DNA of 64,000 nt. Origin: Hydrogenophaga sp. (lineage in GTDB: Bacteria > Pseudomonadota > Gammaproteobacteria > Burkholderiales > Burkholderiaceae_C). A program made the translations under genes and the position numbers. This document shows positions 1-64,000 of this stretch, one piece after another; position 1 is the stretch's first letter, and the number at the start of each line of letters is the position of its first letter. The stretch is from NCBI GenBank assembly GCA_030682835.1, contig JAUXNG010000091.1, forward strand, positions 45,275 to 109,274, read 5' to 3'. Below the pieces are notes generated by a model. The model searched no databases. It worked only from the letters and a program-made list of their open reading frames with translations, and had not been told where the DNA came from.

Positions 1-22
1 AGGCCCACCCAGTGGGCCTTTT
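1..22 (+). terminator. Rho-independent terminator of an upstream gene
   Basis: A stem AGGCCCA / TGGGCCT with a short CCCAG-type loop is followed by a run of T. It would end a + strand transcript that begins outside the window, just before the tRNA gene. Confidence 0.7.
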
Positions 23-77
23 CTGTATCTGAACCTTGTTCTTGCACCTGCCTGCGCTGCAGCTGCCAGAGCCCTTT

Positions 78-154
78 CTGCCCGTAGCTCAACCGGATAG
101 AGCAGCTGCCTTCTAAGCAGCAGGTCGGGGGTTCGAGTCCCTCCGGGCAGGCCA
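78..154 (+). tRNA. tRNA-Arg (anticodon UCU)
   Basis: The cloverleaf can be drawn fully by hand. The acceptor stem CTGCCCG pairs perfectly with CGGGCAG. The D arm is GCTC/GAGC. The anticodon stem is GCTGC/GCAGC with TCT at about 112-114. A GTTCGAGTC T loop follows, and the 3' CCA is encoded at 152-154. UCU reads AGA/AGG, which are rare codons in a GC-rich genome. The gene is intact and is the apparent attachment site of the adjacent integrase: its last 24 bases recur imperfectly at 30261. Confidence 0.95.
131..154 (+). other. Left attachment site (tRNA 3' end)
   Basis: The T arm, acceptor strand and CCA of the tRNA-Arg match 30261-30282 in direct orientation, apart from one substitution and two missing bases. 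The integrase starts 280 bp downstream and points away from the tRNA. This is the usual layout for P4-type integrases that use a tRNA 3' end as core site. The exact crossover point cannot be read from one sequence. Confidence 0.65.
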
Positions 155-279
155 TTGGCAGATTTCATACCGTCCCAGGAAGTCCGTCAAGGTCTGATAA
201 ATCTTTGATTTCAAACGATTTTTTTGAAGTTTAGGTTCTGCAAAGGCCCAAGCGAGCCCGTTGCAGCTCTCCAAAAACT

Positions 280-434
280 GGGGAACAATTGGGGGAACAG
301 GACCCGAATTTTTGTCTGGTGGGCCTGGTTGTTCCCCCAGATTTGAACTTCTCCGCCTGCGAAAGTCGATAAAAAGCGGGGTTTTTGGGGGAACAACCAC
401 CAGGTTTTTGGACTTCAGCCGGAGTTGTTCCCCC
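280..434. repeat. Integrase arm-type repeats, GGGGGAACAA
   Basis: Copies of (G)GGGGAACA(A) lie at 280-288, 291-300 and 387-396 on the + strand, and at 329-338 and 425-434 as the inverse TTGTTCCCCC. The pair at 280/291 has the same orientation and nearly the same spacing as a pair at 30189/30201 at the far end of the element. Repeated short sites beside the core site and the integrase start suggest integrase or excisionase arm-binding sites. The last copy abuts the int start codon, so binding could also control int expression. Confidence 0.55.
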
Positions 435-1688
435 ATGTTGACCGACATCGCCTGCAAAGCCGCTGTTTGCCCGCCGGGTAAGCAGCGGGCACGTTTGTCT
501 GACGCCGGTGGTCTCTACCTGGAGACCTCACCCAGCGGATCAAGACGCTGGTTCTGGAAGTACCGGTTCGGCAATAAAGAGAAGCGTCTGGCGTTGGGCA
601 CCTACCCCGCCGTTTCACTGAAACAAGCCCGCAGCGAACGTGACGCCGCTCGCCGCACCCTGCAGTCAGGCTCGGACCCATCGAAACGCCGTCAAATCGA
701 GCGGCTGGAAGCCCAACTCATAGAGGCCAACACGTTTGAAGAAGTGGCTCGGGAGCTGCATGTCACCAAGGCGAGCGGTTGGAGCAAGCAGTATGGGGAA
801 CGCTGGCTGGAACGCATGGAAAAGGACTTGTTCCCCTGGATCGGTCCCGTTCCCTTACCAGAGATCACGGCACCGATGCTGCTCAACACGTTGCGCAAGA
901 TTGAAAAAAGGGGTGCGCGGGAAACCGCACACACCTTGCGCCAGACGGCTGGGCAGGTATTCCGCTACGGCGTCGCCACGGGCCGTTGCGAACGCAACCC
1001 CGCGCCCGACCTTCACGGAGCGCTTCAGCCACTGAATATCAAGCACATGGCCGCCATTCTGGAGCCGGCCCAGGCCGGTCAACTGATGCGGGCCATCCAC
1101 GACTATTCCGGGCAACCAGTCACCCGAACCGCGCTACTACTGTCCGCCCTGCTGTTTCAACGTCCCGGCAACATGCGGGCCATGCAATGGAGCGAAGTGA
1201 ACCTGGTCGAGCGAGTCTGGACCATCCCGGCGGACAAGATGAAGCGCACGGTCTACGGCAAGCTCAATGGCCGTCCGCACCTGGTGCCGCTGTCACCCCA
1301 GGCCGTCGAGTTACTGCGCGACTTGCACCCGCTCACGGGTCAGTCACCATACGTCTTCCCTAGCTTGGTGAGTGCGCAACGTCCCATGAGCGAAAACACC
1401 TTGCGAGTCGCAATGAGACGCATGGGTTACAGCAATGAAGACATGACGCCGCACGGCTTTCGCGCGATGGCTCGAACACTCATGGTCGAGAAGCTGAACA
1501 TGCATCCCGATGTCATAGAAGCCCAGCTGGCGCACGGAAAATCCGGCCCGCTGGGAGCTGCCTACGACCGCGCCGAGTTCATGGAGCAGCGCCGCAAGAT
1601 GATGCACGAGTGGGCCACCTACCTTGAACGCCTGCGCACGGGTGCCAATCCCCCTGCAAAGCGAAAGCCACTCGCAAAACCTGCCTGA
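435..1688 (+). CDS. P4-family tyrosine integrase
   Basis: A 417-residue site-specific recombinase. The N-terminus (LSDAGGLYLE, then WFWKYRF and RLALGTYP) is the arm-binding DUF4102 domain of P4-type integrases. A SAM-like core-binding domain lies at about 100-200. The catalytic domain carries the family motifs: R in the RPGNMRAMQW segment, HGFR near residue 340, LAHG, and the nucleophile Y in GAAYDRAEF. The ATG at 435 is preferred because family homology begins there; the open frame extends upstream into the arm repeats. It sits next to tRNA-Arg and reads away from it, so it is the likely enzyme that integrates and excises the 131-30282 element. No excisionase was recognised. Confidence 0.92.
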   Translation: MLTDIACKAAVCPPGKQRARLSDAGGLYLETSPSGSRRWFWKYRFGNKEKRLALGTYPAVSLKQARSERDAARRTLQSGSDPSKRRQIERLEAQLIEANTFEEVARELHVTKASGWSKQYGERWLERMEKDLFPWIGPVPLPEITAPMLLNTLRKIEKRGARETAHTLRQTAGQVFRYGVATGRCERNPAPDLHGALQPLNIKHMAAILEPAQAGQLMRAIHDYSGQPVTRTALLLSALLFQRPGNMRAMQWSEVNLVERVWTIPADKMKRTVYGKLNGRPHLVPLSPQAVELLRDLHPLTGQSPYVFPSLVSAQRPMSENTLRVAMRRMGYSNEDMTPHGFRAMARTLMVEKLNMHPDVIEAQLAHGKSGPLGAAYDRAEFMEQRRKMMHEWATYLERLRTGANPPAKRKPLAKPA

Positions 1689-1759
1689 GCGTTGCGTGCG
1701 CTGTGTAGAGATGGCAGCCTACGAGGGCCGTGCATCTGCCTGAAACATTGATGGAAAGC

Positions 1760-2770
1760 TCACCGATTCGGTCCGATGTCTCGTGGCCGAGTCTGTGGCT
1801 GCGGATCCGGTCGACGTTCGGGTTGCTGCGCTGTTCGCTGCCCTTTCAGCTCGCCACGCACCGGCCCACGTTGTGGCTCATCGGCCTGGGCCATTTCGTT
1901 GACGAAACGGGCGACATGCCCGGCCAGCTGACGATCGGCCGCCTCGCCTGATTGTGCCAGGGCCCGTCCAATCTGCAGCCAGGCCTCGACAGCGACAGCC
2001 CTCGCAGGATGCGCCTGAGGGCCGCTTTCTTTGTCTGAAGGGACGCGACGCAGGCGTCCTTCTTCCTGCGCCTTCAGGCGCCACAGCGGATCGGGTTGCT
2101 TGCGTTGACCGCGCGTGAGCCGCCGCGTCGCTTCAGCCTCCACACCATACCCCCGCAGCTTGTCGGCAAAGGTTTCACGCCAGCGCTGCAGGTCGGCCTT
2201 GCGCGGGTTGAGCCGCTTGCCCCGCATCGACTCGGCCCGCACGCTGATGTGCACATGCGGATTGGCCTGGTGGTCGTGCAGCACCATCACGTACTTGTGG
2301 TCCGCCAGCTCGGGCTGCGCGAATTCGCGCGCCGCCTTCTGAACGATCAGCGGGTCGGTGCCGCGTGGCATCGACAACATGATGTTGAAGGCCTCGCGTC
2401 GGTACCCGACGTCGTCGATCAGGCCGCCCCCGAACCGCCAATCGTCGGCCAGTTCGTGCACGGCACCTTTGCCGCGCACGGTCTCGCCCTGCTCGTTCTC
2501 GATGTCGAGCCGGCCGTTCTTACTGATGTAGCGGAAGTGGGCCGCAATGGCGAGCATGCCCCGCCCGCCCCCGGTGACCTTGACCATGACTTGCGGCACC
2601 CGGCGCACCACCGTGGCTTCGATGCGCTGGCGAATGGCGGCTGCCCGCTTGCGCAGGCCACCCCCTTCCAGGCGTGGCTCGCGACGGCCCTTGACGACCC
2701 GGTTGCCGGGGTAGAACAGACGGTCGCCCCACTGAACGAGCACGCCATCGATGTTGGGTGTCTGGGCCAT
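1760..2770 (-). CDS. Relaxase of a mobilizable element
   Basis: A 336-residue protein with features of the VirD2/MobP-type relaxase domain. HFRYISKNG lies near residue 75, and NPHVHISVR near 175 is the metal-binding His motif III. A candidate catalytic Tyr is in LFYPGNR near residue 20. Such enzymes nick oriT and lead the strand into a recipient. The C-terminal third is basic and low in complexity. ATG at 2770 follows a clear CGGGAG ribosome site. Its partner gene is immediately upstream, ending 16 bp before it. Relaxases of self-transmissible plasmids are usually longer, and no T4SS genes are present, so mobilization in trans is inferred. The nicking activity is inferred from motifs only. 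Confidence 0.82.
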   Translation of the reverse strand: MAQTPNIDGVLVQWGDRLFYPGNRVVKGRREPRLEGGGLRKRAAAIRQRIEATVVRRVPQVMVKVTGGGRGMLAIAAHFRYISKNGRLDIENEQGETVRGKGAVHELADDWRFGGGLIDDVGYRREAFNIMLSMPRGTDPLIVQKAAREFAQPELADHKYVMVLHDHQANPHVHISVRAESMRGKRLNPRKADLQRWRETFADKLRGYGVEAEATRRLTRGQRKQPDPLWRLKAQEEGRLRRVPSDKESGPQAHPARAVAVEAWLQIGRALAQSGEAADRQLAGHVARFVNEMAQADEPQRGPVRGELKGQRTAQQPERRPDPQPQTRPRDIGPNR

Positions 2771-2786
2771 GCTGTTCTCCCGGGTG

Positions 2787-3362
2787 TCAGCGGTGGGTCC
2801 GGCGCTGGCTCTCAGCGGGCTTCCCGCGCGGGCGCAGGTCGGCCAGCAAGCCGGCGGCTTCCTTGAGGTGGCGTCGGACGTCCCCATCCAGCGTGTCGAG
2901 CATGTCGCGGTACACCAGCGCCTGCAGCACCTTGCTCAGGGTCAGGAGGCGCGTGAGGGCGTGGATGTTGCGGCTGAGGCTGGACAGCTGGGCGTTGGAC
3001 GCCGTGAGCGCGGCGAGCTGGTCAACTCGGCTGACACCGGACGTCAGCGCGGGGATGCCGGCGATGAGACCGGCCAGGTAGGCGCCGCGCGAGAGCCCTG
3101 CCGCAGAGGCGCCAGCCACCAGGCGTTGGGCTTCGTCGAGGGTCAACCGGATGGACAACTTGACGATGGCGGCCTGCGTTCCCACGCGATGCAGAACCTC
3201 GGGCGTTGCCTGTTCAGGTGCCGCATTCAAGCCCAGTTCGCGGGCCACCGCCCGGCGAACCAGCGCCGACACGCTCAAGCGTTCAGCGTGAGCGCGCTCC
3301 ACCAGCGAGGCCTTGAGACCGCGCATATCGACCGAGACAAAGTCAGGTTGATGGGTGTTCAT
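2787..3362 (-). CDS. Relaxosome accessory protein, MobC-like
   Basis: A 191-residue protein. The N-terminus (VDMRGLKASLVERA, then LSVSALVRRAVARELG) looks like a ribbon-helix-helix DNA-binding domain. The rest resembles MobC/plasmid mobilization proteins that bind oriT and help the relaxase. The ATG at 3362 fits the family start better than the upstream in-frame ATG. It is the first gene of a two-gene operon with the relaxase, and its 5' side faces the probable oriT region. The assignment comes from position and fold-like features rather than a signature motif. Confidence 0.65.
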   Translation of the reverse strand: MNTHQPDFVSVDMRGLKASLVERAHAERLSVSALVRRAVARELGLNAAPEQATPEVLHRVGTQAAIVKLSIRLTLDEAQRLVAGASAAGLSRGAYLAGLIAGIPALTSGVSRVDQLAALTASNAQLSSLSRNIHALTRLLTLSKVLQALVYRDMLDTLDGDVRRHLKEAAGLLADLRPRGKPAESQRRTHR

Positions 3363-3646
3363 GGTGCGACCGAAGGGAGACAACGTGAGCGCAGCGAGCG
3401 TTTGTGAAACTGGCGGCACGCCGCCTATCTCTGCACTCACCCTTGACTCCATGGTCATCTGGAAAGGCCTTGGTCAAGGCGCTGGATTCGGGTCTGAATC
3501 CAGCGCCAGACAGGCGTGCACACGGGTGGAAGATGGGCCTCAACACCAGGCACCCACCGCCCTGTTGAACAACAACCGCACAACAACTGCACAAACTGAA
3601 TAACAAGCGATCCGTTACCGAACCGGCACTGGATAGCGAGGACACG
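3363..3646. other. Probable oriT region with 12-bp inverted repeat
   Basis: This 284-bp non-coding gap lies between the divergent mobC-relaxase and stbABC-like operons, the usual place of oriT. At 3478-3507 it holds a perfect inverted repeat with arms GGCGCTGGATTC and GAATCCAGCGCC around a 6-base loop. There is no T run, so it is not a good terminator. Relaxases commonly recognise one arm of such a repeat beside nic. The nic site cannot be placed from sequence alone. Divergent promoters for both operons must also lie here. Confidence 0.5.
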
Positions 3647-4057
3647 ATGAAGCTGGACCCGAAGGAACCCCCTGGGCGCAGCACGCGCAAAGCGCGGCGT
3701 TTTGCAGCAGAGATCAGCGCGCTACGCGCCCAGGGCTACACGTTCGAGGCGATCCGACAGGCGTTGGCGGAAGTCGGCGTCCAGGTCAGCAATGCCACGG
3801 TTCAGCGTGAGGCGGCCCGAGCAACCAGGCTCAGAAGCCAGGCGATGCCGCTGGCGCCCTGCAGCCGGCCTGACCCGGTGCTGCAGGGCGCTGCACCGCC
3901 GAACGGGGTTCCAGCCGGGACACCGCCTCAGCGGCTTCCCGACACCCGAACGGCTTCAGATCTGCGCAGTGCCAGGGAAATCGCCGAAGCCTTCACCAAG
4001 ACACACATCAGCAACCCCCTGGTTCGCGCCAGGGTCAACGCAAAGGACGTGACATGA
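3647..4057 (+). CDS. StbA-like small DNA-binding protein
   Basis: 136 residues. The N-terminal 60 are strongly basic and include a likely helix-turn-helix (QGYTFEAIRQALAEVGVQVS, then NATVQREAAR). The centre is proline-rich and disordered. It is the first gene of a three-gene set with ATGA and GTGA overlaps, followed by StbB-like and StbC-like genes. In IncW-type plasmids StbA binds sites near oriT, represses the operon and aids plasmid positioning. Here the same order and the location beside the probable oriT support the role, but overall similarity was not tested. A TraK-like oriT binder is the alternative. Confidence 0.5.
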   Translation: MKLDPKEPPGRSTRKARRFAAEISALRAQGYTFEAIRQALAEVGVQVSNATVQREAARATRLRSQAMPLAPCSRPDPVLQGAAPPNGVPAGTPPQRLPDTRTASDLRSAREIAEAFTKTHISNPLVRARVNAKDVT

Positions 4058-4797
4058 AGATCGCCGTCATCAATTTCTCGGGCAACGTGGGCAAGTCCAC
4101 GGTGGCGCGCCACCTGTTGCTGCCCCGCATCGCAGGGGCCGAACTGGTCTCGGTCGAGACGCTCAATGCCGACGAAAGCCAGGTGCAGGCCTTGCGCGGT
4201 CGGCAGTTCGGGGAACTACAGGAGTACCTGCAGACCATCGACCATGCGGTGGTTGACATTGGTGCGAGCAACGTCGAAGAACTGCTCGAACTGATGCGCC
4301 GGTACCGGGGCAGCCACGAGGACTTTGATTGCTTCGTGGTACCCACGGTGCCGGCACTCAAGCAACAACAGGACACCATCGCCACGCTGATCGATCTGTC
4401 ACGCCAGGGCATTCCCGCCTCCAAGATCCGGCTGGTGTTCAACATGGTGGACCGCAGCATCAACTTTGGCGCGTCATTCTTTCTTGTGATGGGGTATGTC
4501 AAGGAGCAACCGGTGGCACTCGCAAACCCGGCCTGCTGCATGGGTACGAACGAAATCTATGCCAGGGTGCGCAACCAGGGGATTGACCTGGCCACCCTGG
4601 CGCGTGACGACACCGACTACAAAGCGCTGATCGCCCAGGCGCCCAGCCCGGCAGAAAAACTCGCCCTGGCCCAGAAGCTGGCCACGCGCAGGCTGGCCAG
4701 CGGTGTGGTGCCTGAGCTCGACGCCTGCTTTGCGGCGCTCGAACTGCAAACGTGCGTTGCGACCCCTGTGGCCACGCTGGTGCGGGAGCCCCAGTGA
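4054..4797 (+). CDS. StbB-like Walker-type ATPase
   Basis: 247 residues. It begins MKIAVINFSGNVGKSTVARH, a ParA-like deviant Walker A (P-loop) motif. AVVDIGASNVEEL near residue 70 matches the Walker B region, and VFNMVDRS near 130 matches the later nucleotide-contact strand. The length and pattern fit StbB of the conjugative-plasmid stbABC operon, which links plasmid positioning with conjugation. ATG at 4054 overlaps the previous stop codon as ATGA, so translation is probably coupled. A general ParA family partition role is the alternative. Confidence 0.7.
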   Translation: MKIAVINFSGNVGKSTVARHLLLPRIAGAELVSVETLNADESQVQALRGRQFGELQEYLQTIDHAVVDIGASNVEELLELMRRYRGSHEDFDCFVVPTVPALKQQQDTIATLIDLSRQGIPASKIRLVFNMVDRSINFGASFFLVMGYVKEQPVALANPACCMGTNEIYARVRNQGIDLATLARDDTDYKALIAQAPSPAEKLALAQKLATRRLASGVVPELDACFAALELQTCVATPVATLVREPQ

Positions 4798-5264
4798 GCG
4801 ATCTGACCACCGCCCGGGAGGCCCTGATGGCCGAGGCCATCGGCGACCTGGGGAAGCTGCTGGACCGGGTGGAGACCCTGGTGCCCACGCTGGAGGCCAG
4901 ACAGCTTGAGCTGGTTCAAGCCAGCACCGACTTGGCGGGCCAGGTCAACGCCTATGCCAGGCGCATGGAAGACATCACCGAGAACATGAAGTCGCAGGCG
5001 GTCAAGTACATGGCCCGACGGGCCGACGAGCTGGTCCGGGCCACCGTGGACACACAGACCCGGGCGATGGACGAGGCAGCGCGCACCGTGTTCAGAAATG
5101 AAGTGGGCCCGGCCCTGCAGCGTATGGTGAAGCCACTGCAGGACGTCTCGGACCTGGCCCGCCGGGGTGGCCGCCCCTGGGAATGGTGGCTGCTGCACGT
5201 GGCGACCGCAGTGCTCTCCTCTGCCATCAGCTGGGGAATGGCTGCATGGCTCTGGCTTCGGTGA
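4794..5264 (+). CDS. StbC-like coiled-coil membrane protein
   Basis: 156 residues from a GTG that overlaps the previous stop as GTGA. Residues about 5-125 are charged and heptad-like (LDRVETLVPTLEARQ, then ARRMEDITENMKSQ), suggesting a long coiled coil. A single C-terminal membrane helix follows (WWLLHVATAVLSSAISWG). This architecture and position after StbB match StbC. The function is unknown even in model plasmids; membrane anchoring of the StbAB system is plausible. Confidence 0.55.
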   Translation: MSDLTTAREALMAEAIGDLGKLLDRVETLVPTLEARQLELVQASTDLAGQVNAYARRMEDITENMKSQAVKYMARRADELVRATVDTQTRAMDEAARTVFRNEVGPALQRMVKPLQDVSDLARRGGRPWEWWLLHVATAVLSSAISWGMAAWLWLR

Positions 5265-5368
5265 GCAGCAGCCGGGATCGCGCGAGCCGGCCACAGCCGG
5301 GGAGCGCGTGTCGGCCTGTGCGGCAAACGCACCGCCCAGCGCTGGAGGCGGTGCGTTGATGGACCCGA

Positions 5369-6229
5369 TCAGGCCTTGAGCTGGCGCATTTCTTCGGCCA
5401 GGATCCACAAGGCCCGGTTCAGGCTCACGCTGCGGTCGATGCCGGCAATCGCCCGGGTGTGCACGCGCCGGCCGGTGGCACTGCGTCCGATCTGGCCACC
5501 ACGCAGCGCGTTCTCATGCGTCCGCTGGAGAATGCTCCACAGGCTGTGTCCCAGGTCTTCGGGGCGACGGGCTTCGATCAGCTGCTCGGCCGTGATGGGC
5601 GCCGGTGGCTGGCCTTCGCTGCGTTCTCCGAAGCGCAGCGCCAGGGCGGCGCGGGCAAAAGCCACCTCTTCCTCGGGCTGAAGGGTCAGGGCTTTCATCG
5701 CCTCGGTGGACGCTTCCACGGCCTCGAAGTCGTCGAGCACACGAAACGCCCCTTCGATCACCTCATGCTGGCAGTTGCCTTTGTGGGGGATGCGGATGTC
5801 GTGGGCGATGTCCCCCACCACCAGACCGTTGCAGCAGATAAATCTGAAGACGCCTGCGAGCATCTGATAGCTGCTGGCCCCGTCGTGGCTGTTGATCAGG
5901 ATGATCTCGTTGGCTTCGGGGCGGTTGGTGACCTGGCCCGCGTGGCGCAGGCGGATCATGTGTTTGGTGAAGGCCGTCTTGCCTTCGATGCGGCTCCTGC
6001 CCTGCGCGACCATGAAGGGCTCGAACCCTTCGCGGCGCAGCCCGTGCAGCACCTCGATCGTGGGAATGTAGGTGTAGCGCTCGGAACGGCTGGCGTGCTT
6101 GCCCTCGGCAAAGATGGACGGCGCGGCGCGGCGCATCTGCTCGTCACCGAGCGGGGTCTCGCTGCGCAGGACAAAGGTTTGCTGGCCGAAACGGGTGACC
6201 AGCGTGCGGGAAGCTTGGACGGTGTTCAT
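5369..6229 (-). CDS. DUF932 phage/plasmid-like protein
   Basis: 286 residues with the DUF932 pattern, seen as YIPTIEVLHGLRREGFEPF near residue 60, then NSHDGASSYQMLAGVFRFIC and CCNGLVVGD around 115-140. The biochemical role of the family is not established. It is frequent on plasmids, phages and islands, often near ssb and anti-restriction genes, as here. ATG at 6229 replaces an upstream in-frame start because similarity begins at VTRFGQQTFV and an AGGAGC-like site precedes it. It forms a same-strand set with ssb and radC, the probable leading region of the mobilizable element. Confidence 0.8.
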   Translation of the reverse strand: MNTVQASRTLVTRFGQQTFVLRSETPLGDEQMRRAAPSIFAEGKHASRSERYTYIPTIEVLHGLRREGFEPFMVAQGRSRIEGKTAFTKHMIRLRHAGQVTNRPEANEIILINSHDGASSYQMLAGVFRFICCNGLVVGDIAHDIRIPHKGNCQHEVIEGAFRVLDDFEAVEASTEAMKALTLQPEEEVAFARAALALRFGERSEGQPPAPITAEQLIEARRPEDLGHSLWSILQRTHENALRGGQIGRSATGRRVHTRAIAGIDRSVSLNRALWILAEEMRQLKA

Positions 6230-6321
6230 GGCGATGCTCCTGAGAACAAAAAGGGGAAGAAAAAGGAAAGGAACGAAAACGGGATGGCCGGGCGGGCGGA
6301 CACGGTCCGGCACATGTGGCT

Positions 6322-6786
6322 TCAGGCATTCACCGGCTGGCGTTCGCGCCGGGTCTGGCGGCGGCTGGGGGTCGGACTGTTCGGGCCACTTCCATCGCCT
6401 GCAGATGGCGCAGCGCCACCCTCGCGCGCCCGGCGTGCCTCCCCTTCGGCCCGGCTATCGAGGTAATCGATCTCGTCGACCGTGAAGGCCATGCCGTGCA
6501 CCTCGCGCCCGTCGGCGTCCTTGTAAACGTTGTTGCGTACGCGGCCCATGAGGTTGACGTGCGAGCCCTTGCCCAGGTAGGCGGCGGCGTGTTCGGCCTG
6601 CGCGCCCCAGAGCGTCCAGCGGATCGCGGTGGCCATCTGCTCCCGGGCTTCGCCGCTGCCGCGGTACTGGTTGCTGATGGCGGTGAGCACCGCCCGGGCG
6701 CGCTGGCCCTCGCGGGTGTTGACGTGTTCGAACTGGACGGCACCGGCCAGATGGGCGTTGCGCTGGATGACGTGGACGTGGGCCAT
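6322..6786 (-). CDS. ssb: Single-stranded DNA-binding protein (mobile-element type)
   Basis: 154 residues. The OB-fold pattern is visible: HVIQRNAHLAGAVQFEHV at the N-terminus, ATAIRWTLWG near 55, then LGKGSHVNLMGRVRNNVY near 80. The C-terminus is Arg/Pro-rich and does not end in the acidic tip typical of housekeeping SSB, so contact with host SSB partners may be reduced. Element-borne SSB protects incoming single-stranded DNA after transfer. It lies between DUF932 and radC on the same strand, downstream of an unusually structured 500-bp leader. Confidence 0.82.
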   Translation of the reverse strand: MAHVHVIQRNAHLAGAVQFEHVNTREGQRARAVLTAISNQYRGSGEAREQMATAIRWTLWGAQAEHAAAYLGKGSHVNLMGRVRNNVYKDADGREVHGMAFTVDEIDYLDSRAEGEARRAREGGAAPSAGDGSGPNSPTPSRRQTRRERQPVNA

Positions 6787-7282
6787 GGTGAAACTCCTGA
6801 AGTGAGCGAAGCAGCCGGACCCCGATCTGGGTTCCTCAAAGCTGATCCTCTCGCTCGGACTTCCTCGCTCCCGCCCACGGGCGGGCGGGGGGTGGGCATG
6901 GCCCCTTCCCCGAGGGAAGGGGTGGGGGATGGGCAAAACCACGCAGCCGAAGCAGTGCGCCGTCACCGGCCCACCGCTGAAAAAGATCCCCCCCAAGTCC
7001 CCCTCACCTGTGGATGGGGGCGCCGGGGGGGGATCTGCGGTGGGCAGCCTGGCGCACGCGCTGCCCTCACCTCTTCGGTGGTGCGGGCGAAGCCTGCGCC
7101 ACCGGATGACCTGAGCAGCGGCGCCTGCTGCGAACGGCGTGCCACCCAAGCGCAGCGACTGGCGCGGTGTTCGAGCCGCTGCGATCACGTCGGCGGGCCA
7201 GCCCAGACGCCAGTGCTGGCCCGCCACCACCCTCCTCTGCTGGCGCCCGATGCCCGCGCGCAGCGCGCTGATGGATGAACCA
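6787..7282. other. Structured non-coding leader upstream of ssb
   Basis: This 496-bp stretch has no convincing gene. It is rich in self-complementary G/C tracts. The best stem is GGCGGGCCAGC (7192-7202) with GCTGGCCCGCC (7215-7225). Others include CCGCCC/GGGCGG near 6880, and CCCTTCCCC/GGGGAAGGG-type pairing near 6905-6925. The ssb promoter must be inside. Such density of hairpins upstream of ssb in a mobile element could serve a single-strand promoter or origin, but this is inference. Confidence 0.4.
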
Positions 7283-7304
7283 ATAAAAAAGGGCCCGAAG
7301 GCCC
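7283..7304 (-). terminator. Rho-independent terminator of radC
   Basis: On the - strand a GGGCC stem, TTCG tetraloop and GGCCC are followed by TTTTTTATT. It begins 6 bp after the radC stop codon and should end the radC transcript before ssb. Confidence 0.85.
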
Positions 7305-7309
7305 CGGGC

Positions 7310-7846
7310 TCAAACCAGCCCCTGCTCTGCCATGGACTGCACCGCGCTGCCCGCGACGATGAAGTGGTCCAGCACCCGCACGTCGATCAGCGCTGCCGCC
7401 TGCTTGAGCGTCTGCGTCAGGTGCTCGTCGGCCCGGGACGGTGTGGCCACGCCCGAGGGGTGGTTGTGCACGAGCAGCAGCGCCGAGCTGTTGCGCACCA
7501 GCGCATCGCGCACGACTTCGCGCGGGTAGACCGATGTCTGCGAGACCGTGCCCCGGAACATCTCGACGTAGTCAATCACCCGGTGCTGCGAGTCCAGGTG
7601 CACCACCGCAAACACCTCGTGCGGCAGATGACCGAGACGGGTGCGCAGGAAGTCCTTGACCACCGGGGGCGAGTCCATCACGTCGCTACCGCGCACCTGT
7701 GGGGCCAGCAATTGCTGCGCCGCCAGCAGCACCTCGTCGGCCGCAGCCCGGCGGTACTGCCCGCGCGTATCGCGCACCAGCAGCGGTCCCGCTGCGGCAA
7801 AAGAAGCCTGAAAGGATTCGAGCGAAGAAAACAGATCGTGTTGCAT
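7310..7846 (-). CDS. radC: RadC-family JAB/MPN+ domain protein
   Basis: 178 residues. The metalloprotease-like signature HNHPSG with a downstream PSRAD aspartate lies near residues 130-145, preceded by FRGTVSQTSVYPREVV, typical of RadC. The N-terminal helix-hairpin-helix of chromosomal RadC is shortened, as in plasmid and phage copies. The molecular role of the family is unproven; element copies are often linked with anti-restriction genes. ATG at 7846 begins MQHDLFSSLES. A second, truncated copy of the same gene and leader is at 22519-22747. Confidence 0.85.
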   Translation of the reverse strand: MQHDLFSSLESFQASFAAAGPLLVRDTRGQYRRAAADEVLLAAQQLLAPQVRGSDVMDSPPVVKDFLRTRLGHLPHEVFAVVHLDSQHRVIDYVEMFRGTVSQTSVYPREVVRDALVRNSSALLLVHNHPSGVATPSRADEHLTQTLKQAAALIDVRVLDHFIVAGSAVQSMAEQGLV

Positions 7847-7882
7847 GACGCACTCCGGTGAATCGGGCGGGATTGCCCGAGA

Positions 7883-8163
7883 CCGGAAAACGGCACGCCG
7901 CAGCGCAGCGGTCACAGGTTCGAAGACGGCCGCACGGCCGCCAGCACACGCAGTGGGCGCAGACCTTGAGCGCGAGAACGGTGTGACAGGATGAAGGGAA
8001 CAGCAAGCCAGCCCCACCACACCAGCACGAGAGCAGAGAAGGCAAGCGCAGCGCGCAGGCCGGGGGCCCCGGGGCGGCCGGAGGGGGTCAGGGATCGAAG
8101 CCGCATGGCCGTGACCCGGCACGGGGCGCAGCCCGCAGAGCCCGACGGCGATACGCCGGGACC
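7883..8163 (-). repeat. Leader repeat, copy 1 of 3
   Basis: This is the 5' leader of the intact radC. The roughly 280-bp core (from CCGGAAAACGGCACG to GCCCGACGGCG) recurs in the same orientation at 22794 and 28203. With copy 2 the similarity continues through the first 75 or so codons of radC, to about 7620. It contains hairpins such as GGCCG-CAC-CGGCC-like pairing near 7945 and a CGGGC/GCCCG stem just before the radC start. No open reading frame in it looks real. Confidence 0.8.
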
Positions 8164-8414
8164 CAGACCGGATGGCAGTACACCACGCCAGCACCTTGAT
8201 GAGGCCAAAACCTTCAAAGGCAAATAACCATCATCAAATATCGAAAAAGTGACCATTAAAGTTCGCTTTTTTCGTTCATCCGTGTCATTGGACTGATGAT
8301 TAGGCAATTGGCCACTTTTATGGCCGTACCTGACCGACCGCAGACGTGGAATTATCACAATCCTGAATATCGACGCCCAGAAGCTGCCCGAAGTCGTGCG
8401 TTTCCATCCCGCGC

Positions 8415-8777
8415 ATCCTGAGCACCCTGCGAGAGATGAATGGAGTGGCCAAGGCCAGCGCTGTCAAGGCAGCTGTTGTGCAGGCCATCTTCGATGGCCG
8501 GTGAGGTGGTCAACGATCAAATGCTTGCCAGCGGCGTACCCAAGTACCAGAACGACATCTAATGGGCTCGGATGTACCTGGTCAATGCGGGCCTTCTCGA
8601 CATGTCCACGGCAGCGGCGATCTCTTACAAGACCGCCAGTGGCAACGTCAATGGAACCAAGAGTTGGGACCAGGCCGCTCTGCCCGCTCCCAGCGGGGAT
8701 GACCTGCAGCAAACTCTGGACGGCACGATCAACTGGCAGGTGCAGCTCAAGGACGTCCTGTGGTCTTTGACCGATCA
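8415..8777 (+). pseudogene. Decayed Mrr-type N-terminal domain
   Basis: Pieces in two frames resemble the winged-helix Mrr_N domain of Mrr-like restriction proteins. The first is ILSTLREMNGVAKASAVKAA to about 8500. After a frameshift come QMLASGVPKYQNDI, an in-frame TAA near 8560, and WARMYLVNAGLLDMSTAAAI. No nuclease domain follows; the IS4-type element begins directly after. The gene is therefore broken by a frameshift, a stop codon and loss of its 3' part. The identity rests on the pattern K-Y-x-N-x-I-x-WAR-x-YL only. Confidence 0.5.
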
Positions 8778-10248
8778 GGGCTTTGAGCACCACCCCTTTC
8801 AAGGTGTTGCCCGCCCAGCCTTGATAACCCGAGCGGTCGCCACATGCGAACTAGCGAGGGCGCCGTCCACGAACCCCTTGGGAACCTTTGGGTTGGGTGC
8901 ACACTTGCTGGTTGTCAACTGTCTGGGCTTGAGGCGAGTGGCCAGCCGCAACAATCGCTCCATGAGCTGGCTCAGCTGCAGGGCGCCCACTTGCGGCAGA
9001 TGCTCGGGCGGCAATGCAAAAGCCATCGCCTCATAACCACTGTTGATCTCCACCGTCAGGTGAAAGGTGGATACGTCGAATTCTGGATGCATGGCCTCGT
9101 GTGCCTGCGCGATCACGCGCTTGAGCAGGGCCAGCACGTTGTAGGCGAGCACCCCTGCGGCAAAGCCCAGCAGCGCCGCACGCGGATGACCCAGACTCTT
9201 GATCTCGCTGTGCAGCACCGACTCTAGCCGCCGGAACATACCTTCGATACGCCAGCGCTGGCGATACCGGCGCGCAATGGTGGCGGCCTCGATCTCCCGG
9301 GGGAGATTGCTCCACAGGATGACGTGCGTGTCTCCCGCCTCTGTGGACGATGACAGTTCAATCTCGATGCGCCGCCAGGGCTGCTGCTCAGCTGGCTCTT
9401 GAGCTGAATGCCTTGCTCACGCACGCGACCGGTCTGGGTGTCGGTGCATGCACCCCATGGACCGCGCTCGCTCACACGGGGATGGCGCGCATGCTCGCGC
9501 ACGATGAAGCAGGCCTGGCGCTGGCTCAGGCCGCACAGCAGCGCTTCGGAGCAGAAGTGCCGGTCTGCGATCCACACCTGCTGCGCCTGGACCGACGCCG
9601 TGAGGCTGGCCGCGCCCACGCGCTCGCTCTGATGCGTATCCTCACATGCCACGATGTCGCATACCAATGCACTGTCGGGGTCGTAGACCACCAGGGTGTG
9701 GCCCGGGCGTGCGGCGCCGCGAAAGCCGCGCAGCATGGCCAGCCGCTTGTCGCTGGCGGGCAAGTGGTTGCCGTCCAGAACGCGCAATTGCCAGCCGGGC
9801 AAGCTGGCCTGCCCGGGCAGGCACTCAGTCAAGGGAGCCAGCCGCTGCGCGCTGCCCTGCACCAGCGCGCGCAGCACGGCGGGCTCGCAGCGATTGACCT
9901 TGTCGTACAGCGCCGCCAGTGACACGGGCAGCCGTTCATCGAGCTTGAGCGCTGCCGCGTGCAGCGAGGGCCGAAGGCCCAGGGACACCAGCGTCCATCA
10001 GCTCCACCACCGTGGAGAACAACAGCTCGCGCGGGTACTGGCGCTGGCGGTGCGTCTCGAACACTTCATCGATCCAGTGCGCTGGCAGGGCCTGCTCCAG
10101 GGCCAGGCGCGCCATCACGCTGGCCGGTGCTTGCTGTTCGAACCGCTCCACCACTACTTGCCAGACCATCTTTGTTCCTGATTCCAGAGAAATCAGAAGA
10201 CTACGACGGTTGCTTCTCCAACACCTTGAAGGGGGTGCCTTTAAGAGC
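8778..10248 (-). mobile_element. IS4-family insertion sequence, about 1.47 kb
   Basis: The ends are imperfect inverted repeats that share CTTT(G/A)AG-, GCACC and CAAGGTGTTG blocks (left from 8778, right up to 10248). GATCA flanks both sides (8773-8777 and 10249-10253) as a likely target duplication, although IS4 elements often give longer ones. It carries one transposase gene that is now frameshifted. On its right side the duplicated target supplies the stop codon of the neighbouring cytochrome b gene. Confidence 0.7.
8799..10169 (-). pseudogene. IS4-family transposase, two frameshifts
   Basis: The protein can be reassembled from three frames. The N-terminal part begins MVWQVVVERFEQQAP at 10169. 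The middle part carries VLDGNHLP and WIADRHFCSEALL, the first two catalytic Asp regions. The C-terminal part has YRQRWRIEGMFRRLE, the Y-R-E signature. Frame changes are needed near 9985 (at VELM/SLGLRPSLHAA) and near 9395 (before EIELSSSTEAG). The DDE residues survive, but the enzyme should be inactive unless frameshifting occurs. The IS is therefore probably immobile in cis. Confidence 0.85.
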
Positions 10249-10250
10249 GA

Positions 10251-11045
10251 TCAATCACCGTCCCTTTCGTGCTGTCGCACATGTGCCCGGGAAAGATTCG
10301 GGCTTGGCTCTGCCAGCGGGTCGGCAATGCCACGAGAAAGCCTGCTTGATGGGTGCGCATCAAGCCACTGCCACGCCCCAAAGCCCAGCACCCCCAGCAG
10401 CAGCAAAGCGGCCAGCCAGCGGCGGTTGTGCTGCACCGGGCTGGGGCCTTGGCCGGGCACCCGTCCGGTCAGCATGGGTTGGGCCATGTTCTGGCGGCGC
10501 ATGACACTGAATGTGACCATCATCGCCAGGTGTGCCAGCACCACCAGCAGGAAGACGTTACTGAAGAATTCGTGAAGCTCTTCGAGCCAGTCCTCGCCCA
10601 ACGCGGTGCCCCAGTCGTTGAAGGTACCGTATCCCGTGAGCGTGACCGGCAGCACCAGTGCCAGCATCAACAGCACCGCCAGCGCCACGGCCATGTTCTG
10701 GCCCTGGCGCCAGTTGACGGCACGCAAATCGCCAGCTGTCCACGCTGCTTTCAGGGATTTCAGCCATGCAGGTGCCACCCCGAGCTTGCGCCACAGCAAG
10801 GATAAGCCCATTTGCCGCGGCCCCCAGAGCCCATAGCCCACACGGAAGGCGAGCAAGCCCGCCAGCGTATAGCCCAGCGTGACGTGCAGCAGCCGCCAGT
10901 GCTCGCTTTCCGCGGTGAGGTAGGCGCCAGCAAAACTGAGGGCAAACAACCAGTGGAACATGCGCGTGGGCGCATCGGTGACACGCCTGCTGGGCGCTCT
11001 GGTGGCATCCGGTGGGCTGGACGGTGGGGCGTATGAGGGGGTCAT
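10251..11045 (-). CDS. Cytochrome b561-type membrane protein
   Basis: 264 residues with four or five membrane segments: MFHWLFALSFAGAY, TLGYTLAGLLAFRVGYGLW, MAVALAVLLMLALVLPVTL and NVFLLVVLAHLAMMVTF. Histidines in FHW, LLHV, ELHEFF and LAHL are suitable b-heme ligands. A last hydrophobic segment (LAALLLLGVLGFGAW) follows. It is the third gene of an SHP-DHC-cytochrome b operon and would link the quinone pool to the periplasmic c-type partners. ATG at 11045 is preferred over an upstream start. The last codons and stop lie in the IS target duplication, so the original end of the gene appears preserved. Confidence 0.85.
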   Translation of the reverse strand: MTPSYAPPSSPPDATRAPSRRVTDAPTRMFHWLFALSFAGAYLTAESEHWRLLHVTLGYTLAGLLAFRVGYGLWGPRQMGLSLLWRKLGVAPAWLKSLKAAWTAGDLRAVNWRQGQNMAVALAVLLMLALVLPVTLTGYGTFNDWGTALGEDWLEELHEFFSNVFLLVVLAHLAMMVTFSVMRRQNMAQPMLTGRVPGQGPSPVQHNRRWLAALLLLGVLGFGAWQWLDAHPSSRLSRGIADPLAEPSPNLSRAHVRQHERDGD

Positions 11046-11068
11046 GGCGGGGCACCTTCGGTGGGGCA

Positions 11069-11626
11069 TCAGTCTTGCCAGGCACGGCGTTGGCGGGGCG
11101 AGAGGCCAGCGGGCATCTGCAGGCGGTTGTCGTCGTAGAGGCCTTGCTCGGTACCGGTGTGGCATGCAGCGCAGTTGGCCGCGGTTTTCACGCTCGGCAG
11201 CAACCAGACGCCGAGTTCTATGTGGCGGTGCTTGCGCACGAACCACGCGGAGCGGGTGATGCGGTCTTCAGAGGGTTCTTTGGCCACGCGCTTGTACGTG
11301 CCAGCGTGGGCCTGCAGCCACCCGGCGAGTTGCTGCACGGTGGCCGGGTCCAGCGACGCATCGGTACCGAAATGCTGATCCAGCCCGCCCATGAGGCGCT
11401 GCCACGAGCGGGCTGGCAGCATGCCCGGCGGGTAGGCGGTATGGCAGGCCGCACATTCCTGCACGTAGACAGGCAGCACCACCTGCGGCATGAGGCGGCC
11501 ACTTTCTGCATGTGCGGTTCCCAGGACGAAGCCCACACAAAGGGCCACGCCAAGCCGCCCAGCCAGGACCTTGAACCGTTGGGTTGCCTGCCGGGACCCC
11601 GGAGGGCGCGAACGAATGACGCTCAT
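11069..11626 (-). CDS. Diheme cytochrome c (DHC)
   Basis: 185 residues with a signal peptide (GVALCVGFVLGTAHA, cleavage near residue 38). Two CxxCH heme sites follow: CAACH in YVQECAACHTAYPPG and CAACHTG near residue 155. Both length and partners match DHC, the periplasmic electron donor to SHP. The start overlaps the SHP stop as ATGA, so the two are translated together. Expected location is the periplasm, receiving electrons from the membrane cytochrome b encoded downstream. The exact electron sink in this host is unknown. Confidence 0.88.
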   Translation of the reverse strand: MSVIRSRPPGSRQATQRFKVLAGRLGVALCVGFVLGTAHAESGRLMPQVVLPVYVQECAACHTAYPPGMLPARSWQRLMGGLDQHFGTDASLDPATVQQLAGWLQAHAGTYKRVAKEPSEDRITRSAWFVRKHRHIELGVWLLPSVKTAANCAACHTGTEQGLYDDNRLQMPAGLSPRQRRAWQD

Positions 11627-12030
11627 TTCAGCTCCAGGAGGAAGGCCAGCACATCGGCTTTTTCGATGGCGGTGCATTCGCGCGCCAGCACGTCCTTGCA
11701 GTTGCGGCGAAACCATTTGTCTGCCTTGGCTGCATCGGTCAGGCTTCGGGCGTTGAAGGCGGGCGCCAGCGCAGCGATGGCTTTGCTGGTGTTTGCATGC
11801 TGGCCCTGTGCGGTGGGCAGAGCACCGTGGCACGAGGCACACGACCATTCACCACCATGGCGGGACTGGAAAAAAACCTGCCCCCGCGCGGCAACACCTG
11901 GGGCACCGGCCTCGGCATTCCAGCGTTGCAGTTGTGCGGCGGGGGTCGTGTCGCCCGCGTGGGCAGTGGCGGCCAGCCCCAGCAGCACGGCGGCCGTCAG
12001 TCCGTGGAGAGAGGGAAAATGGAAGTTCAT
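11623..12030 (-). CDS. SHP-type monoheme cytochrome c
   Basis: 135 residues with a clear signal peptide ending ATAHA. One heme site, CASCHG, is followed by the family-typical GQHANTSKAI (a candidate Asn sixth ligand) and WFRRNCKDVLARECT-like spacing. The pattern is that of the sphaeroides heme protein, an oxygen- and NO-binding cytochrome of uncertain purpose. It is the first gene of the operon with DHC and cytochrome b and is divergent from a PepSY/two-component operon, 146 bp apart. ATG at 12030 has a GGAG site. Confidence 0.88.
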   Translation of the reverse strand: MNFHFPSLHGLTAAVLLGLAATAHAGDTTPAAQLQRWNAEAGAPGVAARGQVFFQSRHGGEWSCASCHGALPTAQGQHANTSKAIAALAPAFNARSLTDAAKADKWFRRNCKDVLARECTAIEKADVLAFLLELK

Positions 12031-12134
12031 GGCACAGCTCCAGTCAGGGAGAAAAGAATTGGGAAATGGGCGGGCCGATGCAAGGGCCATGGACGCAGTG
12101 TGCAAACCGGTACTTGAACGAGACCTGAAGCCGT

Positions 12135-12152
12135 TGTTCAGCCACCGTTCAG
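12135..12152 (+). promoter_or_regulatory. PhoP-type direct-repeat box
   Basis: TGTTCA-N5-CGTTCA (11-bp period) resembles a PhoP box. The -10-like GACAAT follows 11 bp later (12164-12169), which predicts a start of transcription about 12176, at the very start of the PepSY gene. The box lies in the divergent region between shp and the PepSY-PhoPQ-like operon, so it could serve autoregulation and, on the other side, the cytochrome operon. Confidence 0.55.
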
Positions 12153-12176
12153 AATCGCTTGAGGACAATGTGGACC

Positions 12177-12533
12177 ATGAACACCTTCAGCCGTTTTCCC
12201 CTGGCCCTGCTGTGCGCCGCACTGGTGGTCGTTTCCCTCTCGCTGGTACGGCCCGAGGCCGCCAGCGCGGGCAGCGACGAGCGAGATCACGACCGTGCGC
12301 GCAACGCCCTGCAGGCCGGCGAGGTCCTGCCACTGAAGTCACTGCTGACGCAGCTGGAACGCACACATCCGGGCCAGGTGCTGGAGGTGGAACTGGAGCA
12401 TGAGCACGGACTGTGGGTATACGAGTTCAAGCTGCTCCAGCCCGATGGTCGCCTGGTCAGGCTGGAGCTGGATGCCCGCACGGGCACGCTGCTCCAGCAG
12501 CGCGTGCGTGAGCGCAAGCGCGACAGCCAGTGA
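12177..12533 (+). CDS. Periplasmic PepSY-domain protein
   Basis: 118 residues: a signal peptide (LALLCAALVVVSLSLV) and one PepSY-like unit with VLPLKSLLTQLERTHPGQVL then VYEFKLLQPDGRLVRLELD. Such small PepSY proteins are commonly encoded beside PhoPQ/QseBC-type two-component systems and are suspected to modulate the sensor or a periplasmic protease. It begins the operon, 6 bp before the response regulator. The ATG at 12177 was chosen over 12168, which lies too close to the only GAGGA. The transcript may be nearly leaderless. Confidence 0.75.
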   Translation: MNTFSRFPLALLCAALVVVSLSLVRPEAASAGSDERDHDRARNALQAGEVLPLKSLLTQLERTHPGQVLEVELEHEHGLWVYEFKLLQPDGRLVRLELDARTGTLLQQRVRERKRDSQ

Positions 12534-12539
12534 GCGGCC

Positions 12540-13199
12540 ATGCGCATCTTGCTGGTGGAAGACGACGCCGTGCTGCGCGGTCAGCTGCGCACGGCGCTGG
12601 AGGAGGCAGGCCACATCGCCGAGGTGGCCGACAACGGCCGCGATGCCCTGTTCAGGGGGGAAACCGAAAGTTTCGACGCTGTGGTGCTAGACTTGGGGTT
12701 GCCGCAGCTGGACGGCATCACCGTGCTGCAGCGCTGGCGTGCGGCCGGGCGCGCCATGCCTGTGCTCATCCTCACGGCACGCGACAACTGGAGCGAGAAG
12801 GTGGCGGGCATAGACGCCGGAGCGGACGACTACCTGACCAAGCCGTTCCACCTGGAGGAGTTGTTGGCACGCCTGCGTGCCCTGATGCGCAGGGCCGCCG
12901 GCCAGGCATCGGCGGTCTTGCGGTGCGGCACGGTGCGCCTGGACACCCGAAGTGGGCGTGTCACGGTGGACGGCCAGCCGGTGGCCCTGACCAGCCATGA
13001 GCACCGGGTGCTGGAGTACTTGATGCACCGGCCCGGCGCCGTGGTCTCGCGCAGCGAACTGACCGAGCATATCTATGCTCAGGACCACGACCGCGACTCC
13101 AACACCATTGAAGTTTTTGTGGGCCGCCTGCGCAAGAAACTGCCTGAAGGCATCATTGAAACCGTACGCGGCCTGGGTTACCGCCTGGTGGTGCCGTGA
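12540..13199 (+). CDS. OmpR/PhoP-type response regulator
   Basis: 219 residues. The receiver has VEDDA (acidic pocket), the phospho-acceptor Asp51 in VVLDLGLPQLDG, and the Lys of YLTKPF. The winged-helix effector ends with NTIEVFVGRLRKKL and GLGYRLVVP. The sequence is closest in character to PhoP/QseB regulators. Its stop overlaps the kinase start as GTGA. It probably acts on the PhoP-type box at 12135. The signal (Mg2+, cationic peptides, metals) cannot be read from sequence. Confidence 0.88.
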   Translation: MRILLVEDDAVLRGQLRTALEEAGHIAEVADNGRDALFRGETESFDAVVLDLGLPQLDGITVLQRWRAAGRAMPVLILTARDNWSEKVAGIDAGADDYLTKPFHLEELLARLRALMRRAAGQASAVLRCGTVRLDTRSGRVTVDGQPVALTSHEHRVLEYLMHRPGAVVSRSELTEHIYAQDHDRDSNTIEVFVGRLRKKLPEGIIETVRGLGYRLVVP

Positions 13200-14626
13200 C
13201 GGCACCCTGGTGGCCCCGAATCGGCACGGGCTCCCTGCGTTTGCGGCTGCTGGGCGCCACGCTGGTGACGCTGGCGCTGGCGCTGACCGGCGCGCACTGG
13301 TGGCTCAGCAGCCTGTTCAGGGACCATGTGTGGCGCCAGTTCGATGTGGCGCTGGTGCAGCAGCTGGACCAGCTGACGGCGCGCCTGTCGTTTGACAGCG
13401 AAGGCTTGCCCAGCATCGACCCAGGCAGCCTGTCGGACCCGCGCTGGGACAGACCCTACTCGGGTCTCTACTGGCAACTCGACCGCGTGGGGGCGCCAAC
13501 ACCGACCGGTGCGCCAGCCCCAGGACGCACGGGCGTGCTGCGCTCCCGTTCGTTGTGGGACAGCCAGCTCCATCTGCCGCTGGACGCGCTGGCCCCCGGG
13601 AGCCTGCACACCCACGAGGCGGCGGGCCCAGGCGGTGAGGCGGTGCGCGTGGTGGAGCGGACCGTGGCCGCGGGTACACACGCGCGTGAAATCGACGCCT
13701 GGCGCCTGATAGTGGCAGCCGATACGCAGGAGACGCAGCAGGCGATGGGGCGGTTCAGTGGCTTGCTGGCGGCGTCTTTGGCGGGGCTGGGCGCCTTGCT
13801 CGCACTAGCGGCGCTGGCGCAGGTGTCGGTGGGCCTGGCGCCATTGCGCCGCATGCGCGAGGCCTTGCAGCGCCTGCGCGACGGGCATGCCCGCCGGCTT
13901 GAAGGGGATTTTCCGATGGAGTTGCAGCCGCTTATTCACGACTTCAACAGCGTGCTGGAACGCAATGCCGAGGTGGTGGAACGCGCCCGCACACAGGCGG
14001 GCAACTTGGCCCACGCACTCAAGACGCCACTGGCCGCTCTGCGCAACGCGGCGCGGCAGTCTGCGCCCTCTGAACTGGGCACCCTGGTGAGCGAACAGGT
14101 CGAGCAAGCTCAGCGGCACATACAGTGGCACCTCGCCCGCGCCCGGGCGGCCGCCACGCAGCACCTGCCCGGCCAGCGCACGCCGCTGGCGCCCGCGCTG
14201 GCGGGGCTGGTGCGCGTCATGGACAAGGTGCATGCCGAGCGCGCCATTGCGGTGAACGCCAACGCCGTGGCACCCGAGCTGGCCTTTGCCGGCGAAGCCC
14301 AGGACCTGCAGGACATGCTAGGCAATCTGCTGGACAACGCCTGCCGCAGCGCCCGCCGGCAGGTAGAGGTGACGGCACAGCGCGATGGCCCGCAACTGTG
14401 CATTGCTGTGGACGACGACGGCCCGGGCATTGACCCCGAATTGCGCCCTGCCGTGCTGCGGCGTGGGGTGCGGCTGGACGAAATGGTGCCCGGCAGCGGG
14501 CTGGGGCTTTCCATCGTGGTGGAACTGGCCAGCCTCTACGGTGGCGAGCTGGCGCTGCAAGACAGCCCCCTTGGTGGTCTGCGGGCCCTGCTCATACTGC
14601 CTCATTCACCTGAAACCAGACCCTGA
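13196..14626 (+). CDS. PhoQ-type sensor histidine kinase
   Basis: 476 residues from a GTG overlapping the regulator's stop. It has a membrane helix at about 18-38, a periplasmic domain of about 145 residues and a second helix at 188-212 leading into HAMP. The dimerization box is NLAHALKTPLAAL with the phosphorylated H273. The ATPase domain has an N box (NLLDNACRSA), a G1 box (DDDGPGI) and a G2 box (GSGLGLSIV). The HALKTPLA form of the H box is typical of the PhoQ group. The sensor domain shows no clear acidic patch by eye, so the ligand is left open. Confidence 0.88.
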   Translation: MTAPWWPRIGTGSLRLRLLGATLVTLALALTGAHWWLSSLFRDHVWRQFDVALVQQLDQLTARLSFDSEGLPSIDPGSLSDPRWDRPYSGLYWQLDRVGAPTPTGAPAPGRTGVLRSRSLWDSQLHLPLDALAPGSLHTHEAAGPGGEAVRVVERTVAAGTHAREIDAWRLIVAADTQETQQAMGRFSGLLAASLAGLGALLALAALAQVSVGLAPLRRMREALQRLRDGHARRLEGDFPMELQPLIHDFNSVLERNAEVVERARTQAGNLAHALKTPLAALRNAARQSAPSELGTLVSEQVEQAQRHIQWHLARARAAATQHLPGQRTPLAPALAGLVRVMDKVHAERAIAVNANAVAPELAFAGEAQDLQDMLGNLLDNACRSARRQVEVTAQRDGPQLCIAVDDDGPGIDPELRPAVLRRGVRLDEMVPGSGLGLSIVVELASLYGGELALQDSPLGGLRALLILPHSPETRP

Positions 14627-14646
14627 ACCACCCCGAAGCACCACGC

Positions 14647-14663
14647 CTTCAGGTCTGCTTAAG
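14647..14663 (+). promoter_or_regulatory. PmrA-type box before pmrA
   Basis: CTTCAG-GTCTG-CTTAAG is two half-sites with an 11-bp period. After exactly 10 bp comes a weak -10-like TAGCGT (14674-14679). It lies 58 bp before the pmrA start, in the 94-bp gap after the PhoQ-like gene, and suggests autoregulation. Two further boxes of the same design lie at 16820 and 19412. Confidence 0.65.
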
Positions 14664-14720
14664 CTGTACGGGTTAGCGTTGCACCATCTCCACCCTCGCC
14701 CTCTCCCTGCGACCCCATCC

Positions 14721-15404
14721 ATGCGCCTGATCATTCTGGAAGACGACCCCCAACTCGGCGAGGCCCTGGCCATCGGCTTGCGCCAGCAGGGCCATGTGGT
14801 GGACTGGTTCCAGGACGGCGAGCCGGCCGGCCACGCGCTGGGGTCGGCCGCCTACGACGCGCTCATCCTCGACCTGGGCCTGCCGCGCACCGACGGCGTT
14901 ACCTGGTTGCGCCAATGGCGTGCCGCTGGCCTGACCCTGCCGGTGCTGATCCTGACCGCGCGCGATGGCGTGGAGCACCGCATCGGTGGGCTGGATGCCG
15001 GTGCCGACGACTACCTCATAAAGCCCATCGACATACACGAACTGGCGGCGCGCCTGCGCGCGCTGCTGCGGCGCGCCACCGGGCGTGTGCAGACCGTGTG
15101 GACGCACGGTGCGTTGCAGTTCGACCCGGCCAACCGCACGGTGCGTTGGAATGGGCGGGCAGTGGAACTGACGCCGCGCGAAACCGCCCTGCTGGAGGTG
15201 CTGCTCAAGCAACCGCAGAAGGTGCTCTCCAAGAGCCGCTTGCAGGAGCAGTTGTACGACTGGAGCGGTGAGGAGCCCGACAGCAATGTGCTGGAGGTGC
15301 ACATCCACCACCTGCGCCGCAAGATCCATCCGGGTATCGTGCGCACGGTACGCGGCGTGGGCTATGCCCTGGGCGCGCCCCAGGAAACACCGGCTGCGGC
15401 ATGA
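14721..15404 (+). CDS. PmrA/QseB-type response regulator
   Basis: 227 residues. The receiver domain has LEDDPQLGEAL, the phospho-Asp in LILDLGLPRTDG and the Lys of YLIKPID. The winged helix ends VLEVHIHHLRRKIHPG then VRGVGYALG, typical of the PmrA/QseB branch. The true start is ATG at 14721 (MRLIILEDD); the longer frame upstream is antisense-like noise. It is paired with the kinase 10 bp downstream. Boxes of the PmrA type before this gene, the HiPIP gene and eptA make control of lipid A modification the best guess. Confidence 0.85.
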   Translation: MRLIILEDDPQLGEALAIGLRQQGHVVDWFQDGEPAGHALGSAAYDALILDLGLPRTDGVTWLRQWRAAGLTLPVLILTARDGVEHRIGGLDAGADDYLIKPIDIHELAARLRALLRRATGRVQTVWTHGALQFDPANRTVRWNGRAVELTPRETALLEVLLKQPQKVLSKSRLQEQLYDWSGEEPDSNVLEVHIHHLRRKIHPGIVRTVRGVGYALGAPQETPAAA

Positions 15405-15414
15405 CCAGCTGCGC

Positions 15415-16824
15415 ATGTCCACCGCCCCCCTGACCCTGCAGCGCCGGCTGCTGCTCTATCTGCTGATCACGGCGCCGCTGGTGTGGTCGGTGGCACTGGG
15501 TTTTTCCATGGTCAAGGCGCGCCACGAAGTCAATGAGCTGTTCGACACCGAGATGATCCGGCTGGCCCGCCAGATCCAGGTGATTTCGCCCAGTCTGTCC
15601 CCCGACCGCACCGGCCCCCAGTGGCTGGCCGAGCCGCCACCCACACAGGGTGAGGCCGACCTGAACGATCTGGCGGTGGCGGTTTGGAACCAGGACGGCG
15701 AGATGCTGGTGGTGGACCGCGAAGGGGTGGCCTTGCCGTGGCACCCCGACGCCACCGGGTTCATGGACGTGTCGGTGGGCGCCGAGGCCTGGCGTGTCTA
15801 CTACCTGCCGGCCCCCGGACTGAAGGGCCTGATCGCGGCCGGTCAGCGCATGGACGAACGCGACGAGCTGGTGTGGGGCCTGGTGAGCAGTCAGATGGTG
15901 CCCTGGCTGCTGGTGCTGCCCGTGCTGCTGGCGGCCATGGCGTGGGCTGTGCGCCGGGCCCTGGAACCCATGAAGGCGGTGACGGAGTCGCTTCACGCCC
16001 GCAGTGCCGACGATCTGCACCCCCTGCCGCTGGACCTCGCACCGCAGGAACTGCACCCGCTGCTGGAGGCCATGAACAGCCTGTTCCAGCGCATAGCAAC
16101 CACGCTGGAACATGAACGGCGCTTCACCGCCGACGCGGCGCACGAACTGCGCACGCCCATGGCCGTGCTGTCGGCGCAGTGGACCGTTTTTCAGGGTGCC
16201 CGCGACGACGCCGAGCGGCAACGTGCCGCCGAGAAACTGACGCAGGGCCTGGCGCGCGCCAGCCGCCTCATGGAGCAGCTGCTCAGCCTGTCGCGACTGG
16301 AAGCCACGCAGGGGCTGACACAACCGCAGCCGCTGCGCTGGCACGAATTGGTGGAGCAGGTGCTCTCGGATGTGCTGCCACTGGCTGAGCGGCGCCAGAT
16401 CGAGTTGGCGTGCGAGTGGAACGAGCCGGGCGAAACCGGCGAGTCGGATGGTCCTGCCTGGCTGGGCGACAACACGCTCATGGCACTGCTGCTGCGCAAC
16501 CTGCTGGACAACGCGGTGCGCTACGCACCCGCAGGCTCCACGGTGGCGCTCAGGCTCACGGCCCATTCCGTGGCGGTGGACAACGCCACCCAGTCGGCTG
16601 TGACCCAACGCATGGCCCCGGCCGACCTCGCGCAGTGGGGCAAGCGCTTCCACCGCCCCGACGGTCAGCAGGAAAGCGGCAGCGGGCTGGGCGTGTCCAT
16701 TGCGCGGCGCATTGCGCTGCTACACGGTCTCACGCTCCATTACCGCATGGGTGCTAATGGCCATGTGGTGGCCGAACTCGCCCGGTCTGCAGTGCCTGCC
16801 GCGCCGCCCGTTGCCGAACCTTAA
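15415..16824 (+). CDS. PmrB/QseC-type sensor histidine kinase
   Basis: 469 residues. Membrane helices lie at about 12-32 and 161-180, with a periplasmic domain of about 130 residues between them. The H box is ERRFTADAAHELRTPMAVL with H243, and the N box is LLRNLLDNAVRYAP. The G2 box is GSGLGVSIA. The G1 box (normally DxGPG) is replaced by VAVDNATQSAVT, which keeps the Asp but lacks the glycines. Variation at G1 is known within QseC-like kinases, so activity is not excluded. The stop codon lies inside a PmrA-type box serving the next gene. Confidence 0.82.
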   Translation: MSTAPLTLQRRLLLYLLITAPLVWSVALGFSMVKARHEVNELFDTEMIRLARQIQVISPSLSPDRTGPQWLAEPPPTQGEADLNDLAVAVWNQDGEMLVVDREGVALPWHPDATGFMDVSVGAEAWRVYYLPAPGLKGLIAAGQRMDERDELVWGLVSSQMVPWLLVLPVLLAAMAWAVRRALEPMKAVTESLHARSADDLHPLPLDLAPQELHPLLEAMNSLFQRIATTLEHERRFTADAAHELRTPMAVLSAQWTVFQGARDDAERQRAAEKLTQGLARASRLMEQLLSLSRLEATQGLTQPQPLRWHELVEQVLSDVLPLAERRQIELACEWNEPGETGESDGPAWLGDNTLMALLLRNLLDNAVRYAPAGSTVALRLTAHSVAVDNATQSAVTQRMAPADLAQWGKRFHRPDGQQESGSGLGVSIARRIALLHGLTLHYRMGANGHVVAELARSAVPAAPPVAEP

Positions 16825-16836
16825 GCGGGCATTAAG
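16820..16836 (+). promoter_or_regulatory. PmrA-type box before the HiPIP-dgkA pair
   Basis: CTTAAG-CGGGC-ATTAAG, an almost ideal PmrA box with 11-bp period, overlaps the TAA of the sensor kinase gene. After exactly 10 bp comes TACAAC (16847-16852), a good -10 hexamer. The HiPIP start codon is about 95 bp further on. Confidence 0.75.
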
Positions 16837-16947
16837 GCACGCCGTCTACAACCGACCCCGTCGTCCCGGAAAGCGGCAGTCCCCACGATGGGGCCTGACG
16901 CCCTGGCGAGGACCGCCAGGCTTTTCTGGCACCCCACAGAGCACATC

Positions 16948-17265
16948 ATGCATAGAACGATGGAAATGGACAGACGGATTTTTGTCATGAAACTGGTGTC
17001 GGCCGCGACGATGCTCGGCGCCTCTTCGCTGGCCTTGGCCGAGGCCAAACCCATGGTCGCCGAAGCCGATCCACAAGCCGTGAACCTGAACTACAAGACC
17101 GATGCGGCTGCTGTGAAGCACGCGAAGTTCAAAAGCGGTCAAGTCTGCGGCAACTGCGCGCTGTTCCAGGGCAAGGCCACGGACGCCGCCGGCGGCTGCG
17201 GCATCTTCCCCGGCAAGCAGGTGGCGGCCAAAGGCTGGTGCGCGGCGTACGCCAAGAAGGCGTGA
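16948..17265 (+). CDS. High-potential iron-sulfur protein (HiPIP)
   Basis: 105 residues. A Tat-like leader (MDRRIFVMKLVSAATMLG) precedes the mature protein. The four cluster cysteines have HiPIP spacing: CGNCALFQG, GGCGIFPGKQV and GWCAAY. HiPIPs are periplasmic one-electron carriers that need folding with the cluster before Tat export. ATG at 16948 is chosen; the ATG at 16960 is possible. Its stop overlaps the dgkA start as GTGA, so a redox carrier and a lipid kinase are translationally coupled under a PmrA-type promoter. The electron partners are not identified; the SHP/DHC system nearby is a candidate. Confidence 0.88.
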   Translation: MHRTMEMDRRIFVMKLVSAATMLGASSLALAEAKPMVAEADPQAVNLNYKTDAAAVKHAKFKSGQVCGNCALFQGKATDAAGGCGIFPGKQVAAKGWCAAYAKKA

Positions 17266-17696
17266 CCTCGCCCGTGCGCAGCGAAGGCCCGGCGTGGCCG
17301 AGGCCCGGACCCGCCGTGCCGGCAGCCGTTCCTGCCAAACGCAAAGGGCTCGGCCGCGTCTGGCATGCACTTCGGTATTCGCTGAAGGGCCTGCGCGCGG
17401 GCTGGCACGAGCCCGCGTTCCGTCAGGAGGCCTTGCTCGGTCTGGTGATGCTGCCCAGCGCCTGGCTGTTGGGCAACACCTGGCTGGAGGTGGCGGTGCT
17501 GTGCGGCGCCGTGGTGCTGGTGTGGATCGTCGAGCTGCTCAACACCGCCATTGAGTCGGTGGTGGACCGGATCGGGCCGCAATGGCACGAACTGTCTGGT
17601 CGAGCCAAGGACATGGGCAGCGCGGCTGTGCTGCTCAGCCTGCTGCTGTGTGCGCTTGTCTGGGGCAGCGCCCTTTTCAACTGGCTCCGGGGTTAG
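17262..17696 (+). CDS. dgkA: Diacylglycerol kinase, DgkA type
   Basis: 144 residues. The family signature is NTAIESVVDRIG with the upstream E in IVELLN and downstream GRAKDMGSAAV. Three membrane helices are visible (about 62-78, 80-100 and 118-138). The first 35 residues are an extension rich in Pro, Ala and Arg. The enzyme phosphorylates diacylglycerol to phosphatidic acid in the inner membrane. Phosphoethanolamine transfer from PE to lipid A releases diacylglycerol, so DgkA would recycle the EptA by-product. GTG at 17262 overlaps the HiPIP stop. Its 3' end overlaps the convergent eptA by 20 bp. Confidence 0.9.
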   Translation: MTSPVRSEGPAWPRPGPAVPAAVPAKRKGLGRVWHALRYSLKGLRAGWHEPAFRQEALLGLVMLPSAWLLGNTWLEVAVLCGAVVLVWIVELLNTAIESVVDRIGPQWHELSGRAKDMGSAAVLLSLLLCALVWGSALFNWLRG

Positions 17697-19362
17697 CGCC
17701 GCGAAAGCCCAGCAACTCGCCACGGCACGGGGCTGCCACATCCAGCGCAGCCAGATAGGTGCGGGTTTGGACCGCCGCCAGGCCCAGCACGCTGTGGAAC
17801 AGGTGGTCGTGCGACACCGGCTGGCTGGCCTGCTGGCGCAGGCAAGGCAGGTCCAGACGGTGATGCGCCCGGTAGGCGGGGCTCCACCACATCAGCATGG
17901 GCACGTGGGTCTGCTCTTTCGGGGCCATGCCGTAGGGCATGCCGTGCAGGTACAGACCCTTCTCTCCCAGTGACTCACCATGGTCGGACACGTAGTACAG
18001 CACCGCGGGCTGTGGCTGCCGCTCCAGCCACGCGACCGCCTCGGCCAGCACATGGTCGGTGTAGCGGATGGTGTTGTCGTAGGCGTTGACAATTTCCTCA
18101 GGCCGGCAGGCGGTCAAGGCGGTGTTCTGGCACTCCGGGCCAAAGACCTTGAACCCGGGCGGCGTGCGACGGTAGTAGGCCGGGCCATGGCTGCCCATCT
18201 GGTGCAGCACCACCACCGTGCCGCGCGCGCGCCGCGCCGGATCCAGCAGGGCCAGGCCTGCCGGCAATGCCTCCAGCAAAGCGCCGTCGGGGCACTCCCC
18301 GTCCGGACAGCGCTCGGGCCCCAGCAGCTTGGCCGCGCTGCTGTGCGTCACCCGTTCGCATACACCCTTGCAGCCCGACTGGTTGTCCAGCCAGAGCACC
18401 GCCAAGCCGGCCCGCTGCAGCACATCGAGCAGGTTTTCCTGGCGCAGGTCGGGGTCGTATTGCAGCCTCGTCTGGGCTGAGAACATGCAGGGCACCGAGG
18501 TCTGGGTGTTGGTGCCACAGGAACTGGCCTGGTCGAAATAGACCATGTCTCCCCGTTTCATCAACTGCTGCAGCCTGGGCGTGGTGTCCCTCGCGTAGCC
18601 CCCCAGGCCAACGTTGGCGGCTCTGGCCGTCTCGCCCACCACGATGAGCACCAGCGGGGCTTCACCGCCCGATGCGGCACCCGCCTGCAACACAGCATCT
18701 TCGGCCAGCCGACGCAAGGGCTGCTGGGCATGGCTGGCGCGCCCCAGGTTGTGGCGGGTGGCGGCGTACACGGTGTTGAAGGGATTGATCATGTAGCGCA
18801 AAGACTTGTGGTTGCGCATGAGCGAGGCCATGTCCTGATAGCCCAGCCACAAGACCCCCACAGCCAGCACCAGACACCCGAACACCGTGGCCACCTGCTG
18901 CACCACCAGCCTGCCGCGTGGCACCGGGCGCACCGCCCGGCGCCACCACCACCAGCCGGGCAGGGCGAAGCCCATCAGAAGCACCCACCCCAGCGGCCCT
19001 GACAGCAGATCTCGTGCTTCCCTGACGTCGGTGTTGACCACATTGGCCCACATGGTCGGGTCTATCACCACGCTGTAGCTGTACATGAAGTGGCTGCTCA
19101 ATGCGCCGGTGAGCAGCAGCAACAAGCCGGCAGGCTTGCGCCAGCGGGGCCAGATCCAGAAGCCGGTAAAGGCCAGAATGGCGCTCCACAGAAACAGCCC
19201 CCAGCCGAAGAACATGACCCACTGCGTGGGTTGCTGAAGAGCCGAAACCTGCGCCAGCTTCAGCCACAACGGGACGTTGCCCAACGTGGCCAGCCACAGA
19301 GCCAGCAGGCTCAGCAAAACGGTGGGGTGCCAGCCGGCGGGCTGGTGGGATTCAAGCTGCAT
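17677..19362 (-). CDS. eptA: Lipid A phosphoethanolamine transferase, EptA/MCR-like
   Basis: 561 residues. Five N-terminal membrane helices reach to about residue 180, followed by a periplasmic alkaline-phosphatase-fold domain. All key residues of the EptA/MCR family can be seen: Glu in VVGETARAANVG (about 244), the nucleophile Thr in SCGTNTQTSVPCMF (about 284), His in HQMGSHGPAY (about 392), Asp-His in YVSDHGESLG (about 460) and His in YLHGMP (about 473). Paired cysteines fit the usual disulfides. It moves phosphoethanolamine from PE to lipid A phosphates, lowering polymyxin binding. ATG at 19362 is preferred over the GTG at 19368. A PmrA-type box and CATACT lie upstream. Confidence 0.93.
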   Translation of the reverse strand: MQLESHQPAGWHPTVLLSLLALWLATLGNVPLWLKLAQVSALQQPTQWVMFFGWGLFLWSAILAFTGFWIWPRWRKPAGLLLLLTGALSSHFMYSYSVVIDPTMWANVVNTDVREARDLLSGPLGWVLLMGFALPGWWWWRRAVRPVPRGRLVVQQVATVFGCLVLAVGVLWLGYQDMASLMRNHKSLRYMINPFNTVYAATRHNLGRASHAQQPLRRLAEDAVLQAGAASGGEAPLVLIVVGETARAANVGLGGYARDTTPRLQQLMKRGDMVYFDQASSCGTNTQTSVPCMFSAQTRLQYDPDLRQENLLDVLQRAGLAVLWLDNQSGCKGVCERVTHSSAAKLLGPERCPDGECPDGALLEALPAGLALLDPARRARGTVVVLHQMGSHGPAYYRRTPPGFKVFGPECQNTALTACRPEEIVNAYDNTIRYTDHVLAEAVAWLERQPQPAVLYYVSDHGESLGEKGLYLHGMPYGMAPKEQTHVPMLMWWSPAYRAHHRLDLPCLRQQASQPVSHDHLFHSVLGLAAVQTRTYLAALDVAAPCRGELLGFRGANPGAS

Positions 19363-19411
19363 GCGCACGCACCTATCGGGATGACGGAGCGGCGCAGTAT
19401 GGAAAGCGCGG

Positions 19412-19428
19412 GTTAATCCCAGCTTAAG
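19412..19428. promoter_or_regulatory. PmrA-type box between eptA and PAP2
   Basis: GTTAAT-CCCAG-CTTAAG, 11-bp period. Toward eptA (- strand) a 10-bp gap leads to CATACT at 19396-19401, a fair -10. Toward the PAP2 gene a 10-bp gap leads to TCAACT at 19439-19444, a weaker one. The box sits in the 107-bp divergent gap and could control both directions. Confidence 0.7.
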
Positions 19429-19469
19429 GCTGAAGCGGTCAACTGGTGGTTTTTCAACTCCCTGCGCGC

Positions 19470-20195
19470 ATGCGATTGAGAACTTCTTTACTGACAGGGG
19501 TGGTGCTGTGGGTGCTCGCCCTGGCCTGGGACCTGACCGGTTGGGACTGGGCGGTGATGCGAGCCCTGGGCACGGAGACCGGCTTTGCGCTGCGCCACGA
19601 CTTCTGGCTGGAGGTGGTGCTGCACGACGGCGCCAGACGGGCCGCGCAGCTGGCGCTGGCGGTGGTGGCCGTCTTCACCGTGAAACCCCTGACGCAACGC
19701 CACCTCCCCAGCCTGGCCCTGCCCTGGCAGGCGCTGGCCGGGGTGCTGGCTTGCCTGGTGGTGGCCGGACTGGTCAAGCGCTACAGCGCCACCAGTTGCC
19801 CCTGGGAGTTGGACGCGTTCGGCGGTGTGGCGCGGTATGTGTCGCACTGGACCTGGGGTCTTGATGACGGGGGGTCGGGGCGCTGTTTTCCGGGTGGGCA
19901 CGCCTCGGCGGCGTTCGCGTTCTGGCCGGTGGCGCTGGCCTGGATGCACAGCCCATCGGACCGCATGCGGCGTCTTGGGCGCTGGCTGTGGTGGCTGGTG
20001 CTGGCCGCCGGGCTGGTGTTGGGTGGCGTGCAGACGCTGCGGGGGGCGCATTACCCGAGCCACACGCTCTGGACCGCCGTTCTCTGCTGGACCTTGACGG
20101 TGCTGATGGCGGTGCTGGAGAGGGCCAGATCCACCTGGGCCACGCGTCAAGACGCCGTGCTGAACAGCCGTTGCTCACCCCTTCCCCACCCTTGA
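19470..20195 (+). CDS. PAP2-family membrane phosphatase
   Basis: 241 residues, about six membrane helices. The three PAP2 phosphatase motifs are present: K103 in VKRYSATSCPW, PGGHAS at 141-146 and RGAHYPSH at 191-198. Members dephosphorylate lipid phosphates such as undecaprenyl pyrophosphate, PGP or lipid A 1-phosphate; the sequence does not tell which. A pap2 gene beside a phosphoethanolamine transferase is also known from the mcr-1 locus. ATG at 19470 is chosen; the ribosome site is weak. It is divergent from eptA and followed 94 bp later by the LtaS-like gene. Confidence 0.85.
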   Translation: MRLRTSLLTGVVLWVLALAWDLTGWDWAVMRALGTETGFALRHDFWLEVVLHDGARRAAQLALAVVAVFTVKPLTQRHLPSLALPWQALAGVLACLVVAGLVKRYSATSCPWELDAFGGVARYVSHWTWGLDDGGSGRCFPGGHASAAFAFWPVALAWMHSPSDRMRRLGRWLWWLVLAAGLVLGGVQTLRGAHYPSHTLWTAVLCWTLTVLMAVLERARSTWATRQDAVLNSRCSPLPHP

Positions 20196-20289
20196 GGTCG
20201 CGCCTCCGCCACCCGCCTCGAACAACAGCCGGGGTCATCTCGCCTTGCGGCCCAGCTTCCTGCCCCTGTGGCAGCTATTCAACGCTTTC

Positions 20290-22266
20290 ATGACATTGCA
20301 TTTCCCCCCACCTGCCTCCACCGAACGTCACGCCCTGGGATGGATGGGTACAGCACCTGCCCTGGCACGGCTCATGGGGCCGCCGCTGCTGGCCATGTGG
20401 GCGGTGCTGCTGGTCGGCCGCGCCGGACTCGCGCTGTGGTTGCACGAGCGCATGGGCGCGCAAGCGGCCTGGGGTGCGCTGGGGCTCGAAAGCCTCCGGT
20501 TCGATGGCGTCTTGCTGGGCTTGATCTGGTGCGCACCCGCGGCACTGCTGCCCTGGCTGCTCACCTTCCGCGGGGGTATTCAATGGGCAACCAAGGCCAC
20601 GCGGCTGTATGCCCTGCTGTGGTTCCTGTTCGTGTTCTTCATGGAATGCGCCACGCCCGCCTTCGTCATGGAGTACGACAGCCGCCCCAATTACCTGTTC
20701 GTGGAGTACCTGCGGCATGTGCGGGAAGTGGCCCCCACCGTGGTGCTGCAGTACCCCTGGGCCACGGGCCTGGCGGCCATCGCCCTGCCCCTGGGCGGCT
20801 GGGCCTTCTGGCGCTGGGCCAGGCCCATCCCGCCCCGTGCCCGCATCACCTGGCCAGCTGCGCTGGGTTGGTCGGTGCTTCTGTTCGGCCTCTTCGTGCT
20901 GATGGCCCGGGGCGCCTTGGGACACCGCCCCGCCAACCCGGCCCTGGCCGCCATCACCCAGGACAACCTGGTCAACCAGTGGCCACTGGCGTCGGGCTAC
21001 ACGCTGCTGTACGCGCTGCGCCAGTCTGCGCGCAACGAAACCGGCGGGGTGGTCTACGGGCACATGCCCCAAGACGAGATGCTGGCCGTTGTCCGGGATG
21101 AGATGGGCCTGCCCGCGACAGCCTTCAACGCCCCGGATGCGCCCACTCGCCACCTGCAGGCCCGAGGCCCTGCGCGGGCGAAGCCGCACAACCTGGTGAT
21201 CATTCTCGAAGAGAGCATGGGCGCCGAGTTTGTCGGGCGCCTGGGTGGCCTGGGTGTCACGCCCCACCTGGACCGCCTCGCCGCTGAAGGCATCTGGTTC
21301 GACCAGCTCTATGCCACCGGGACGCGCTCGGTCAGGGGCATCGAGGCCGTGGTGGCGGGATTCCCCCCCACATCGTCCGAAAGCACCGTCAAGCTGCAGC
21401 GCGCGCAGAAGGACTTCTTCACACTCGGCCAGTTTCTGAAAGCACAGGGCTACCGCTCCACCTTCTTGTACGGCGGGGAGTCCCACTTCGACAACATGCG
21501 GGGCTTCTTCATGGGCAACGGTTTCGATGACGTGATCGACGAGCAAGACTTCCCCGAAGACAGTTTCCGCGCCACCTGGGGGGTGGACGATGTGGGCCTG
21601 CTGGACAAGGCAGACCCCTACTTTGCCGCCCAGACGCAACCGTTCTTCGGCCTCGTGTTCACATCGTCCAACCATGCGCCCTTCGAGTTCCCCGACGGCG
21701 CCATCGAGCTGCACGAAAGCCCCAAGCCAACCGTCAACAACGCGGTGAAGTATGCCGATCACGCGCTCGGCCGGTTCTTTGAGAAGGCCCGGCGCTCAGC
21801 TTATTGGGACAACACCGTGTTCCTGGTGGTGGCAGACCACAATTCCCGTGTATACGGCGACACACTGCTTCCCATCCAGCGCTTTCACATTCCCGGACTG
21901 ATACTGGGTGGGCCCGTAAAGCCCGACGTGATCACCACCCAGGCCAGCCAGATCGATCTGGCGCCCACACTCATCAGCCTGCTGGGCCTGCACGGAGAGC
22001 ACCCGATGATTGGCCGGGATCTGACCGATCCGGCGCAGCGCCAGCGCCCCGGCCGCGCCATCCTGCAGTTCGACAAGACGCAGGCCTACATGGAAGGCGA
22101 CAGGGTGGTCCTGTTGCGACCCGAACTGCCACCCGCCGCCATGCGGTACGACAGCCCGTTAGGCCAGCTGATGCCCAGCACCGAACCCATGCCAGACCTG
22201 GTCCGGAAAGCCGTGGCGCACGCGCTGTTTGCGCCGCAGGCCTACCGGGAGGGCTGGCATCGGTGA
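20290..22266 (+). CDS. LtaS-like phosphoglycerol transferase (sulfatase fold)
   Basis: 658 residues: an N-terminal membrane part with about five helices to residue 230, then an alkaline-phosphatase-superfamily domain. Metal and nucleophile motifs of LtaS/OpgB proteins can be seen: LVIILEESMG (Glu), ATGTRSVRGIEAV (Thr nucleophile), WGVDDVG, SSNHAPFEFP and VVADHNSR (Asp-His). Gram-negative members transfer phosphoglycerol or phosphoethanolamine to periplasmic glycans or the envelope; the substrate here is unknown. ATG at 20290 is preferred, though no strong ribosome site is seen. It probably belongs to the same transcription unit as PAP2. Confidence 0.85.
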   Translation: MTLHFPPPASTERHALGWMGTAPALARLMGPPLLAMWAVLLVGRAGLALWLHERMGAQAAWGALGLESLRFDGVLLGLIWCAPAALLPWLLTFRGGIQWATKATRLYALLWFLFVFFMECATPAFVMEYDSRPNYLFVEYLRHVREVAPTVVLQYPWATGLAAIALPLGGWAFWRWARPIPPRARITWPAALGWSVLLFGLFVLMARGALGHRPANPALAAITQDNLVNQWPLASGYTLLYALRQSARNETGGVVYGHMPQDEMLAVVRDEMGLPATAFNAPDAPTRHLQARGPARAKPHNLVIILEESMGAEFVGRLGGLGVTPHLDRLAAEGIWFDQLYATGTRSVRGIEAVVAGFPPTSSESTVKLQRAQKDFFTLGQFLKAQGYRSTFLYGGESHFDNMRGFFMGNGFDDVIDEQDFPEDSFRATWGVDDVGLLDKADPYFAAQTQPFFGLVFTSSNHAPFEFPDGAIELHESPKPTVNNAVKYADHALGRFFEKARRSAYWDNTVFLVVADHNSRVYGDTLLPIQRFHIPGLILGGPVKPDVITTQASQIDLAPTLISLLGLHGEHPMIGRDLTDPAQRQRPGRAILQFDKTQAYMEGDRVVLLRPELPPAAMRYDSPLGQLMPSTEPMPDLVRKAVAHALFAPQAYREGWHR

Positions 22267-22269
22267 GCA

Positions 22270-22518
22270 GTGCCCGTCGCGGAACGGGCACCCGCACGGC
22301 CTTCCTGAGCGGGACCAGATGACACTTTGCCTGCGGTGAAGGCAGCTTCTGCACGAGGGCCTTGATCTCTTCGCGCCGGCCGGCATCGGCGATCGGCCGG
22401 CTCGGGTGCCCCGGGACCCAGAGGGCACGCTGCGCGCAAGGAAGCGCTTCGCTGGCACGGCCGTTCTCGGCCAGAAGCTCGGCGTAAAAGACCCTGGGGT
22501 CTATGCCTTGGGGGTTGT
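22270..22518 (-). pseudogene. C-terminal remnant of a TPR-like protein
   Basis: On the - strand, FYAELLAENGRASEALPCAQ followed by REEIKALVQKLP resembles the last TPR-like helices of a larger bacterial protein. The frame is open from the truncated radC directly into this fragment and on into antisense DNA, with no natural start of its own. It appears to be a deletion junction: the 3' part of one gene joined to the 5' part of radC. The parent gene is not recognised. Confidence 0.4.
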
Positions 22519-22747
22519 CATGCGGCAGATGGCCCAGCCGGGTGCGCAGGAAATCCTTGACCACCGCCGGCGAATCCATGACGTCGCTGCCGCGCACTTG
22601 AGAAGCCAGCAATTGCTGCGCCGCCAGCAGCACCTCGTCAGCCGCCGCCGGGCGGTACTGCCCGTGCGTGTCGCGCACCAGCAGCGGCCCGACCGCAGCC
22701 GAGAAAGCCTGAAAGGATTCGAGCGAAGAAAACAGATCGTGTGGCAT
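22519..22747 (-). pseudogene. Truncated radC copy
   Basis: Starting at ATG 22747 (MPHDLFSSLES), about 75 codons are nearly the same as in radC at 7310-7846. The match stops after RLGHLPH; the JAB domain with HNHPSG is missing. The frame then runs into unrelated sequence. Together with leader copy 2 it shows that a piece of the element's leading region was duplicated at this spot. Confidence 0.85.
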
Positions 22748-22793
22748 GACGCACTCCGGTGAATCGGGCGGGATTGCCCGGGACCGGAAAACG

Positions 22794-23069
22794 GCACGCG
22801 GCAGCGCAGCGGTCACAGGTTCGAAGACGGCCGCACGGCCGCCAGCACACGCAATGGGCGCAGACCTTGAGCGCGAGAACGGTGTGAAAGGATGATGGGA
22901 ACAGCAAGCCAGCCCTACCACCACGGCACGAGAGCAGAGAAGGCAAGCGCAGCGCGCAGGCCGGGGACCCCGGGGCAGCCGGAGGCGTCAGGGATCGAAG
23001 CCGCATGGCCGTGACCCGGTACGGGGCACGGGGCGCAGCCCGCAGAGCCCGACGGGGGCAAGCCGGGAC
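22794..23069 (-). repeat. Leader repeat, copy 2 of 3
   Basis: Same orientation as copy 1 at 7883. It is nearly identical, with scattered substitutions and a short insertion (ACGGGGC, near 23030). It remains attached to the truncated radC. Its right edge, after GCCGGGACG, is followed by the intergenic DNA of the mocR-lrgAB-ccoG block. Confidence 0.85.
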
Positions 23070-23159
23070 GTTCAAATTGCAGGTGACATGCAAGCTTCCA
23101 CTAACCATCCAGGGGAAACCAGGCGTCACCCTCCCCGGCTTTCACAAGTTTCACGATTC

Positions 23160-24596
23160 TCAGTTACTCGCCATCAAATCGACCGCCAGCCGCCCCAGCG
23201 TCCTGATCGCGCCATCAAACCGGGCATCGCCCGGATGTCCCACGTTCAGCCGCAGGTGGTGGGTGAAGCGGTGGTCGGCCGAGAACAGCACGCCCGGCGC
23301 GGTGCTGATGGCGCAGGCCCGGGCCCGCCGGTGCAAAGCCAGCGCGTCCACCTGAGGTGGCAGTTCGAGCCAGAGGAAGTACCCGCCTTCAGGCCGGGTG
23401 ACGCGGGTGCCCGCCGGGAACTGACGCTCCACCAGCTTCAGCGCATGGACCCGCTGTGTGGCCAATGCCTCGCGCAGACGGCGCAGGTGCCGGTCGTAAC
23501 CACCCTGGGCCAGGAAGTCGGCCACCGCCAGCTGCGGCGGGATGGCGGTGGCCAGAGAGGTCATCATCTTCAGCCGCTCCACCTTGGGCGCGTAGCGCCC
23601 GGCGGCCGCCCAGCCGACACGGTAACCCGGCGCCAGGCATTTGGAAAAGGATGAGCAGTGCAGCACCTCGCCCCGCTGGTCAAACGCCTTGGCCGGCGGC
23701 GGGCGCCGAGCACCAGCGTGCAGTTCGCCGTACACATCGTCCTCGATCAGCGGTACGCCGTGCTGCGCCAGCAGCGCCACCAGCGCCTGCCGCTGCGCCA
23801 CCGGCATGAGGGCACCCAGGGGGTTCTGGAAGCTGGGCATGAACCAGCAGGCCGCCACCTTCTGCCGCGTCAGCAGCTCGCCGAGTGCCGCCAGATCCAC
23901 ACCCTCCTTGGGGTCGGTGGCCACTTCCACCGCTTTCAGATGCAGGCGTTCAAGGGCCTGCAGCGCGGCGTAAAACGTGGGCGACTCGACCACCACCACG
24001 TCACCCGGCTGGGTGACCGCCTGCAGGCACAGATTGAGCGCCTCCATTGCGCCGTTGGTGATGATGAGTTCGTTATCGGCCAGCGGCACACCCTGCAAGG
24101 CGTAGCGTTTGCGAAGCGCCAGGCGAAGGCCTTCGTCACCCGCGGTCAGCGCACCCGTGATCTGGCCGGCCTTCAGGCGCCGCATGGCGCGCGCGCCACT
24201 GCGGGCCAGTTCGTCGAACGGAAACAGGTGAGCCGCCGGAAAAGCCGAACCCAGTGGGACCACGTCGGCATCGCGGGTGCTGCCCAGCAAGTCGAACACC
24301 AGCTCGCTGATGGCAACCGGCGTGGCCTCGCTGCGTGGGAGCGCCGGCGCCGGGCCGGCACGCAGCGGGCGCCGCGTGGCGCGCACGAAGAAACCGGAAC
24401 GGGCGCGGGCTTCGATGAGACCGAGCGACTCCAGATGACCGTAGGCCTGGAACACGGTGGACGGGCTCACGCGGCGCTGCGCACAGGTGACCCGCACCGA
24501 CGGCAGACGCTCGCCAGGGCGAAGCAGGCCGGCGCGGATCGCGTCGGCCATGTCCTCGGCGAGCTGTTGGTAACGGGTCAGGCGTGCACCGCTCAT
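23160..24596 (-). CDS. MocR-type transcriptional regulator
   Basis: 478 residues: an N-terminal GntR winged helix (GERLPSVRVTCAQRRVSPST) joined to a fold-type I aminotransferase domain. The PLP lysine is in SSFSKCLAPGYRVGW; NGAMEALNLCLQ, NPLGALMP and LIEDDVYGEL are further cofactor motifs. MocR proteins usually use PLP as a sensor rather than for catalysis and control a nearby gene. ATG at 24596 (MSGARLTRYQQLAEDM) fits the family. Its target could be lrgAB, 118 bp upstream on the same strand, or a distant gene; the usual divergent target is missing here. Confidence 0.88.
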   Translation of the reverse strand: MSGARLTRYQQLAEDMADAIRAGLLRPGERLPSVRVTCAQRRVSPSTVFQAYGHLESLGLIEARARSGFFVRATRRPLRAGPAPALPRSEATPVAISELVFDLLGSTRDADVVPLGSAFPAAHLFPFDELARSGARAMRRLKAGQITGALTAGDEGLRLALRKRYALQGVPLADNELIITNGAMEALNLCLQAVTQPGDVVVVESPTFYAALQALERLHLKAVEVATDPKEGVDLAALGELLTRQKVAACWFMPSFQNPLGALMPVAQRQALVALLAQHGVPLIEDDVYGELHAGARRPPPAKAFDQRGEVLHCSSFSKCLAPGYRVGWAAAGRYAPKVERLKMMTSLATAIPPQLAVADFLAQGGYDRHLRRLREALATQRVHALKLVERQFPAGTRVTRPEGGYFLWLELPPQVDALALHRRARACAISTAPGVLFSADHRFTHHLRLNVGHPGDARFDGAIRTLGRLAVDLMASN

Positions 24597-24714
24597 CTGA
24601 TCTTCCCAGGTCCGGTTTCCTACGAATGATACGGCGCAGATCGAGGCCGCCAGGGCCACCGACCCCGTGCTCAAGCGATGGGAATCGTTACCCGGACACG
24701 CGGCGGCTGACGGG

Positions 24715-25407
24715 TCAGAACCAGCGCGACAGCACCGCCAGCACCAGCGCGGTCGCGATCCCGTTCAGGCCCATGGCCAGCGCGGCAAAGGCCACGCTGC
24801 CCGGGTGCGTCTGCAACACCCGCGCAACCCCGATGGCGTGCGCCACCAGGCCGAGCGTGAAGCTGCGCACGATCTCACCGTGTGCACCCTCCCCGCGCCC
24901 CTCATCCACCCGCAGCCAGCGCATCAGCGGCCCGGCCAGCAAGGTGCCGAGCACGCCGGTGGCCACCACAGCCATCGCCGCCACCGCGGGCACCCCGCCC
25001 GCCCGCTCGGCCGCCATCATGGCCATGGGCATGGTGGCGGCCTTGGGCGCCAGCGACAGCGCAAAAGACATCGGTGTGTCCAGCAGTGCGCACAACGCCA
25101 CCGTGCCCAGCAACGACACCGTGCAACCCGCCGCCAGCGCCACGAGCAACGGCACCGCCAGCCGCCGCAACAAGGCCGCCTGCCGGTACAACGGCACGGC
25201 CAGGGCGATGATGGCCGGCCCCGTGAGCCAGCGCAGCACGCGGGTCGCCTCGGCGTACACCGGGTAGCAGGTGCCGGCCAGCGCCAGCACGCCAAGCACC
25301 AGGGCTGTGCCGGTGAGCACGGGCAGACACAGCAGGTGGTGGCCGCTACGGCGGTACAGCCACAGCGCGGCCAGGTAAGCCGCGAGTGTGATCGCCGTCC
25401 AGAGCAT
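24715..25407 (-). CDS. lrgB: LrgB/CidB-family membrane protein
   Basis: 230 residues of almost continuous membrane helices. The family core is seen as YRQAALLRRLAVPLLVALAAG, and LAPKAATMPMAM is the conserved SLAPKSVT-like segment. HAIGVARVLQ and AFAALAMGLNGI follow near the C-terminus. LrgAB/CidAB proteins are holin-like membrane pairs linked to murein hydrolase control and, in several bacteria, to pyruvate or other overflow metabolite transport. Its start overlaps the lrgA stop as ATGA. Confidence 0.85.
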   Translation of the reverse strand: MLWTAITLAAYLAALWLYRRSGHHLLCLPVLTGTALVLGVLALAGTCYPVYAEATRVLRWLTGPAIIALAVPLYRQAALLRRLAVPLLVALAAGCTVSLLGTVALCALLDTPMSFALSLAPKAATMPMAMMAAERAGGVPAVAAMAVVATGVLGTLLAGPLMRWLRVDEGRGEGAHGEIVRSFTLGLVAHAIGVARVLQTHPGSVAFAALAMGLNGIATALVLAVLSRWF

Positions 25408-25802
25408 CAAGGGGCCGCCCTCTTCAGGAGCTGCTGCAGGGTCCACGCGGTGACCACGATCGTCAGGGCGGTGACCCCCACAGACACCAGCAGGAAGGCA
25501 GCGGCGTGTTGCGTCAGCAGGGCGGCGTACAGGCCCACGGCAGCCACCGAAGGAATGAGCAGCAGCATCAAGTGGCGCAACAGCGGCGCACTGACATCGT
25601 CCAGCGCCTGGGGCACACGCCCCCACAGCACCAGCCCCGTCAGAAGCAGCAGCAAGCCCACCAGCGAACCGGGCACCGGCCAGCCGGTTCGCGCCACCAG
25701 CGCATCGCCTAGCCACTGCAACGCCACCAGGCCGGCCATGGCCAGCAGTGCCTTGACGAGGCGTGCGACTCGGCCCCGCAGAGAGAAATAAGAAAAAGAC
25801 AT
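25407..25802 (-). CDS. lrgA: LrgA/CidA-family membrane protein
   Basis: 131 residues with four membrane helices. The family motif is WPVPGSLVGLLLLLTGLVL followed by LLLIPSVAAVGLY. It forms the first gene of the lrgAB operon. The region upstream (25803-26077) is shared with the divergent ccoG and holds an inverted repeat. Confidence 0.85.
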   Translation of the reverse strand: MSFSYFSLRGRVARLVKALLAMAGLVALQWLGDALVARTGWPVPGSLVGLLLLLTGLVLWGRVPQALDDVSAPLLRHLMLLLIPSVAAVGLYAALLTQHAAAFLLVSVGVTALTIVVTAWTLQQLLKRAAP

Positions 25803-25869
25803 GCGCTGAGTATCGGCGCGTCGATACCGGCGACCCGGTTCAGATGTGGCTCTTTTTTTCTATACGTAG

Positions 25870-25904
25870 CGGATCAGATGCCAGAAACAGCGGCGTCTGA
25901 TCCG
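25870..25904. promoter_or_regulatory. Inverted repeat between lrgA and ccoG
   Basis: CGGATCAGATGCC and GGCGTCTGATCCG form a 13-bp arm pair (one G-U type mismatch) around AGAAACAGC. It lies in the 275-bp divergent gap. With no T run and both neighbours reading outward, it is more likely an operator or 5' stem-loop than a terminator. The remaining gap shows no gene. Confidence 0.45.
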
Positions 25905-26077
25905 GTCCGATTTCATTTCAACTGAATCTGTGCAATCAGATGGTTCAAGGCCACCATCACGGCCATGCCTTCAGACACCTCACCCGACAGCCCCGCTTCC
26001 CTCGGCTGGCTGCTGCGTGTCCAGCTGCACGGCGTGCCCTGCCGGCCCAGTACCGCTGCCTTGAACACTTGCGCCCC

Positions 26078-27487
26078 ATGACCCATCGCACCATCCCCAT
26101 CGTCCCGGTCCACAACCGGCCCGCCGAAGACAAGATCCAGGTGCGTTCGATCTCGGGTGTGTTCACCCGCTGGCGCTGGGCCATGGTCTGGGTCACGCAA
26201 CTGGCGTACTACGGCCTGCCCTGGCTCTCCTGGAATCACCGCCAGGCCATTCTGTTCGACCTGCAGGCCGACCGCTTCTTCCTGTTTGGCGCCGTGCTCT
26301 ACCCGCAGGACCTGATCTACCTGACCGGCCTGCTGGTGCTCAGCGCCTTGCTGCTGTTTTTCGCCACCACACTGGCCGGTCGCGTCTGGTGCGGCTTCGT
26401 CTGCCCGCAGACGGTCTACACCGAGCTGTTCCAGTGGATCGAGCGCCGCATGGAGGGTGACCGCCAGGCACGCCTGCGGCTCGACCGCAGCCCGTGGACC
26501 GCAGAGAAGGTCGCACGGCGTGGCGGCAAACACCTGGCCTGGGCACTGCTCGCCCTGTGGACCGGCTTCACGCTGGTGGGCTACTTCACGCCGATCCGCG
26601 AACTGGCCCTGGCCGTTCCCTACCAGCTCGGCCTCTGGGAAAGTTTCTGGATCGGCTTCTATGGCCTGGCCACCTATGGCAATGCAGGCTTCCTGCGCGA
26701 GAGCGTGTGCCTGCACATGTGCCCCTACGGCCGCTTCCAGGGCTCGCTGATGGATCAACACACACTGAACGTGGCGTATGACCATCGCCGGGGCGAGCCG
26801 CGCCGTGCGAGCACGGAAAAAGACACCCGCAACAACTCGGACGGGCACTGCATCGACTGCACCCTCTGTGTCCAGGTCTGTCCGACGGGCATCGACATCC
26901 GCCACGGCTTGCAGGCGGCCTGTATCGGTTGCGGGCTGTGCATCGACGCTTGCAACCAGGTCATGGACAAGATCCAAGCGCCCAGGGGTCTGATCCGCAT
27001 GGCCTCCCTGGTGGAACTGGAAGGTGGCACGTCGGCGCCCGGCGTGTTCCTGAAGCGGTTCTGGAGACCCCGCGTCCTCGTCTATGGCACGCTGCTGCTG
27101 ATCGCCGCGGGGGCCGTGACCACAGCCTTTCTGTCGCGTGACGACTTGCGGCTCAACGTCGTGCGTGACCGAAGCGTGATGGCACGCACGGTGGATCGGG
27201 GCGCGGTGGAGAACGCCTACACCCTGCTGCTGATGAACGCAACGGACCGCGTGCAGTCATTGAGTGTGGCGATCGATCCGGCCAGCGGGGTGCACCTGAT
27301 CGACCCGCCCGCCATCGTGTTGCAGCCGGCCCAGGCCACCACACTCACGGTGACCGCGCGCATGTCCCACGAGATGGCTGCTATGAGAGCGGGCGAGATC
27401 ATCGACATCCACTTCCAGGTGTCCGACCCCGACCACGGGTCGAGCCAGCGCGTCCGTGAGCGTTCGACCTTCATCGTGCCGCGATAG
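26078..27487 (+). CDS. ccoG: CcoG/RdxA-type iron-sulfur membrane protein
   Basis: 469 residues. Membrane helices and cysteine motifs alternate: AGRVWCGFVCPQTVYTE near 100, CLHMCPYGRFQ near 215, then two ferredoxin clusters CIDCTLCVQVCPTGID and CIGCGLCIDACN. An Ig-like C-terminal domain ends the protein. CcoG (FixG/RdxA) is a copper reductase that assists cbb3-type oxidase assembly. No ccoNOP or ccoS genes are in the window, so this would be an accessory copy carried on the element. ATG at 26078 (MTHRTIPIVPVHN) is the likely start. Confidence 0.92.
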   Translation: MTHRTIPIVPVHNRPAEDKIQVRSISGVFTRWRWAMVWVTQLAYYGLPWLSWNHRQAILFDLQADRFFLFGAVLYPQDLIYLTGLLVLSALLLFFATTLAGRVWCGFVCPQTVYTELFQWIERRMEGDRQARLRLDRSPWTAEKVARRGGKHLAWALLALWTGFTLVGYFTPIRELALAVPYQLGLWESFWIGFYGLATYGNAGFLRESVCLHMCPYGRFQGSLMDQHTLNVAYDHRRGEPRRASTEKDTRNNSDGHCIDCTLCVQVCPTGIDIRHGLQAACIGCGLCIDACNQVMDKIQAPRGLIRMASLVELEGGTSAPGVFLKRFWRPRVLVYGTLLLIAAGAVTTAFLSRDDLRLNVVRDRSVMARTVDRGAVENAYTLLLMNATDRVQSLSVAIDPASGVHLIDPPAIVLQPAQATTLTVTARMSHEMAAMRAGEIIDIHFQVSDPDHGSSQRVRERSTFIVPR

Positions 27488-27497
27488 GGATCGAAGC

Positions 27498-28184
27498 GTG
27501 GGCCAGCGGGCATTCAGCACACCTTTCCTTCGTCTCCAGCCTGTTTCATCGCTGGCCTGGTTTCCCGCTCAACGCTACCTTTATCAACAGGGAGAACCCT
27601 CCACCACAGCGTTCATGATCCGCTCCGGTATCGCCAGCCTGGAGAGCGTCAACCACCGGGGGGAGCGGTGCATCGTCCACTTTCTGGGGCCTGGATCCAT
27701 CATCGGCCATGAAGCGTGGCTGGGTCAGCCAAGGTGCTTCGATGCCAGGGCCTGCCTACACACGGTGCTGGAGCCGCTCGCTTCACACCCAGGTCCGAAC
27801 TGTCTCGCCGACGCCCTCACCGATCCCGGCATGGCCGTTTCGAACCTGCTTCACGAGATCACCAGGTTCAGGGTCGAGCTGCACCGCGCCAGCGCCCGGC
27901 AGCGCGTTCTGTTGCTGCTGGAGCAGCTCAGGAAAGCCCATCCGGCAGAGGTCCGCTCTATCTGGCTGCCGAGCCGCCAGGAGATGGCCGACACCCTGGA
28001 CATCAACCACGTAACGGCCAGCAGGGTGGTTGCCCACCTGTTTCGCGAGAGCGTACTGCGCCAGGACCCCCGAAGCGACGAAGTCGGCGTTGACTGGAGC
28101 CAGGTACATCGCCTGCTGCACACGGAACCGCTCCCGGGCATACGCTGCCCGCTCACGGGTCCATCCACGATCACCCCGTCATGA
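27498..28184 (+). CDS. Crp/Fnr-family regulator without Fe-S cysteines
   Basis: 228 residues from a GTG that follows an AGGGA site 10 bp after the ccoG stop. The cyclic-nucleotide-like fold is seen as YLYQQGEPSTTAFMIRSG and FLGPGSIIGHEAWLG. The helix-turn-helix is LPSRQEMADTLDINHVTASR. The N-terminal cysteine set of true FNR is missing, so it cannot hold a 4Fe-4S cluster; the effector is unknown. Placement right behind ccoG suggests control of micro-oxic respiration genes. Confidence 0.8.
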   Translation: MGQRAFSTPFLRLQPVSSLAWFPAQRYLYQQGEPSTTAFMIRSGIASLESVNHRGERCIVHFLGPGSIIGHEAWLGQPRCFDARACLHTVLEPLASHPGPNCLADALTDPGMAVSNLLHEITRFRVELHRASARQRVLLLLEQLRKAHPAEVRSIWLPSRQEMADTLDINHVTASRVVAHLFRESVLRQDPRSDEVGVDWSQVHRLLHTEPLPGIRCPLTGPSTITPS

Positions 28185-28202
28185 CGCTCATGTTGGTGCG
28201 GG

Positions 28203-28483
28203 CCGGAAAACGGCACGCCGCAGCGCAGCGGTCACAGGTTCGAAGACGGCCGCACGGCCGCCAGCCCACGCAGTGGGCTCAGACCTTGAGCGCGAGAACG
28301 GTGTGACAGGATGAAGGGAACAGCAAGCCAGCCGCACCACAACAGCACGAGTGCAGAGAAACGCAAGCGCAGCGCGCAGGCCGGGGGCCCTGGGCGAGCG
28401 AAGGGGTCAGGGATCGAGCCACAGGGCCCGGGGCACAGGGTACGGGGCGCAGCCCGCAGGGCCCGACGGCGGTATGCCGGGCC
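28203..28483 (-). repeat. Leader repeat, copy 3 of 3
   Basis: Same orientation as copies 1 and 2. It starts abruptly at CCGGAAAACGG, just inside the radC-proximal part, and carries no radC codons. It is somewhat more diverged than copy 2 in the CAGGCCGGGGGCC segment and beyond. It separates the ccoG-regulator block from the DUF456/HigBA end of the element. Confidence 0.85.
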
Positions 28484-28566
28484 CATAGCAACACAACGAC
28501 TGGAAACTTCGGAAGCCACGTCACGTCTCAAAATCTTCAATTTCCTCATTTTTATGAAAGCACGCC

Positions 28567-29049
28567 TTGGAAACCACGTTGCTCTGGTTCTTGTCTGTTG
28601 TGTTGATCGTGCTTGGCCTGGCCGGGACGGTGTTGCCGCTCTTGCCCGGGACGCTGCTGGTATGGGGCGGCATCATGCTGGGTGCCTGGATCGACAATTT
28701 TTCGCGGGTGAGCACGACAACCGTCGTGGTGATCAGTGCGCTGGCGATACTGGCCTGGGCGCTGGACTATGTGGCCGGTCTCATGGGCGCGAGCAAGGCC
28801 GGCGCCAGCAAACAGGCCCTGCTGGGTGCGGCCGTGGGCACAGTCGCCGGTCTCTTCTTGGGCCTGGGGGGCGTGCTGTTCATGCCCTTGATAGGCGCCG
28901 CTGTCGGCGAGTACCTCGCTCGTCGGGACCAGCGCCGCGCCGTCCAGGTGGGCATGTCGACCTGGATCGGCATCATGGTGGGACTGGTCGCCAAAGTGGT
29001 GCTGGCCTTCGTCATGGTGGGCATTTTTGCCGTCGCTTTGCTGGTCTGA
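28567..29049 (+). CDS. DUF456 membrane protein
   Basis: 160 residues, about four membrane helices with many Gly-rich turns: LGLAGTVLPLLPGTLLVWGG near the N-terminus and GAAVGEYLARRD near 120. These are the marks of DUF456, small inner membrane proteins of unknown role. The only suitable start is a TTG at 28567, since the nearby ATG (28554) is in another frame. The gene stands alone between leader copy 3 and the toxin-antitoxin pair. Confidence 0.72.
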   Translation: METTLLWFLSVVLIVLGLAGTVLPLLPGTLLVWGGIMLGAWIDNFSRVSTTTVVVISALAILAWALDYVAGLMGASKAGASKQALLGAAVGTVAGLFLGLGGVLFMPLIGAAVGEYLARRDQRRAVQVGMSTWIGIMVGLVAKVVLAFVMVGIFAVALLV

Positions 29050-29112
29050 CCAGCCAGCGCGGCGAACCCAACAACGACCCCCGGCAGCGCAAGGGTTGAA
29101 AATATGTCGGCT

Positions 29113-29448
29113 TCAGGCCAGCGCGGCTCCCCGCTTTCCCGCTGCCGCTCTGCGACTGCTCCGAGCCACCTTGGGCTTGCTCAGCTTCACCGTCGGGTCC
29201 ATACCGGCGGTGGCCGCCATGTCCATCAGGGTGTCCAAAGAGAACAGGTGGAGCTTTCCGCGCACGAGATCTGAGATGCGCGGCTGGGTTACACCAAAGA
29301 GCAACGCGGCTTCGGCCTGGGTCAGCCCGCGCTCGCGGATCACCTCGCTCAAGGCCATCATCAGGCTGGAGCGGGCCTTGAGGCTAGCGGCCTGTTGAGG
29401 GGTATCTTCGATCGCATCCCAAACGCTGGCAAATCGGCTGGCGGTCAT
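29113..29448 (-). CDS. higA: HigA-type antitoxin (XRE helix-turn-helix)
   Basis: 111 residues. The helix-turn-helix is GLTQAEAALLFGVTQPRISD, followed by LVRGKLHLFSLDTLMDMA, typical of HTH_37/HigA antitoxins. A basic tail (SSRRAAAGKRG) ends it. ATG at 29448 overlaps the toxin stop as ATGA. The toxin-first order is typical of higBA. It should neutralise the toxin and repress the shared promoter at 29781-29801. Confidence 0.85.
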   Translation of the reverse strand: MTASRFASVWDAIEDTPQQAASLKARSSLMMALSEVIRERGLTQAEAALLFGVTQPRISDLVRGKLHLFSLDTLMDMAATAGMDPTVKLSKPKVARSSRRAAAGKRGAALA

Positions 29449-29774
29449 GTCTTGAACTCCTTCAACAGGTCTTTGTAGCGCTTCATCGCCAGGTCGAGGT
29501 CTTTTCTGGACGTTTGCTGCGTTTTCTTCTGGAAACAATGCAACACATAAACGGCATCATCGAATTTGGCCACGTAAACCACGCGAAACGTGCCCGCCTC
29601 GTCCCAGATACGGATCTCGGCCACTCCTGCGCCTATGCTGGCCATCGGCTTGCTGTCGTCTGGCGACAAACCGTGCTGGACCCGGTCCAGTTGGTAGCCG
29701 GCCTCTTGCTTGGCGCTGGCTGGAAAGTCCCGGATATCATCCAGCGAGCGCCCACAAAACTGGATGGGTTTCAT
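29445..29774 (-). CDS. higB: HigB/Gp49-family toxin
   Basis: 109 residues of the phage-derived Gp49/HigB (RelE-fold) family. Markers are RDFPASAKQEAGYQLDRVQHG, then EIRIWDEAGTFRVVYVAKF and VLHCFQKKTQQT. Such toxins cut mRNA at the ribosome. ATG at 29774 has no ribosome site and lies about 7 bp after a TATAAT hexamer, so the mRNA may be leaderless. On the element it would favour stable maintenance. Confidence 0.88.
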   Translation of the reverse strand: MKPIQFCGRSLDDIRDFPASAKQEAGYQLDRVQHGLSPDDSKPMASIGAGVAEIRIWDEAGTFRVVYVAKFDDAVYVLHCFQKKTQQTSRKDLDLAMKRYKDLLKEFKT

Positions 29775-29780
29775 GCTTTA

Positions 29781-29801
29781 ATTATACAAAATTCTGCATA
29801 A
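29781..29801 (-). promoter_or_regulatory. higBA promoter with overlapping operator
   Basis: A perfect -10 (TATAAT on the - strand, 29786-29781) overlaps the palindrome TTATACA-N6-TGCATAA (29782-29801; 6 of 7 arm bases match). This is a standard layout for autorepression by the antitoxin. Confidence 0.6.
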
Positions 29802-30260
29802 AATTGGCGGCCCCTGGTTCCAGAAAAGAGCATATCCATCAGAACATAGTGGACGAACTCCTGCCCTCTGGCTGCTGAAGTCAAGGAACCTGACATTCGC
29901 CAGCCACGACGATGAGCATGGTCGTCGGCGATGTGCGCCAGCATTCCCGGGCATGCAGAGGCTTTTCTCCAGAGGACCAACCCGTTGAGCGCTTGGAAAT
30001 GATCAGTAACTCATGGCCCGTGCTTGCACGGTGTTGCCCGCCACGAACACGACCGCAAGCGTGTTTGGCGTGCGCCATCGCTGTCAGGGCCGCCGGGACG
30101 CCATCCCCCTGTTCTGCGCAGTTCCTCATGTATGCAGAAGGTACTCGACAGAATGAAGAATGGCTACCTGTCCGGATTTAAGATACATGGGGGAACAACT
30201 GGGGGAACACGCTAAAAATCAAACAGAAAAACTGAGGTTTCATGCGGCCTCTATAACTTT
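29802..30260. other. Non-coding right end of the element
   Basis: No convincing gene was found on either strand. It contains two arm-type repeats, GGGGGAACAA at 30189-30198 and GGGGGAACAC at 30201-30210, in the same orientation as the pair at 280/291. This marks the right border zone of the element. Confidence 0.5.
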
Positions 30261-30282
30261 GTTCGACTCCCTCCGGGGGCCA
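30261..30282 (+). other. Right attachment site (partial tRNA-Arg 3' copy)
   Basis: GTTCGACTCCCTCCGGG followed by GGCCA repeats the tRNA-Arg 3' end at 131-154, with one substitution and a two-base deletion. Arm-type repeats lie 50-70 bp to its left. The mrp operon and other core genes start about 320 bp to its right. The bases between (30283-30600) show no gene. Confidence 0.65.
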
Positions 30283-30600
30283 TCTCCAGTTGCTGACCGA
30301 CGTGCCCACCATGCGCATCCACCCAGCCCGCGGCCCGCGATGCCGGAGCTGTGAGGTGATGGGCAGTGCTGACAGACGTGCCCCGCACTTGTCGCCGCCA
30401 GCGCTCGCCATCCATGGGGCATTCATCGTCTCCACCTTCCCATTCAAGGGAACGATCCTCGACCACCGCCGTCCATTCAAGGGAGTCGACTCGACGCATA
30501 CCGTGCCATCCTGTAGCGAAAGAACAGACGCGCGCAGGCTCTCGCCGGTACTGCAAGGCCACAGACGACGTGTGTCGGCACAAAGAAGAATGGAGCTGGT

Positions 30601-31092
30601 TTGAGACCTCCACTGTCCGCCCTTTTCATCCTGCGCCAGGGAAGCTGCTGGTTACTGGTGTATGTCAGCGTGTGGCTGTTCCTGAGTGGTGCCGATGGCT
30701 GGGTGTTCGGGATGATCTTCGCTCTGGCTGCCACGGTGCTTTCACTGTGGCTCGGGGTGTCGCTCCCGCGCTTGCGACCGCTCCACCTGCCCGGTTTTCT
30801 GGGCTTCTTTCTCCTTGAAATGTTGCTGGGCGCCTGGGACGTGGCCCGGCGGGCCCTCCATCCCCGGGTGCCACTTGAACCTGCATGGGTCACCTATGCT
30901 TTCAAATGCGCCGACCCGGGTGTGCGCCTGGTGCTGTCCGCCATGGTGGGCCTGATGCCCGGCACCCTTGCCAGCCACATTGACGCCGACACGCTGCACC
31001 TGCATGTTCTCGATCAAAGTCAGGCGTGGCGATTGCCAGTACAAAAGATGGAAATGCACCTGGCACGTCTGTTCGGCGCTGCTCACTCATGA
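30601..31092 (+). CDS. mrpE: Mrp antiporter subunit E
   Basis: 163 residues. The helices (CWLLVYVSVWLFLSGADGWV near the N-terminus), then GFFLLEMLLGAWDVARRALHP and the end segment LVLSAMVGLMPGTLASHIDAD with LHLHVLD, match MnhE/MrpE. It is a membrane subunit of the multi-part Na+(K+)/H+ antiporter. It starts at TTG 30601 after a GGAG site. It opens an eight-gene operon in which every junction overlaps; the mrpF start overlaps its stop as ATGA. Confidence 0.85.
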   Translation: MRPPLSALFILRQGSCWLLVYVSVWLFLSGADGWVFGMIFALAATVLSLWLGVSLPRLRPLHLPGFLGFFLLEMLLGAWDVARRALHPRVPLEPAWVTYAFKCADPGVRLVLSAMVGLMPGTLASHIDADTLHLHVLDQSQAWRLPVQKMEMHLARLFGAAHS

Positions 31093-31337
31093 TTTACCTG
31101 GCCACCCTCTTGCTGTTGACTGTTCTGGCGGGGCTGTGGCGCGTGTTGCGCGGCCCGAGCCGGGCAGACCGGCTGGTGGCTGTACAGCTGCTGGGCACGG
31201 CGGGCACGGCCTTGCTGTTGGTACTGGCTGAAAGCCAGGGACAGCCCGCGCTGCGAGATGCTGCACTGGTACTGGCCCTTCTGGCGGCGGTGCTCTCGGC
31301 TGCGCTCGTTCAGTACTTGCGGGGCCGTGGCGCATGA
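31089..31337 (+). CDS. mrpF: Mrp antiporter subunit F
   Basis: 82 residues, three membrane helices. RVLRGPSRADRLVAVQLLG is the MnhF/MrpF motif. The start overlaps the mrpE stop, and its own stop overlaps mrpG. Confidence 0.85.
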   Translation: MIYLATLLLLTVLAGLWRVLRGPSRADRLVAVQLLGTAGTALLLVLAESQGQPALRDAALVLALLAAVLSAALVQYLRGRGA

Positions 31338-31693
31338 CGGCTGTACTCAATTTCCTGAGCTGGCCGCTGCTGCTGGGTGGGGCCTTTTTCTTTGTAGCGG
31401 GCACCGCAGGCCTGCTGCGATTCCCGGATGTCTACGCCCGGCTCCACGCCGTGACCAAGGCCGACACGCTCGGCCTGGGCCTGATCGTGCTCGGCCTGTG
31501 CCTGCGTGCCGACGGCTGGCAACCGGTGGTCATGATGGTGCTGATCTGGGTGCTGGTGATGGTCTCGGGCGCCACCGCCTGCCAGTTGCTGGCGCGCTAC
31601 GCGCGCGAAGATGATCCGGATACCGCACATGACCGTCCAGAAAAACCGATCGAACACCCGGTGAAAGGAGAACCCAGGCTTGATCGCCGCTGA
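31334..31693 (+). CDS. mrpG: Mrp antiporter subunit G
   Basis: 119 residues with three helices. GTAGLLRFPDVYARLHAVTK with ADTLGLGLIVLGL is the MnhG/MrpG signature. The soluble tail is charged (ending PRLDRR). The ATG overlaps the mrpF stop as ATGA. Confidence 0.9.
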   Translation: MTAVLNFLSWPLLLGGAFFFVAGTAGLLRFPDVYARLHAVTKADTLGLGLIVLGLCLRADGWQPVVMMVLIWVLVMVSGATACQLLARYAREDDPDTAHDRPEKPIEHPVKGEPRLDRR

Positions 31694-32612
31694 CTGGCTC
31701 TTCGATGGCGCCCTGGGTGTCTTGCTGCTAATGCTGGCGGCAGCAGTTCTGCATGCCCGGCAGCTGTACACCAGCGTGGTGTTGCTGATTGCCTTCGGCT
31801 TGCTGCTGGCGCTCACCTGGGCACGGCTGGGCGCCCCGGATCTGGCGCTGGCAGAAGCCGCCATCGGTGCGGGCCTCACGGGCGCCCTGCTGCTTTCGGC
31901 ACTGGCACGCATCGATGACGCCGGTGCCCAGCCGCCACGAACGTCCACGGTGCGTGCTTGGCCAGCCACGCTGCTGGCCCTCCTGGTGGGCCTTGCCCTG
32001 CTGCGCGCCCTCTGGCCACTTGCAGAAGGCCCCTTGCTGCTGCCCGCGCTGGCGCTAGAGCAGATGCCAGCCGCGGGCGTCGAACACCCCGTCACCGCCG
32101 TGCTGCTGAACTTCCGTGCGTGGGACACCTTGCTCGAACTGATGGTGCTGTTGCTGGCGCTGCTGGGGGTTCGGCAGTTGCAACTCACCAGACAGGACAT
32201 CGCCCCGCCCTGGCCGCTCTTGCTGGCCTGGAGCCGGCTGCTGGCTCCCCTGGCCCTGGTGGTTGGCGGGTATGTACTGTGGCGTGGCGCCTTCGCGCCC
32301 GGTGGCGCCTTTCAGGCCGGCGCACTGCTGGCGGCCGGTGCCGTCGTCCTTCGCCTCAACCATTTGCTGCCGCCAGTGCGCTGGGACAACTGGCTTGTCA
32401 GGGTGCTGACCTTGCTCGGGCTGGCGGTGTTTCTGGCCGTGGGCCTGGTGCTCTACGGACTAGGTGGCCCATCGCAGGACACGGCCTGGCTGGCCTACCC
32501 CGTCGCCCACGCGGGCGTGCTGATCCTCACCATCGAGGTCGCAGCCACCCTCTCGATCGCCACCACCCTCACACTGCTCGTGGTCGGCGAAAAAGAGGAA
32601 CTGCGCGCGTGA
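31680..32612 (+). CDS. mrpB: Fused MrpA C-terminal and MrpB subunit
   Basis: 310 residues from a TTG that overlaps mrpG by 14 bp. Residues about 5-70 (TWARLGAPDLALAEAAIGAG) match DUF4040/MbhD, and about 105-150 match the MbhE segment that follows it. Both normally form the C-terminus of MrpA. From about 175 on, YVLWRGAFAPGGAFQAGALL and YPVAHAGVLILTIEVA match MnhB. So pieces of MrpA and MrpB are fused, and the NuoL-like part of MrpA is encoded separately downstream. Confidence 0.8.
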   Translation: MIAADWLFDGALGVLLLMLAAAVLHARQLYTSVVLLIAFGLLLALTWARLGAPDLALAEAAIGAGLTGALLLSALARIDDAGAQPPRTSTVRAWPATLLALLVGLALLRALWPLAEGPLLLPALALEQMPAAGVEHPVTAVLLNFRAWDTLLELMVLLLALLGVRQLQLTRQDIAPPWPLLLAWSRLLAPLALVVGGYVLWRGAFAPGGAFQAGALLAAGAVVLRLNHLLPPVRWDNWLVRVLTLLGLAVFLAVGLVLYGLGGPSQDTAWLAYPVAHAGVLILTIEVAATLSIATTLTLLVVGEKEELRA

Positions 32613-32893
32613 CGCTCTTCTACCTCGGCATCGGCGCCGGCCTCTTCATGCTCGGTCTGCACAGCCTTCTGCTGCAGCAGCACCTGCTGCGCGCCATCAT
32701 GGCGATCAATATCATGGGCAGCGGGGTGTTCATGGTCATGGTGGCCCTGGCCCGGCGCGGCGATGCCACCGACCCGGTCTTGCATGCACTGGTCGTCACC
32801 GGGCTGGTGGTGGCCGTCAGCGCCACCGCTTTTGCCCTGCGCCTGGCCAGCGGCCTGCTGCAGCGGAGGAAGACACCGGAAGGCGACGCGTGA
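32609..32893 (+). CDS. mrpC: Mrp antiporter subunit C (NuoK-like)
   Basis: 94 residues, three helices. LFMLGLHSLLLQQHLLRAIM and INIMGSGVFMVMVA are MnhC/NuoK patterns, and DPVLHALVVTGLVVAVSATA contains the conserved TGLVV...A helix. The GTG at 32609 overlaps the previous stop. Confidence 0.88.
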   Translation: MTLFYLGIGAGLFMLGLHSLLLQQHLLRAIMAINIMGSGVFMVMVALARRGDATDPVLHALVVTGLVVAVSATAFALRLASGLLQRRKTPEGDA

Positions 32894-34314
32894 ATCTCGC
32901 CCTGATCAGCCTCCTGACGCCGCTCGCCATGGCGCTCTTTCTGCTGCTGTCGCGCTCGCGCTCGGGCTGGTGGGTCATGGGTTCCAGCCTGATCAGCCTG
33001 ATCGCGGCGCTGGGCGCGCTGCAAGCTGTCGTTCAGGGCGGCCAGCAATGGATGAACCTGGGTGGCTGGGACACGCCGCTGGCGATCCGCTTCCGCCTCA
33101 TGCCGGTGTCGGCCCTGCTGCTGGTGTTCACGGCGCTGATCCACCTGCTCGTCTCGGTGTATGCCGAGCGCAGCCGCCACAGCCAGACCCGCCGCACCGA
33201 CTACTGGCCGCTTTCCAGCCTGCTGCACGCCAGCCTGGCGGCGCTGTGGCTCTCCAGCGACCTGTTCAACTGGTATGTCACGCTTGAACTGCTGGGCCTG
33301 GTGGCGGTGGCCATGGTCACGATCTCCGGCCCCAAGGCCTATGGCCCGGCGCTGCGCTACCTGCTGCTGTCGCTGGTGGCGTCGCTGCTGTACCTGCTGG
33401 GTGTGGCGCTGCTGTATGGCCACTACGGCGTGCTGGATGTCGCGCTGCTGGCCGAATCGACGAACGCGGACGCGACCACGCGGCTGGCGCTGGCTTGCAT
33501 GACCCTGGGCCTGATGCTCAAAGCCGCGTTCTGGCCCCTGCACCTATGGCTGCCGCCGGCCCATGCCAGCGCCCCCACGGCGGTCAGCGCGCTGCTGTCG
33601 GCCCTGGTGGTAAAGGGGCCGATCTTCATCCTGTGGCTGCTGTGGAGCGAGGTGGCCCCCGTGGCGCTGGCGCAGGAGGCCGGGCCCCTCATGGCGGTGG
33701 CGGGGGTGCTGGCGCTGGTGTTTGGTGGGTGGTCCGCGCTGCGTGCTCCGCATCTCAAGACCCTGGTGGCGTACTCCACGGTGGCGCAACTGGGCTACGC
33801 CATGATGGCGCTCGGGCTGCTGCTGCACTGGCAGCAGCCGTCGCTGCATGTGGCCTTGTGGCTGTTCGTGCTGGCCCACGGCCTGGCCAAGGTGTCGATG
33901 TTTCTGGCGGCCGGTGAAATGCAGGCCACGCTGGGCAGCAAGAGCGTGGGTGTGCTCAAGGGCGCCACGCAGACCATGCCAATCGCCATGTTTGCCTTTG
34001 CCGTGGCGGGCGGAAGCCTGATCGGGCTGCCCCCCAGCGGGGGCTTTCTCGCCAAATGGGAGTTGTTGCGCCCCCTTCTGCTGGAGCCGGCGCGCTGGCC
34101 CTGGGCAGCCGGCGTGCTGATCGGCACCTTGATGAGTGCGGGCTACGTGTTCCGGATGGTGGTGCTGTCGTTTGACCGCGCCCACCCCACCCGGCCCGAC
34201 TACCGCCCCGATGTGTTCGCCCAGTGGCTGGCCCTGCTGCCGGCCCTGCTGGTGTGGGGCATGGCCTTGGTCAGTGATCCGCTGATTCTGTGGCTCACGG
34301 GAGGCGCGCCATGA
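32890..34314 (+). CDS. mrpD: Mrp antiporter subunit D (proton-antiporter type)
   Basis: 474 residues, about 14 helices of the Proton_antipo_M family. The TM5 glutamate is in YVTLELLGLVAVAM. The TM7 lysine region is LMLKAAFWPLHLWLPPAHAS, followed by APTAVSALLSALVVKGPIF with the TM8 lysine. LKTLVAYSTVAQLGYAMMAL is also typical. These residues form the proton path in MrpD/NuoM-like proteins. GTG at 32890 overlaps mrpC. Confidence 0.88.
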   Translation: MNLALISLLTPLAMALFLLLSRSRSGWWVMGSSLISLIAALGALQAVVQGGQQWMNLGGWDTPLAIRFRLMPVSALLLVFTALIHLLVSVYAERSRHSQTRRTDYWPLSSLLHASLAALWLSSDLFNWYVTLELLGLVAVAMVTISGPKAYGPALRYLLLSLVASLLYLLGVALLYGHYGVLDVALLAESTNADATTRLALACMTLGLMLKAAFWPLHLWLPPAHASAPTAVSALLSALVVKGPIFILWLLWSEVAPVALAQEAGPLMAVAGVLALVFGGWSALRAPHLKTLVAYSTVAQLGYAMMALGLLLHWQQPSLHVALWLFVLAHGLAKVSMFLAAGEMQATLGSKSVGVLKGATQTMPIAMFAFAVAGGSLIGLPPSGGFLAKWELLRPLLLEPARWPWAAGVLIGTLMSAGYVFRMVVLSFDRAHPTRPDYRPDVFAQWLALLPALLVWGMALVSDPLILWLTGGAP

Positions 34315-35828
34315 GCCAGCAAGTGGCCAATGCCTTGCCCTTGCTGATCGTGCTCAGTTCCCTGGTGCCCGGCCTGGTGATCTTCACGCTGCGCGAGGAC
34401 CAGCAAGGCCTGCGCACCTTCCTGAACCTGGCGGGCGTGGTCGCCAAGCTGGTGCTGACCGGCGTGATGATCGTCGGCGTGAGCCAGGGCCTGAGCTTTC
34501 GCTTCGTGCTGCCTTTCATCCCGGGGGGTGACCTGATCCTGCAGTCCGATGCGCTGTCGCTGCAGTTCGTGGGCCTCTCGTCCGTGCTCTGGATGGCCAC
34601 CACCATCTATGCGATTGGCTATCTGGGTGGCTCGCCCCTTCGATCGCGCTTCTTCGGCTATTTCAGTCTCTGCGTCAGCGCCACGGTGGGCCTGGCGATG
34701 GCGGGCAATCTGGTCAGCTTCCTGCTGTTCTACGAGCTGCTCACGCTCGCGACCTTTCCCCTGGTGGTTCACCGGGGCACGCCCGAGGCCCTGCGCGCCG
34801 GTCGCATCTACCTGGCCTACACGCTGGGGGGTGGCACGCTGGTGCTGATGGGCGTGGCGCTGCTGCACACACTGGGCGGCAGCCCGGACTTTGTGCCGGG
34901 CGGCTATCTCCGCTCCCAGGTGGAACAGCACCCCGCCACGCTGACGCTGGCCTTCGTGCTGCTGGTGGCCGGGCTGGGCGTCAAGGCGGCGATCGTCCCG
35001 CTGCACGGCTGGTTGCCGCGCGCCATGGTCGCACCCGCCCCAGTGAGCGCGCTGCTGCACGCGGTGGCGGTGGTCAAGGCCGGGGCCTTCGGCATCATCC
35101 GCGTGGTGTACGACGTGTACGGCGCGGGGCCGGTGGAAATGCTGGCGCTGGCCCAGCCGCTGCTGTGGATCGCGGCGGCCACGATGATCTACGCGTCGCT
35201 GCGGGCCTTGCAGCAACACGAACTTAAAAAACTGCTGGCCTTTTCCACCGTCGGCCAGGTCTCATACATCATCCTGGGCGTGGCCCTGCTCGGCCCGATT
35301 GCCGCCACCGGCGCGCTGGTGCACCTGGTGCATCAGGGGCTGATGAAAGTCACACTCTTCTACTGTGCCGGCAACTTCGCCGAAAGCCTGCGTGTGCACC
35401 AGTTGCGGGAGATGGACGGCATTGGCCAGCGCATGCCCCTCACCATGGCCGCCTTCACCGTGGGCACGCTGGGCATGATCGGGGTGCCGCCGATTGCCGG
35501 TTTCGTCAGCAAGTGGTACCTGGGGCTGGGCGCGCTGGAAGTCGGCCAGGACTGGGTGCTGCTGGTGCTGGTGGGCTCGGGGCTGCTGAACGCGGGCTAC
35601 TTCCTGCCCCTGCTCTACCGGGGCTGGTTCGGCACGGCCCCGAACCCGTGGCCGGGTGACACACGACTGGGCGGCGGCACACCCGGCTGGCGCGAAACCC
35701 ACTGGATGCTGCTGGCCCCCACGCTCTTCACCGCCACCCTCTCGCTACTGGCGGGCGTCCTGGCGGGGACCGGTTTCAGCCCGCTGGCCTGGGCGCAGCT
35801 GATCATCGCCACGGAGTTCGCACCATGA
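34311..35828 (+). CDS. Second antiporter subunit (MrpA N-terminal/NuoL-like)
   Basis: 505 residues. The Proton_antipo_M core has the TM5 glutamate in LLFYELLTLATFPLV, the lysine in GVKAAIVPLHGWLPRAMV, and APAPVSALLHAVAVVKAGAFG. HQGLMKVTLFYCAGN is a further family motif. It most likely supplies the NuoL-like part of MrpA, which is split from its C-terminal half in this operon. ATG at 34311 overlaps mrpD. Confidence 0.8.
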   Translation: MSQQVANALPLLIVLSSLVPGLVIFTLREDQQGLRTFLNLAGVVAKLVLTGVMIVGVSQGLSFRFVLPFIPGGDLILQSDALSLQFVGLSSVLWMATTIYAIGYLGGSPLRSRFFGYFSLCVSATVGLAMAGNLVSFLLFYELLTLATFPLVVHRGTPEALRAGRIYLAYTLGGGTLVLMGVALLHTLGGSPDFVPGGYLRSQVEQHPATLTLAFVLLVAGLGVKAAIVPLHGWLPRAMVAPAPVSALLHAVAVVKAGAFGIIRVVYDVYGAGPVEMLALAQPLLWIAAATMIYASLRALQQHELKKLLAFSTVGQVSYIILGVALLGPIAATGALVHLVHQGLMKVTLFYCAGNFAESLRVHQLREMDGIGQRMPLTMAAFTVGTLGMIGVPPIAGFVSKWYLGLGALEVGQDWVLLVLVGSGLLNAGYFLPLLYRGWFGTAPNPWPGDTRLGGGTPGWRETHWMLLAPTLFTATLSLLAGVLAGTGFSPLAWAQLIIATEFAP

Positions 35829-37537
35829 GCGCCGCGCTGGAACTGGAACCCGGCAGCGTGCTGGAAGCGGGCCTGGGCCTGCATGCGCTTGGCTGGCTGG
35901 CGGTTCCGCTCACCCCCCTCATGGCAGCCCTGCTGCTGTGCTGGCGCGACCGCATCACGCCGTGGATCGCGCTCAGCTGCATCCCTGCGCTGCTGGCCGC
36001 GTGGCTCCCGCCCGCGGCCGTTCCCCTGCCCGCCCTCTGGCCCGGCGCCGAATGGGGGGCCAACGACCTCGTCACGCGGGCCTTCCTCGGGTTCACCGCG
36101 CTGCTGTGGGCCTGCGCCAGCGTCTACGCATGGGCCAGCCACCAGAACGACCCTAGGCGTCTGCGCTTCTTCGGCTTCTGGCTTCTCTCCATGTCCGGCA
36201 ACCTGTTGCTGGTGATTGCGCAGGACGGGGCGAGTTTCTATGTGGGCTTCACCCTGATGAGCCTTTCGGCCTACGGGCTCGTGGTCCATCAGGGTGGCTC
36301 GGGCCCGCGCCAGGCCGGTCGTCTGTATCTGCAACTGGCGATCGTGGGGGAAATGCTGCTATACGCCGGCTTGTTGCTGCGCATCTTTGAAGCCGGCGGC
36401 GCGTACGGATTCGCCGACTGGCAGGCCGCGCCCATCGGGGGCCTCACGGCCGTGCTGTTGCTGGTGGGCTTTGGACTCAAGGCCGGCTTCTGGCCACTGC
36501 ATGTGTGGCTGCCGCTCGCCCACCCGGCCGCTCCGGCCGCTGCCAGCGCGGTGCTCTCGGGCGCCATGATCAAGGCCGGTGTACTGGGGCTGTGGCGCTT
36601 CATGCCCGCCGACGATCCACTGCTGATGGAATGGGCCGGGGTGATGTTCGCGGTCGGCATGTTCAGCGCTTTCTACGGTGTGGCGCTGGGCCTGCTGCAG
36701 ACCAAAGCCAAAGCCGCGCTGGCGTACTCATCGGTGAGCCAGGTGGGCTACCTGCTGGCCATTCTGGCACTCGCCTGGCAGCAACCCGAGGCACGACCTC
36801 TGTGGGGAAGCCTGCTGGCACTGTACGCCGTGCACCACGGGCTGGCCAAGGGCGCGCTGTTCATGGGGGCGGGCCTCGCCTCGCGTCACCGCCTCACGCG
36901 CCGGCACGGAGCGCTGATGCTGATCCCGGCTCTCGCACTGGCCGGCTCTCCCTTCACCAGCGGTGCAGCGGTGAAGACCCTCTTCAAGACGCAACTCGAC
37001 CAGAGCCTTTCCAGCCCGTGGCTTCCGCTGCTCACCCTGGGGGCGTTCGCCACCGCCCTGCTGCTGGTTCGGGCGCTCTGGCTGATGCTGCGTGGCCAGA
37101 CGCAAACGCCCGTCACCCCGCCGACACGCGCGGCACTTGTACCATGGGCACTGCTGTGCCTGATGCCCTTGGGGACCACCCTGGCCTGGCGGCTGATGCG
37201 TGCCCCCGTCTTGTCGAGTGTCAGCCTGGACGCCATCTGGGCGATGCTCTGGCCGCTGATGGCGACGGCCCTTGTGGTTGCCATCGTGATCCGGCGCGGC
37301 TGGCGGATCCCCGCCGCTTGGACCACTCTGCACAACCCGGCACGCTACCTCTCGCTGCGCCTGTACCGGCGGGTGAAGCACCCGCAGCTTCCGCCGCTGA
37401 AGCCACAGATTCAAGGCCCCTTCTGGCGCAGCCAGGAGCGCCGCTGGAACCGCTACTGGCAAAACGACAACCTGGCCCGCAGCGTGTGGATACTGTGCGT
37501 GCTCCTGCTGTGGGGCTGGTTCGGCTTCATTGCCTGA
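35825..37537 (+). CDS. Third antiporter-like subunit lacking the TM5 glutamate
   Basis: 570 residues. The TM7/TM8 lysine regions are conserved (GLKAGFWPLHVWLPLAHPAA and AVLSGAMIKAGVLGLW). At the TM5 site the usual GFE or YEL is replaced by GFTLMSLSAYGLVV, so the key glutamate is a threonine. A C-terminal arm contains an amphipathic, basic stretch (YRRVKHPQLPPLKP, then ERRWNRYWQND) and a last membrane helix. This may be a structural or altered channel subunit. It is the last gene of the operon; ATG at 35825 overlaps the previous stop. Confidence 0.75.
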   Translation: MSAALELEPGSVLEAGLGLHALGWLAVPLTPLMAALLLCWRDRITPWIALSCIPALLAAWLPPAAVPLPALWPGAEWGANDLVTRAFLGFTALLWACASVYAWASHQNDPRRLRFFGFWLLSMSGNLLLVIAQDGASFYVGFTLMSLSAYGLVVHQGGSGPRQAGRLYLQLAIVGEMLLYAGLLLRIFEAGGAYGFADWQAAPIGGLTAVLLLVGFGLKAGFWPLHVWLPLAHPAAPAAASAVLSGAMIKAGVLGLWRFMPADDPLLMEWAGVMFAVGMFSAFYGVALGLLQTKAKAALAYSSVSQVGYLLAILALAWQQPEARPLWGSLLALYAVHHGLAKGALFMGAGLASRHRLTRRHGALMLIPALALAGSPFTSGAAVKTLFKTQLDQSLSSPWLPLLTLGAFATALLLVRALWLMLRGQTQTPVTPPTRAALVPWALLCLMPLGTTLAWRLMRAPVLSSVSLDAIWAMLWPLMATALVVAIVIRRGWRIPAAWTTLHNPARYLSLRLYRRVKHPQLPPLKPQIQGPFWRSQERRWNRYWQNDNLARSVWILCVLLLWGWFGFIA

Positions 37538-37626
37538 GTTTCCGGCCACACGAGATGGATGCACGTGCCGTCCGCGGCCCGGTCATTGTTCAGCTTCACA
37601 AGCCCGGTGACACCTGCCAGCGCCAC

Positions 37627-37657
37627 AAAAGAAAAGGCCACCGTTTCCGGTGGCCTT
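37627..37657 (-). terminator. Rho-independent terminator of the livK-like gene
   Basis: The stem AAGGCCACCG / CGGTGGCCTT with a 4-base loop is followed, on the - strand, by TTTTCTTTTG. It lies about 45 bp after the stop of the binding-protein gene. On the + strand it may also weakly stop the mrp transcript. Confidence 0.85.
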
Positions 37658-37703
37658 CAGCTTGCCAGATGGGGAGAGCACTGCGGCTCTCCCCATGGGA
37701 TCA

Positions 37704-38891
37704 TCAGCGGATGACAGCCAGGGTCGTGCGCGCGCCGCCCTTGTAGGTCATCAGCGTCAGAGCGCCGTTCTTGATGTCGCCCTTTTCGTCAAAAGCGATG
37801 TTGCCGGTCACGCCTTTGTAGTCGGTGGCTTTGAGCGCAGGCAGGTACTTGGCCGGATCGGACGAGTTGGCCGTGACCATGGCGTTGGCCATGACCTTGA
37901 CTGCGTCGTACACGTAGGGTGCATACACCTGAACGTCAGCACCGAACTTGGCCTTGAAGTCTTCACGGAACTTGTCCATGCCAGCCTTCTGCTCGCCTTC
38001 CACGCCACCGGCTTCCGCGCAGTAGACCTGGTCGTCGGCCATGCCGTTGCCGGCCAGCTTGGGCAGCTCGCTGGAGCAGATACCATCGCCGCCCATGAAC
38101 TTGGCGTTGATGCCCAGTGCCTTCATCTGCTTGAGCATCGGGCCGGCCACGGCGTCCATGCCGCCGAAGAACACGACGTCAGGCTTCTTGGCCTTCAGGG
38201 TGGTCAGGATGGCGTTGAAGTCGGTTGCCTTGTCGTTGGTGAATTCACGGCCGACCACGGTGCCGCCAGCAGCTGCCACACCTTTTTCGAACTCGTCAGC
38301 CACGCCCTGGCCGTAGGCCGTGCGGTCGTCGATGACGGCCACGGTCTTGGCCTGCAGGGTTTCCACAGCGTACTTGCCCAACGTGCCGCCGAGGTGCACG
38401 TCGTCAGCCACCATGCGGAACACGCCGGCGTAGCCCTGGCGGGTGTACTTGGGGTTCGTGGCGGAAGGCGAGATCTGGGGGATGCCGGCGTCGTTGTAGA
38501 TCTGCGAGGCGGGGATGGTCGTGCCCGAGTTCAGGTGACCGATCACGCCAGCGACTTTGGCGTCCACCAGCTTGGTGGCGGCGGCGGTGCCCTGCTTTGG
38601 ATCGCCAGCATCGTCTTCAGCCAGCAGCTCGAACGTGGTCGGGCGACCGTCGATGGTCAGGCCCGCTGCGTTCAGCTCTTCGATGGCCATCTTGGCGCCG
38701 TTCTCGTTGTCCTTGCCGAGGTGGGCAATGCCGCCGCTGGTGGGACCGACGTGACCGATCTTGATGACCTGGGCTTCCACGGCAGCGGGGGCTGCAGCAG
38801 GAGCGGCAACCGGGGCAGCCTCTTCTTTTTTGCCGCAGGCGGCCAAAGCGACAGCCGCTGCGATGACGGCCAGTTTCATGTTCAATTGCAT
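37704..38891 (-). CDS. livK: Branched-chain amino-acid ABC transporter binding protein
   Basis: 395 residues. A leader with a lipobox-like LAACGKKEE precedes an Ala/Pro linker and a type I periplasmic binding fold. Typical parts are KIGHVGPTSGGIAHLGKDNE, AELNAAGLTIDG and VFFGGMDAVAGPMLKQMKAL. ATG at 38891 has a strong GAGGA at 5 bp. No permease or ATPase genes are adjacent, as is usual for orphan Liv binding proteins in this family. The ligand is probably a branched-chain or related amino acid. Confidence 0.85.
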   Translation of the reverse strand: MQLNMKLAVIAAAVALAACGKKEEAAPVAAPAAAPAAVEAQVIKIGHVGPTSGGIAHLGKDNENGAKMAIEELNAAGLTIDGRPTTFELLAEDDAGDPKQGTAAATKLVDAKVAGVIGHLNSGTTIPASQIYNDAGIPQISPSATNPKYTRQGYAGVFRMVADDVHLGGTLGKYAVETLQAKTVAVIDDRTAYGQGVADEFEKGVAAAGGTVVGREFTNDKATDFNAILTTLKAKKPDVVFFGGMDAVAGPMLKQMKALGINAKFMGGDGICSSELPKLAGNGMADDQVYCAEAGGVEGEQKAGMDKFREDFKAKFGADVQVYAPYVYDAVKVMANAMVTANSSDPAKYLPALKATDYKGVTGNIAFDEKGDIKNGALTLMTYKGGARTTLAVIR

Positions 38892-39084
38892 AAAAATCCT
38901 CGGAAAGGAATGACAAGTTGGAACGCGGAGGGAACTTTTTTCTCCACATCCATAAAGATACTCGAAAAACCCCTTACCGCCGGGCCCCATGGGGGATCAA
39001 CCCCGGCATTCAAGGGTTTGCACCGATGCCCATCAAGCCATCGAATGGGGCATTAGCCCCGCGCATGCATGTCAGGCGGCGGGG

Positions 39085-39525
39085 TCAATCCTGCGGGGCG
39101 AGCTGAAGGTCGTGGCGCCGGGGCTCGATGCCGGCAGAGCGGTAGTACATCCAGCGCGGCCGAGCGAATTCCCGGTCGCGCGGGTCGGTGGAAACCACCT
39201 CGATCACGCGCCGGTAGGCCTCGTAGCCCTCGGGCATGGCGGCGCGCAGGTTGACCAGCACGGCGGAACCGGCATCGGGGTCGGCCGGCACCGCGCTGTA
39301 CAGCCGGATCGGCGAACGAGCCTCCACATGTGGCGGATCGCCTTCCCGGCTGTGAGGCAGAAAGGCGTCGGCGGCGAAGGTCCAGAGTGCCGCGTCGAGC
39401 GAGGCCAGCGAATCGGGATCGGTCACCACCACCAGACGGGCACCCTTGAGGTAGGCCTTGCGCAACAGACGGCAGGCGTAAGCCTGCTTGTCGGGCGCAT
39501 TGAAGTGGAAATCAACCTCGGTCAT
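39085..39525 (-). CDS. holC: DNA polymerase III chi subunit
   Basis: 146 residues. The protein begins MTEVDFHFNAPDKQAYACRL with LLRKAY, then WTFAADAFLPHSREGDP, all standard for HolC. It links the clamp loader to SSB. It lies 19 bp behind pepA on the same strand, the widespread pepA-holC pairing. Confidence 0.92.
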   Translation of the reverse strand: MTEVDFHFNAPDKQAYACRLLRKAYLKGARLVVVTDPDSLASLDAALWTFAADAFLPHSREGDPPHVEARSPIRLYSAVPADPDAGSAVLVNLRAAMPEGYEAYRRVIEVVSTDPRDREFARPRWMYYRSAGIEPRRHDLQLAPQD

Positions 39526-39544
39526 GCGGGCAAGGACCGGTCAT

Positions 39545-41056
39545 TCAGGCCTTGCGCGTGCGCTTCGCAGGTACCTTGGTGCCCGTGGTCGATTCGGCAA
39601 CCGATGGCCGTGCGGCTTCATCCAGGATGTACTGCAGCAGCAGCGGTACGGGGCGCCCCGTGGAGCCCTTGGCCGCGCCTCCCTTCCAGGCCGTGCCGGC
39701 AATGTCCAGGTGTGCCCAGGGCAGCTCGGCCGTGAACTTCTGGAGGAACTTGGCCGCCGTGATGGCCCCGCCGGCTCGCCCGCCCACGTTGCCCATGTCG
39801 GCAAAGTTGGACTTCAGGCTCTCGGCGTACTCGTCGTCCAGCGGCAGGCGCCAGCACGGGTCGAGCGCGCGCTCACCGGCTTGCTGCAAGGCCACCGCGA
39901 TGTCATCGTGCGGCGAAAACAGGCCCGAACGGACCCCGCCCAGCGCGATCACGCAGGCGCCTGTGAGCGTCGCGATGTCAACCACGCTGCGTGGCTTGAA
40001 GCGCGCAGCATAGGTGAGCGCATCGCACAAGATAAGGCGGCCTTCGGCGTCGGTGTTGAGGATTTCGATCGTCTGGCCGCTCATGCTGGTGACCACGTCA
40101 CCGGGCTTGATCGCCTGGCCGTCGGGCATGTTTTCGCAGGCCGGGATGATGCCCACCACGTTGATCCGGGGCTGCAGACGGGCGAGGGCCGCAAACGTGC
40201 CCAGCACGCTGGCCGCGCCACCCATGTCGAACTTCATTTCGTCCATCTCGGCCGCGGGCTTGATGGAAATGCCGCCGGTGTCGAAGGTGATGCCCTTGCC
40301 GACCAGCACCACCGGCGCACTGCCTTTTTCGCCGCCGTTGTAGCGCATCACGATCAGACGCAGCGGCTCGGCCGAGCCCTGCGCCACAGCCATGAACGCG
40401 CCCATGCCCAGCGCGGCCACGTCCTTGGGACCGAGCACCTCGGTCTTGATGGGTGACTTGCGCGCAAGCTTGCGCGCCGCGTCGGCCAGCATGCTCGGGG
40501 TGGCGTGGTTCGCGGGGCGGTTGGCCCACTCTTTCGCGAACTCGACGCCGGTCACCATGGCCACGCCGGTGTCAAAGCCCGCCTGCATGGCCGCGGCCTG
40601 GGGCACGCCAACCACCACGTCGGTCACGGCGCGGGCCTTGGCCGACGGTTTGGTGGCGGTATAGACATAGCTGGCCTCGGCACAGGCCTGCACCGCCGCG
40701 CTGACGCCTGCGGGCTCCATGCTGAGGGCGCCGAGCCACAACACCAGTCTCTTCAGGCCCGGCTGCTTGAGCAGGCCCATACCGGCGGCCACGGCCTTGC
40801 GCACGGCAGCGGGTGTGCCGTCACCCGCGCCCACCAGGATCACACGCGCCGATTTGACGCCGGTCACGCGGTAGCACGACAGGCTCTTGCCCACCCCGGT
40901 TTCCAGATCGCCACTGGTCGTCGCCTGCTCGATCAGGGTGGCCAGCGGACCCTTGATGGCTGTGGCGCTGGCCACTTCGGGCACCAGCACCAGGAGCGCG
41001 TCGGCGCTCAGTGCCGCGGCCTGTTCAGCCGAGAGGGATTTGAGTTCGAAGTCCAT
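39545..41056 (-). CDS. pepA: Leucyl aminopeptidase (M17)
   Basis: 503 residues. The catalytic C-terminal domain has VGKGITFDTGGISIKPAAEM (Lys and Asp metal ligands) and ILNTDAEGRLILCDALTYAA (Asp, Glu and the catalytic Arg). The N-terminal domain spans about 1-170. The enzyme is a cytosolic di-metal aminopeptidase. ATG at 41056 (MDFELKSLSAEQ) is the true start; a longer frame runs into the opposite lptF gene. It is divergent from lptF with only 25 bp between start codons. Confidence 0.95.
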   Translation of the reverse strand: MDFELKSLSAEQAAALSADALLVLVPEVASATAIKGPLATLIEQATTSGDLETGVGKSLSCYRVTGVKSARVILVGAGDGTPAAVRKAVAAGMGLLKQPGLKRLVLWLGALSMEPAGVSAAVQACAEASYVYTATKPSAKARAVTDVVVGVPQAAAMQAGFDTGVAMVTGVEFAKEWANRPANHATPSMLADAARKLARKSPIKTEVLGPKDVAALGMGAFMAVAQGSAEPLRLIVMRYNGGEKGSAPVVLVGKGITFDTGGISIKPAAEMDEMKFDMGGAASVLGTFAALARLQPRINVVGIIPACENMPDGQAIKPGDVVTSMSGQTIEILNTDAEGRLILCDALTYAARFKPRSVVDIATLTGACVIALGGVRSGLFSPHDDIAVALQQAGERALDPCWRLPLDDEYAESLKSNFADMGNVGGRAGGAITAAKFLQKFTAELPWAHLDIAGTAWKGGAAKGSTGRPVPLLLQYILDEAARPSVAESTTGTKVPAKRTRKA

Positions 41057-41081
41057 AATTGCGCTTTCCTGTTGTGATTCG

Positions 41082-42206
41082 ATGTTATTCCATTCTTCCA
41101 TTCGAAAAGAGCTGGCGCGCAGCTTCGGGGCGACCCTGGTGGTGCTGTTCACCATCGTGCTGACCATGCTGCTGATCCGCACGCTCGGCCTGGCCTCGCG
41201 CGGCAGCGTCAACCCCGAAGAGATCATGCTGGTGCTGGGATACACCGTGATCGGCCGCATGCCCACCATCCTGACCCTGGCATTGTTCATCGCCATCGTG
41301 TCCACGCTGTCGCGCATGTACCGGGACAGCGAAATGATCATCTGGCTGGCCAGCGGGCGTTCGCTCTCGGGTTTTCTCGGGCCGGTGATGCGCTTCGCCT
41401 GGCCCATCCTGGTGGTGATCACCGCGATGGTGTTTGTCGTCTGGCCCTGGGCCAACCAGCAGACCGATGAACTGCGGGGCCGTTTCGAGAGCCGCGGCGA
41501 CCTGGAGCGGGTGGCGCCGGGCCAGTTCCAGGAGTCGTCCAGCGGGCGGCGCGTGTTCTTCATTGACAAGGACACGGCCGACGGCACCGAGGGCCGCAAC
41601 ATCTTCATTTCCAGCACTGACGACGATGGTCGGGAAACCATCACCTCTGCGCGATCCGGGCGCATCGTGCAGGAGAACGACCGGCAATGGCTCATGCTCA
41701 ACAACGGCCAGCGCCTGGAAACAGCGCCCGACGGTAGCAGCCTGCGCGTGAGCGAGTTCGAGGAATACGGCACCGAAATCGGCAGCGCCACGGGCCTGAA
41801 CACGCGGGCGCAGGGCCTGAAGGCTCGCCCGACCTGGGAGCTGATCCAGGACCCCAGCAGGGCCAACCTGGGCGAGCTGGGCTGGCGCGTGGGCATGGCC
41901 CTGACCGCCCTGAACTTCGTGCTAATTGCGCTGGCCACGACCGTGAGCAACCCCCGCGCCGGTCGCGGTGGCAACCTGTTCTTCACGCTGTTCGCATTCG
42001 TCTTCTATTACAACCTGCTCAACCTGGGCCAGTCCTGGGTGGCCAAGGGCGTGGTGGACCTGCTGCCCTTCATGTTGCTGCTGCACGGCGCCGTGTTCGT
42101 GCTGGCCGCCTTGTGGCTGGCCAAGCGCCACCACAACCTGAGCCTGCGCGACATGGTGCGGGGCGCGCGCTTGCGGCCTGCGCCGTCGGGCAGGGGCGCG
42201 GCATGA
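41082..42206 (+). CDS. lptF: LPS export permease LptF
   Basis: 374 residues. It begins MLFHSSIRKELARSFGATLV, with membrane helices at about 18-40, 55-80 and 98-120. A periplasmic beta-jellyroll part and three C-terminal helices follow, the YjgP/YjgQ layout. Together with LptG and LptB it extracts LPS from the inner membrane. ATG at 41082 lies 25 bp from the pepA start. The lptG start overlaps its stop. Confidence 0.92.
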   Translation: MLFHSSIRKELARSFGATLVVLFTIVLTMLLIRTLGLASRGSVNPEEIMLVLGYTVIGRMPTILTLALFIAIVSTLSRMYRDSEMIIWLASGRSLSGFLGPVMRFAWPILVVITAMVFVVWPWANQQTDELRGRFESRGDLERVAPGQFQESSSGRRVFFIDKDTADGTEGRNIFISSTDDDGRETITSARSGRIVQENDRQWLMLNNGQRLETAPDGSSLRVSEFEEYGTEIGSATGLNTRAQGLKARPTWELIQDPSRANLGELGWRVGMALTALNFVLIALATTVSNPRAGRGGNLFFTLFAFVFYYNLLNLGQSWVAKGVVDLLPFMLLLHGAVFVLAALWLAKRHHNLSLRDMVRGARLRPAPSGRGAA

Positions 42207-43321
42207 GGACCATCCGGCGCCTGATATACGGCGAAGTGTTTGCCGCGGTGGGCTTTGTGCTGCTGGCGTTCCTGTCGCTGTTTTTCTTCTTCGATTTTGT
42301 CGAGGAACTGCCGGCGCTGGGGAAAGCGTCGGCGCTGGATGCCGAACGCGTCTACCAGCTGCGGCACGCCCTGCTCTACGTGGGCCTGCTCATGCCCAAC
42401 CGCGTTTACGAGTTGCTGCCGATTGCCGTGCTGATCGGCTCGGTGCTGGTGCTGGCCCGCCTCGCGCAGGGCTCCGAATACACGATCCTGCGCACCAGTG
42501 GTCTCGGCCCCTGGCGGGCCCTGCGGACCCTACTGGGCCTGGGTACCGTGTTCGTGTTGATCACCTTTGCCATCGGTGACTACGTGGCACCAGCAGCCGA
42601 TCGCACGGCGCAGCTGCTCAAGGCCAGCTACCAGGGCCGCATCAGCGTCGGGCAGACGGGCGCATGGCTGAAGGAGCGCCAGGCCTACAGCAACTTCTCG
42701 GTCAACGTCGGCGCGCTCTCCGCCGAGGGCGAACTCGACCGGGTGCGCATCTTCGAGTTCGACAACCAGGGATTCCTGGTGTCGACGGTGCAGGCCGCGT
42801 CTGGTCAGATCGAGGAAGACGATTCGTGGACGCTGCGCGGCGTGGAGCGGCGCGAGTTCGACACCGCCGGCCTCACGTCGGCGCGCATCACGCACACCCG
42901 GCTGGACAGCTTCCGCTGGCCCAGCAGCCTGAACGCCGAGATGGTATCGGTCGCGCTGCTCAAGCCAGAGCGCATGCGCACCGCCGACCTGTTCGCCTAT
43001 GTCAGGCACCTGGAGGCCAACAACCAGACCGCCCAGCGCTACGAGATCGAGTTCTGGCGCAAGGTGTTCTACCCGCTCAGCTGCCTGGTGATGGTGGTGC
43101 TGGCGCTGCCCTTCGCCTACCTGCACTTCCGCTCGGGCAGCATCACGGGCTATGTCTTCGGCGGCGTGATGATCGGCATCAGCTTCTTTCTGCTCAACAA
43201 CGTGTTCGGCTATATCGGCAACCTCAACCAGTGGCAACCCTGGCTGGCGGCGGCCTCGCCCGCACTCATCTATTCGGTCGTTTCGCTGGGCGCCTTCGGG
43301 TGGCTGGTCCTCAGGAGGTAG
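42203..43321 (+). CDS. lptG: LPS export permease LptG
   Basis: 372 residues. RRLIYGEVFAAVGFVLLAFL, ARLAQGSEYTILRTSGLGPW (coupling helix with LptB) and SCLVMVVLALPFAYLHFRSG mark the family. Six helices flank a periplasmic jellyroll domain. ATG at 42203 overlaps the lptF stop as ATGA. Confidence 0.93.
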   Translation: MRTIRRLIYGEVFAAVGFVLLAFLSLFFFFDFVEELPALGKASALDAERVYQLRHALLYVGLLMPNRVYELLPIAVLIGSVLVLARLAQGSEYTILRTSGLGPWRALRTLLGLGTVFVLITFAIGDYVAPAADRTAQLLKASYQGRISVGQTGAWLKERQAYSNFSVNVGALSAEGELDRVRIFEFDNQGFLVSTVQAASGQIEEDDSWTLRGVERREFDTAGLTSARITHTRLDSFRWPSSLNAEMVSVALLKPERMRTADLFAYVRHLEANNQTAQRYEIEFWRKVFYPLSCLVMVVLALPFAYLHFRSGSITGYVFGGVMIGISFFLLNNVFGYIGNLNQWQPWLAAASPALIYSVVSLGAFGWLVLRR

Positions 43322-43326
43322 TCGGC

Positions 43327-43692
43327 ATGCTCGGTGTGATTGTTTTTGCCCACGGTTCGCGTGACCCGCTGTGGCGACTGCCGGTGGAACGCGTGGCACA
43401 GCAAATCGCGGAAAGCGACCCGGCGGCGGCCGTGTCCTGTGGCTATCTGGAGCTGTGCGAACCGGACATCGGCACCGCCGCTGGGGCCCTGATCGCCCGC
43501 GGTGCCACCCATGTGCGGGTACTGCCGCTGTTCTTTGGCATGGGCAAACATGCACGCGAAGACCTGCCGGTGCTGATGCAGGAGCTGCATCAGGCCCACC
43601 CCGGTGTGCGTTTCGAGCAGCTGCCCGCCGCTGGTGAAGACCCGCGCCTGACCGCCCTGCTTGCCCGCATTGCCCTGGAAACCCCGGCATGA
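43327..43692 (+). CDS. cbiX: CbiX-type sirohydrochlorin chelatase-like protein
   Basis: 121 residues. IVFAHGSRDPLWRLPVERVA holds the metal-binding His of the CbiX/SirB family, and VRVLPLFFGMGKHAREDLP holds the second His. A single-domain CbiX inserts metal in sirohydrochlorin, giving siroheme or cobalt precursors. Position between lptG and cysB fits siroheme supply for the sulfite reductase, but this is inferred. Its stop overlaps the cysB start as ATGA. Confidence 0.85.
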   Translation: MLGVIVFAHGSRDPLWRLPVERVAQQIAESDPAAAVSCGYLELCEPDIGTAAGALIARGATHVRVLPLFFGMGKHAREDLPVLMQELHQAHPGVRFEQLPAAGEDPRLTALLARIALETPA

Positions 43693-44642
43693 ACCTGCAC
43701 CAGTTCCGCTTCGTCCAGGAGGCGGTTCGCCGCAACCTGAACCTGACCGAGGCGGCCAAGGCGCTGCACACCTCGCAGCCCGGGGTGTCCAAAGCCATCA
43801 TCGAGCTGGAAGACGAGCTGGGCATTGAAATCTTTGCCCGCCACGGCAAGCGCATCAAGCGCGTCACCGAACCGGGCCAGCAGGTGCTTAAGAGCGTTGA
43901 CATCATCCTGCGCGAAGTCAACAACCTCAAGCGCATCGGCGAGCAGTACTCGGCGCAGGACAGCGGCACCCTCTCGATTGCCACCACGCACACCCAGGCG
44001 CGCTATGTGCTGCCCGGGCCGGTGGCGCAGCTGCGCCAGGCCTATCCCAAGGTAGGCATCAGCCTGCACCAGGGCTCGCCCGACCAGGTGGCCAAGATGC
44101 TGATGGAAGAAGTGGCTGAAATCGGCGTGGCCACCGAATCGCTGGTGAACTACCCCGACCTCGTCACGCTGCCCTGCTACGAGTGGCAGCACGTGCTGGT
44201 GTTCCCGTTCGACCACCCGCTGCTGGAGCGTGATCGCGTCACGCTGGAAGACCTGGCCCAGGTGCCGCTGGTGACCTACCACCCCAGCTTCACCGGCCGT
44301 ACCCGCATCGACCAGGCCTTTGCGCTGCGCCACCTGCAGCCCAACATCGTGCTCGAAGCCATCGATTCCGACGTCATCAAGACCTACGTGAAGCTGGGTA
44401 TGGGCGTGGGCATCGTGGCTGAAATGGCGATGCAGGACAGCGCCCTCAACGGCCAGACGCCCGACCTCGTGTCGCGCCCCGCAGGCCAGCTGTTTGGCCA
44501 CAACCTGGCGCGCGTCGCCTTCAAGCGTGGCACCTACCTGCGCCACTTCGTGCTGCGCTTTGCCGAGCTGCTGAGCGACCGGCTGACCCGCGACTCCGTG
44601 TTGCGTGCCATGAACGGCACCCCCGATGACTATGAGCTTTGA
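43689..44642 (+). CDS. cysB: CysB-type LysR regulator
   Basis: 317 residues. The winged helix is NLTEAAKALHTSQPGVSKAI. IATTHTQARYVLPGPV and LHQGSPDQVAKML are the CysB/Cbl ligand-site motifs, where Thr and Gln residues bind sulfate or N-acetylserine. HPSFTGRTRIDQAF and VKLGMGVGIVAEMA complete the pattern. It controls sulfur assimilation. Likely targets in the window are sbp-cysTWA, the TauE/SafE gene and the cysI-like gene. Confidence 0.93.
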   Translation: MNLHQFRFVQEAVRRNLNLTEAAKALHTSQPGVSKAIIELEDELGIEIFARHGKRIKRVTEPGQQVLKSVDIILREVNNLKRIGEQYSAQDSGTLSIATTHTQARYVLPGPVAQLRQAYPKVGISLHQGSPDQVAKMLMEEVAEIGVATESLVNYPDLVTLPCYEWQHVLVFPFDHPLLERDRVTLEDLAQVPLVTYHPSFTGRTRIDQAFALRHLQPNIVLEAIDSDVIKTYVKLGMGVGIVAEMAMQDSALNGQTPDLVSRPAGQLFGHNLARVAFKRGTYLRHFVLRFAELLSDRLTRDSVLRAMNGTPDDYEL

Positions 44643-44720
44643 ACCACCCCCGTTGCTTGCTCGCTGCGCGTAGCCGCATCCCCCCTCAAGGGGGCGACAC
44701 CTGTGCCCTGGCGGAGCCAG
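44643..44720. repeat. GC-rich interspersed repeat
   Basis: CGCTGCGCGTAGCCGC and CCCCCCTCAAGGGGG-like blocks resemble the repeat family seen twice at 53763-53924 (CGCTGCGCG and CCCCGAGGGGG). The hairpin may act as a terminator of cysB. Confidence 0.45.
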
Positions 44721-44763
44721 TTGCGCTGTGTCTCTGAACCAACTCCACTGCTGCCTCAACGAT

Positions 44764-45942
44764 ATGAACCAGCCTGCCCCCTCCACACCCGCCCTCACAT
44801 CCCGCCTGCCGAACGTGGGCACGACCATCTTCACCGTCATGTCGGCGCTGGCAGCCGAGACCGGTGCGGTGAACCTAGGGCAGGGCTTCCCGGACTTCGG
44901 CTGTGATCCGAGACTGCTGGATGCCGTGACCGAGGCCATGCAGGCCGGGCACAACCAGTACCCGCCGATGCCCGGTATTCCGGCGCTGCGACAGGCCATG
45001 GCCGAGAAGATGCAGGCGCTCTACGGCCTGAGGTGTGACCCGGCCACAGAGATCACCGTCACGGCCGGGGCCACGCAGGCCCTCCTCACCGCCATTCTGG
45101 CCGTGGTGCACCCGGGCGACGAAGTGATCGTGCTCGAACCCTGCTACGACAGCTATGTGCCCAACATCGAGCTGGCCGGTGGCGTGGTGGTGCGCGTGCC
45201 GCTCACACCGGGCAGCTTCCGGCCCGATTTCGACCGCATCGCCGCCGCGCTGTCGCCGCGCACACGCGCCATCATGATCAACAGCCCGCACAACCCCAGC
45301 GGCATGGTATGGAGCGAGGCCGACATGCTGCGGCTGCAGGAGCTGCTGGCGCCCACCAGCGTGCTGCTCATCAGCGACGAGGTGTACGAACACATGGTGT
45401 TCGACGGACAGCTGCACCAGAGCGCGGCGCGTTTCCCCGGCCTGGCCGCACGCGCCTTCATCATCAGCAGCTTCGGCAAGACCTACCACGTCACCGGCTG
45501 GAAGGTCGGCACGGTGGTCGCCCCCGCACCGCTCACCGCCGAATTCCGCAAGGTGCACCAGTTCAACGTGTTCACCGTGAACACGCCCATGCAGCACGCG
45601 TTGGCGGCCTACATGGCCGACCCGGCGCCCTATCGGGAATTGCCGGCGTTCTACCAGCGCAAGCGCGACCTGTTTCGCGAAGGCTTGGCCGGCACACGTT
45701 TCAAGCTGCTGCCCGGCGAGGGCACTTATTTCCAGTGCGTGGACATTTCCGCGCTGGCCGTGCCCGAGCGCGACCTGCCCGAGGGCGAGTTCTGCCAGTG
45801 GCTCACGCGCGAGATCGGTGTGGCCGCCATTCCCCTGTCGGCCTTTTACGGCGACGGCTTCGACCAGCGGGTGGTGCGCTTCTGCTTCGCCAAGAAAGAC
45901 GAGACTCTGCTGGAAGCGCTGCGCCGGCTGGCCCGGCTCTGA
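44764..45942 (+). CDS. Methionine-type aminotransferase (YbdL-like)
   Basis: 392 residues, fold-type I PLP enzyme. NLGQGFPDFGCDPRLLDAVT at the N-terminus, PHNPSGMVWSEADM and ISDEVYEHMVFDG in the middle are family motifs; the PLP lysine is in ISSFGKTYHVTGWKVG. The AVNLGQGFPDF and EVYEH pattern fits the methionine/kynurenine aminotransferase group (YbdL). Its place behind cysB fits sulfur amino-acid metabolism. ATG at 44764 is preferred. Confidence 0.85.
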   Translation: MNQPAPSTPALTSRLPNVGTTIFTVMSALAAETGAVNLGQGFPDFGCDPRLLDAVTEAMQAGHNQYPPMPGIPALRQAMAEKMQALYGLRCDPATEITVTAGATQALLTAILAVVHPGDEVIVLEPCYDSYVPNIELAGGVVVRVPLTPGSFRPDFDRIAAALSPRTRAIMINSPHNPSGMVWSEADMLRLQELLAPTSVLLISDEVYEHMVFDGQLHQSAARFPGLAARAFIISSFGKTYHVTGWKVGTVVAPAPLTAEFRKVHQFNVFTVNTPMQHALAAYMADPAPYRELPAFYQRKRDLFREGLAGTRFKLLPGEGTYFQCVDISALAVPERDLPEGEFCQWLTREIGVAAIPLSAFYGDGFDQRVVRFCFAKKDETLLEALRRLARL

Positions 45943-45963
45943 GCTCGGCGGCCCGCACAGCCC

Positions 45964-46680
45964 TCAGCAGCGCACTGGGTTGCGGCAGAACTGCTCAAGC
46001 TCGCGCACGGTGCTGCGCCCGGCCACCTGCTGGCGCGCACGCGGCCCCACCTCCAGGCTGATCTTCATCTCGTACTTCTGGAAAAAATCGTCGAACAGTT
46101 CACCGCCCAGCGTGCCCGTGGCGGTGAGGGTGTCTGCCTTCGCATCGTGCTCCAGCAGCACGGCGCACAAGGGCTGCTCCGCCGGCCCGCCCAGCACCTG
46201 AGCCCCTCGCGCCGGGTCGTACTGGCTGTGGTCGGCGCAGCAGTGAATGAGGTCATTCCCCTTGCTCGGGGTCTGCGGGTTGATGGCCGCGCCCTTGCGA
46301 AAGCTGATGAAGCTGAGTTCCTTCGTGGGATACACCAGCTTGTGCGCGCAGATGGCAGAAAACGCCACCAGGCTGCGACGCGGTCCCACGCCCCCCGGCC
46401 ACTGGTAGGTTTTGCGGTCCCGCGTCTGAAGGGCGACCGGCTGCGCCGCCTTGCCCAGATCCAGCAGAAACACCGGCGTGGCCTCGAAGGGGTAGTGAAA
46501 CACGTAGTTCACCTGCGGCCGCAAGCTCGACGCCTTCAGTGGCTCGCCCAGGTCGTTCACCAGCAGAACACGTCCACGGTCACGCGACACGGCACTGGCT
46601 GCCCAGGCGCCCGACACCAGCACGGCCCCCAAGGCGCCGGAACCCAGCGCGCACGCCTCCACAAATTCCCGACGATCCAT
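45964..46680 (-). CDS. Tat-exported Rieske-type iron-sulfur protein
   Basis: 238 residues. A Tat-type leader MDRREFVEACALGSGALGAV begins it. The 2Fe-2S sites are ICAHKLVYP (C-x-H) and CCADHSQYDPARGAQVLGGP (C-x2-H). A C-terminal helix region follows. The fold looks like a stand-alone Rieske protein related to arsenite-oxidase or bc1 Rieske subunits. No catalytic partner is encoded next to it, so its redox partner is unknown. ATG at 46680 has an AGGAG site. Confidence 0.82.
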   Translation of the reverse strand: MDRREFVEACALGSGALGAVLVSGAWAASAVSRDRGRVLLVNDLGEPLKASSLRPQVNYVFHYPFEATPVFLLDLGKAAQPVALQTRDRKTYQWPGGVGPRRSLVAFSAICAHKLVYPTKELSFISFRKGAAINPQTPSKGNDLIHCCADHSQYDPARGAQVLGGPAEQPLCAVLLEHDAKADTLTATGTLGGELFDDFFQKYEMKISLEVGPRARQQVAGRSTVRELEQFCRNPVRC

Positions 46681-46812
46681 GCGTTGACTCCTGGAATAGG
46701 GAGGACCGGGGATGTGGCCCTCGTCCGCCAAGTGAAGCCCATGCAGGCCCCATCTGTCAACACCTGGCGAGCCATCCGTGGGGGCGGACCGGCAGGCGCC
46801 CCGACCGCCCAC

Positions 46813-49800
46813 TCACTGGTTGAGCTGTGCCCAGGCCTTGTCCAGCCGCTTGATGCTCACCGGCTGAGGCGTGCGCAGCTCCTGCGCGAAGAAGCTCACG
46901 CGCAGCTCTTCCAGCAGCCAGCGCAGTTCCTGCAGGCGGGCGTCCTGCACGCCTTTGCGTTCGGACACCATGCGCCAGAAACGCTGATCCTGCGGGCGCA
47001 GCTCGGCCAGCTTGGCCACGTCGCGCGCCGGGTCGGCGCGCAGCTTGTCCAGCCGCAGCTGCACCGCCTTCAGGTAGCGCGGAAAGTGCTGCAGCTGGGC
47101 ATACGGCGTGACGAGCAGAAAGCGCTTGGGCACCAGCCGCTGCAGCTGCTGGGCAATGTCGGTGGCCACGTCGGCCGGCGGCTTGCTGTCCTTGAGCTTG
47201 CGCGCGGCCGCCGCGTATTCGGTGAGGATGAGGCCTGCATTGCGAGCGATCTCGGTGGCGATCAGCGTGAGCCGGCCGCGGCCCTCGTCCACCCGTTTTT
47301 TGAAGGCCGCCTCGTCAGTGGGCAGCGGCTCGGCGAGGAAGGCGCGGTCCAGCGCCAGCTCGATGATCTGGCTGCGCAGCTCTTCCAGCGTGCCGCCGCC
47401 CGCTCCACCCTCGGTCTTGCCGACCTGCATGTAGGCAGCGGCCATGGTCATGAGGCCCGGCAGGTTTTTCTCCAGGTACTTCAGCGCGTCTTTGATCTGC
47501 AGGGCGAACAGTCGGCGCAGGCCTTCGCGGTGACGTGCCTGGGCCACCTCGGGTTCATCGAACACCTCGATCGACACGCCGTCGGTGTGGTCCATCAGTG
47601 CCGGAAAACCGATCAGGGTCTGGCCGCCCTTGCGTATCTCCATCAGTTCGGGCAGTTCGCCGAAGCTCCAGCTGGTGTAGCGCTGGGCGGCGCTGGCCGC
47701 GGGCGCGGCAGGCGGCGGGGCGGCCCCACGGGCCGCCGCCTTGGCATTCACGGCCGGGGTTGGCGCGCTGACGGGCGCGGGTGCAGCGGTGCGCAAGCCC
47801 TCCATCTTCAGCGAGGCCAACGCCTGAAAAGCGCCGCGGGCCTGCCCGCCCAGTTCGGCCTTGAGCGCCGCCAGGCTGCGACCCTGGCCGAGCTGTCGGC
47901 CGTGCTCGTCCACCACGCGAAGGTGCATGAAGTGGTGCGGCGTGAGCATGTCGACCTTGATGTCGTTGCGCACGATGTCGAGCTGCGTGGCCTCGCGCAC
48001 CAGCTTGAGCAGCGCGTCCAGAAGGTTGCCGGCGCCGAACACGGCGGGCTCGCTCAGAGCCGCGACGAACTTCTCGGCGGTGGCCGGCAGCGGCACCAGT
48101 CGCGAACGCGGTCGCTGGTGCAGCGTCTTCAGCAACGCCAGCAGCTTGTCCTTGAGCATGCCCGGCACCAGCCAGTCGCAACGGTCTTCGCTGACCTGAT
48201 TCAGGGCGAAGATGGGCACGGTCACGCTCAGGCCATCGCGCGGGTCGCCCGGCTCGTGCAGGTAGGCACAGGCACAGTCCACGCCGCCCAGCCGCAGGGT
48301 TTTCGGAAATGCCTGCGTGGTGATGCCGGCCGCCTCGTGGCGCATCAGCTCTTCTTTGGTGAGCAGCAGCAGTTTGGGATTGAGCCTGACCGCTCCCTGG
48401 TACCAGCGCTCGAAGCTGGCGCCGCTGAACACGTCGGCGGGCAGCTGCTGGTCGTAGAAGGCGTAGATCAGTTCGTCATCCACCAGCACGTCCTGGCGGC
48501 GCGACTTGTGCTCCAGCTCGGCCACCTGTTTCACCAGCTTCTGGTTGGCAGCCAGGAAGGGCAGGCGCGTATCCCACTCCCCGGCCACCAGCGCCTCGCG
48601 AATGAACATCTCGCGTGCGCCCACCGGGTCCACCCGGCCGTAGTCGGTCCGGCGGTTGTTGTAGATCACCAGGCCGTACAGCGTGGCGCGCTCCAGCGCC
48701 GACACGCGGGCCGCCTTCTTTTCCCAGTGCGGGTCCAGCAACTGCTTTTTGATGAGATGGCTGCCCACCTGCTCCAGCCAGACCGGCTCGATGGCGGCGA
48801 TGCCGCGGCCAAACAGACGCGTGGTCTCCACCAGCTCGGCACACACGATCCAGCGCCCGGGCCGCTTGCTCAGGCGCGCACCCGGGTGGCGGTGAAATTT
48901 GATGCCGCGCGCACCGAGGTACCAGTCTTCAGTTTCGCTCTTCCAGCCAATGTTGCCCAGCAGGCCCGCGAGCATGGACAGGTGCAGCTGCTCGTACGAG
49001 GCCGGGGCCGTGTTGATCTGCCACTTGTGCTCCGCCACCACGGTGTGCAGCTGCGTGTGGATGTCGCGCCACTCGCGCACCCGGCGCACGTTGATGTAGT
49101 TCTCGCGCAGCAGGTTCTCGTACTGGCGGTGGCTGAGCTTGTGGTCGGTGCCGTGCCCGCCTTTGCTCTCTTCCAACCACTTCCACAACTTCAGCGTGCC
49201 GACGAATTCGCTCTTCTCGTCGTCGAACTTGGCGTGGGCCTGGTCGGCCTGTGCCTGCTTCTCCAGCGGGCGGTCGCGCACGTCCTGCACGCTCAGGGCC
49301 GAGGCGATCACCATCACCTCGTCCAGCGCGCCGCGCTGCTGCGCCTCCAGAATCATGCGTCCCACGCGGGGATCGAGTGGCAGGCGCGAAAGCGTCTGGC
49401 CGATGGGGGTGAGCTCGTTGGCCTCGTCCACCGCGCCCAGTTCGGCCAGCAGCTGGTAGCCGTCCACAATGGCGCGCTTCTGCGGCGGCTCGATGAAGGC
49501 AAAGTCTTCCACCGCGCCCAGGCGCAGGGCCTTCATGCGCAAGATCACGCCGGCGAGCGAGCTGCGCAGGATCTCCGGGTCGGTGAACGCGGGTCGGGAC
49601 TGGAAGCTGGCCTCGTCGTACAGGCGGATGCAGATGCCGTCAGCCACGCGGCCACAGCGCCCGGCGCGCTGGTTGGCAGCGGCCTGGCTGATGGGCTCCA
49701 CCATCAGCTGCTCCACCTTCTGGCGGAAGCTGTAGCGCTTCACACGGGCGGTGCCGGCGTCGATGACATTGCGGATGCCCGGCACGGTGAGCGAGGTCTC

Positions 49801-50730
49801 GGCCACGTTGGTGGCCAGCACGATGCGCCGTCCGCCGTGCTCCTGAAAGATGCGGTCCTGCTCGGCCTGGCTCAGCCGCGCAAAAAGCGGCAGCACCTCG
49901 GCATTGCGCAGCACCGGCTGGTGCGCCAGGTGCTTGCGCAGGTGGTCCGCGGCCTCGCGGATTTCGCGCTCACCCGGCAGAAAAATGAGAATGTCGCCAC
50001 CTGCCCCACCACGCCAGAGCTCGTCCACGCCCTCGGCAATCGCGCTGTTCAGATCGAATTCACGGCTTTCCTCGAAGGGACGGTAACGCACCTCCACCGG
50101 AAAGGTGCGGCCCGAGACCATGAGCACCGGCGCCGGGCCGTTCTTTGAGGCGAAGTAGCGCGCAAAGCGGTCGGCATCGATGGTGGCCGAGGTCACCACC
50201 ACCTTCAGGTCGGGGCGGCGCGGCAGCAACTGGCGCAGGTAGCCCAGCAGGAAGTCGATGTTCAGGCTGCGCTCGTGCGCCTCGTCGATGATGATCGTGT
50301 CGTAGGCGCGCAGGTCCGGGTCGGTCTGCGTCTCGGCCAGCAGAATGCCGTCTGTCATGAGCTTGACGGACGCGTCCTTGCTCAGCCGGTCCTGAAAGCG
50401 CACCTTGAAGCCCACCACGTCGCCCAGCGGCGTCTTCAGTTCCTCGGCGATGCGCTTGGCGACGCTGCTGGCGGCGATGCGCCGCGGCTGGGTGTGGCCG
50501 ATGAGTTGGCCGCGCTGCCCCGGCTTCGCGTTGAGCTTGCCGCGCCCCATGAGCAGCGCGATCTTGGGCAGCTGCGTGGTCTTGCCCGAGCCGGTTTCGC
50601 CGCAGACGATGACCACCTGGTGCTCGCGCATGGCCGCCTCGATCTCGACGCGGCGCGCAGAGACGGGCAGGGACTCGGGGAATTCGATGCGCAGCGGCGG
50701 AGCAGAGGACAAGGTCACAACTTCAGTCAA
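46813..50730 (-). CDS. hrpA: ATP-dependent RNA helicase HrpA
   Basis: 1305 residues, the usual HrpA length. Walker A is VCGETGSGKTTQLPK near 45, DEAH is in TIIIDEAHERSLNIDFLLGY near 148, and SAT is TSATIDADRF. QRAGRCGRVADG is motif VI. The C-terminal DUF3418 region follows. HrpA is a DEAH-box helicase linked to translation and stalled-ribosome rescue. The start is TTG at 50730 or a GTG at 50718; neither has a clear ribosome site. An Ala-rich linker lies near 985-1010. Confidence 0.93.
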   Translation of the reverse strand: MTEVVTLSSAPPLRIEFPESLPVSARRVEIEAAMREHQVVIVCGETGSGKTTQLPKIALLMGRGKLNAKPGQRGQLIGHTQPRRIAASSVAKRIAEELKTPLGDVVGFKVRFQDRLSKDASVKLMTDGILLAETQTDPDLRAYDTIIIDEAHERSLNIDFLLGYLRQLLPRRPDLKVVVTSATIDADRFARYFASKNGPAPVLMVSGRTFPVEVRYRPFEESREFDLNSAIAEGVDELWRGGAGGDILIFLPGEREIREAADHLRKHLAHQPVLRNAEVLPLFARLSQAEQDRIFQEHGGRRIVLATNVAETSLTVPGIRNVIDAGTARVKRYSFRQKVEQLMVEPISQAAANQRAGRCGRVADGICIRLYDEASFQSRPAFTDPEILRSSLAGVILRMKALRLGAVEDFAFIEPPQKRAIVDGYQLLAELGAVDEANELTPIGQTLSRLPLDPRVGRMILEAQQRGALDEVMVIASALSVQDVRDRPLEKQAQADQAHAKFDDEKSEFVGTLKLWKWLEESKGGHGTDHKLSHRQYENLLRENYINVRRVREWRDIHTQLHTVVAEHKWQINTAPASYEQLHLSMLAGLLGNIGWKSETEDWYLGARGIKFHRHPGARLSKRPGRWIVCAELVETTRLFGRGIAAIEPVWLEQVGSHLIKKQLLDPHWEKKAARVSALERATLYGLVIYNNRRTDYGRVDPVGAREMFIREALVAGEWDTRLPFLAANQKLVKQVAELEHKSRRQDVLVDDELIYAFYDQQLPADVFSGASFERWYQGAVRLNPKLLLLTKEELMRHEAAGITTQAFPKTLRLGGVDCACAYLHEPGDPRDGLSVTVPIFALNQVSEDRCDWLVPGMLKDKLLALLKTLHQRPRSRLVPLPATAEKFVAALSEPAVFGAGNLLDALLKLVREATQLDIVRNDIKVDMLTPHHFMHLRVVDEHGRQLGQGRSLAALKAELGGQARGAFQALASLKMEGLRTAAPAPVSAPTPAVNAKAAARGAAPPPAAPAASAAQRYTSWSFGELPELMEIRKGGQTLIGFPALMDHTDGVSIEVFDEPEVAQARHREGLRRLFALQIKDALKYLEKNLPGLMTMAAAYMQVGKTEGGAGGGTLEELRSQIIELALDRAFLAEPLPTDEAAFKKRVDEGRGRLTLIATEIARNAGLILTEYAAAARKLKDSKPPADVATDIAQQLQRLVPKRFLLVTPYAQLQHFPRYLKAVQLRLDKLRADPARDVAKLAELRPQDQRFWRMVSERKGVQDARLQELRWLLEELRVSFFAQELRTPQPVSIKRLDKAWAQLNQ

Positions 50731-50807
50731 AATCGGGCAACCGGCGATTATCCCCGGCCCATCGTTTTCCTGTCTGCTCGTCTGCGCCCGCCCGAACCAG
50801 CCACTCC

Positions 50808-52148
50808 ATGTCCAACGTCTTCAATTTCACCTTCGTGCCCTGGTTCCGCTCGGTCGCGCCCTACATCCACAAGCACCGCAGCAACACGCTGGTGGTGGGC
50901 ATTGCGGGTGAAGCGATTGCGGCGGGCAAGCTGCAGAACGTGGCACAAGACCTGGCCCTGATCCAGAGCATGGGCGTGAAGATCGTGCTGGTGCACGGCT
51001 TCCGGCCCCAGGTGAACGAGCAGCTGCTGGCCAAGGGACACGAGCCCAAGTACTCGCACGGCATGCGCATCACCGACTCGGTGGCGCTGGACTGCGCGCA
51101 GGAAGCTGCCGGCCAGCTGCGCTATGAAATCGAAGCGGCGTTCAGCCAGGGCCTGCCCAACACGCCCATGGCCGGTGCCACCGTGCGCGTGATCTCGGGC
51201 AACTTCGTCACGGCCCGCCCGGTCGGCCTGATGGACGGGGTGGACTTTCAGCACTCGGGCCTGGTGCGCAAGATCGACACCGAAGGCATCCAGCGCACGC
51301 TGGACATGGGCGCGCTGGTGCTGCTCTCGCCCTTCGGCTTCTCGCCCACCGGCGAGGCCTTCAACCTGACCATGGAAGACGTGGCCACCTCGGTGGCGGT
51401 GTCACTGCAGGCCGACAAGCTGATGTTCCTGACCGAGGTGCCGGGCATCCGCGTGGACGCCAGCGACTCCGAGAGCGAGATCGACACCGAGCTGCCGCTG
51501 GCCGACGCCAAGCGCATGCTCGCCGCCCTGCCCCGCGCCACCCAGCCCACCGACACGGCGTTTTATCTGCAGCACTGCATCCGCGCCTGCGAAGGCGGCG
51601 TGGACCGCAGCCACATACTGCCGTTCGCGGTGGACGGCGCGCTGCTGCTGGAGATCTACACCCACGACGGCATCGGCACCATGGTGGTGGACGAGAAGCT
51701 GGAGAGCGTGCGCGAAGCCACCATGGACGACGTGAGCGGCATCGTTGCGCTGATCGAACCCTTCGAGAAGGACGGCACGCTCGTCAAGCGCGACCGCACC
51801 GAGATCGAGCGCGACGCCGGTTACTACACCATCATTGAGCACGACGGCGTCATTTTCGGCTGCGCCGCGCTCTACCCTTACCCGGAAGCGCGCACCGGCG
51901 AAATGGCGGCCCTCACCGTGTCACCCGACACCCAGAGCCAGGGCGACGGCGAGCGCTTGCTCAAGCGCATCGAGAGCCGTGCCCGCGCCCAGGGCCTGCA
52001 AAGCATCTTCGTGCTCACCACCCGCACCATGCACTGGTTCATCAAGCGCGGCTTTGTACAGGTGAACCCCGACTGGCTGCCCGAGGCCCGCAAGCGCAAG
52101 TACAACTGGGACCGCAAGAGCCAGGTGCTGGTGAAAAAACTGTCCTGA
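50808..52148 (+). CDS. argA: N-acetylglutamate synthase
   Basis: 446 residues. The amino-acid-kinase domain (TLVVGIAGEAIAAGKLQNVA, then IVLVHGFRPQVNEQL) is joined to a C-terminal GNAT acetyltransferase (EMAALTVSPDTQSQGDGERL, then FVLTTRTMHWFIKRGF). This is the bifunctional-looking ArgA of gamma and beta groups. It makes N-acetylglutamate from glutamate and acetyl-CoA, the first step to arginine, and is usually inhibited by arginine. It is divergent from hrpA, 77 bp apart. Confidence 0.95.
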   Translation: MSNVFNFTFVPWFRSVAPYIHKHRSNTLVVGIAGEAIAAGKLQNVAQDLALIQSMGVKIVLVHGFRPQVNEQLLAKGHEPKYSHGMRITDSVALDCAQEAAGQLRYEIEAAFSQGLPNTPMAGATVRVISGNFVTARPVGLMDGVDFQHSGLVRKIDTEGIQRTLDMGALVLLSPFGFSPTGEAFNLTMEDVATSVAVSLQADKLMFLTEVPGIRVDASDSESEIDTELPLADAKRMLAALPRATQPTDTAFYLQHCIRACEGGVDRSHILPFAVDGALLLEIYTHDGIGTMVVDEKLESVREATMDDVSGIVALIEPFEKDGTLVKRDRTEIERDAGYYTIIEHDGVIFGCAALYPYPEARTGEMAALTVSPDTQSQGDGERLLKRIESRARAQGLQSIFVLTTRTMHWFIKRGFVQVNPDWLPEARKRKYNWDRKSQVLVKKLS

Positions 52149-52213
52149 TCCCCGGGGCGGTTCCCACCGGCCTGTGCTGCTCCACGCCCGTGAAACCCCG
52201 CTGACAGCACCGA

Positions 52214-52229
52214 TTTGACATTTGTCAAA
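52214..52229. promoter_or_regulatory. Palindrome TTTGACA-TT-TGTCAAA before ppk2
   Basis: A perfect 16-bp palindrome lies 58 bp before the ppk2 start. Its left arm contains TTGACA, a consensus -35, so a repressor bound here would block a promoter. The regulator is not identified. Confidence 0.5.
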
Positions 52230-52287
52230 ACGCCGGCGCGCGAACGGTCGATACTGATGAGTGAACTTTTCTACTCCAGACCGAGCC

Positions 52288-53652
52288 ATGCCCGAACGCG
52301 CCACCTCCCGCCCAGCCGCCGCCGCCTCCCCCGCCACCACGCCACCCACGGCCCGGACCAAAGCGAACGCGGGTGCGACGGCCGAACCCACCCGGCGCAC
52401 CCGTCGCTCACCAGCGGCTGAGAGCCCCCCTGCGGCGAAGCCACGCACCCGGCGCAGCAGCACGGCAGCTGCCGAGGCAGCACCGGTCAAGACGAAAGCA
52501 CCCGCCACGACTCGCCGCCCTACAGCCGCAACCGAGAGCGCACCAGAGACAACCCGACGTACCTCCGGAGGGGACACCACCGGCACCACGCAGCCCCGGA
52601 AAATCCGCCAGCGCACGGTGGACGGCGCCGTGGCGGCTCGCCAGGGCGCGCAGTTCGCCGCCGTGCAGGACATCCTCAGCCGGGACGGCACCGCACCGAA
52701 GGAAAAGGCCGAGTCGTTGCGAGCCATCCTCGAAGGCGCGGCACCCGACGACGCCAAGGCCATCCGACGGCTGCTGAAGCAGGAAGCGCAAGTGGCCCGC
52801 AGCGAGGCCAAGGCCGTGGCCAACCCAGACGAGGTGCTGGCCGCCGACTGGCGCAGCGGCGCCTACCCCTACAAGAATCTGCTCTCGCGGCGGGTGTACG
52901 AAGCGCAGAAGTACCGACTCCAGGTGGAACTGCTCAAGCTGCAGGCCTGGGCCAAGGAAACGGGGCAGCGCGTCGTGATCCTGTTCGAGGGGCGCGACGC
53001 CGCCGGCAAGGGCGGCACCATCAAACGCATGATGGAGCACCTGAACCCGCGCGGCGCCCGCGTGGTGGCGCTGGAAAAGCCCAGCGACGTGGAACGCGGC
53101 CAGTGGTACTTCCAGCGCTATGTGCAGCACCTGCCCACCGCTGGCGAGATCGTGCTCTTCGACCGCAGCTGGTACAACCGCGCTGGTGTGGAGCGTGTCA
53201 TGGGCTTCTGCTCCGACGACGAGTACCAGGAGTTCATGCGCCAGGCGCCGCAGTTTGAACGCCAGCTGGTGCGCAGCGGCGTGCACCTCATCAAATTCTG
53301 GTTCTCGGTCAGCCGGGAGGAGCAGCGCCGCCGCTTCAAGGAACGCAAGGCCCACCCGCTCAAGCAGTGGAAGCTCAGCCCGATCGACCTGGCCTCGCTC
53401 GACAAGTGGGACAGCTACACCAAGGCCAAGGAATCGATGTTCTTCGAGACCGACACGGCCGACGCGCCCTGGACCGTGATCAAGAGCGACTGCAAGAAGC
53501 GCGCGCGCCTCAACGCGATGCGCTATGTGCTGCAGAAACTGCCCTACACCAACAAGGACCCGGGCAACATCGGCGCGCTCGATTCGCTGATCGTCGGGCG
53601 CGCGCATGTGGTGTACGAGCGCGGCGAGCGCCCGGGCAGCGCGATTCTTTAA
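52288..53652 (+). CDS. ppk2: Polyphosphate kinase 2 with basic disordered N-terminus
   Basis: 454 residues. The PPK2 core starts near 200: Walker A is FEGRDAAGKGGTIKRM, the lid/motif is WYFQRYVQHLP, and Walker B is FDRSWYNRAGVERVMGF. It uses polyphosphate to phosphorylate nucleotides or makes polyphosphate. The first 110 or so residues are low in complexity (Ala, Thr, Arg, Pro), with TRRTRR and KPRTRRS clusters like histone H1/AlgP tails. This extension is unusual for PPK2 and might bind DNA or polyphosphate granules. ATG at 52288 is preferred over GTG 52261. Confidence 0.88.
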   Translation: MPERATSRPAAAASPATTPPTARTKANAGATAEPTRRTRRSPAAESPPAAKPRTRRSSTAAAEAAPVKTKAPATTRRPTAATESAPETTRRTSGGDTTGTTQPRKIRQRTVDGAVAARQGAQFAAVQDILSRDGTAPKEKAESLRAILEGAAPDDAKAIRRLLKQEAQVARSEAKAVANPDEVLAADWRSGAYPYKNLLSRRVYEAQKYRLQVELLKLQAWAKETGQRVVILFEGRDAAGKGGTIKRMMEHLNPRGARVVALEKPSDVERGQWYFQRYVQHLPTAGEIVLFDRSWYNRAGVERVMGFCSDDEYQEFMRQAPQFERQLVRSGVHLIKFWFSVSREEQRRRFKERKAHPLKQWKLSPIDLASLDKWDSYTKAKESMFFETDTADAPWTVIKSDCKKRARLNAMRYVLQKLPYTNKDPGNIGALDSLIVGRAHVVYERGERPGSAIL

Positions 53653-53655
53653 ACA

Positions 53656-53924
53656 CCCCCACGCTCCCCGCTGCGCGGGTCGCTGGACGAGACGGCGCCA
53701 GAGGCACCGTCCCTTCGGGATGTCCAGCCCTGCGCAGGCAGGCCTGGAGCCGCAGCCCTCAGCCCCGAGGGGGCTGTTTCGCCTTGGGGCGGCCCGGCGG
53801 CGATACGTTGCCCCCACGCTCCCCGCTGCGCGTGGTTCGCTGCCCCCGAGGGGGCTGTTTCGCCTTGGGGCGGCCCGGCGGCGAAACGTTGCCCCCACGC
53901 TCCGCCGCTGCGCGGGTCGCTGAA
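53656..53924. repeat. Tandem GC-rich repeat, about 81-bp period
   Basis: Two near-identical units start at 53763 and 53844: CCCCGAGGGGGCTGTTTCGC, then CTTGGGGCGGCCCGGCGGCG and CCCCCACGCTCC. A partial unit lies at 53656-53690 (CCCCCACGCTCCCCGCTGCG). No gene is visible. Such units are frequent between convergent genes in Comamonadaceae; here they separate ppk2 and dsbB. Confidence 0.75.
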
Positions 53925-53932
53925 CGAGCCGC

Positions 53933-54457
53933 TCAGGCCCGCGGGCGCTGAATCAACAGCAGCACGGCCAGCAGCAGAATGCCGCTGAAGCACAGGAAGG
54001 ACCAGTTGGCGATGGACAGGCCGAGGAAGGTCCAGTCCACTTCGCTGCAATCGCCGCTGCCGCGGAAGATCATGGGAATGGCGCGCTTGAGCGGGAACGA
54101 TTCGATCATGCCGAAGAAGTCGCGCCCGCAACTCATCACCTCGGGCGGGTTCCACTGCAGCCAGCTCTGGCGTGCCGCCACAAAGGCGCCGAACCCGGCA
54201 AGCGTGCCCATCAGGCCCACAGCCACCATGCGCGCACCCGGTCGCGCCATGAAAGCCCCCACCGCCGCTACCACCGCCACCAGCACCAGGGCATAGCGCT
54301 GCACGATGCACATGGGGCACGGCTCCAGACCCACCACATGCTGCAGGTACAGGCCGAAGGCCAGCAAGCCGACGCATCCCGCCGCGATCAGCGCGAGGAT
54401 GCTGCGGCCATGCCGCTCAAAGAAAAGGGGTGTGACGGTGGGAATGGCGGGAATCAA
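53933..54457 (-). CDS. dsbB: Disulfide bond formation protein B
   Basis: 174 residues, four helices. The first redox pair is CPMC in LEPCPMCIVQRYALV, the second pair is in MSCGRD and GSGDCSEVDW. DsbB reoxidises DsbA with quinone. The start is probably TTG 54457, 7 bp behind AAGGA; it begins 1 bp after the cysA stop, so the gene seems to be the last of the cys operon. A longer reading frame overlaps cysA and is less likely. Confidence 0.9.
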   Translation of the reverse strand: MIPAIPTVTPLFFERHGRSILALIAAGCVGLLAFGLYLQHVVGLEPCPMCIVQRYALVLVAVVAAVGAFMARPGARMVAVGLMGTLAGFGAFVAARQSWLQWNPPEVMSCGRDFFGMIESFPLKRAIPMIFRGSGDCSEVDWTFLGLSIANWSFLCFSGILLLAVLLLIQRPRA

Positions 54458-54458
54458 G

Positions 54459-55565
54459 TCAATGTCCTTGCAGGAAGACGCGGGCCTTGCGCGGCGACAC
54501 CAGCAGTGTCTCACCATCGCGCAGGCCCATCTCCCTGAATTGTTGCGCAGGAATCTGCGCTTCGATCAGGGGATCGTGTCCTGCTGGATGAGTACTTTCG
54601 AGCGGCATGAGTTCCAGACGTGCAATCGGTCCCACCACGATGGCCCGGCTCAGCTGGGCCACGATGCCCTGCGGGCGCCCGGCGGCATCCAGACCTTCAC
54701 CCGAGTGGTAACGCTGCACGTCCAGGTCGTGCGGGCGCACATAGGCAAACGCCTTTGCGTTTTGAGCGTCCGCGTGCTCGGGCGTGTCGATGGATACACC
54801 GTCCAGGTGCAGCAGACCTTCGTGGGCCCGACCGTGAAACAGGTTCACGTCGCCCAGAAAGCCGTACACGAAGGGGCTGGCGGGGTGGTCCCACACATCC
54901 TGCGGCGAGCCCACCTGCTCCACCACGCCGGTGTTCATGAGCACCACGCGGTCGGCCACCTCTAGTGCCTCTTCCTGATCGTGCGTGACGAAGATGCTGG
55001 TCACGTGCAGCTCGTCATGGAGACGGCGCAACCAGCGGCGCAGCTCCTTGCGCACCTTGGCATCCAGCGCGCCAAACGGCTCGTCGAGCAGCAGCACCTT
55101 CGGCTCCACCGCCAGGGCACGGGCCAGGGCAATGCGCTGGCGCTGGCCGCCGGACAGTTGCGACGGGTAGCGATCGGCCAGCCAGTCCAGCTGCACCAGC
55201 TTGAGCAGGTCCGTCACTTTGGCCTTGATCTGCGCGTCGCTCGGGCGCTGGCCGCGCGGTTTCACCCGCAGGCCGAATGCGACGTTCTCGAACACCGTCA
55301 TGTGGCGGAACAACGCATAGTGCTGGAACACGAAGCCCACGTTGCGCTCGCGCACGTGCACGTCGGTGGTGTCTTCGCCACTGAAGTGGATGCTGCCGCT
55401 GTCGGGTGTTTCCAGCCCGGCGATGATGCGCAGCAGGGTGGTCTTGCCACATCCTGAAGGGCCGAGCAGCGCCAGCAGCTCGCCGGAATCGATGTCGAGG
55501 TTGACGTCGCGCAGGGCCTGGAAGCTGCCGAAGTGCTTGTTGACGTTGCGGATTTCAATGCTCAT
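54459..55565 (-). CDS. cysA: Sulfate/thiosulfate ABC transporter ATPase
   Basis: 368 residues. Walker A is [14 protein letters not shown], the signature is [16 protein letters not shown], Walker B is [11 protein letters not shown], and the switch His is in [12 protein letters not shown]-terminal TOBE-type regulatory domain follows. It powers sulfate uptake through CysT/CysW. Operon order is sbp, cysT, cysW, cysA, dsbB. Confidence 0.95.
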
Positions 55566-55572
55566 GAGGATC

Positions 55573-56490
55573 TCACTTCGTGGTCGCTGCCAAGGGCAGC
55601 GGGGAGAGAACGGCGGGGGGCTCGGGTGGCAGTTCGGCCAGGGCTTTCATCTCGCTCTCCATGCGCCACTCGGCCACCGACTTGATGACCAGCGTCACCA
55701 CCGCGAGCAGGGCCAGCAGCGAGGCAACCGCGAAAGCCGCCACCGACTGGTACTCGTTGTAGAGAATTTCGACGTGCAGCGGCATGGTGTTGGTCTGCCC
55801 CCGGATATGGCCGGACACCACCGACACGGCCCCGAACTCGCCCATGGCACGGGCATTGCACAGGATCACGCCGTAGATCAGTCCCCACTTAATGTTGGGC
55901 AGGGTCACATACCAGAAGGTCTGCCAGCCGCTGGCGCCCAGCACGATGGCGGCCTGCTCCTCGTCGTTGCCCTGCGCCTGCATGAGCGGAATGAGTTCAC
56001 GCGCAATGAAAGGGAAGGTAACGAAAATGGTGGCCAGGATGATGCCGGGCACGGCGAACACGATCCTGATGTCGTGCTCCATCAGCCAGGGACCCAACCA
56101 GCCCTGCGCACCGAACACCAGCACGTAGATCAGGCCTGCCACCACCGGCGACACCGAAAACGGCAGGTCCACGAGCGTGGTCAGAAAGGACTTGCCCCGG
56201 AACTCGTACTTCGCAATGCACCAGGCCGCCGCCACGCCGAACACCAGATTCAGCGGCACCGCAATGGCAGCGGTGAGCAGGGTCAGCCGGATGGCAGACC
56301 AGGCATCGGGCTCGCGCAGAGCTTCTGCATAGGCTTCCCAGCCCTTGCGCAGCGCCTCGGTGAACACCGCGGCCAGCGGCAGCACCAGGAACAGGAACAT
56401 GAACACCAGCGCCACGCCGATCAGCGTGCGACGTACCCAGGCAGATTCGGTGGTGCCGCGCCGGGCGGTTCTCACAACAGTCGTGCTCAT
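55573..56490 (-). CDS. cysW: Sulfate ABC transporter permease CysW
   Basis: 305 residues, six helices. [20 protein letters not shown] is the EAA loop that docks to Cys[17 protein letters not shown] and [13 protein letters not shown] are CysW marks. The ATG overlaps the cysT stop by 4 bp, and cysA starts 7 bp after its stop. Confidence 0.95.
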
Positions 56491-57368
56491 TGGTTGGCTC
56501 CACCGGAACGCTTGCGCTGCCAGGCCTGCAGGCCGTTGATGAGCAGCAGAAGCACAAACGAGATCACCAGCATCACAGTGGCCACGGCGGTGGCGCCGGC
56601 GAAGTCGTATTGCTCCAGCTTGCCGATGATGATGAGTGGCGTGATTTCCGAGACCATGGGCACGTTGCCGGCGATGAAGATCACCGAACCGTACTCACCA
56701 ATGGCGCGGGCAAAGGCCATCGCAAAGCCGGTGAGCAGTGCTGGCGCGATGGTCGGAAAAATCACCCGGCTGAAGGTCTGCCAGCGCGTGGCGCCCAGGC
56801 AGGTGGCGGCCTCCTCCAGCTCCTTCTCGACGTCTTCCAGCACCGGTTGCACCGTGCGCACCACGAAGGGCAGTCCGATGAAGATCAGCGCGATCACCAC
56901 GCCGTTGCGGTTGAACGCCAGCTGGATACCGTAGGGCTCCAGAAACTGCCCGATCCAGCCGTTGCCGGCCAGCAGGGCCGAGAGCGAGATGCCAGCCACG
57001 GCGGTGGGCAGCGCAAACGGCAGGTCCACCAGCGCGTCCACGATCTTTTTACCCGGGAAGGTGTAGCGCACCAGCACCCAGGCCACCAGCAGGCCAAACA
57101 CCACGTTGACCATCGCGGCAATGAACGAGGCGCCAAAGGTGAGCCGATACGAGGCCATCACGCGCGGCGACGTGACCGCTTCCCAGAACTGCGGCCAGGT
57201 CAGCGTGAAGGTCTTGAAGAGCAAGGCCGAGAGCGGGATCAGCACGATCAGGCTCAGGTAAAAAACCGTAAAACCCAGCGTGATGTTGAAGCCCGGCAGC
57301 ACGCGCCGGGTCGCGCGTCTAGGGGCGGGACCCCCTGCGGCCGGGAGGGGAATGGTGATGGTGTTCAT
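56487..57368 (-). CDS. cysT: Sulfate ABC transporter permease CysT
   Basis: 293 residues. [20 protein letters not shown] at the N-terminus, [20 protein letters not shown] as the EAA loop and [15 protein letters not shown] are typical. ATG at 57368 (MNTITIPLP) is the likely start. It pairs with CysW in the inner membrane. A small gene on the other strand separates it from sbp. Confidence 0.95.
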
Positions 57369-57513
57369 GTTTGTGAAATCTCTCGCATGTAACCAGGTGG
57401 CTGGGCAGGTGGTTGACGCGATCGGTTTATCAGGTGAGGCTGGACGCCATGAGGCGTGACGGGATCGGTTCCCTTGCGTCGCCCACCATCCATAACCAAC
57501 AGGAAAACCCGAC

Positions 57514-57714
57514 ATGCAACACAACCAGCCGCCACCAGACCAGGCCCTGGCCGAGCATCCGCTCGAATACTCAGACCCGGAGCTGCGTGCCTATACCGAA
57601 GAACAGGCCGAAGACCTGCTCGACAGCGTGGTTCACTACATGCCCGTTGTCCTGCCGCTCACCGCAGCCCTGCTCATCTTCATGCTGGCGTTCATTGCCG
57701 TGTACATGGCCTGA
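57514..57714 (+). CDS. Small single-helix membrane protein
   Basis: 66 residues: an acidic, Pro-rich N-terminal half ([20 protein letters not shown]) and one C-terminal membrane helix ([20 protein letters not shown]). An AGGAAAA site lies before the ATG. It is on the + strand between sbp and cysT, both on the - strand, so it splits the transport operon. I do not recognise the family. A regulatory or stabilising partner of the sulfate permease is possible but not shown. Confidence 0.65.
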
Positions 57715-57735
57715 GCGGGAGAGCCGGGGTCAGCG

Positions 57736-57760
57736 CGCGGGGTGGTGGGACCACCCCGCG
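57736..57760. terminator. Strong stem-loop between small gene and sbp
   Basis: CGCGGGGTGGT and ACCACCCCGCG form a perfect 11-bp stem around GGG. There is no T run, but it lies between two convergent genes. On the - strand it follows sbp inside the sbp-cysTWA operon, so it may limit read-through or protect the sbp mRNA end, giving more Sbp than permease. Confidence 0.6.
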
Positions 57761-57772
57761 TGGCGCCATGGC

Positions 57773-58768
57773 TCAGCGCGTGGTGTACAGCTTGTCGAAC
57801 TGGCCGCCGTCGTTGAAGTGCACTTTCTGCGCTTCTGACAGCGAGCCGAAGTACTGCTCCACCGTGAAAAACTTGATCGGCTTGAAAGCGGTGGCGTACT
57901 TCTGGAGGACGGCCTCGTTGCGCGGACGGATGTTGTGCTTCGCCGCAATCTCCTGGCCTTCCGGGCTGTACAGGAAGTCAAGGTAGGCCTTGGCATCGGC
58001 CGCGGTGCCCTTCTTGTTCACCGTGCGCTCCACGATGGCGACCGGGTTTTCGGCCACGATGCTGGCGCTGGGGTGAATGGCGTCCACCTTGCCGGCGCCG
58101 AATTCCTTGTCCACCGACACCACTTCCGATTCGAAGGTCACCAGCACGTCGCCAATGTTGCGCTGCAGGAAAACGCCCGTGGCGTCACGACCCCCACGCG
58201 CCAGCACCGGCACGTTCTTGTAGAGCTTGCTCACGAACTCGGCGGCCTCGGCATCGGTGCCGCCCTTGCTGCGCACATAGCCCCAGGCCGACAGATAGGC
58301 CATGCGGCCATTGCCGCCGGTCTTGGGATTGACCACGATCACCTGCACGCCGGGCTTGATGAGGTCGTCCCAGTCCTTGATGCCCTTGGGGTTCCCGTTG
58401 CGCACTAGGAACAGCATGGTGGAGGTGGTGGGCGCTGCGTTGTGCGGGAATTTCTGGCGCCAGTCTTTCGCCACCACACCCTTCTCGGCCAGGAACTCCA
58501 CGTCGGTGGTGGTGTTCATGGTCACCACGTCAGCTTCCAGGCCGTCGGCCACGGCGCGGGCCTGGGCGCTGGAGCCGGCGTGCGACTGGTCGACCTTGAT
58601 GTCTTTGCCTGTGCTCTTCTTGTGACTGGCAATGAACGCGGTGTTGAGGTCTTTGTAAAACTCGCGCGACACGTCGTAAGACACGTTGAGCAGCGAGGTC
58701 TGGGCCGACGCCACGGTGGCTGCCGCCAGGGCGAGGCCACCCAGGGTGAACTTGAAATAGTTTTTCAT
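57773..58768 (-). CDS. sbp: Sulfate-binding periplasmic protein
   Basis: 331 residues with a signal peptide ending VASAQ. LLNVSYDVSREFYKDLNTAF, DQSHAGSSAQARAVADGL (sulfate-binding Ser residues) and NPKTGGNGRMAYLSAWGY are standard Sbp/CysP motifs. ATG at 58768 is preferred. Upstream (58770-58870) is AT-rich, AATAAGAAAACAAAAAC-like on the - strand, as expected for a CysB-activated promoter. Confidence 0.95.
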   Translation of the reverse strand: MKNYFKFTLGGLALAAATVASAQTSLLNVSYDVSREFYKDLNTAFIASHKKSTGKDIKVDQSHAGSSAQARAVADGLEADVVTMNTTTDVEFLAEKGVVAKDWRQKFPHNAAPTTSTMLFLVRNGNPKGIKDWDDLIKPGVQVIVVNPKTGGNGRMAYLSAWGYVRSKGGTDAEAAEFVSKLYKNVPVLARGGRDATGVFLQRNIGDVLVTFESEVVSVDKEFGAGKVDAIHPSASIVAENPVAIVERTVNKKGTAADAKAYLDFLYSPEGQEIAAKHNIRPRNEAVLQKYATAFKPIKFFTVEQYFGSLSEAQKVHFNDGGQFDKLYTTR

Positions 58769-59107
58769 GGAGACGGGGTCCGATTGAAGGAATGCGTGGA
58801 TTCTGAAAGCCCCTCGTTCTAAATCAAACGACTTTGTTTTTGTTTTCTTATTCTTCTTGCACATATAGGACATGCCTGCATCTGGTTTGACCACGGTCAA
58901 GGGCGCTCAAGTGGCCTCCCGCCCCGGCAGCCCTTGTTTGCCGACGGTGAACAAAAGATTGATAAAGTCGACTGGTAGCTGCATGAACGCATCGCCCTGA
59001 ACAGCAGGTGCCCAGTGATTCGCGCAGGCGTTGCCTCAACAGGGGGCCGACGCTCTTTCAGCGGCCCGCCGCCCCCATACACCCACCCACATCAGCAAGG
59101 AATCCCG

Positions 59108-59386
59108 ATGGCACGTACCGTCAACTGCATCAAGCTCGGCAAAGAAGCCGAAGGCCTCGACTTTCCCCCTTACCCCGGCGAGCTGGGCAAGCGCATCTAT
59201 GAAAGCGTGAGCAAGGAAGCATGGGCTGCCTGGCTCAAGCACCAGACCATGCTGCTGAACGAGAACCGCCTGAACCTGGCCGACGCGCGCGCCCGGCAGT
59301 ACCTGGCGCGCCAGATGGAAAAACACTTCTTTGGCGAAGGCGCCGACGCAGCTGCCGGCTACGTGCCCCCGCCCAGCGCCACCTGA
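59108..59386 (+). CDS. yggX: YggX-family Fe(2+)-trafficking protein
   Basis: 92 residues. [20 protein letters not shown] with [12 protein letters not shown], then [16 protein letters not shown] and [14 protein letters not shown], are the family pattern. It protects Fe-S proteins under oxidative stress. ATG at 59108 follows AAGGAATCC. Confidence 0.95.
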
Positions 59387-59446
59387 TTCCCCGCCCATGT
59401 CTCATAAGACTCCGGGCACCCGCGGCAAGTTGATCGAACGGCTTCC

Positions 59447-60664
59447 TTGAGCGCCGGACGGGAGCAGCGCGCCCTCGTCGTGGGCGCCGGGCTGGCGGGT
59501 GCCGCGGTCTGCGCGGAGCTGACGCGCCGGGGTTGGCACGTCACCCTGGTGGACGCAGCAGCGGGCGCGGCGCAGGCCGCTTCCGCACTCCCCGTGGGCA
59601 TGCTCAGCCCGCACGTGACGCGTGCACCCACGCCGCTGTCGCGTCTGTCCGCACTCGGCGTGGCCGACATGCAGGCCGAACTTGCACGTCTGCTGCCGCC
59701 CGGCGAAGGCTGGCAGGCCTGCGATGTGGACAACCTGGGCCACGATCCCGGCCGCTGGCCCGCTGCCCTCGTGCGCCCGGCGGCGCTGGTAAATGCCTGG
59801 CTGAGCGAAGCCGCGGCGACGGGGCGCCTCCAGACCCGGTGGAGCGCGCCGATCGCCCGGCTGCGACATGAAGCCGAGACGGGCCACCCGTGCCGCTGGA
59901 TCGCACTCGATACCGGCGGGCACGAAGTGGCGCACGCTCCCTGGGTCGTCGTGGCATCGGCGCTGGGGAGCCTGAGCCTGTTGCAGGACACCGACGCCCA
60001 CCTCGGTCTGGACGCCCTGCCCCTGCGACCCGTGAAGGGCCAGATGAGCCTGGCCGAACTGTCGGGACCGCCCCTGGCCGAGCGACCGTTGCGCAACAAC
60101 GGGGTCTTCGTTCCACTGTACGAAGACCCTGGCCTTGCACCAGCCTGGCCCACCCGCATCTGGTCGATGGGCTCCACCTACCACCGCGGAGACAGCAGCA
60201 CCACGCTCAGCGACGCCGATCACGAATGCAACCGCGAGAGTCTGCAAGCCATCCACCCCGACGCCGCCCGGCACATGGCGCAGGCCGCGCGCACCGGCGC
60301 ACTGATGGGATGGGCGCAGGTCCGCTGCGCCTCGCTCGACCGCCTGCCGCTCATGGGCGCTGTGCCACATGTCGAGCGCCTGCAGGTGGAAATGGCCGCG
60401 GCCGGCCACCGGCGAGGTCGTCTCCCGCTGAGCCAGGTGCCGCGCCACGAAGGGCTTTACGTGCTGAGTGCACTGGGCTCTCGCGGGCTCACGCTGGCCC
60501 ATTGGTGTGCCAGGCAGCTGGCGGCCCAGATGGCGGGGGACACGGCGTCGGACGTGGAGCCCGATCTGCTCCAGGCACTGGACCCCGCGCGCTTCGCGTG
60601 GCGCCGGGCACGCAAGCAGGGCCGTGTGGGGGTCGATGTGTCGGAGATCGCGGCAGAACGGTGA
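59447..60664 (+). CDS. FAD-dependent oxidoreductase, MnmC C-terminal-like
   Basis: 405 residues from a TTG. A DAO-type Rossmann site VVGAGLAGAAVCAELTRRGW begins the protein. ASALPVGMLSPHVTRAPTPL and LPLRPVKGQMSL, then GSTYHRGD and SALGSRGLTLAHWCA near the end resemble the oxidase half of MnmC, which converts cmnm5(s2)U34 to nm5(s2)U34 in tRNA. The methyltransferase half is absent. A general amino-acid oxidase is the alternative. Confidence 0.72.
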   Translation: MSAGREQRALVVGAGLAGAAVCAELTRRGWHVTLVDAAAGAAQAASALPVGMLSPHVTRAPTPLSRLSALGVADMQAELARLLPPGEGWQACDVDNLGHDPGRWPAALVRPAALVNAWLSEAAATGRLQTRWSAPIARLRHEAETGHPCRWIALDTGGHEVAHAPWVVVASALGSLSLLQDTDAHLGLDALPLRPVKGQMSLAELSGPPLAERPLRNNGVFVPLYEDPGLAPAWPTRIWSMGSTYHRGDSSTTLSDADHECNRESLQAIHPDAARHMAQAARTGALMGWAQVRCASLDRLPLMGAVPHVERLQVEMAAAGHRRGRLPLSQVPRHEGLYVLSALGSRGLTLAHWCARQLAAQMAGDTASDVEPDLLQALDPARFAWRRARKQGRVGVDVSEIAAER

Positions 60665-60665
60665 A

Positions 60666-61508
60666 TCAGTCCCGCGCGTGCGTGGCGAGAGATGCTTCCC
60701 GGGGGTTGCCGGCCAGCAGGTCCATCCAGCGGGACAGCTCCGGCGGCTGCAGAGGGCGCGAAATCAGCGCGCGGATGCCCGCACGCCGCGTGTCACGCCG
60801 CACCCGCCGGCGCCTCCACCACGCCGCCAGCGGGCCTGCCAGCTCGCTGCTGCCCATGGTCAGCGCGCGGGGGAAGCGCTCGGCGAAGACGCGCGCGAGC
60901 GACCAGGCGTCGATCTGCAGGTCATCCAGGTTGAACACGCCGCAGCAGTAGTCGTGACGCCCCATGAACTCGAATGCGGACTCGTTGGTGCCCGCTTCAT
61001 CAATGTCCACCACCCCCACGAGGGCCAGACGCGAACGCAGGTAGAAACACTCTTCGCGGCTGGACCCCACCAGCAGCGCGCGCCTGAGCGCCCGCTGCCC
61101 GCCATCGTCCGCCTCCAGTCGCCCCGGCTCGGTGATGTCCAAGTCCAGCAGGCCGGAATCAATCTGGTGCGCAGCGAAAACCGCGTCCAGATCGTCCAGC
61201 AGAGAAGCCCAGTGGATCGGGCGATCCACCACACGCCAGGCGTGCTCGGGCGCGTTCGCCCCCACCCAGATCAACCGCTGACCCTGCGGCAGCGCACGCG
61301 CCTGAGACAGCACGGCTTCGGCGCAGTCCCCGTCCACCAGCGCCACCTCGGCATGGGTGAGTGCGGTTGCCGACCCGGGCGCCACCTGGGGTGACCACAA
61401 ACCGTAGCTGGGCGAGCGCTCTTCTGACAGGCGAAACACCGTATTGAGAGCGTGCCGTTCCACATCGGTGAATCCGACCACGCTTACAAATATGCGTTGC
61501 ATGTCCAT
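60666..61508 (-). CDS. Unrecognised soluble protein, receiver-like
   Basis: 280 residues without membrane helices. MQRIFVSVVGFTDVERHALN and ALVDGDCAEAVLSQARALPQ look like alternating beta/alpha units of a degenerate response-regulator receiver. RRALLVGSSREECFYLRSRL near 145 seems to begin a second such unit. A basic segment WWRRRRVRRDTRRAG lies near 235. No phospho-Asp motif or output domain is clear. I do not recognise the family. It lies tail to tail with the MnmC-like gene, 1 bp apart. Confidence 0.6.
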   Translation of the reverse strand: MDMQRIFVSVVGFTDVERHALNTVFRLSEERSPSYGLWSPQVAPGSATALTHAEVALVDGDCAEAVLSQARALPQGQRLIWVGANAPEHAWRVVDRPIHWASLLDDLDAVFAAHQIDSGLLDLDITEPGRLEADDGGQRALRRALLVGSSREECFYLRSRLALVGVVDIDEAGTNESAFEFMGRHDYCCGVFNLDDLQIDAWSLARVFAERFPRALTMGSSELAGPLAAWWRRRRVRRDTRRAGIRALISRPLQPPELSRWMDLLAGNPREASLATHARD

Positions 61509-61559
61509 GAGCGCGATGGTAAACCGGCGCGCTCATCAGCGGGGCCGCCACACCACGCA

Positions 61560-61647
61560 CCGGAAGAGTATCTTTATATCCAACAGCTATATTTCAATGA
61601 AAAAAATGTTGTTTGGAGTATAAGACGTGCGACGTACAGTCGCCGCC
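61560..61647 (+). promoter_or_regulatory. AT-rich promoter region of the TauE/SafE gene
   Basis: About 60 bp of AT-rich DNA (TATCTTTATATCC, then TATATTTCAATGAAAAAAAT) contrasts with the GC-rich surroundings. A -10-like TATAAG lies near 61619-61624. The pattern resembles CysB-activated promoters, as does the region before sbp. No exact CysB site can be named. Confidence 0.45.
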
Positions 61648-62439
61648 ATGCCTGAATACGCGCTCATCCTGGCCGGCTTTGCTGTCGGACTCATCGTCGG
61701 ACTGACGGGGGTGGGCGGCGGTTCGCTGATGACGCCCATTCTTATTTTCTTCTTCGGAGTCAAGCCCTATCTGGCGGTGGGCACCGACCTGCTGTTCGCG
61801 GCCGTCACCAAGATGGGCGGCACGGTGAGCCTGGCGCGCCAGCGTCTGGTGCCCTGGCGCGTGGTGGGCCAGCTGTGCACTGGCAGTATCCCGGCCGCGG
61901 TGCTCACCCTGCTGGTGTTGCACCAGCTGGGCCCCGCCAGCCCGGCGGTGCAATCGTTGATGACCAGCACGCTGGGCGTTGCCCTGCTGCTCACCGCCGC
62001 CGCCATGTTCTACAAGGTGGCCCGCGGCAAGCAGCTGCCCCGCACCCTTCCGGAAGCTGAGATGGACGCGGCCATGCGCGCTCGCCACTGGAGCCTGCCC
62101 GTGTTGTTCGGCGCGGTCATTGGCGTGCTGGTCACCCTGACCTCGGTCGGCGCAGGCGCCATCGGTGTCACCGTTTTGCTGCTGCTCTTCCCACTGCTGC
62201 CCTTGCCCCGCATCGTGGCGGCCGACATCGCATACGCCGTTCCGCTCACCCTGGTGGCGGGCCTGGGCCATGCCAGCCTCGGGTCGGTGGACTGGCCGCT
62301 GCTGGCCCAGCTGCTCGCCGGATCGCTGCCGGGCATCTGGCTGGGCACCCGCCTGATGCGCCACACGCCCGAGCGCCTGGTGCGCTCCCTCCTCTCGCTG
62401 CTGCTGGCCTACGCCGGCACCAAGCTGCTCGCCTTCTGA
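61648..62439 (+). CDS. TauE/SafE-family sulfite/anion permease
   Basis: 263 residues, about eight helices. LILAGFAVGLIVGLTGVGGG and GTDLLFAAVTKMGGTVSLAR repeat as GVLVTLTSVGAGAIGVTVLL and AYAVPLTLVAGLGHASLGSV, the two half repeats of TSUP proteins. Members export sulfite or take up sulfur anions. Being 19 bp before the sulfite reductase-like gene suggests one operon and a role in sulfur assimilation. Confidence 0.85.
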   Translation: MPEYALILAGFAVGLIVGLTGVGGGSLMTPILIFFFGVKPYLAVGTDLLFAAVTKMGGTVSLARQRLVPWRVVGQLCTGSIPAAVLTLLVLHQLGPASPAVQSLMTSTLGVALLLTAAAMFYKVARGKQLPRTLPEAEMDAAMRARHWSLPVLFGAVIGVLVTLTSVGAGAIGVTVLLLLFPLLPLPRIVAADIAYAVPLTLVAGLGHASLGSVDWPLLAQLLAGSLPGIWLGTRLMRHTPERLVRSLLSLLLAYAGTKLLAF

Positions 62440-62458
62440 TTTTTCTTTCCCGACCACG

Positions 62459-64000
62459 ATGTACCAGTACTCCGACTTCGACCGACAGTTCGTCCACCAG
62501 CGCGCCGCCCAGTTCCGCGACCAGCTGCAGCGCCGCCTGGGCGGTAGCCTGGCCGAAGACGATTTCAAGCCCCTGCGCCTGCAGAACGGCTGGTATGTGC
62601 AGCGCTTCGCGCCCATGCTGCGCGTGGCGGTGCCCTACGGTGAACTCAACAGCGCCCAGCTGCGCGTGCTGGCCACGATCGCCCGCGACTTTGACCACAA
62701 GGAAGAGCACGACATCTCCAACGCCGTGGTGGCACTGGCCGATGTGCCCACGCTGCCCGACCGTTGCGGGCACTTCACCACGCGCCAGAACGTGCAGTTC
62801 AACTGGATTCCCCTGCACCGCGCAGCCGACGTGATGGACCTGCTGGCCAGCGTGAACATGCACGGCATCCAGACCAGCGGCAACTGCATCCGCAACATCA
62901 CCACCGACGCGCTGGCCGGCATCGCGGTGGACGAAGTGGCCGACCCGCGACCCTTCGCGGAAATCATGCGCCAGTGGAGCACGCTGCACCCCGAGTTCGC
63001 CTTCCTGCCGCGCAAGTTCAAGATCGCCATCACCGGTGCCCGCGAAGATCGCGCCGCCGTGCCCTGGCACGACGTGGGCCTGCACCTGGTTCGCGATGCC
63101 GACGGTGCGCTGGGCTTCAAGGTGCTGGTGGGCGGCGGCATGGGCCGCACCCCGATCATCGGCAGCGTGATCCGCGAGTTCCTGCCCTGGAACCAGATCC
63201 TCAACTACCTGGAGGCGATCGTCCGTGCCTACAACCGCTTCGGGCGGCGCGACAACAAATACAAGGCGCGCATCAAGATTCTGGTGAAGGCCGAAGGGCA
63301 GTCGTTCACCGACCAGGTGGAAGCCGAGTACCGCGACATCGTCGAGATCGATGGTGCACCGCACACCATCACCCAGGCCGAACTGGACCGCGTGAGCGCC
63401 TTCTTCGTGCCGCCGCAGCTCAGCTGCGACCGCAAGAGCGCCGACGCCAAGATTGCCCATATTCTCAAGGCCGCCGCCGAGGATGACTTCGAGTTCACCC
63501 GCTGGCTGCAGCGCAACGTGAAGCCGCACCAGAACCCCGATCTGCGCGCGGTCACGCTGTCGTTCAAGCGCCTGGGCTCGGCCCCCGGCGATGCCAGTGC
63601 CGAGCAGCTGGAGCGCGCGGCCGACCTGGCCGAGCGCTACTCGGCCGGTGAAGCCCGTGTGACGCACGAGCAGAACCTGCTGCTGCCCTGGGTGCGCTGC
63701 GACCAGCTGCCCGAACTGTGGCGCGAGGCGCGCCGCCTGGGTCTGGCCAAGCCCAACATCGGACTGCTCTCCGACATGATCGCCTGCCCAGGCGGCGATT
63801 TCTGCGACCTGGCCAATGCCCGTTCGCTGCCCATCGCCCAGGCTCTGCTCGCGCGCTACCAGGATCTGGACGAGCTGCACGACCTGGGCGAGATCGACCT
63901 GCACATCAGCGGCTGCATCAACAGCTGTGGCCACCACCACAGCGGCCACATCGGCATTCTGGGCGTGGACAAGGACGGCCAGGAGTGGTACCAGGTGACG
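62459..64000 (+). CDS. cysI: Sulfite/nitrite reductase hemoprotein, partial
   Basis: 514 codons are seen; the gene runs off the window. MYQYSDFDRQFVHQRAAQFR begins it. Two ferrite-reductase halves are visible: LPDRCGHFTTRQNVQFNWIP with TSGNCIRNITTD, and RVTHEQNLLLPWV. The 4Fe-4S/siroheme cysteines are CPGGDFC (C-x5-C) and ISGCINSCGHHHSGH (C-x3-C). The family reduces sulfite to sulfide, or nitrite to ammonia, with siroheme. The cys context favours sulfite. ATG at 62459. Confidence 0.9.
   Translation, partial: MYQYSDFDRQFVHQRAAQFRDQLQRRLGGSLAEDDFKPLRLQNGWYVQRFAPMLRVAVPYGELNSAQLRVLATIARDFDHKEEHDISNAVVALADVPTLPDRCGHFTTRQNVQFNWIPLHRAADVMDLLASVNMHGIQTSGNCIRNITTDALAGIAVDEVADPRPFAEIMRQWSTLHPEFAFLPRKFKIAITGAREDRAAVPWHDVGLHLVRDADGALGFKVLVGGGMGRTPIIGSVIREFLPWNQILNYLEAIVRAYNRFGRRDNKYKARIKILVKAEGQSFTDQVEAEYRDIVEIDGAPHTITQAELDRVSAFFVPPQLSCDRKSADAKIAHILKAAAEDDFEFTRWLQRNVKPHQNPDLRAVTLSFKRLGSAPGDASAEQLERAADLAERYSAGEARVTHEQNLLLPWVRCDQLPELWREARRLGLAKPNIGLLSDMIACPGGDFCDLANARSLPIAQALLARYQDLDELHDLGEIDLHISGCINSCGHHHSGHIGILGVDKDGQEWYQVT

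What the first reader, a model, noticed from the sequence alone, without database searches (positions are those of the whole stretch)
14721..22266. Lipid A/envelope remodelling cassette on a mobilizable element
PmrAB-like regulators, an EptA/MCR-like phosphoethanolamine transferase with all catalytic residues, DgkA, PAP2 phosphatase and an LtaS-like transferase stand side by side. Together they could add phosphoethanolamine to lipid A, recycle the diacylglycerol formed, and change other phosphate groups in the envelope. A complete regulated set within tRNA-bounded element borders is a plausible environmental source of polymyxin resistance genes. Enzyme families are established knowledge; joint action and mobility are inference.
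Basis: partly seen in the sequence, partly recalled or inferred. Interest (0 to 1): 0.85.

Follow-up and report, generated by a model that had tools for sequence, protein, structure and literature searches.

The report
Foreign lipid-A locus on mobile island
A roughly 30-kilobase island beside a tRNA gene, in a bacterium that is likely a Hydrogenophaga, carries a foreign set of outer-membrane genes predicted to add phosphoethanolamine to lipid A, while this genome's own version of that set is missing from its usual place, so such polymyxin-tolerance genes are likely swapped as whole units between environmental bacteria.

Summary
EptA (17677-19368, minus) keeps the active-site residues. In a 106-row tree it groups with Serpentinimonas (support 100), apart from 33 of 36 same-genus copies (AU p = 0.00014) and from all six MCRs tested. 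The genes are cargo of an integrative element: integrase, relaxase and MobC-like genes follow tRNA-Arg; a tRNA-end copy lies at 30261-30283; GGGGGAACA, probably the integrase arm site, occurs six times in 64 kb, only near these two ends. A same-genus genome has the empty site. The block is a foreign version of a locus that 9 of 16 chosen same-genus loci carry whole; its usual site is empty here: native loss plus foreign gain. Corrections: regulators are QseBC-like and PhoPQ-like, not PmrAB; one intact tRNA; not an MCR; 'LtaS-like' is nearest the uncharacterised VP1736; PAP2 misses the lipid A phosphatase cut-off. Mobile eptA with dgkA or pap2 is known (mcr, Vibrio), so this is a variant of a known kind. 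Resistance, joint action and present mobility are untested. Repeated radC ends hint that the island grew by stacking.

The parts
78..154 (+). tRNA-Arg (TCT); its 3' end is the predicted left attachment site
   Evidence: identical in empty-site genome G015
291..434 (.). four GGGGGAACA words (291+, 330-, 387+, 426-), putative integrase arm sites
   Evidence: six in the window against 0.49 expected, no shuffle of 100 reached six
435..1688 (+). tyrosine integrase
   Evidence: Pfam Phage_integrase, Arm-DNA-bind_3, Phage_int_M
1760..3458 (-). MobA/VirD2-type relaxase and NikA-like MobC
   Evidence: Pfam
3647..8194 (.). rest of the element backbone: StbB-like ATPase (by eye), DUF932, SSB, RadC
   Evidence: Pfam for DUF932, SSB, RadC; same order in a second element of this genome
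8162..8163 (.). boundary J: DNA homology around radC ends here
   Evidence: 14 of the 20 best other same-genus radC places end at 8162-8168, 6 do not
8760..10250 (-). degenerate IS4-type transposase, in three ORF pieces
   Evidence: about 70% DNA match to an annotated IS4 family transposase; pieces
10254..12533 (.). cytochrome b561, DUF1924 protein (both minus), PepSY protein (plus)
   Evidence: Pfam
12540..14626 (+). PhoPQ-like response regulator and histidine kinase (pair 1)
14721..16824 (+). QseBC-like response regulator and histidine kinase (pair 2)
16888..17265 (+). high-potential iron-sulfur protein
   Evidence: Pfam HIPIP
17238..17696 (+). diacylglycerol kinase DgkA, convergent with eptA
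   Evidence: Pfam DAGK_prokar
17677..19368 (-). EptA phosphoethanolamine-lipid A transferase
   Evidence: Pfam, NCBIfam NF028537 above cut-off; residues
19446..20195 (+). PAP2-family phosphatase, divergent from eptA
   Evidence: Pfam PAP2
20245..22266 (+). VP1736-like sulfatase-fold membrane transferase ('LtaS-like')
22518..23069 (.). radC-end fragment 2, ends at J
   Evidence: 90% DNA identity to 7617-8162
28203..28484 (.). radC-end fragment 3, ends at J, followed by DUF456
   Evidence: 90% to 7883-8163
30189..30283 (+). right end: two GGGGGAACA words and a copy of the tRNA-Arg 3' end (30261-30283)

Best explanation
These genes are cargo of a 30-kb predicted mobilizable element (155-30283) inserted beside tRNA-Arg, and form a foreign eptA locus, likely taken from a Serpentinimonas-like relative, that stands in for a native locus missing from its usual site and would coat lipid A with phosphoethanolamine under likely two-component control. 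How it would work (steps 1-4 are inferred from the families, untested here): (1) the QseBC-like and perhaps the PhoPQ-like pair sense an envelope or metal signal and switch the genes on; (2) EptA moves phosphoethanolamine from phosphatidylethanolamine to lipid A phosphates, lowering negative charge and polymyxin binding; (3) DgkA phosphorylates the diacylglycerol left over; (4) PAP2 and the VP1736-like transferase adjust other phosphate groups in the envelope. Shown by sequence: families, residues, gene order, foreign tree position, element ends, empty site in a relative, empty native site. Inferred: donor, direction and mobility; no mating-pair genes were seen among 30 proteins scanned with Pfam, so transfer would need a helper.
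For: Families and residues. Element ends: integrase, relaxase, MobC beside tRNA-Arg, tRNA-end copy, GGGGGAACA only near both ends. Empty site: in G015 tRNA-Arg is followed by homologs of window 37.7-52 kb. Foreign: EptA 78% to Serpentinimonas against 42-55% to full-length same-genus copies; tree and AU test. Block collinear with Serpentinimonas Prado201 (two contigs) at 73-90% protein identity. Flanks native: left-flank GST 75-89% in 38 of 59 other same-genus genomes; HrpA (by eye) 92% to G015 and 75% to Serpentinimonas. Native site empty and no other close ortholog of regulator 1.
Against: The assembly is 87% complete and 4% contaminated. The attR-like copy alone is weak: BLAST E = 0.43, local score 32 against 30 for the next place. 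No excision or transfer evidence; a broken IS4-type gene lies in the cargo. The empty-site genome also lacks a further 7 kb to the right, so the gap there is not the element alone. dgkA is not at this place in the Serpentinimonas block. PepSY and DUF1924 lie within 3 kb of eptA in 0 of 80 named loci and cytochrome b561 in 2 of 80, so the cytochrome part may not serve lipid A. Donor direction is not resolved; one Serpentinimonas genome could be searched.
Confidence: 0.75

Rival explanations
1. An old chromosomal variant: the block is an ordinary accessory chromosomal locus that lies beside an element remnant and does not move with it. It would still modify lipid A.
For: Gene content overlaps the resident Hydrogenophaga locus; the IS4-type gene is degenerate; the right end is a short, imperfect copy.
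Against: The block lies between both predicted ends; tree and AU test reject grouping with the main same-genus branch; its usual chromosomal site is empty.
Confidence: 0.15
2. A mis-binned or chimeric contig: the eptA block comes from another organism in the same sample.
For: Draft assembly with 4% contamination; the block is nearest to another genus.
Against: Both flanks on the same 109-kb contig are genus-like; the element backbone has a second related copy in the same genome; the radC repeats differ by about 10%, so they are poor chimera points.
Confidence: 0.06
3. The block is mainly a redox or signalling unit (cytochrome b561, DUF1924 protein, HiPIP, two sensor pairs) and EptA, DgkA and PAP2 are a secondary output for housekeeping of phosphate groups rather than peptide defence.
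For: The cytochrome genes, PepSY and pair 1 precede eptA also in 9 of 16 chosen resident loci; a Vibrio eptA environment includes cytB and pepSY (PMC12064563 section 22).
Against: In 80 named eptA loci pap2 (38), dgkA (15) and two-component genes (37) lie within 3 kb, but PepSY and DUF1924 in none.
Confidence: 0.2

Closest known systems
Resident Hydrogenophaga eptA locus between pgk and azlCD-fmt (names by eye)
   Same: cytb561, DUF1924, PepSY, pair 1, convergent eptA, pap2 (9 of 16 chosen loci)
   Different: EptA mostly 48-55% identical; another second sensor pair in another position; chromosomal site; dgkA in only two of the 16 loci and the VP1736-like gene in one
Serpentinimonas Prado201 block (L041, L047, L168)
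   Same: collinear, 73-90% protein identity
   Different: no dgkA at that place; no element genes seen on its 16.7-kb contig
mcr-3-dgkA and mcr-1-pap2 cassettes
   Same: mobile EptA-type enzyme with DgkA or PAP2 neighbour (PMC7559476 abstract and section 2.1; PMC10285318 passages)
   Different: EptA here is 35-40% identical to the MCR places listed and outside the six MCRs in the tree; carries two sensor pairs; integrative element, not a plasmid
Vibrio dgkA-eptA with RstAB, and mobile Vibrio eptA copies in cytB-eptA-dgkA or PAP2-dgkA-eptA surroundings (PMC12064563 abstract, sections 22 and 25)
   Same: regulated eptA-dgkA sets; mobile copies near integrases or transposases; cytB and PepSY neighbours
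   Different: other lineage; here element ends and an empty site are seen and the resident site is empty
Comamonas endophytica plasmid NZ_CP106882 PAP2-eptA-dgkA-HK-RR
   Same: same five-gene theme outside the chromosome
   Different: EptA 45% identical; 647-kb plasmid typed as non-mobilizable; no cytochrome genes in the 11.5 kb seen
Tepidicella baoligensis locus L034
   Same: cytb561-DUF1924-PepSY-RR-HK, HiPIP, pap2, RR-HK, eptA, dgkA all within 20 kb
   Different: EptA 57%; different order; no integrase or relaxase match in the 21.6 kb held

Membership tests
EptA-type lipid A phosphoethanolamine transferase | passes NF028537 and has EptA_B_N plus Sulfatase domains | tested here: met
   526.5 bits against 500; Pfam
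EptA-type lipid A phosphoethanolamine transferase | catalytic Thr and zinc residues in aligned positions | tested here: met
   (roles recalled)
EptA-type lipid A phosphoethanolamine transferase | adds phosphoethanolamine to lipid A | not testable with these tools
   needs lipid A mass spectrometry
MCR | passes an MCR family model | tested here: not met
   12 MCR models hit at 259-359 bits against cut-offs of 1075-1250
MCR | falls with MCR proteins in a tree | tested here: not met
   MCR-1, -3, -4, -5, -8, -9 lie across a 99-support branch; MCR-2, -6, -7, -10 not included
PmrAB | passes PmrA and PmrB models | tested here: not met
   220.3 against 330 and 161.6 against 314; QseB and QseC score higher but also miss their cut-offs
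PAP2 lipid A phosphatase | passes NF028538 | tested here: not met
   56.4 bits against 275; PAP2 superfamily only
LTA synthase (LtaS) | passes the LtaS model | tested here: not met
   72.2 bits against 970; nearest solved protein is VP1736
Prokaryotic DgkA | Pfam DAGK_prokar above cut-off | tested here: met
   112 bits against 22.3
Integrative mobilizable element | integrase and relaxase next to a tRNA | tested here: met
Integrative mobilizable element | attachment-site repeat at both ends | tested here: inconclusive
   23 of 25 columns with a 2-base gap, BLAST E = 0.43; arm words at both ends
Integrative mobilizable element | empty site in relatives | tested here: met
   G015, L158; it also lacks the next 7 kb
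Integrative mobilizable element | excises and is mobilized | not testable with these tools
   needs attP PCR and mating in laboratory strains

The most novel reading that the evidence does not exclude
The backbone of this element family ends at one exact point (J) just upstream of radC, and this island grew by stacking cargo blocks there, each closed on its right by a truncated radC end: a module-capture route by which environmental bacteria swap whole regulated chromosomal loci, here a complete lipid A locus replacing a lost native one.
Probability: 0.25. Interest if true: 0.62.

Novelty: new variant of a known kind. Interest (0 to 1): 0.47.

Why it matters
Much of what is known of mobile polymyxin tolerance starts from plasmids already in clinical bacteria. 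Here an earlier step may be visible in an environmental genus: a whole regulated eptA locus with helper genes on an integrative element that has both predicted ends, an empty site in a relative, a likely source lineage and an empty native site. That makes 'eptA loci are exchanged as complete regulated units' testable. The repeated J boundary, if general, would explain how such elements pick up large chromosomal blocks.

Tried and rejected
A tRNA-end repeat at the 37.7-kb junction: ungapped scans and BLAST found none there, so the roughly 37.5-kb difference from the empty-site genome is read as the 30.1-kb element plus a neighbouring insertion with a putative Mrp-type antiporter (30.6-37.5 kb, named by eye). 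J as a hairpin: five J ends folded no better than shuffled sequence (z between -1.30 and 0.12). J as purely a cargo hot spot: in G012 (L215) and G076 (L209) a tRNA and chromosomal-looking genes (by eye) follow J within a few hundred bases, so J is better called the edge of the conserved backbone; 6 of 20 other radC loci do not end at J. Cassette DNA on plasmids: two hits covering about 1% or less. Print: (terms in those calls) listed no title that I recognised as describing this locus or element; these were listings of 20, 4, 1, 8 and 10 papers, of which I opened three, all. A first AU run did not finish; one search finished the test with 33 same-genus rows; the test with all 36 was not finished. 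A genus search around the Serpentinimonas genome reached one genome only, so whether the block is fixed there is open. Three of 12 search libraries' calls for structure prediction were not used, because solved relatives exist for EptA and the VP1736-like protein.
Full report
WHAT WAS CHECKED. EptA passes the NCBIfam lipid A phosphoethanolamine transferase model (526.5 bits, cut-off 500) and keeps E246, T288, H394, D462, H463 and H475 in alignment with Neisseria EptA and MCR-1 (roles recalled). The 'PmrAB' pair is closer to QseBC; neither set of models reaches its cut-off.

THE GENOME. The window is G000:C55:45275-109274 of a 104-contig assembly, 87% complete and 4% contaminated.

THE ELEMENT. 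A tyrosine integrase, a relaxase and a NikA-like MobC, then DUF932, SSB and RadC, follow tRNA-Arg. The predicted right end is a copy of the tRNA 3' end at 30261-30283. Alone it is weak: BLAST E = 0.43, and in a local-score scan it is best with 32 while the next place, on the other strand, has 30. What makes it convincing is GGGGGAACA, probably the integrase arm site: it occurs six times in 64 kb on both strands, at 291, 330, 387, 426, 30189 and 30201; 0.49 are expected and none of 100 shuffles reached six. In same-genus genome G015 the order GST, tRNA-Pro, tRNA-Arg is followed by homologs of window 37.7-52 kb, ten genes in the same order at 47-92% identity, five of them at 88% or more (L158). 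That genome lacks the element and also the next 7 kb. Of the other 15 regions fetched downstream of the same GST, two were cut within about 1 kb and none of the rest was collinear with the window's right flank, so the empty site rests on one genome.

FOREIGN ORIGIN. EptA is 78% identical to a Serpentinimonas genome and to protein P0002, and 75% to P0003. Of 59 other same-genus genomes 50 have a match (51 of 60 with this one); full-length copies are 42-55% identical, one 360-residue piece 61%. The tree has 106 rows: the window, 12 of 120 listed proteins and 93 of 95 loci given (L022 and L047 were too short). Of the 80 named loci only 45 were given. The window EptA joins Serpentinimonas, P0002 and P0003 with support 100. 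Of 36 same-genus rows, 33 form one branch (99); three (G063, G065, G072) lie elsewhere in the larger group that also holds the window; second copies from G012 and G017, not counted among the 36, lie in the other half of the tree. The six MCRs and E. coli EptA lie across a 99-support branch. It is a quick tree with SH-aLRT support only. An AU test rejects the window together with the 33 (p = 0.000142). The flanks look native: the left-flank GST is 75-89% identical in 38 of 59 other same-genus genomes, and HrpA (named by eye) is 92% to G015 but 75% to Serpentinimonas.

NATIVE LOCUS LOST, FOREIGN LOCUS GAINED. Of 16 same-genus loci that I chose and fetched, 9 show cytb561-DUF1924-PepSY-RR-HK, convergent eptA, another HK-RR and pap2; one is cut by a contig end; three keep eptA-HK-RR-pap2 without the cytochrome part; three keep eptA and pap2 only. 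In L245 the locus sits between genes that I read by eye as pgk and azlCD-fmt-def. In the present genome the pgk piece at the edge of contig C60 is followed at once by homologs of the azlCD, fmt and def genes, with no match to the locus between them. The next best match to response regulator 1 in this genome is 50% identical, while resident copies are 77-81%. G015 has no eptA at 99% completeness, and G060 none at 79%. So the island block is a xenologous version of a locus that this genome appears to have lost; 13% of the genome is unseen.

THE BLOCK ELSEWHERE. Its order is collinear with Serpentinimonas Prado201, split over two contigs, at 73-90% protein identity; dgkA is not at that place there. 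DNA identity over the long pieces is 75-82%.

DO THE GENES BELONG TOGETHER? In 80 named eptA loci, pap2 lies within 3 kb in 38, dgkA in 15, a match to any of the four two-component proteins in 37, the VP1736-like gene in 4; mocR, ccoG, lrgB, DUF456, mobA and mrpD of the window in none, the integrase in one. Twenty of the 80 are cut by contig ends, and regulator matches have a background because OmpR-type regulators are common. Against a wider unit: PepSY and DUF1924 lie that close in none of the 80, cytochrome b561 and HiPIP in 2 each. Lysobacter-type loci L051 and L067 hold pap2, eptA and a VP1736-like gene side by side. A Comamonas plasmid carries PAP2-eptA-dgkA-HK-RR. In print: dgkA was required for colistin resistance by a Vibrio eptA in laboratory E. 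coli (PMC12064563 section 25); genes linked to mcr-1 and mcr-3 were not essential but slightly raised resistance (PMC7559476 abstract, outline and section 2.1); mcr genes sit beside pap2 or dgkA while canonical eptA sit beside regulators (PMC10285318 passages). This block has both features.

HOW THE ISLAND WAS BUILT. Fragments of the radC end recur at 22518-23069 and 28203-28484; the three copies end within a base of each other at J. A compact relative in the same genome, beside tmRNA on C70, has mobA-mobC-...-DUF932-ssb-radC-J-DUF456-int, with the junction intact. Of the 20 best other radC places in the genus, homology ends at J (8162-8168) in 14 and elsewhere in 6. G060 has a radC fragment, J and DUF456 with other, catabolic-looking genes (by eye) to the left; G048 has a second radC end 3 kb beyond the first. 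The simplest reading is stacking of related elements, or homologous insertion at radC-J, followed by deletion. In G012 and G076 chromosomal-looking genes follow J closely, so J is at least the edge of the backbone. This is the most novel and least certain part.

VERDICT. A real, foreign, element-borne eptA locus with ordinary enzymes: a new variant of a known kind. Polymyxin resistance, joint action and present mobility are not shown.

Noticed in passing
23160-28184: MocR-type regulator, LrgAB and putative CcoG and FNR-type genes (last two by eye) form a second cargo module; CcoG at 79-81% in only 3 of 59 other same-genus genomes (G041, G067, G076), with relaxase matches nearby in G067 and G076.
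   Followed up: partly
29113-29774: Gp49/HigB-like protein with a small ORF beside it, near the right end; looks like a toxin-antitoxin pair (Gp49; partner by eye).
   Followed up: no
30601-37537: Putative Mrp-type antiporter operon (by eye) between the element's right end and the flank; also absent from G015.
   Followed up: partly
L167 4435-12872 (G000:C70): Second, compact element of the same family in this genome, integrated beside the tmRNA gene with a different integrase (47%).
   Followed up: partly
53656-53931: Short GC-rich tandem-like direct repeats (60 nt, 98%, spacing 81).
   Followed up: no
G012:C65, G017:C133: Second, more distant eptA copies in these same-genus genomes (42-48%), lying in the other half of the tree.
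   Followed up: no
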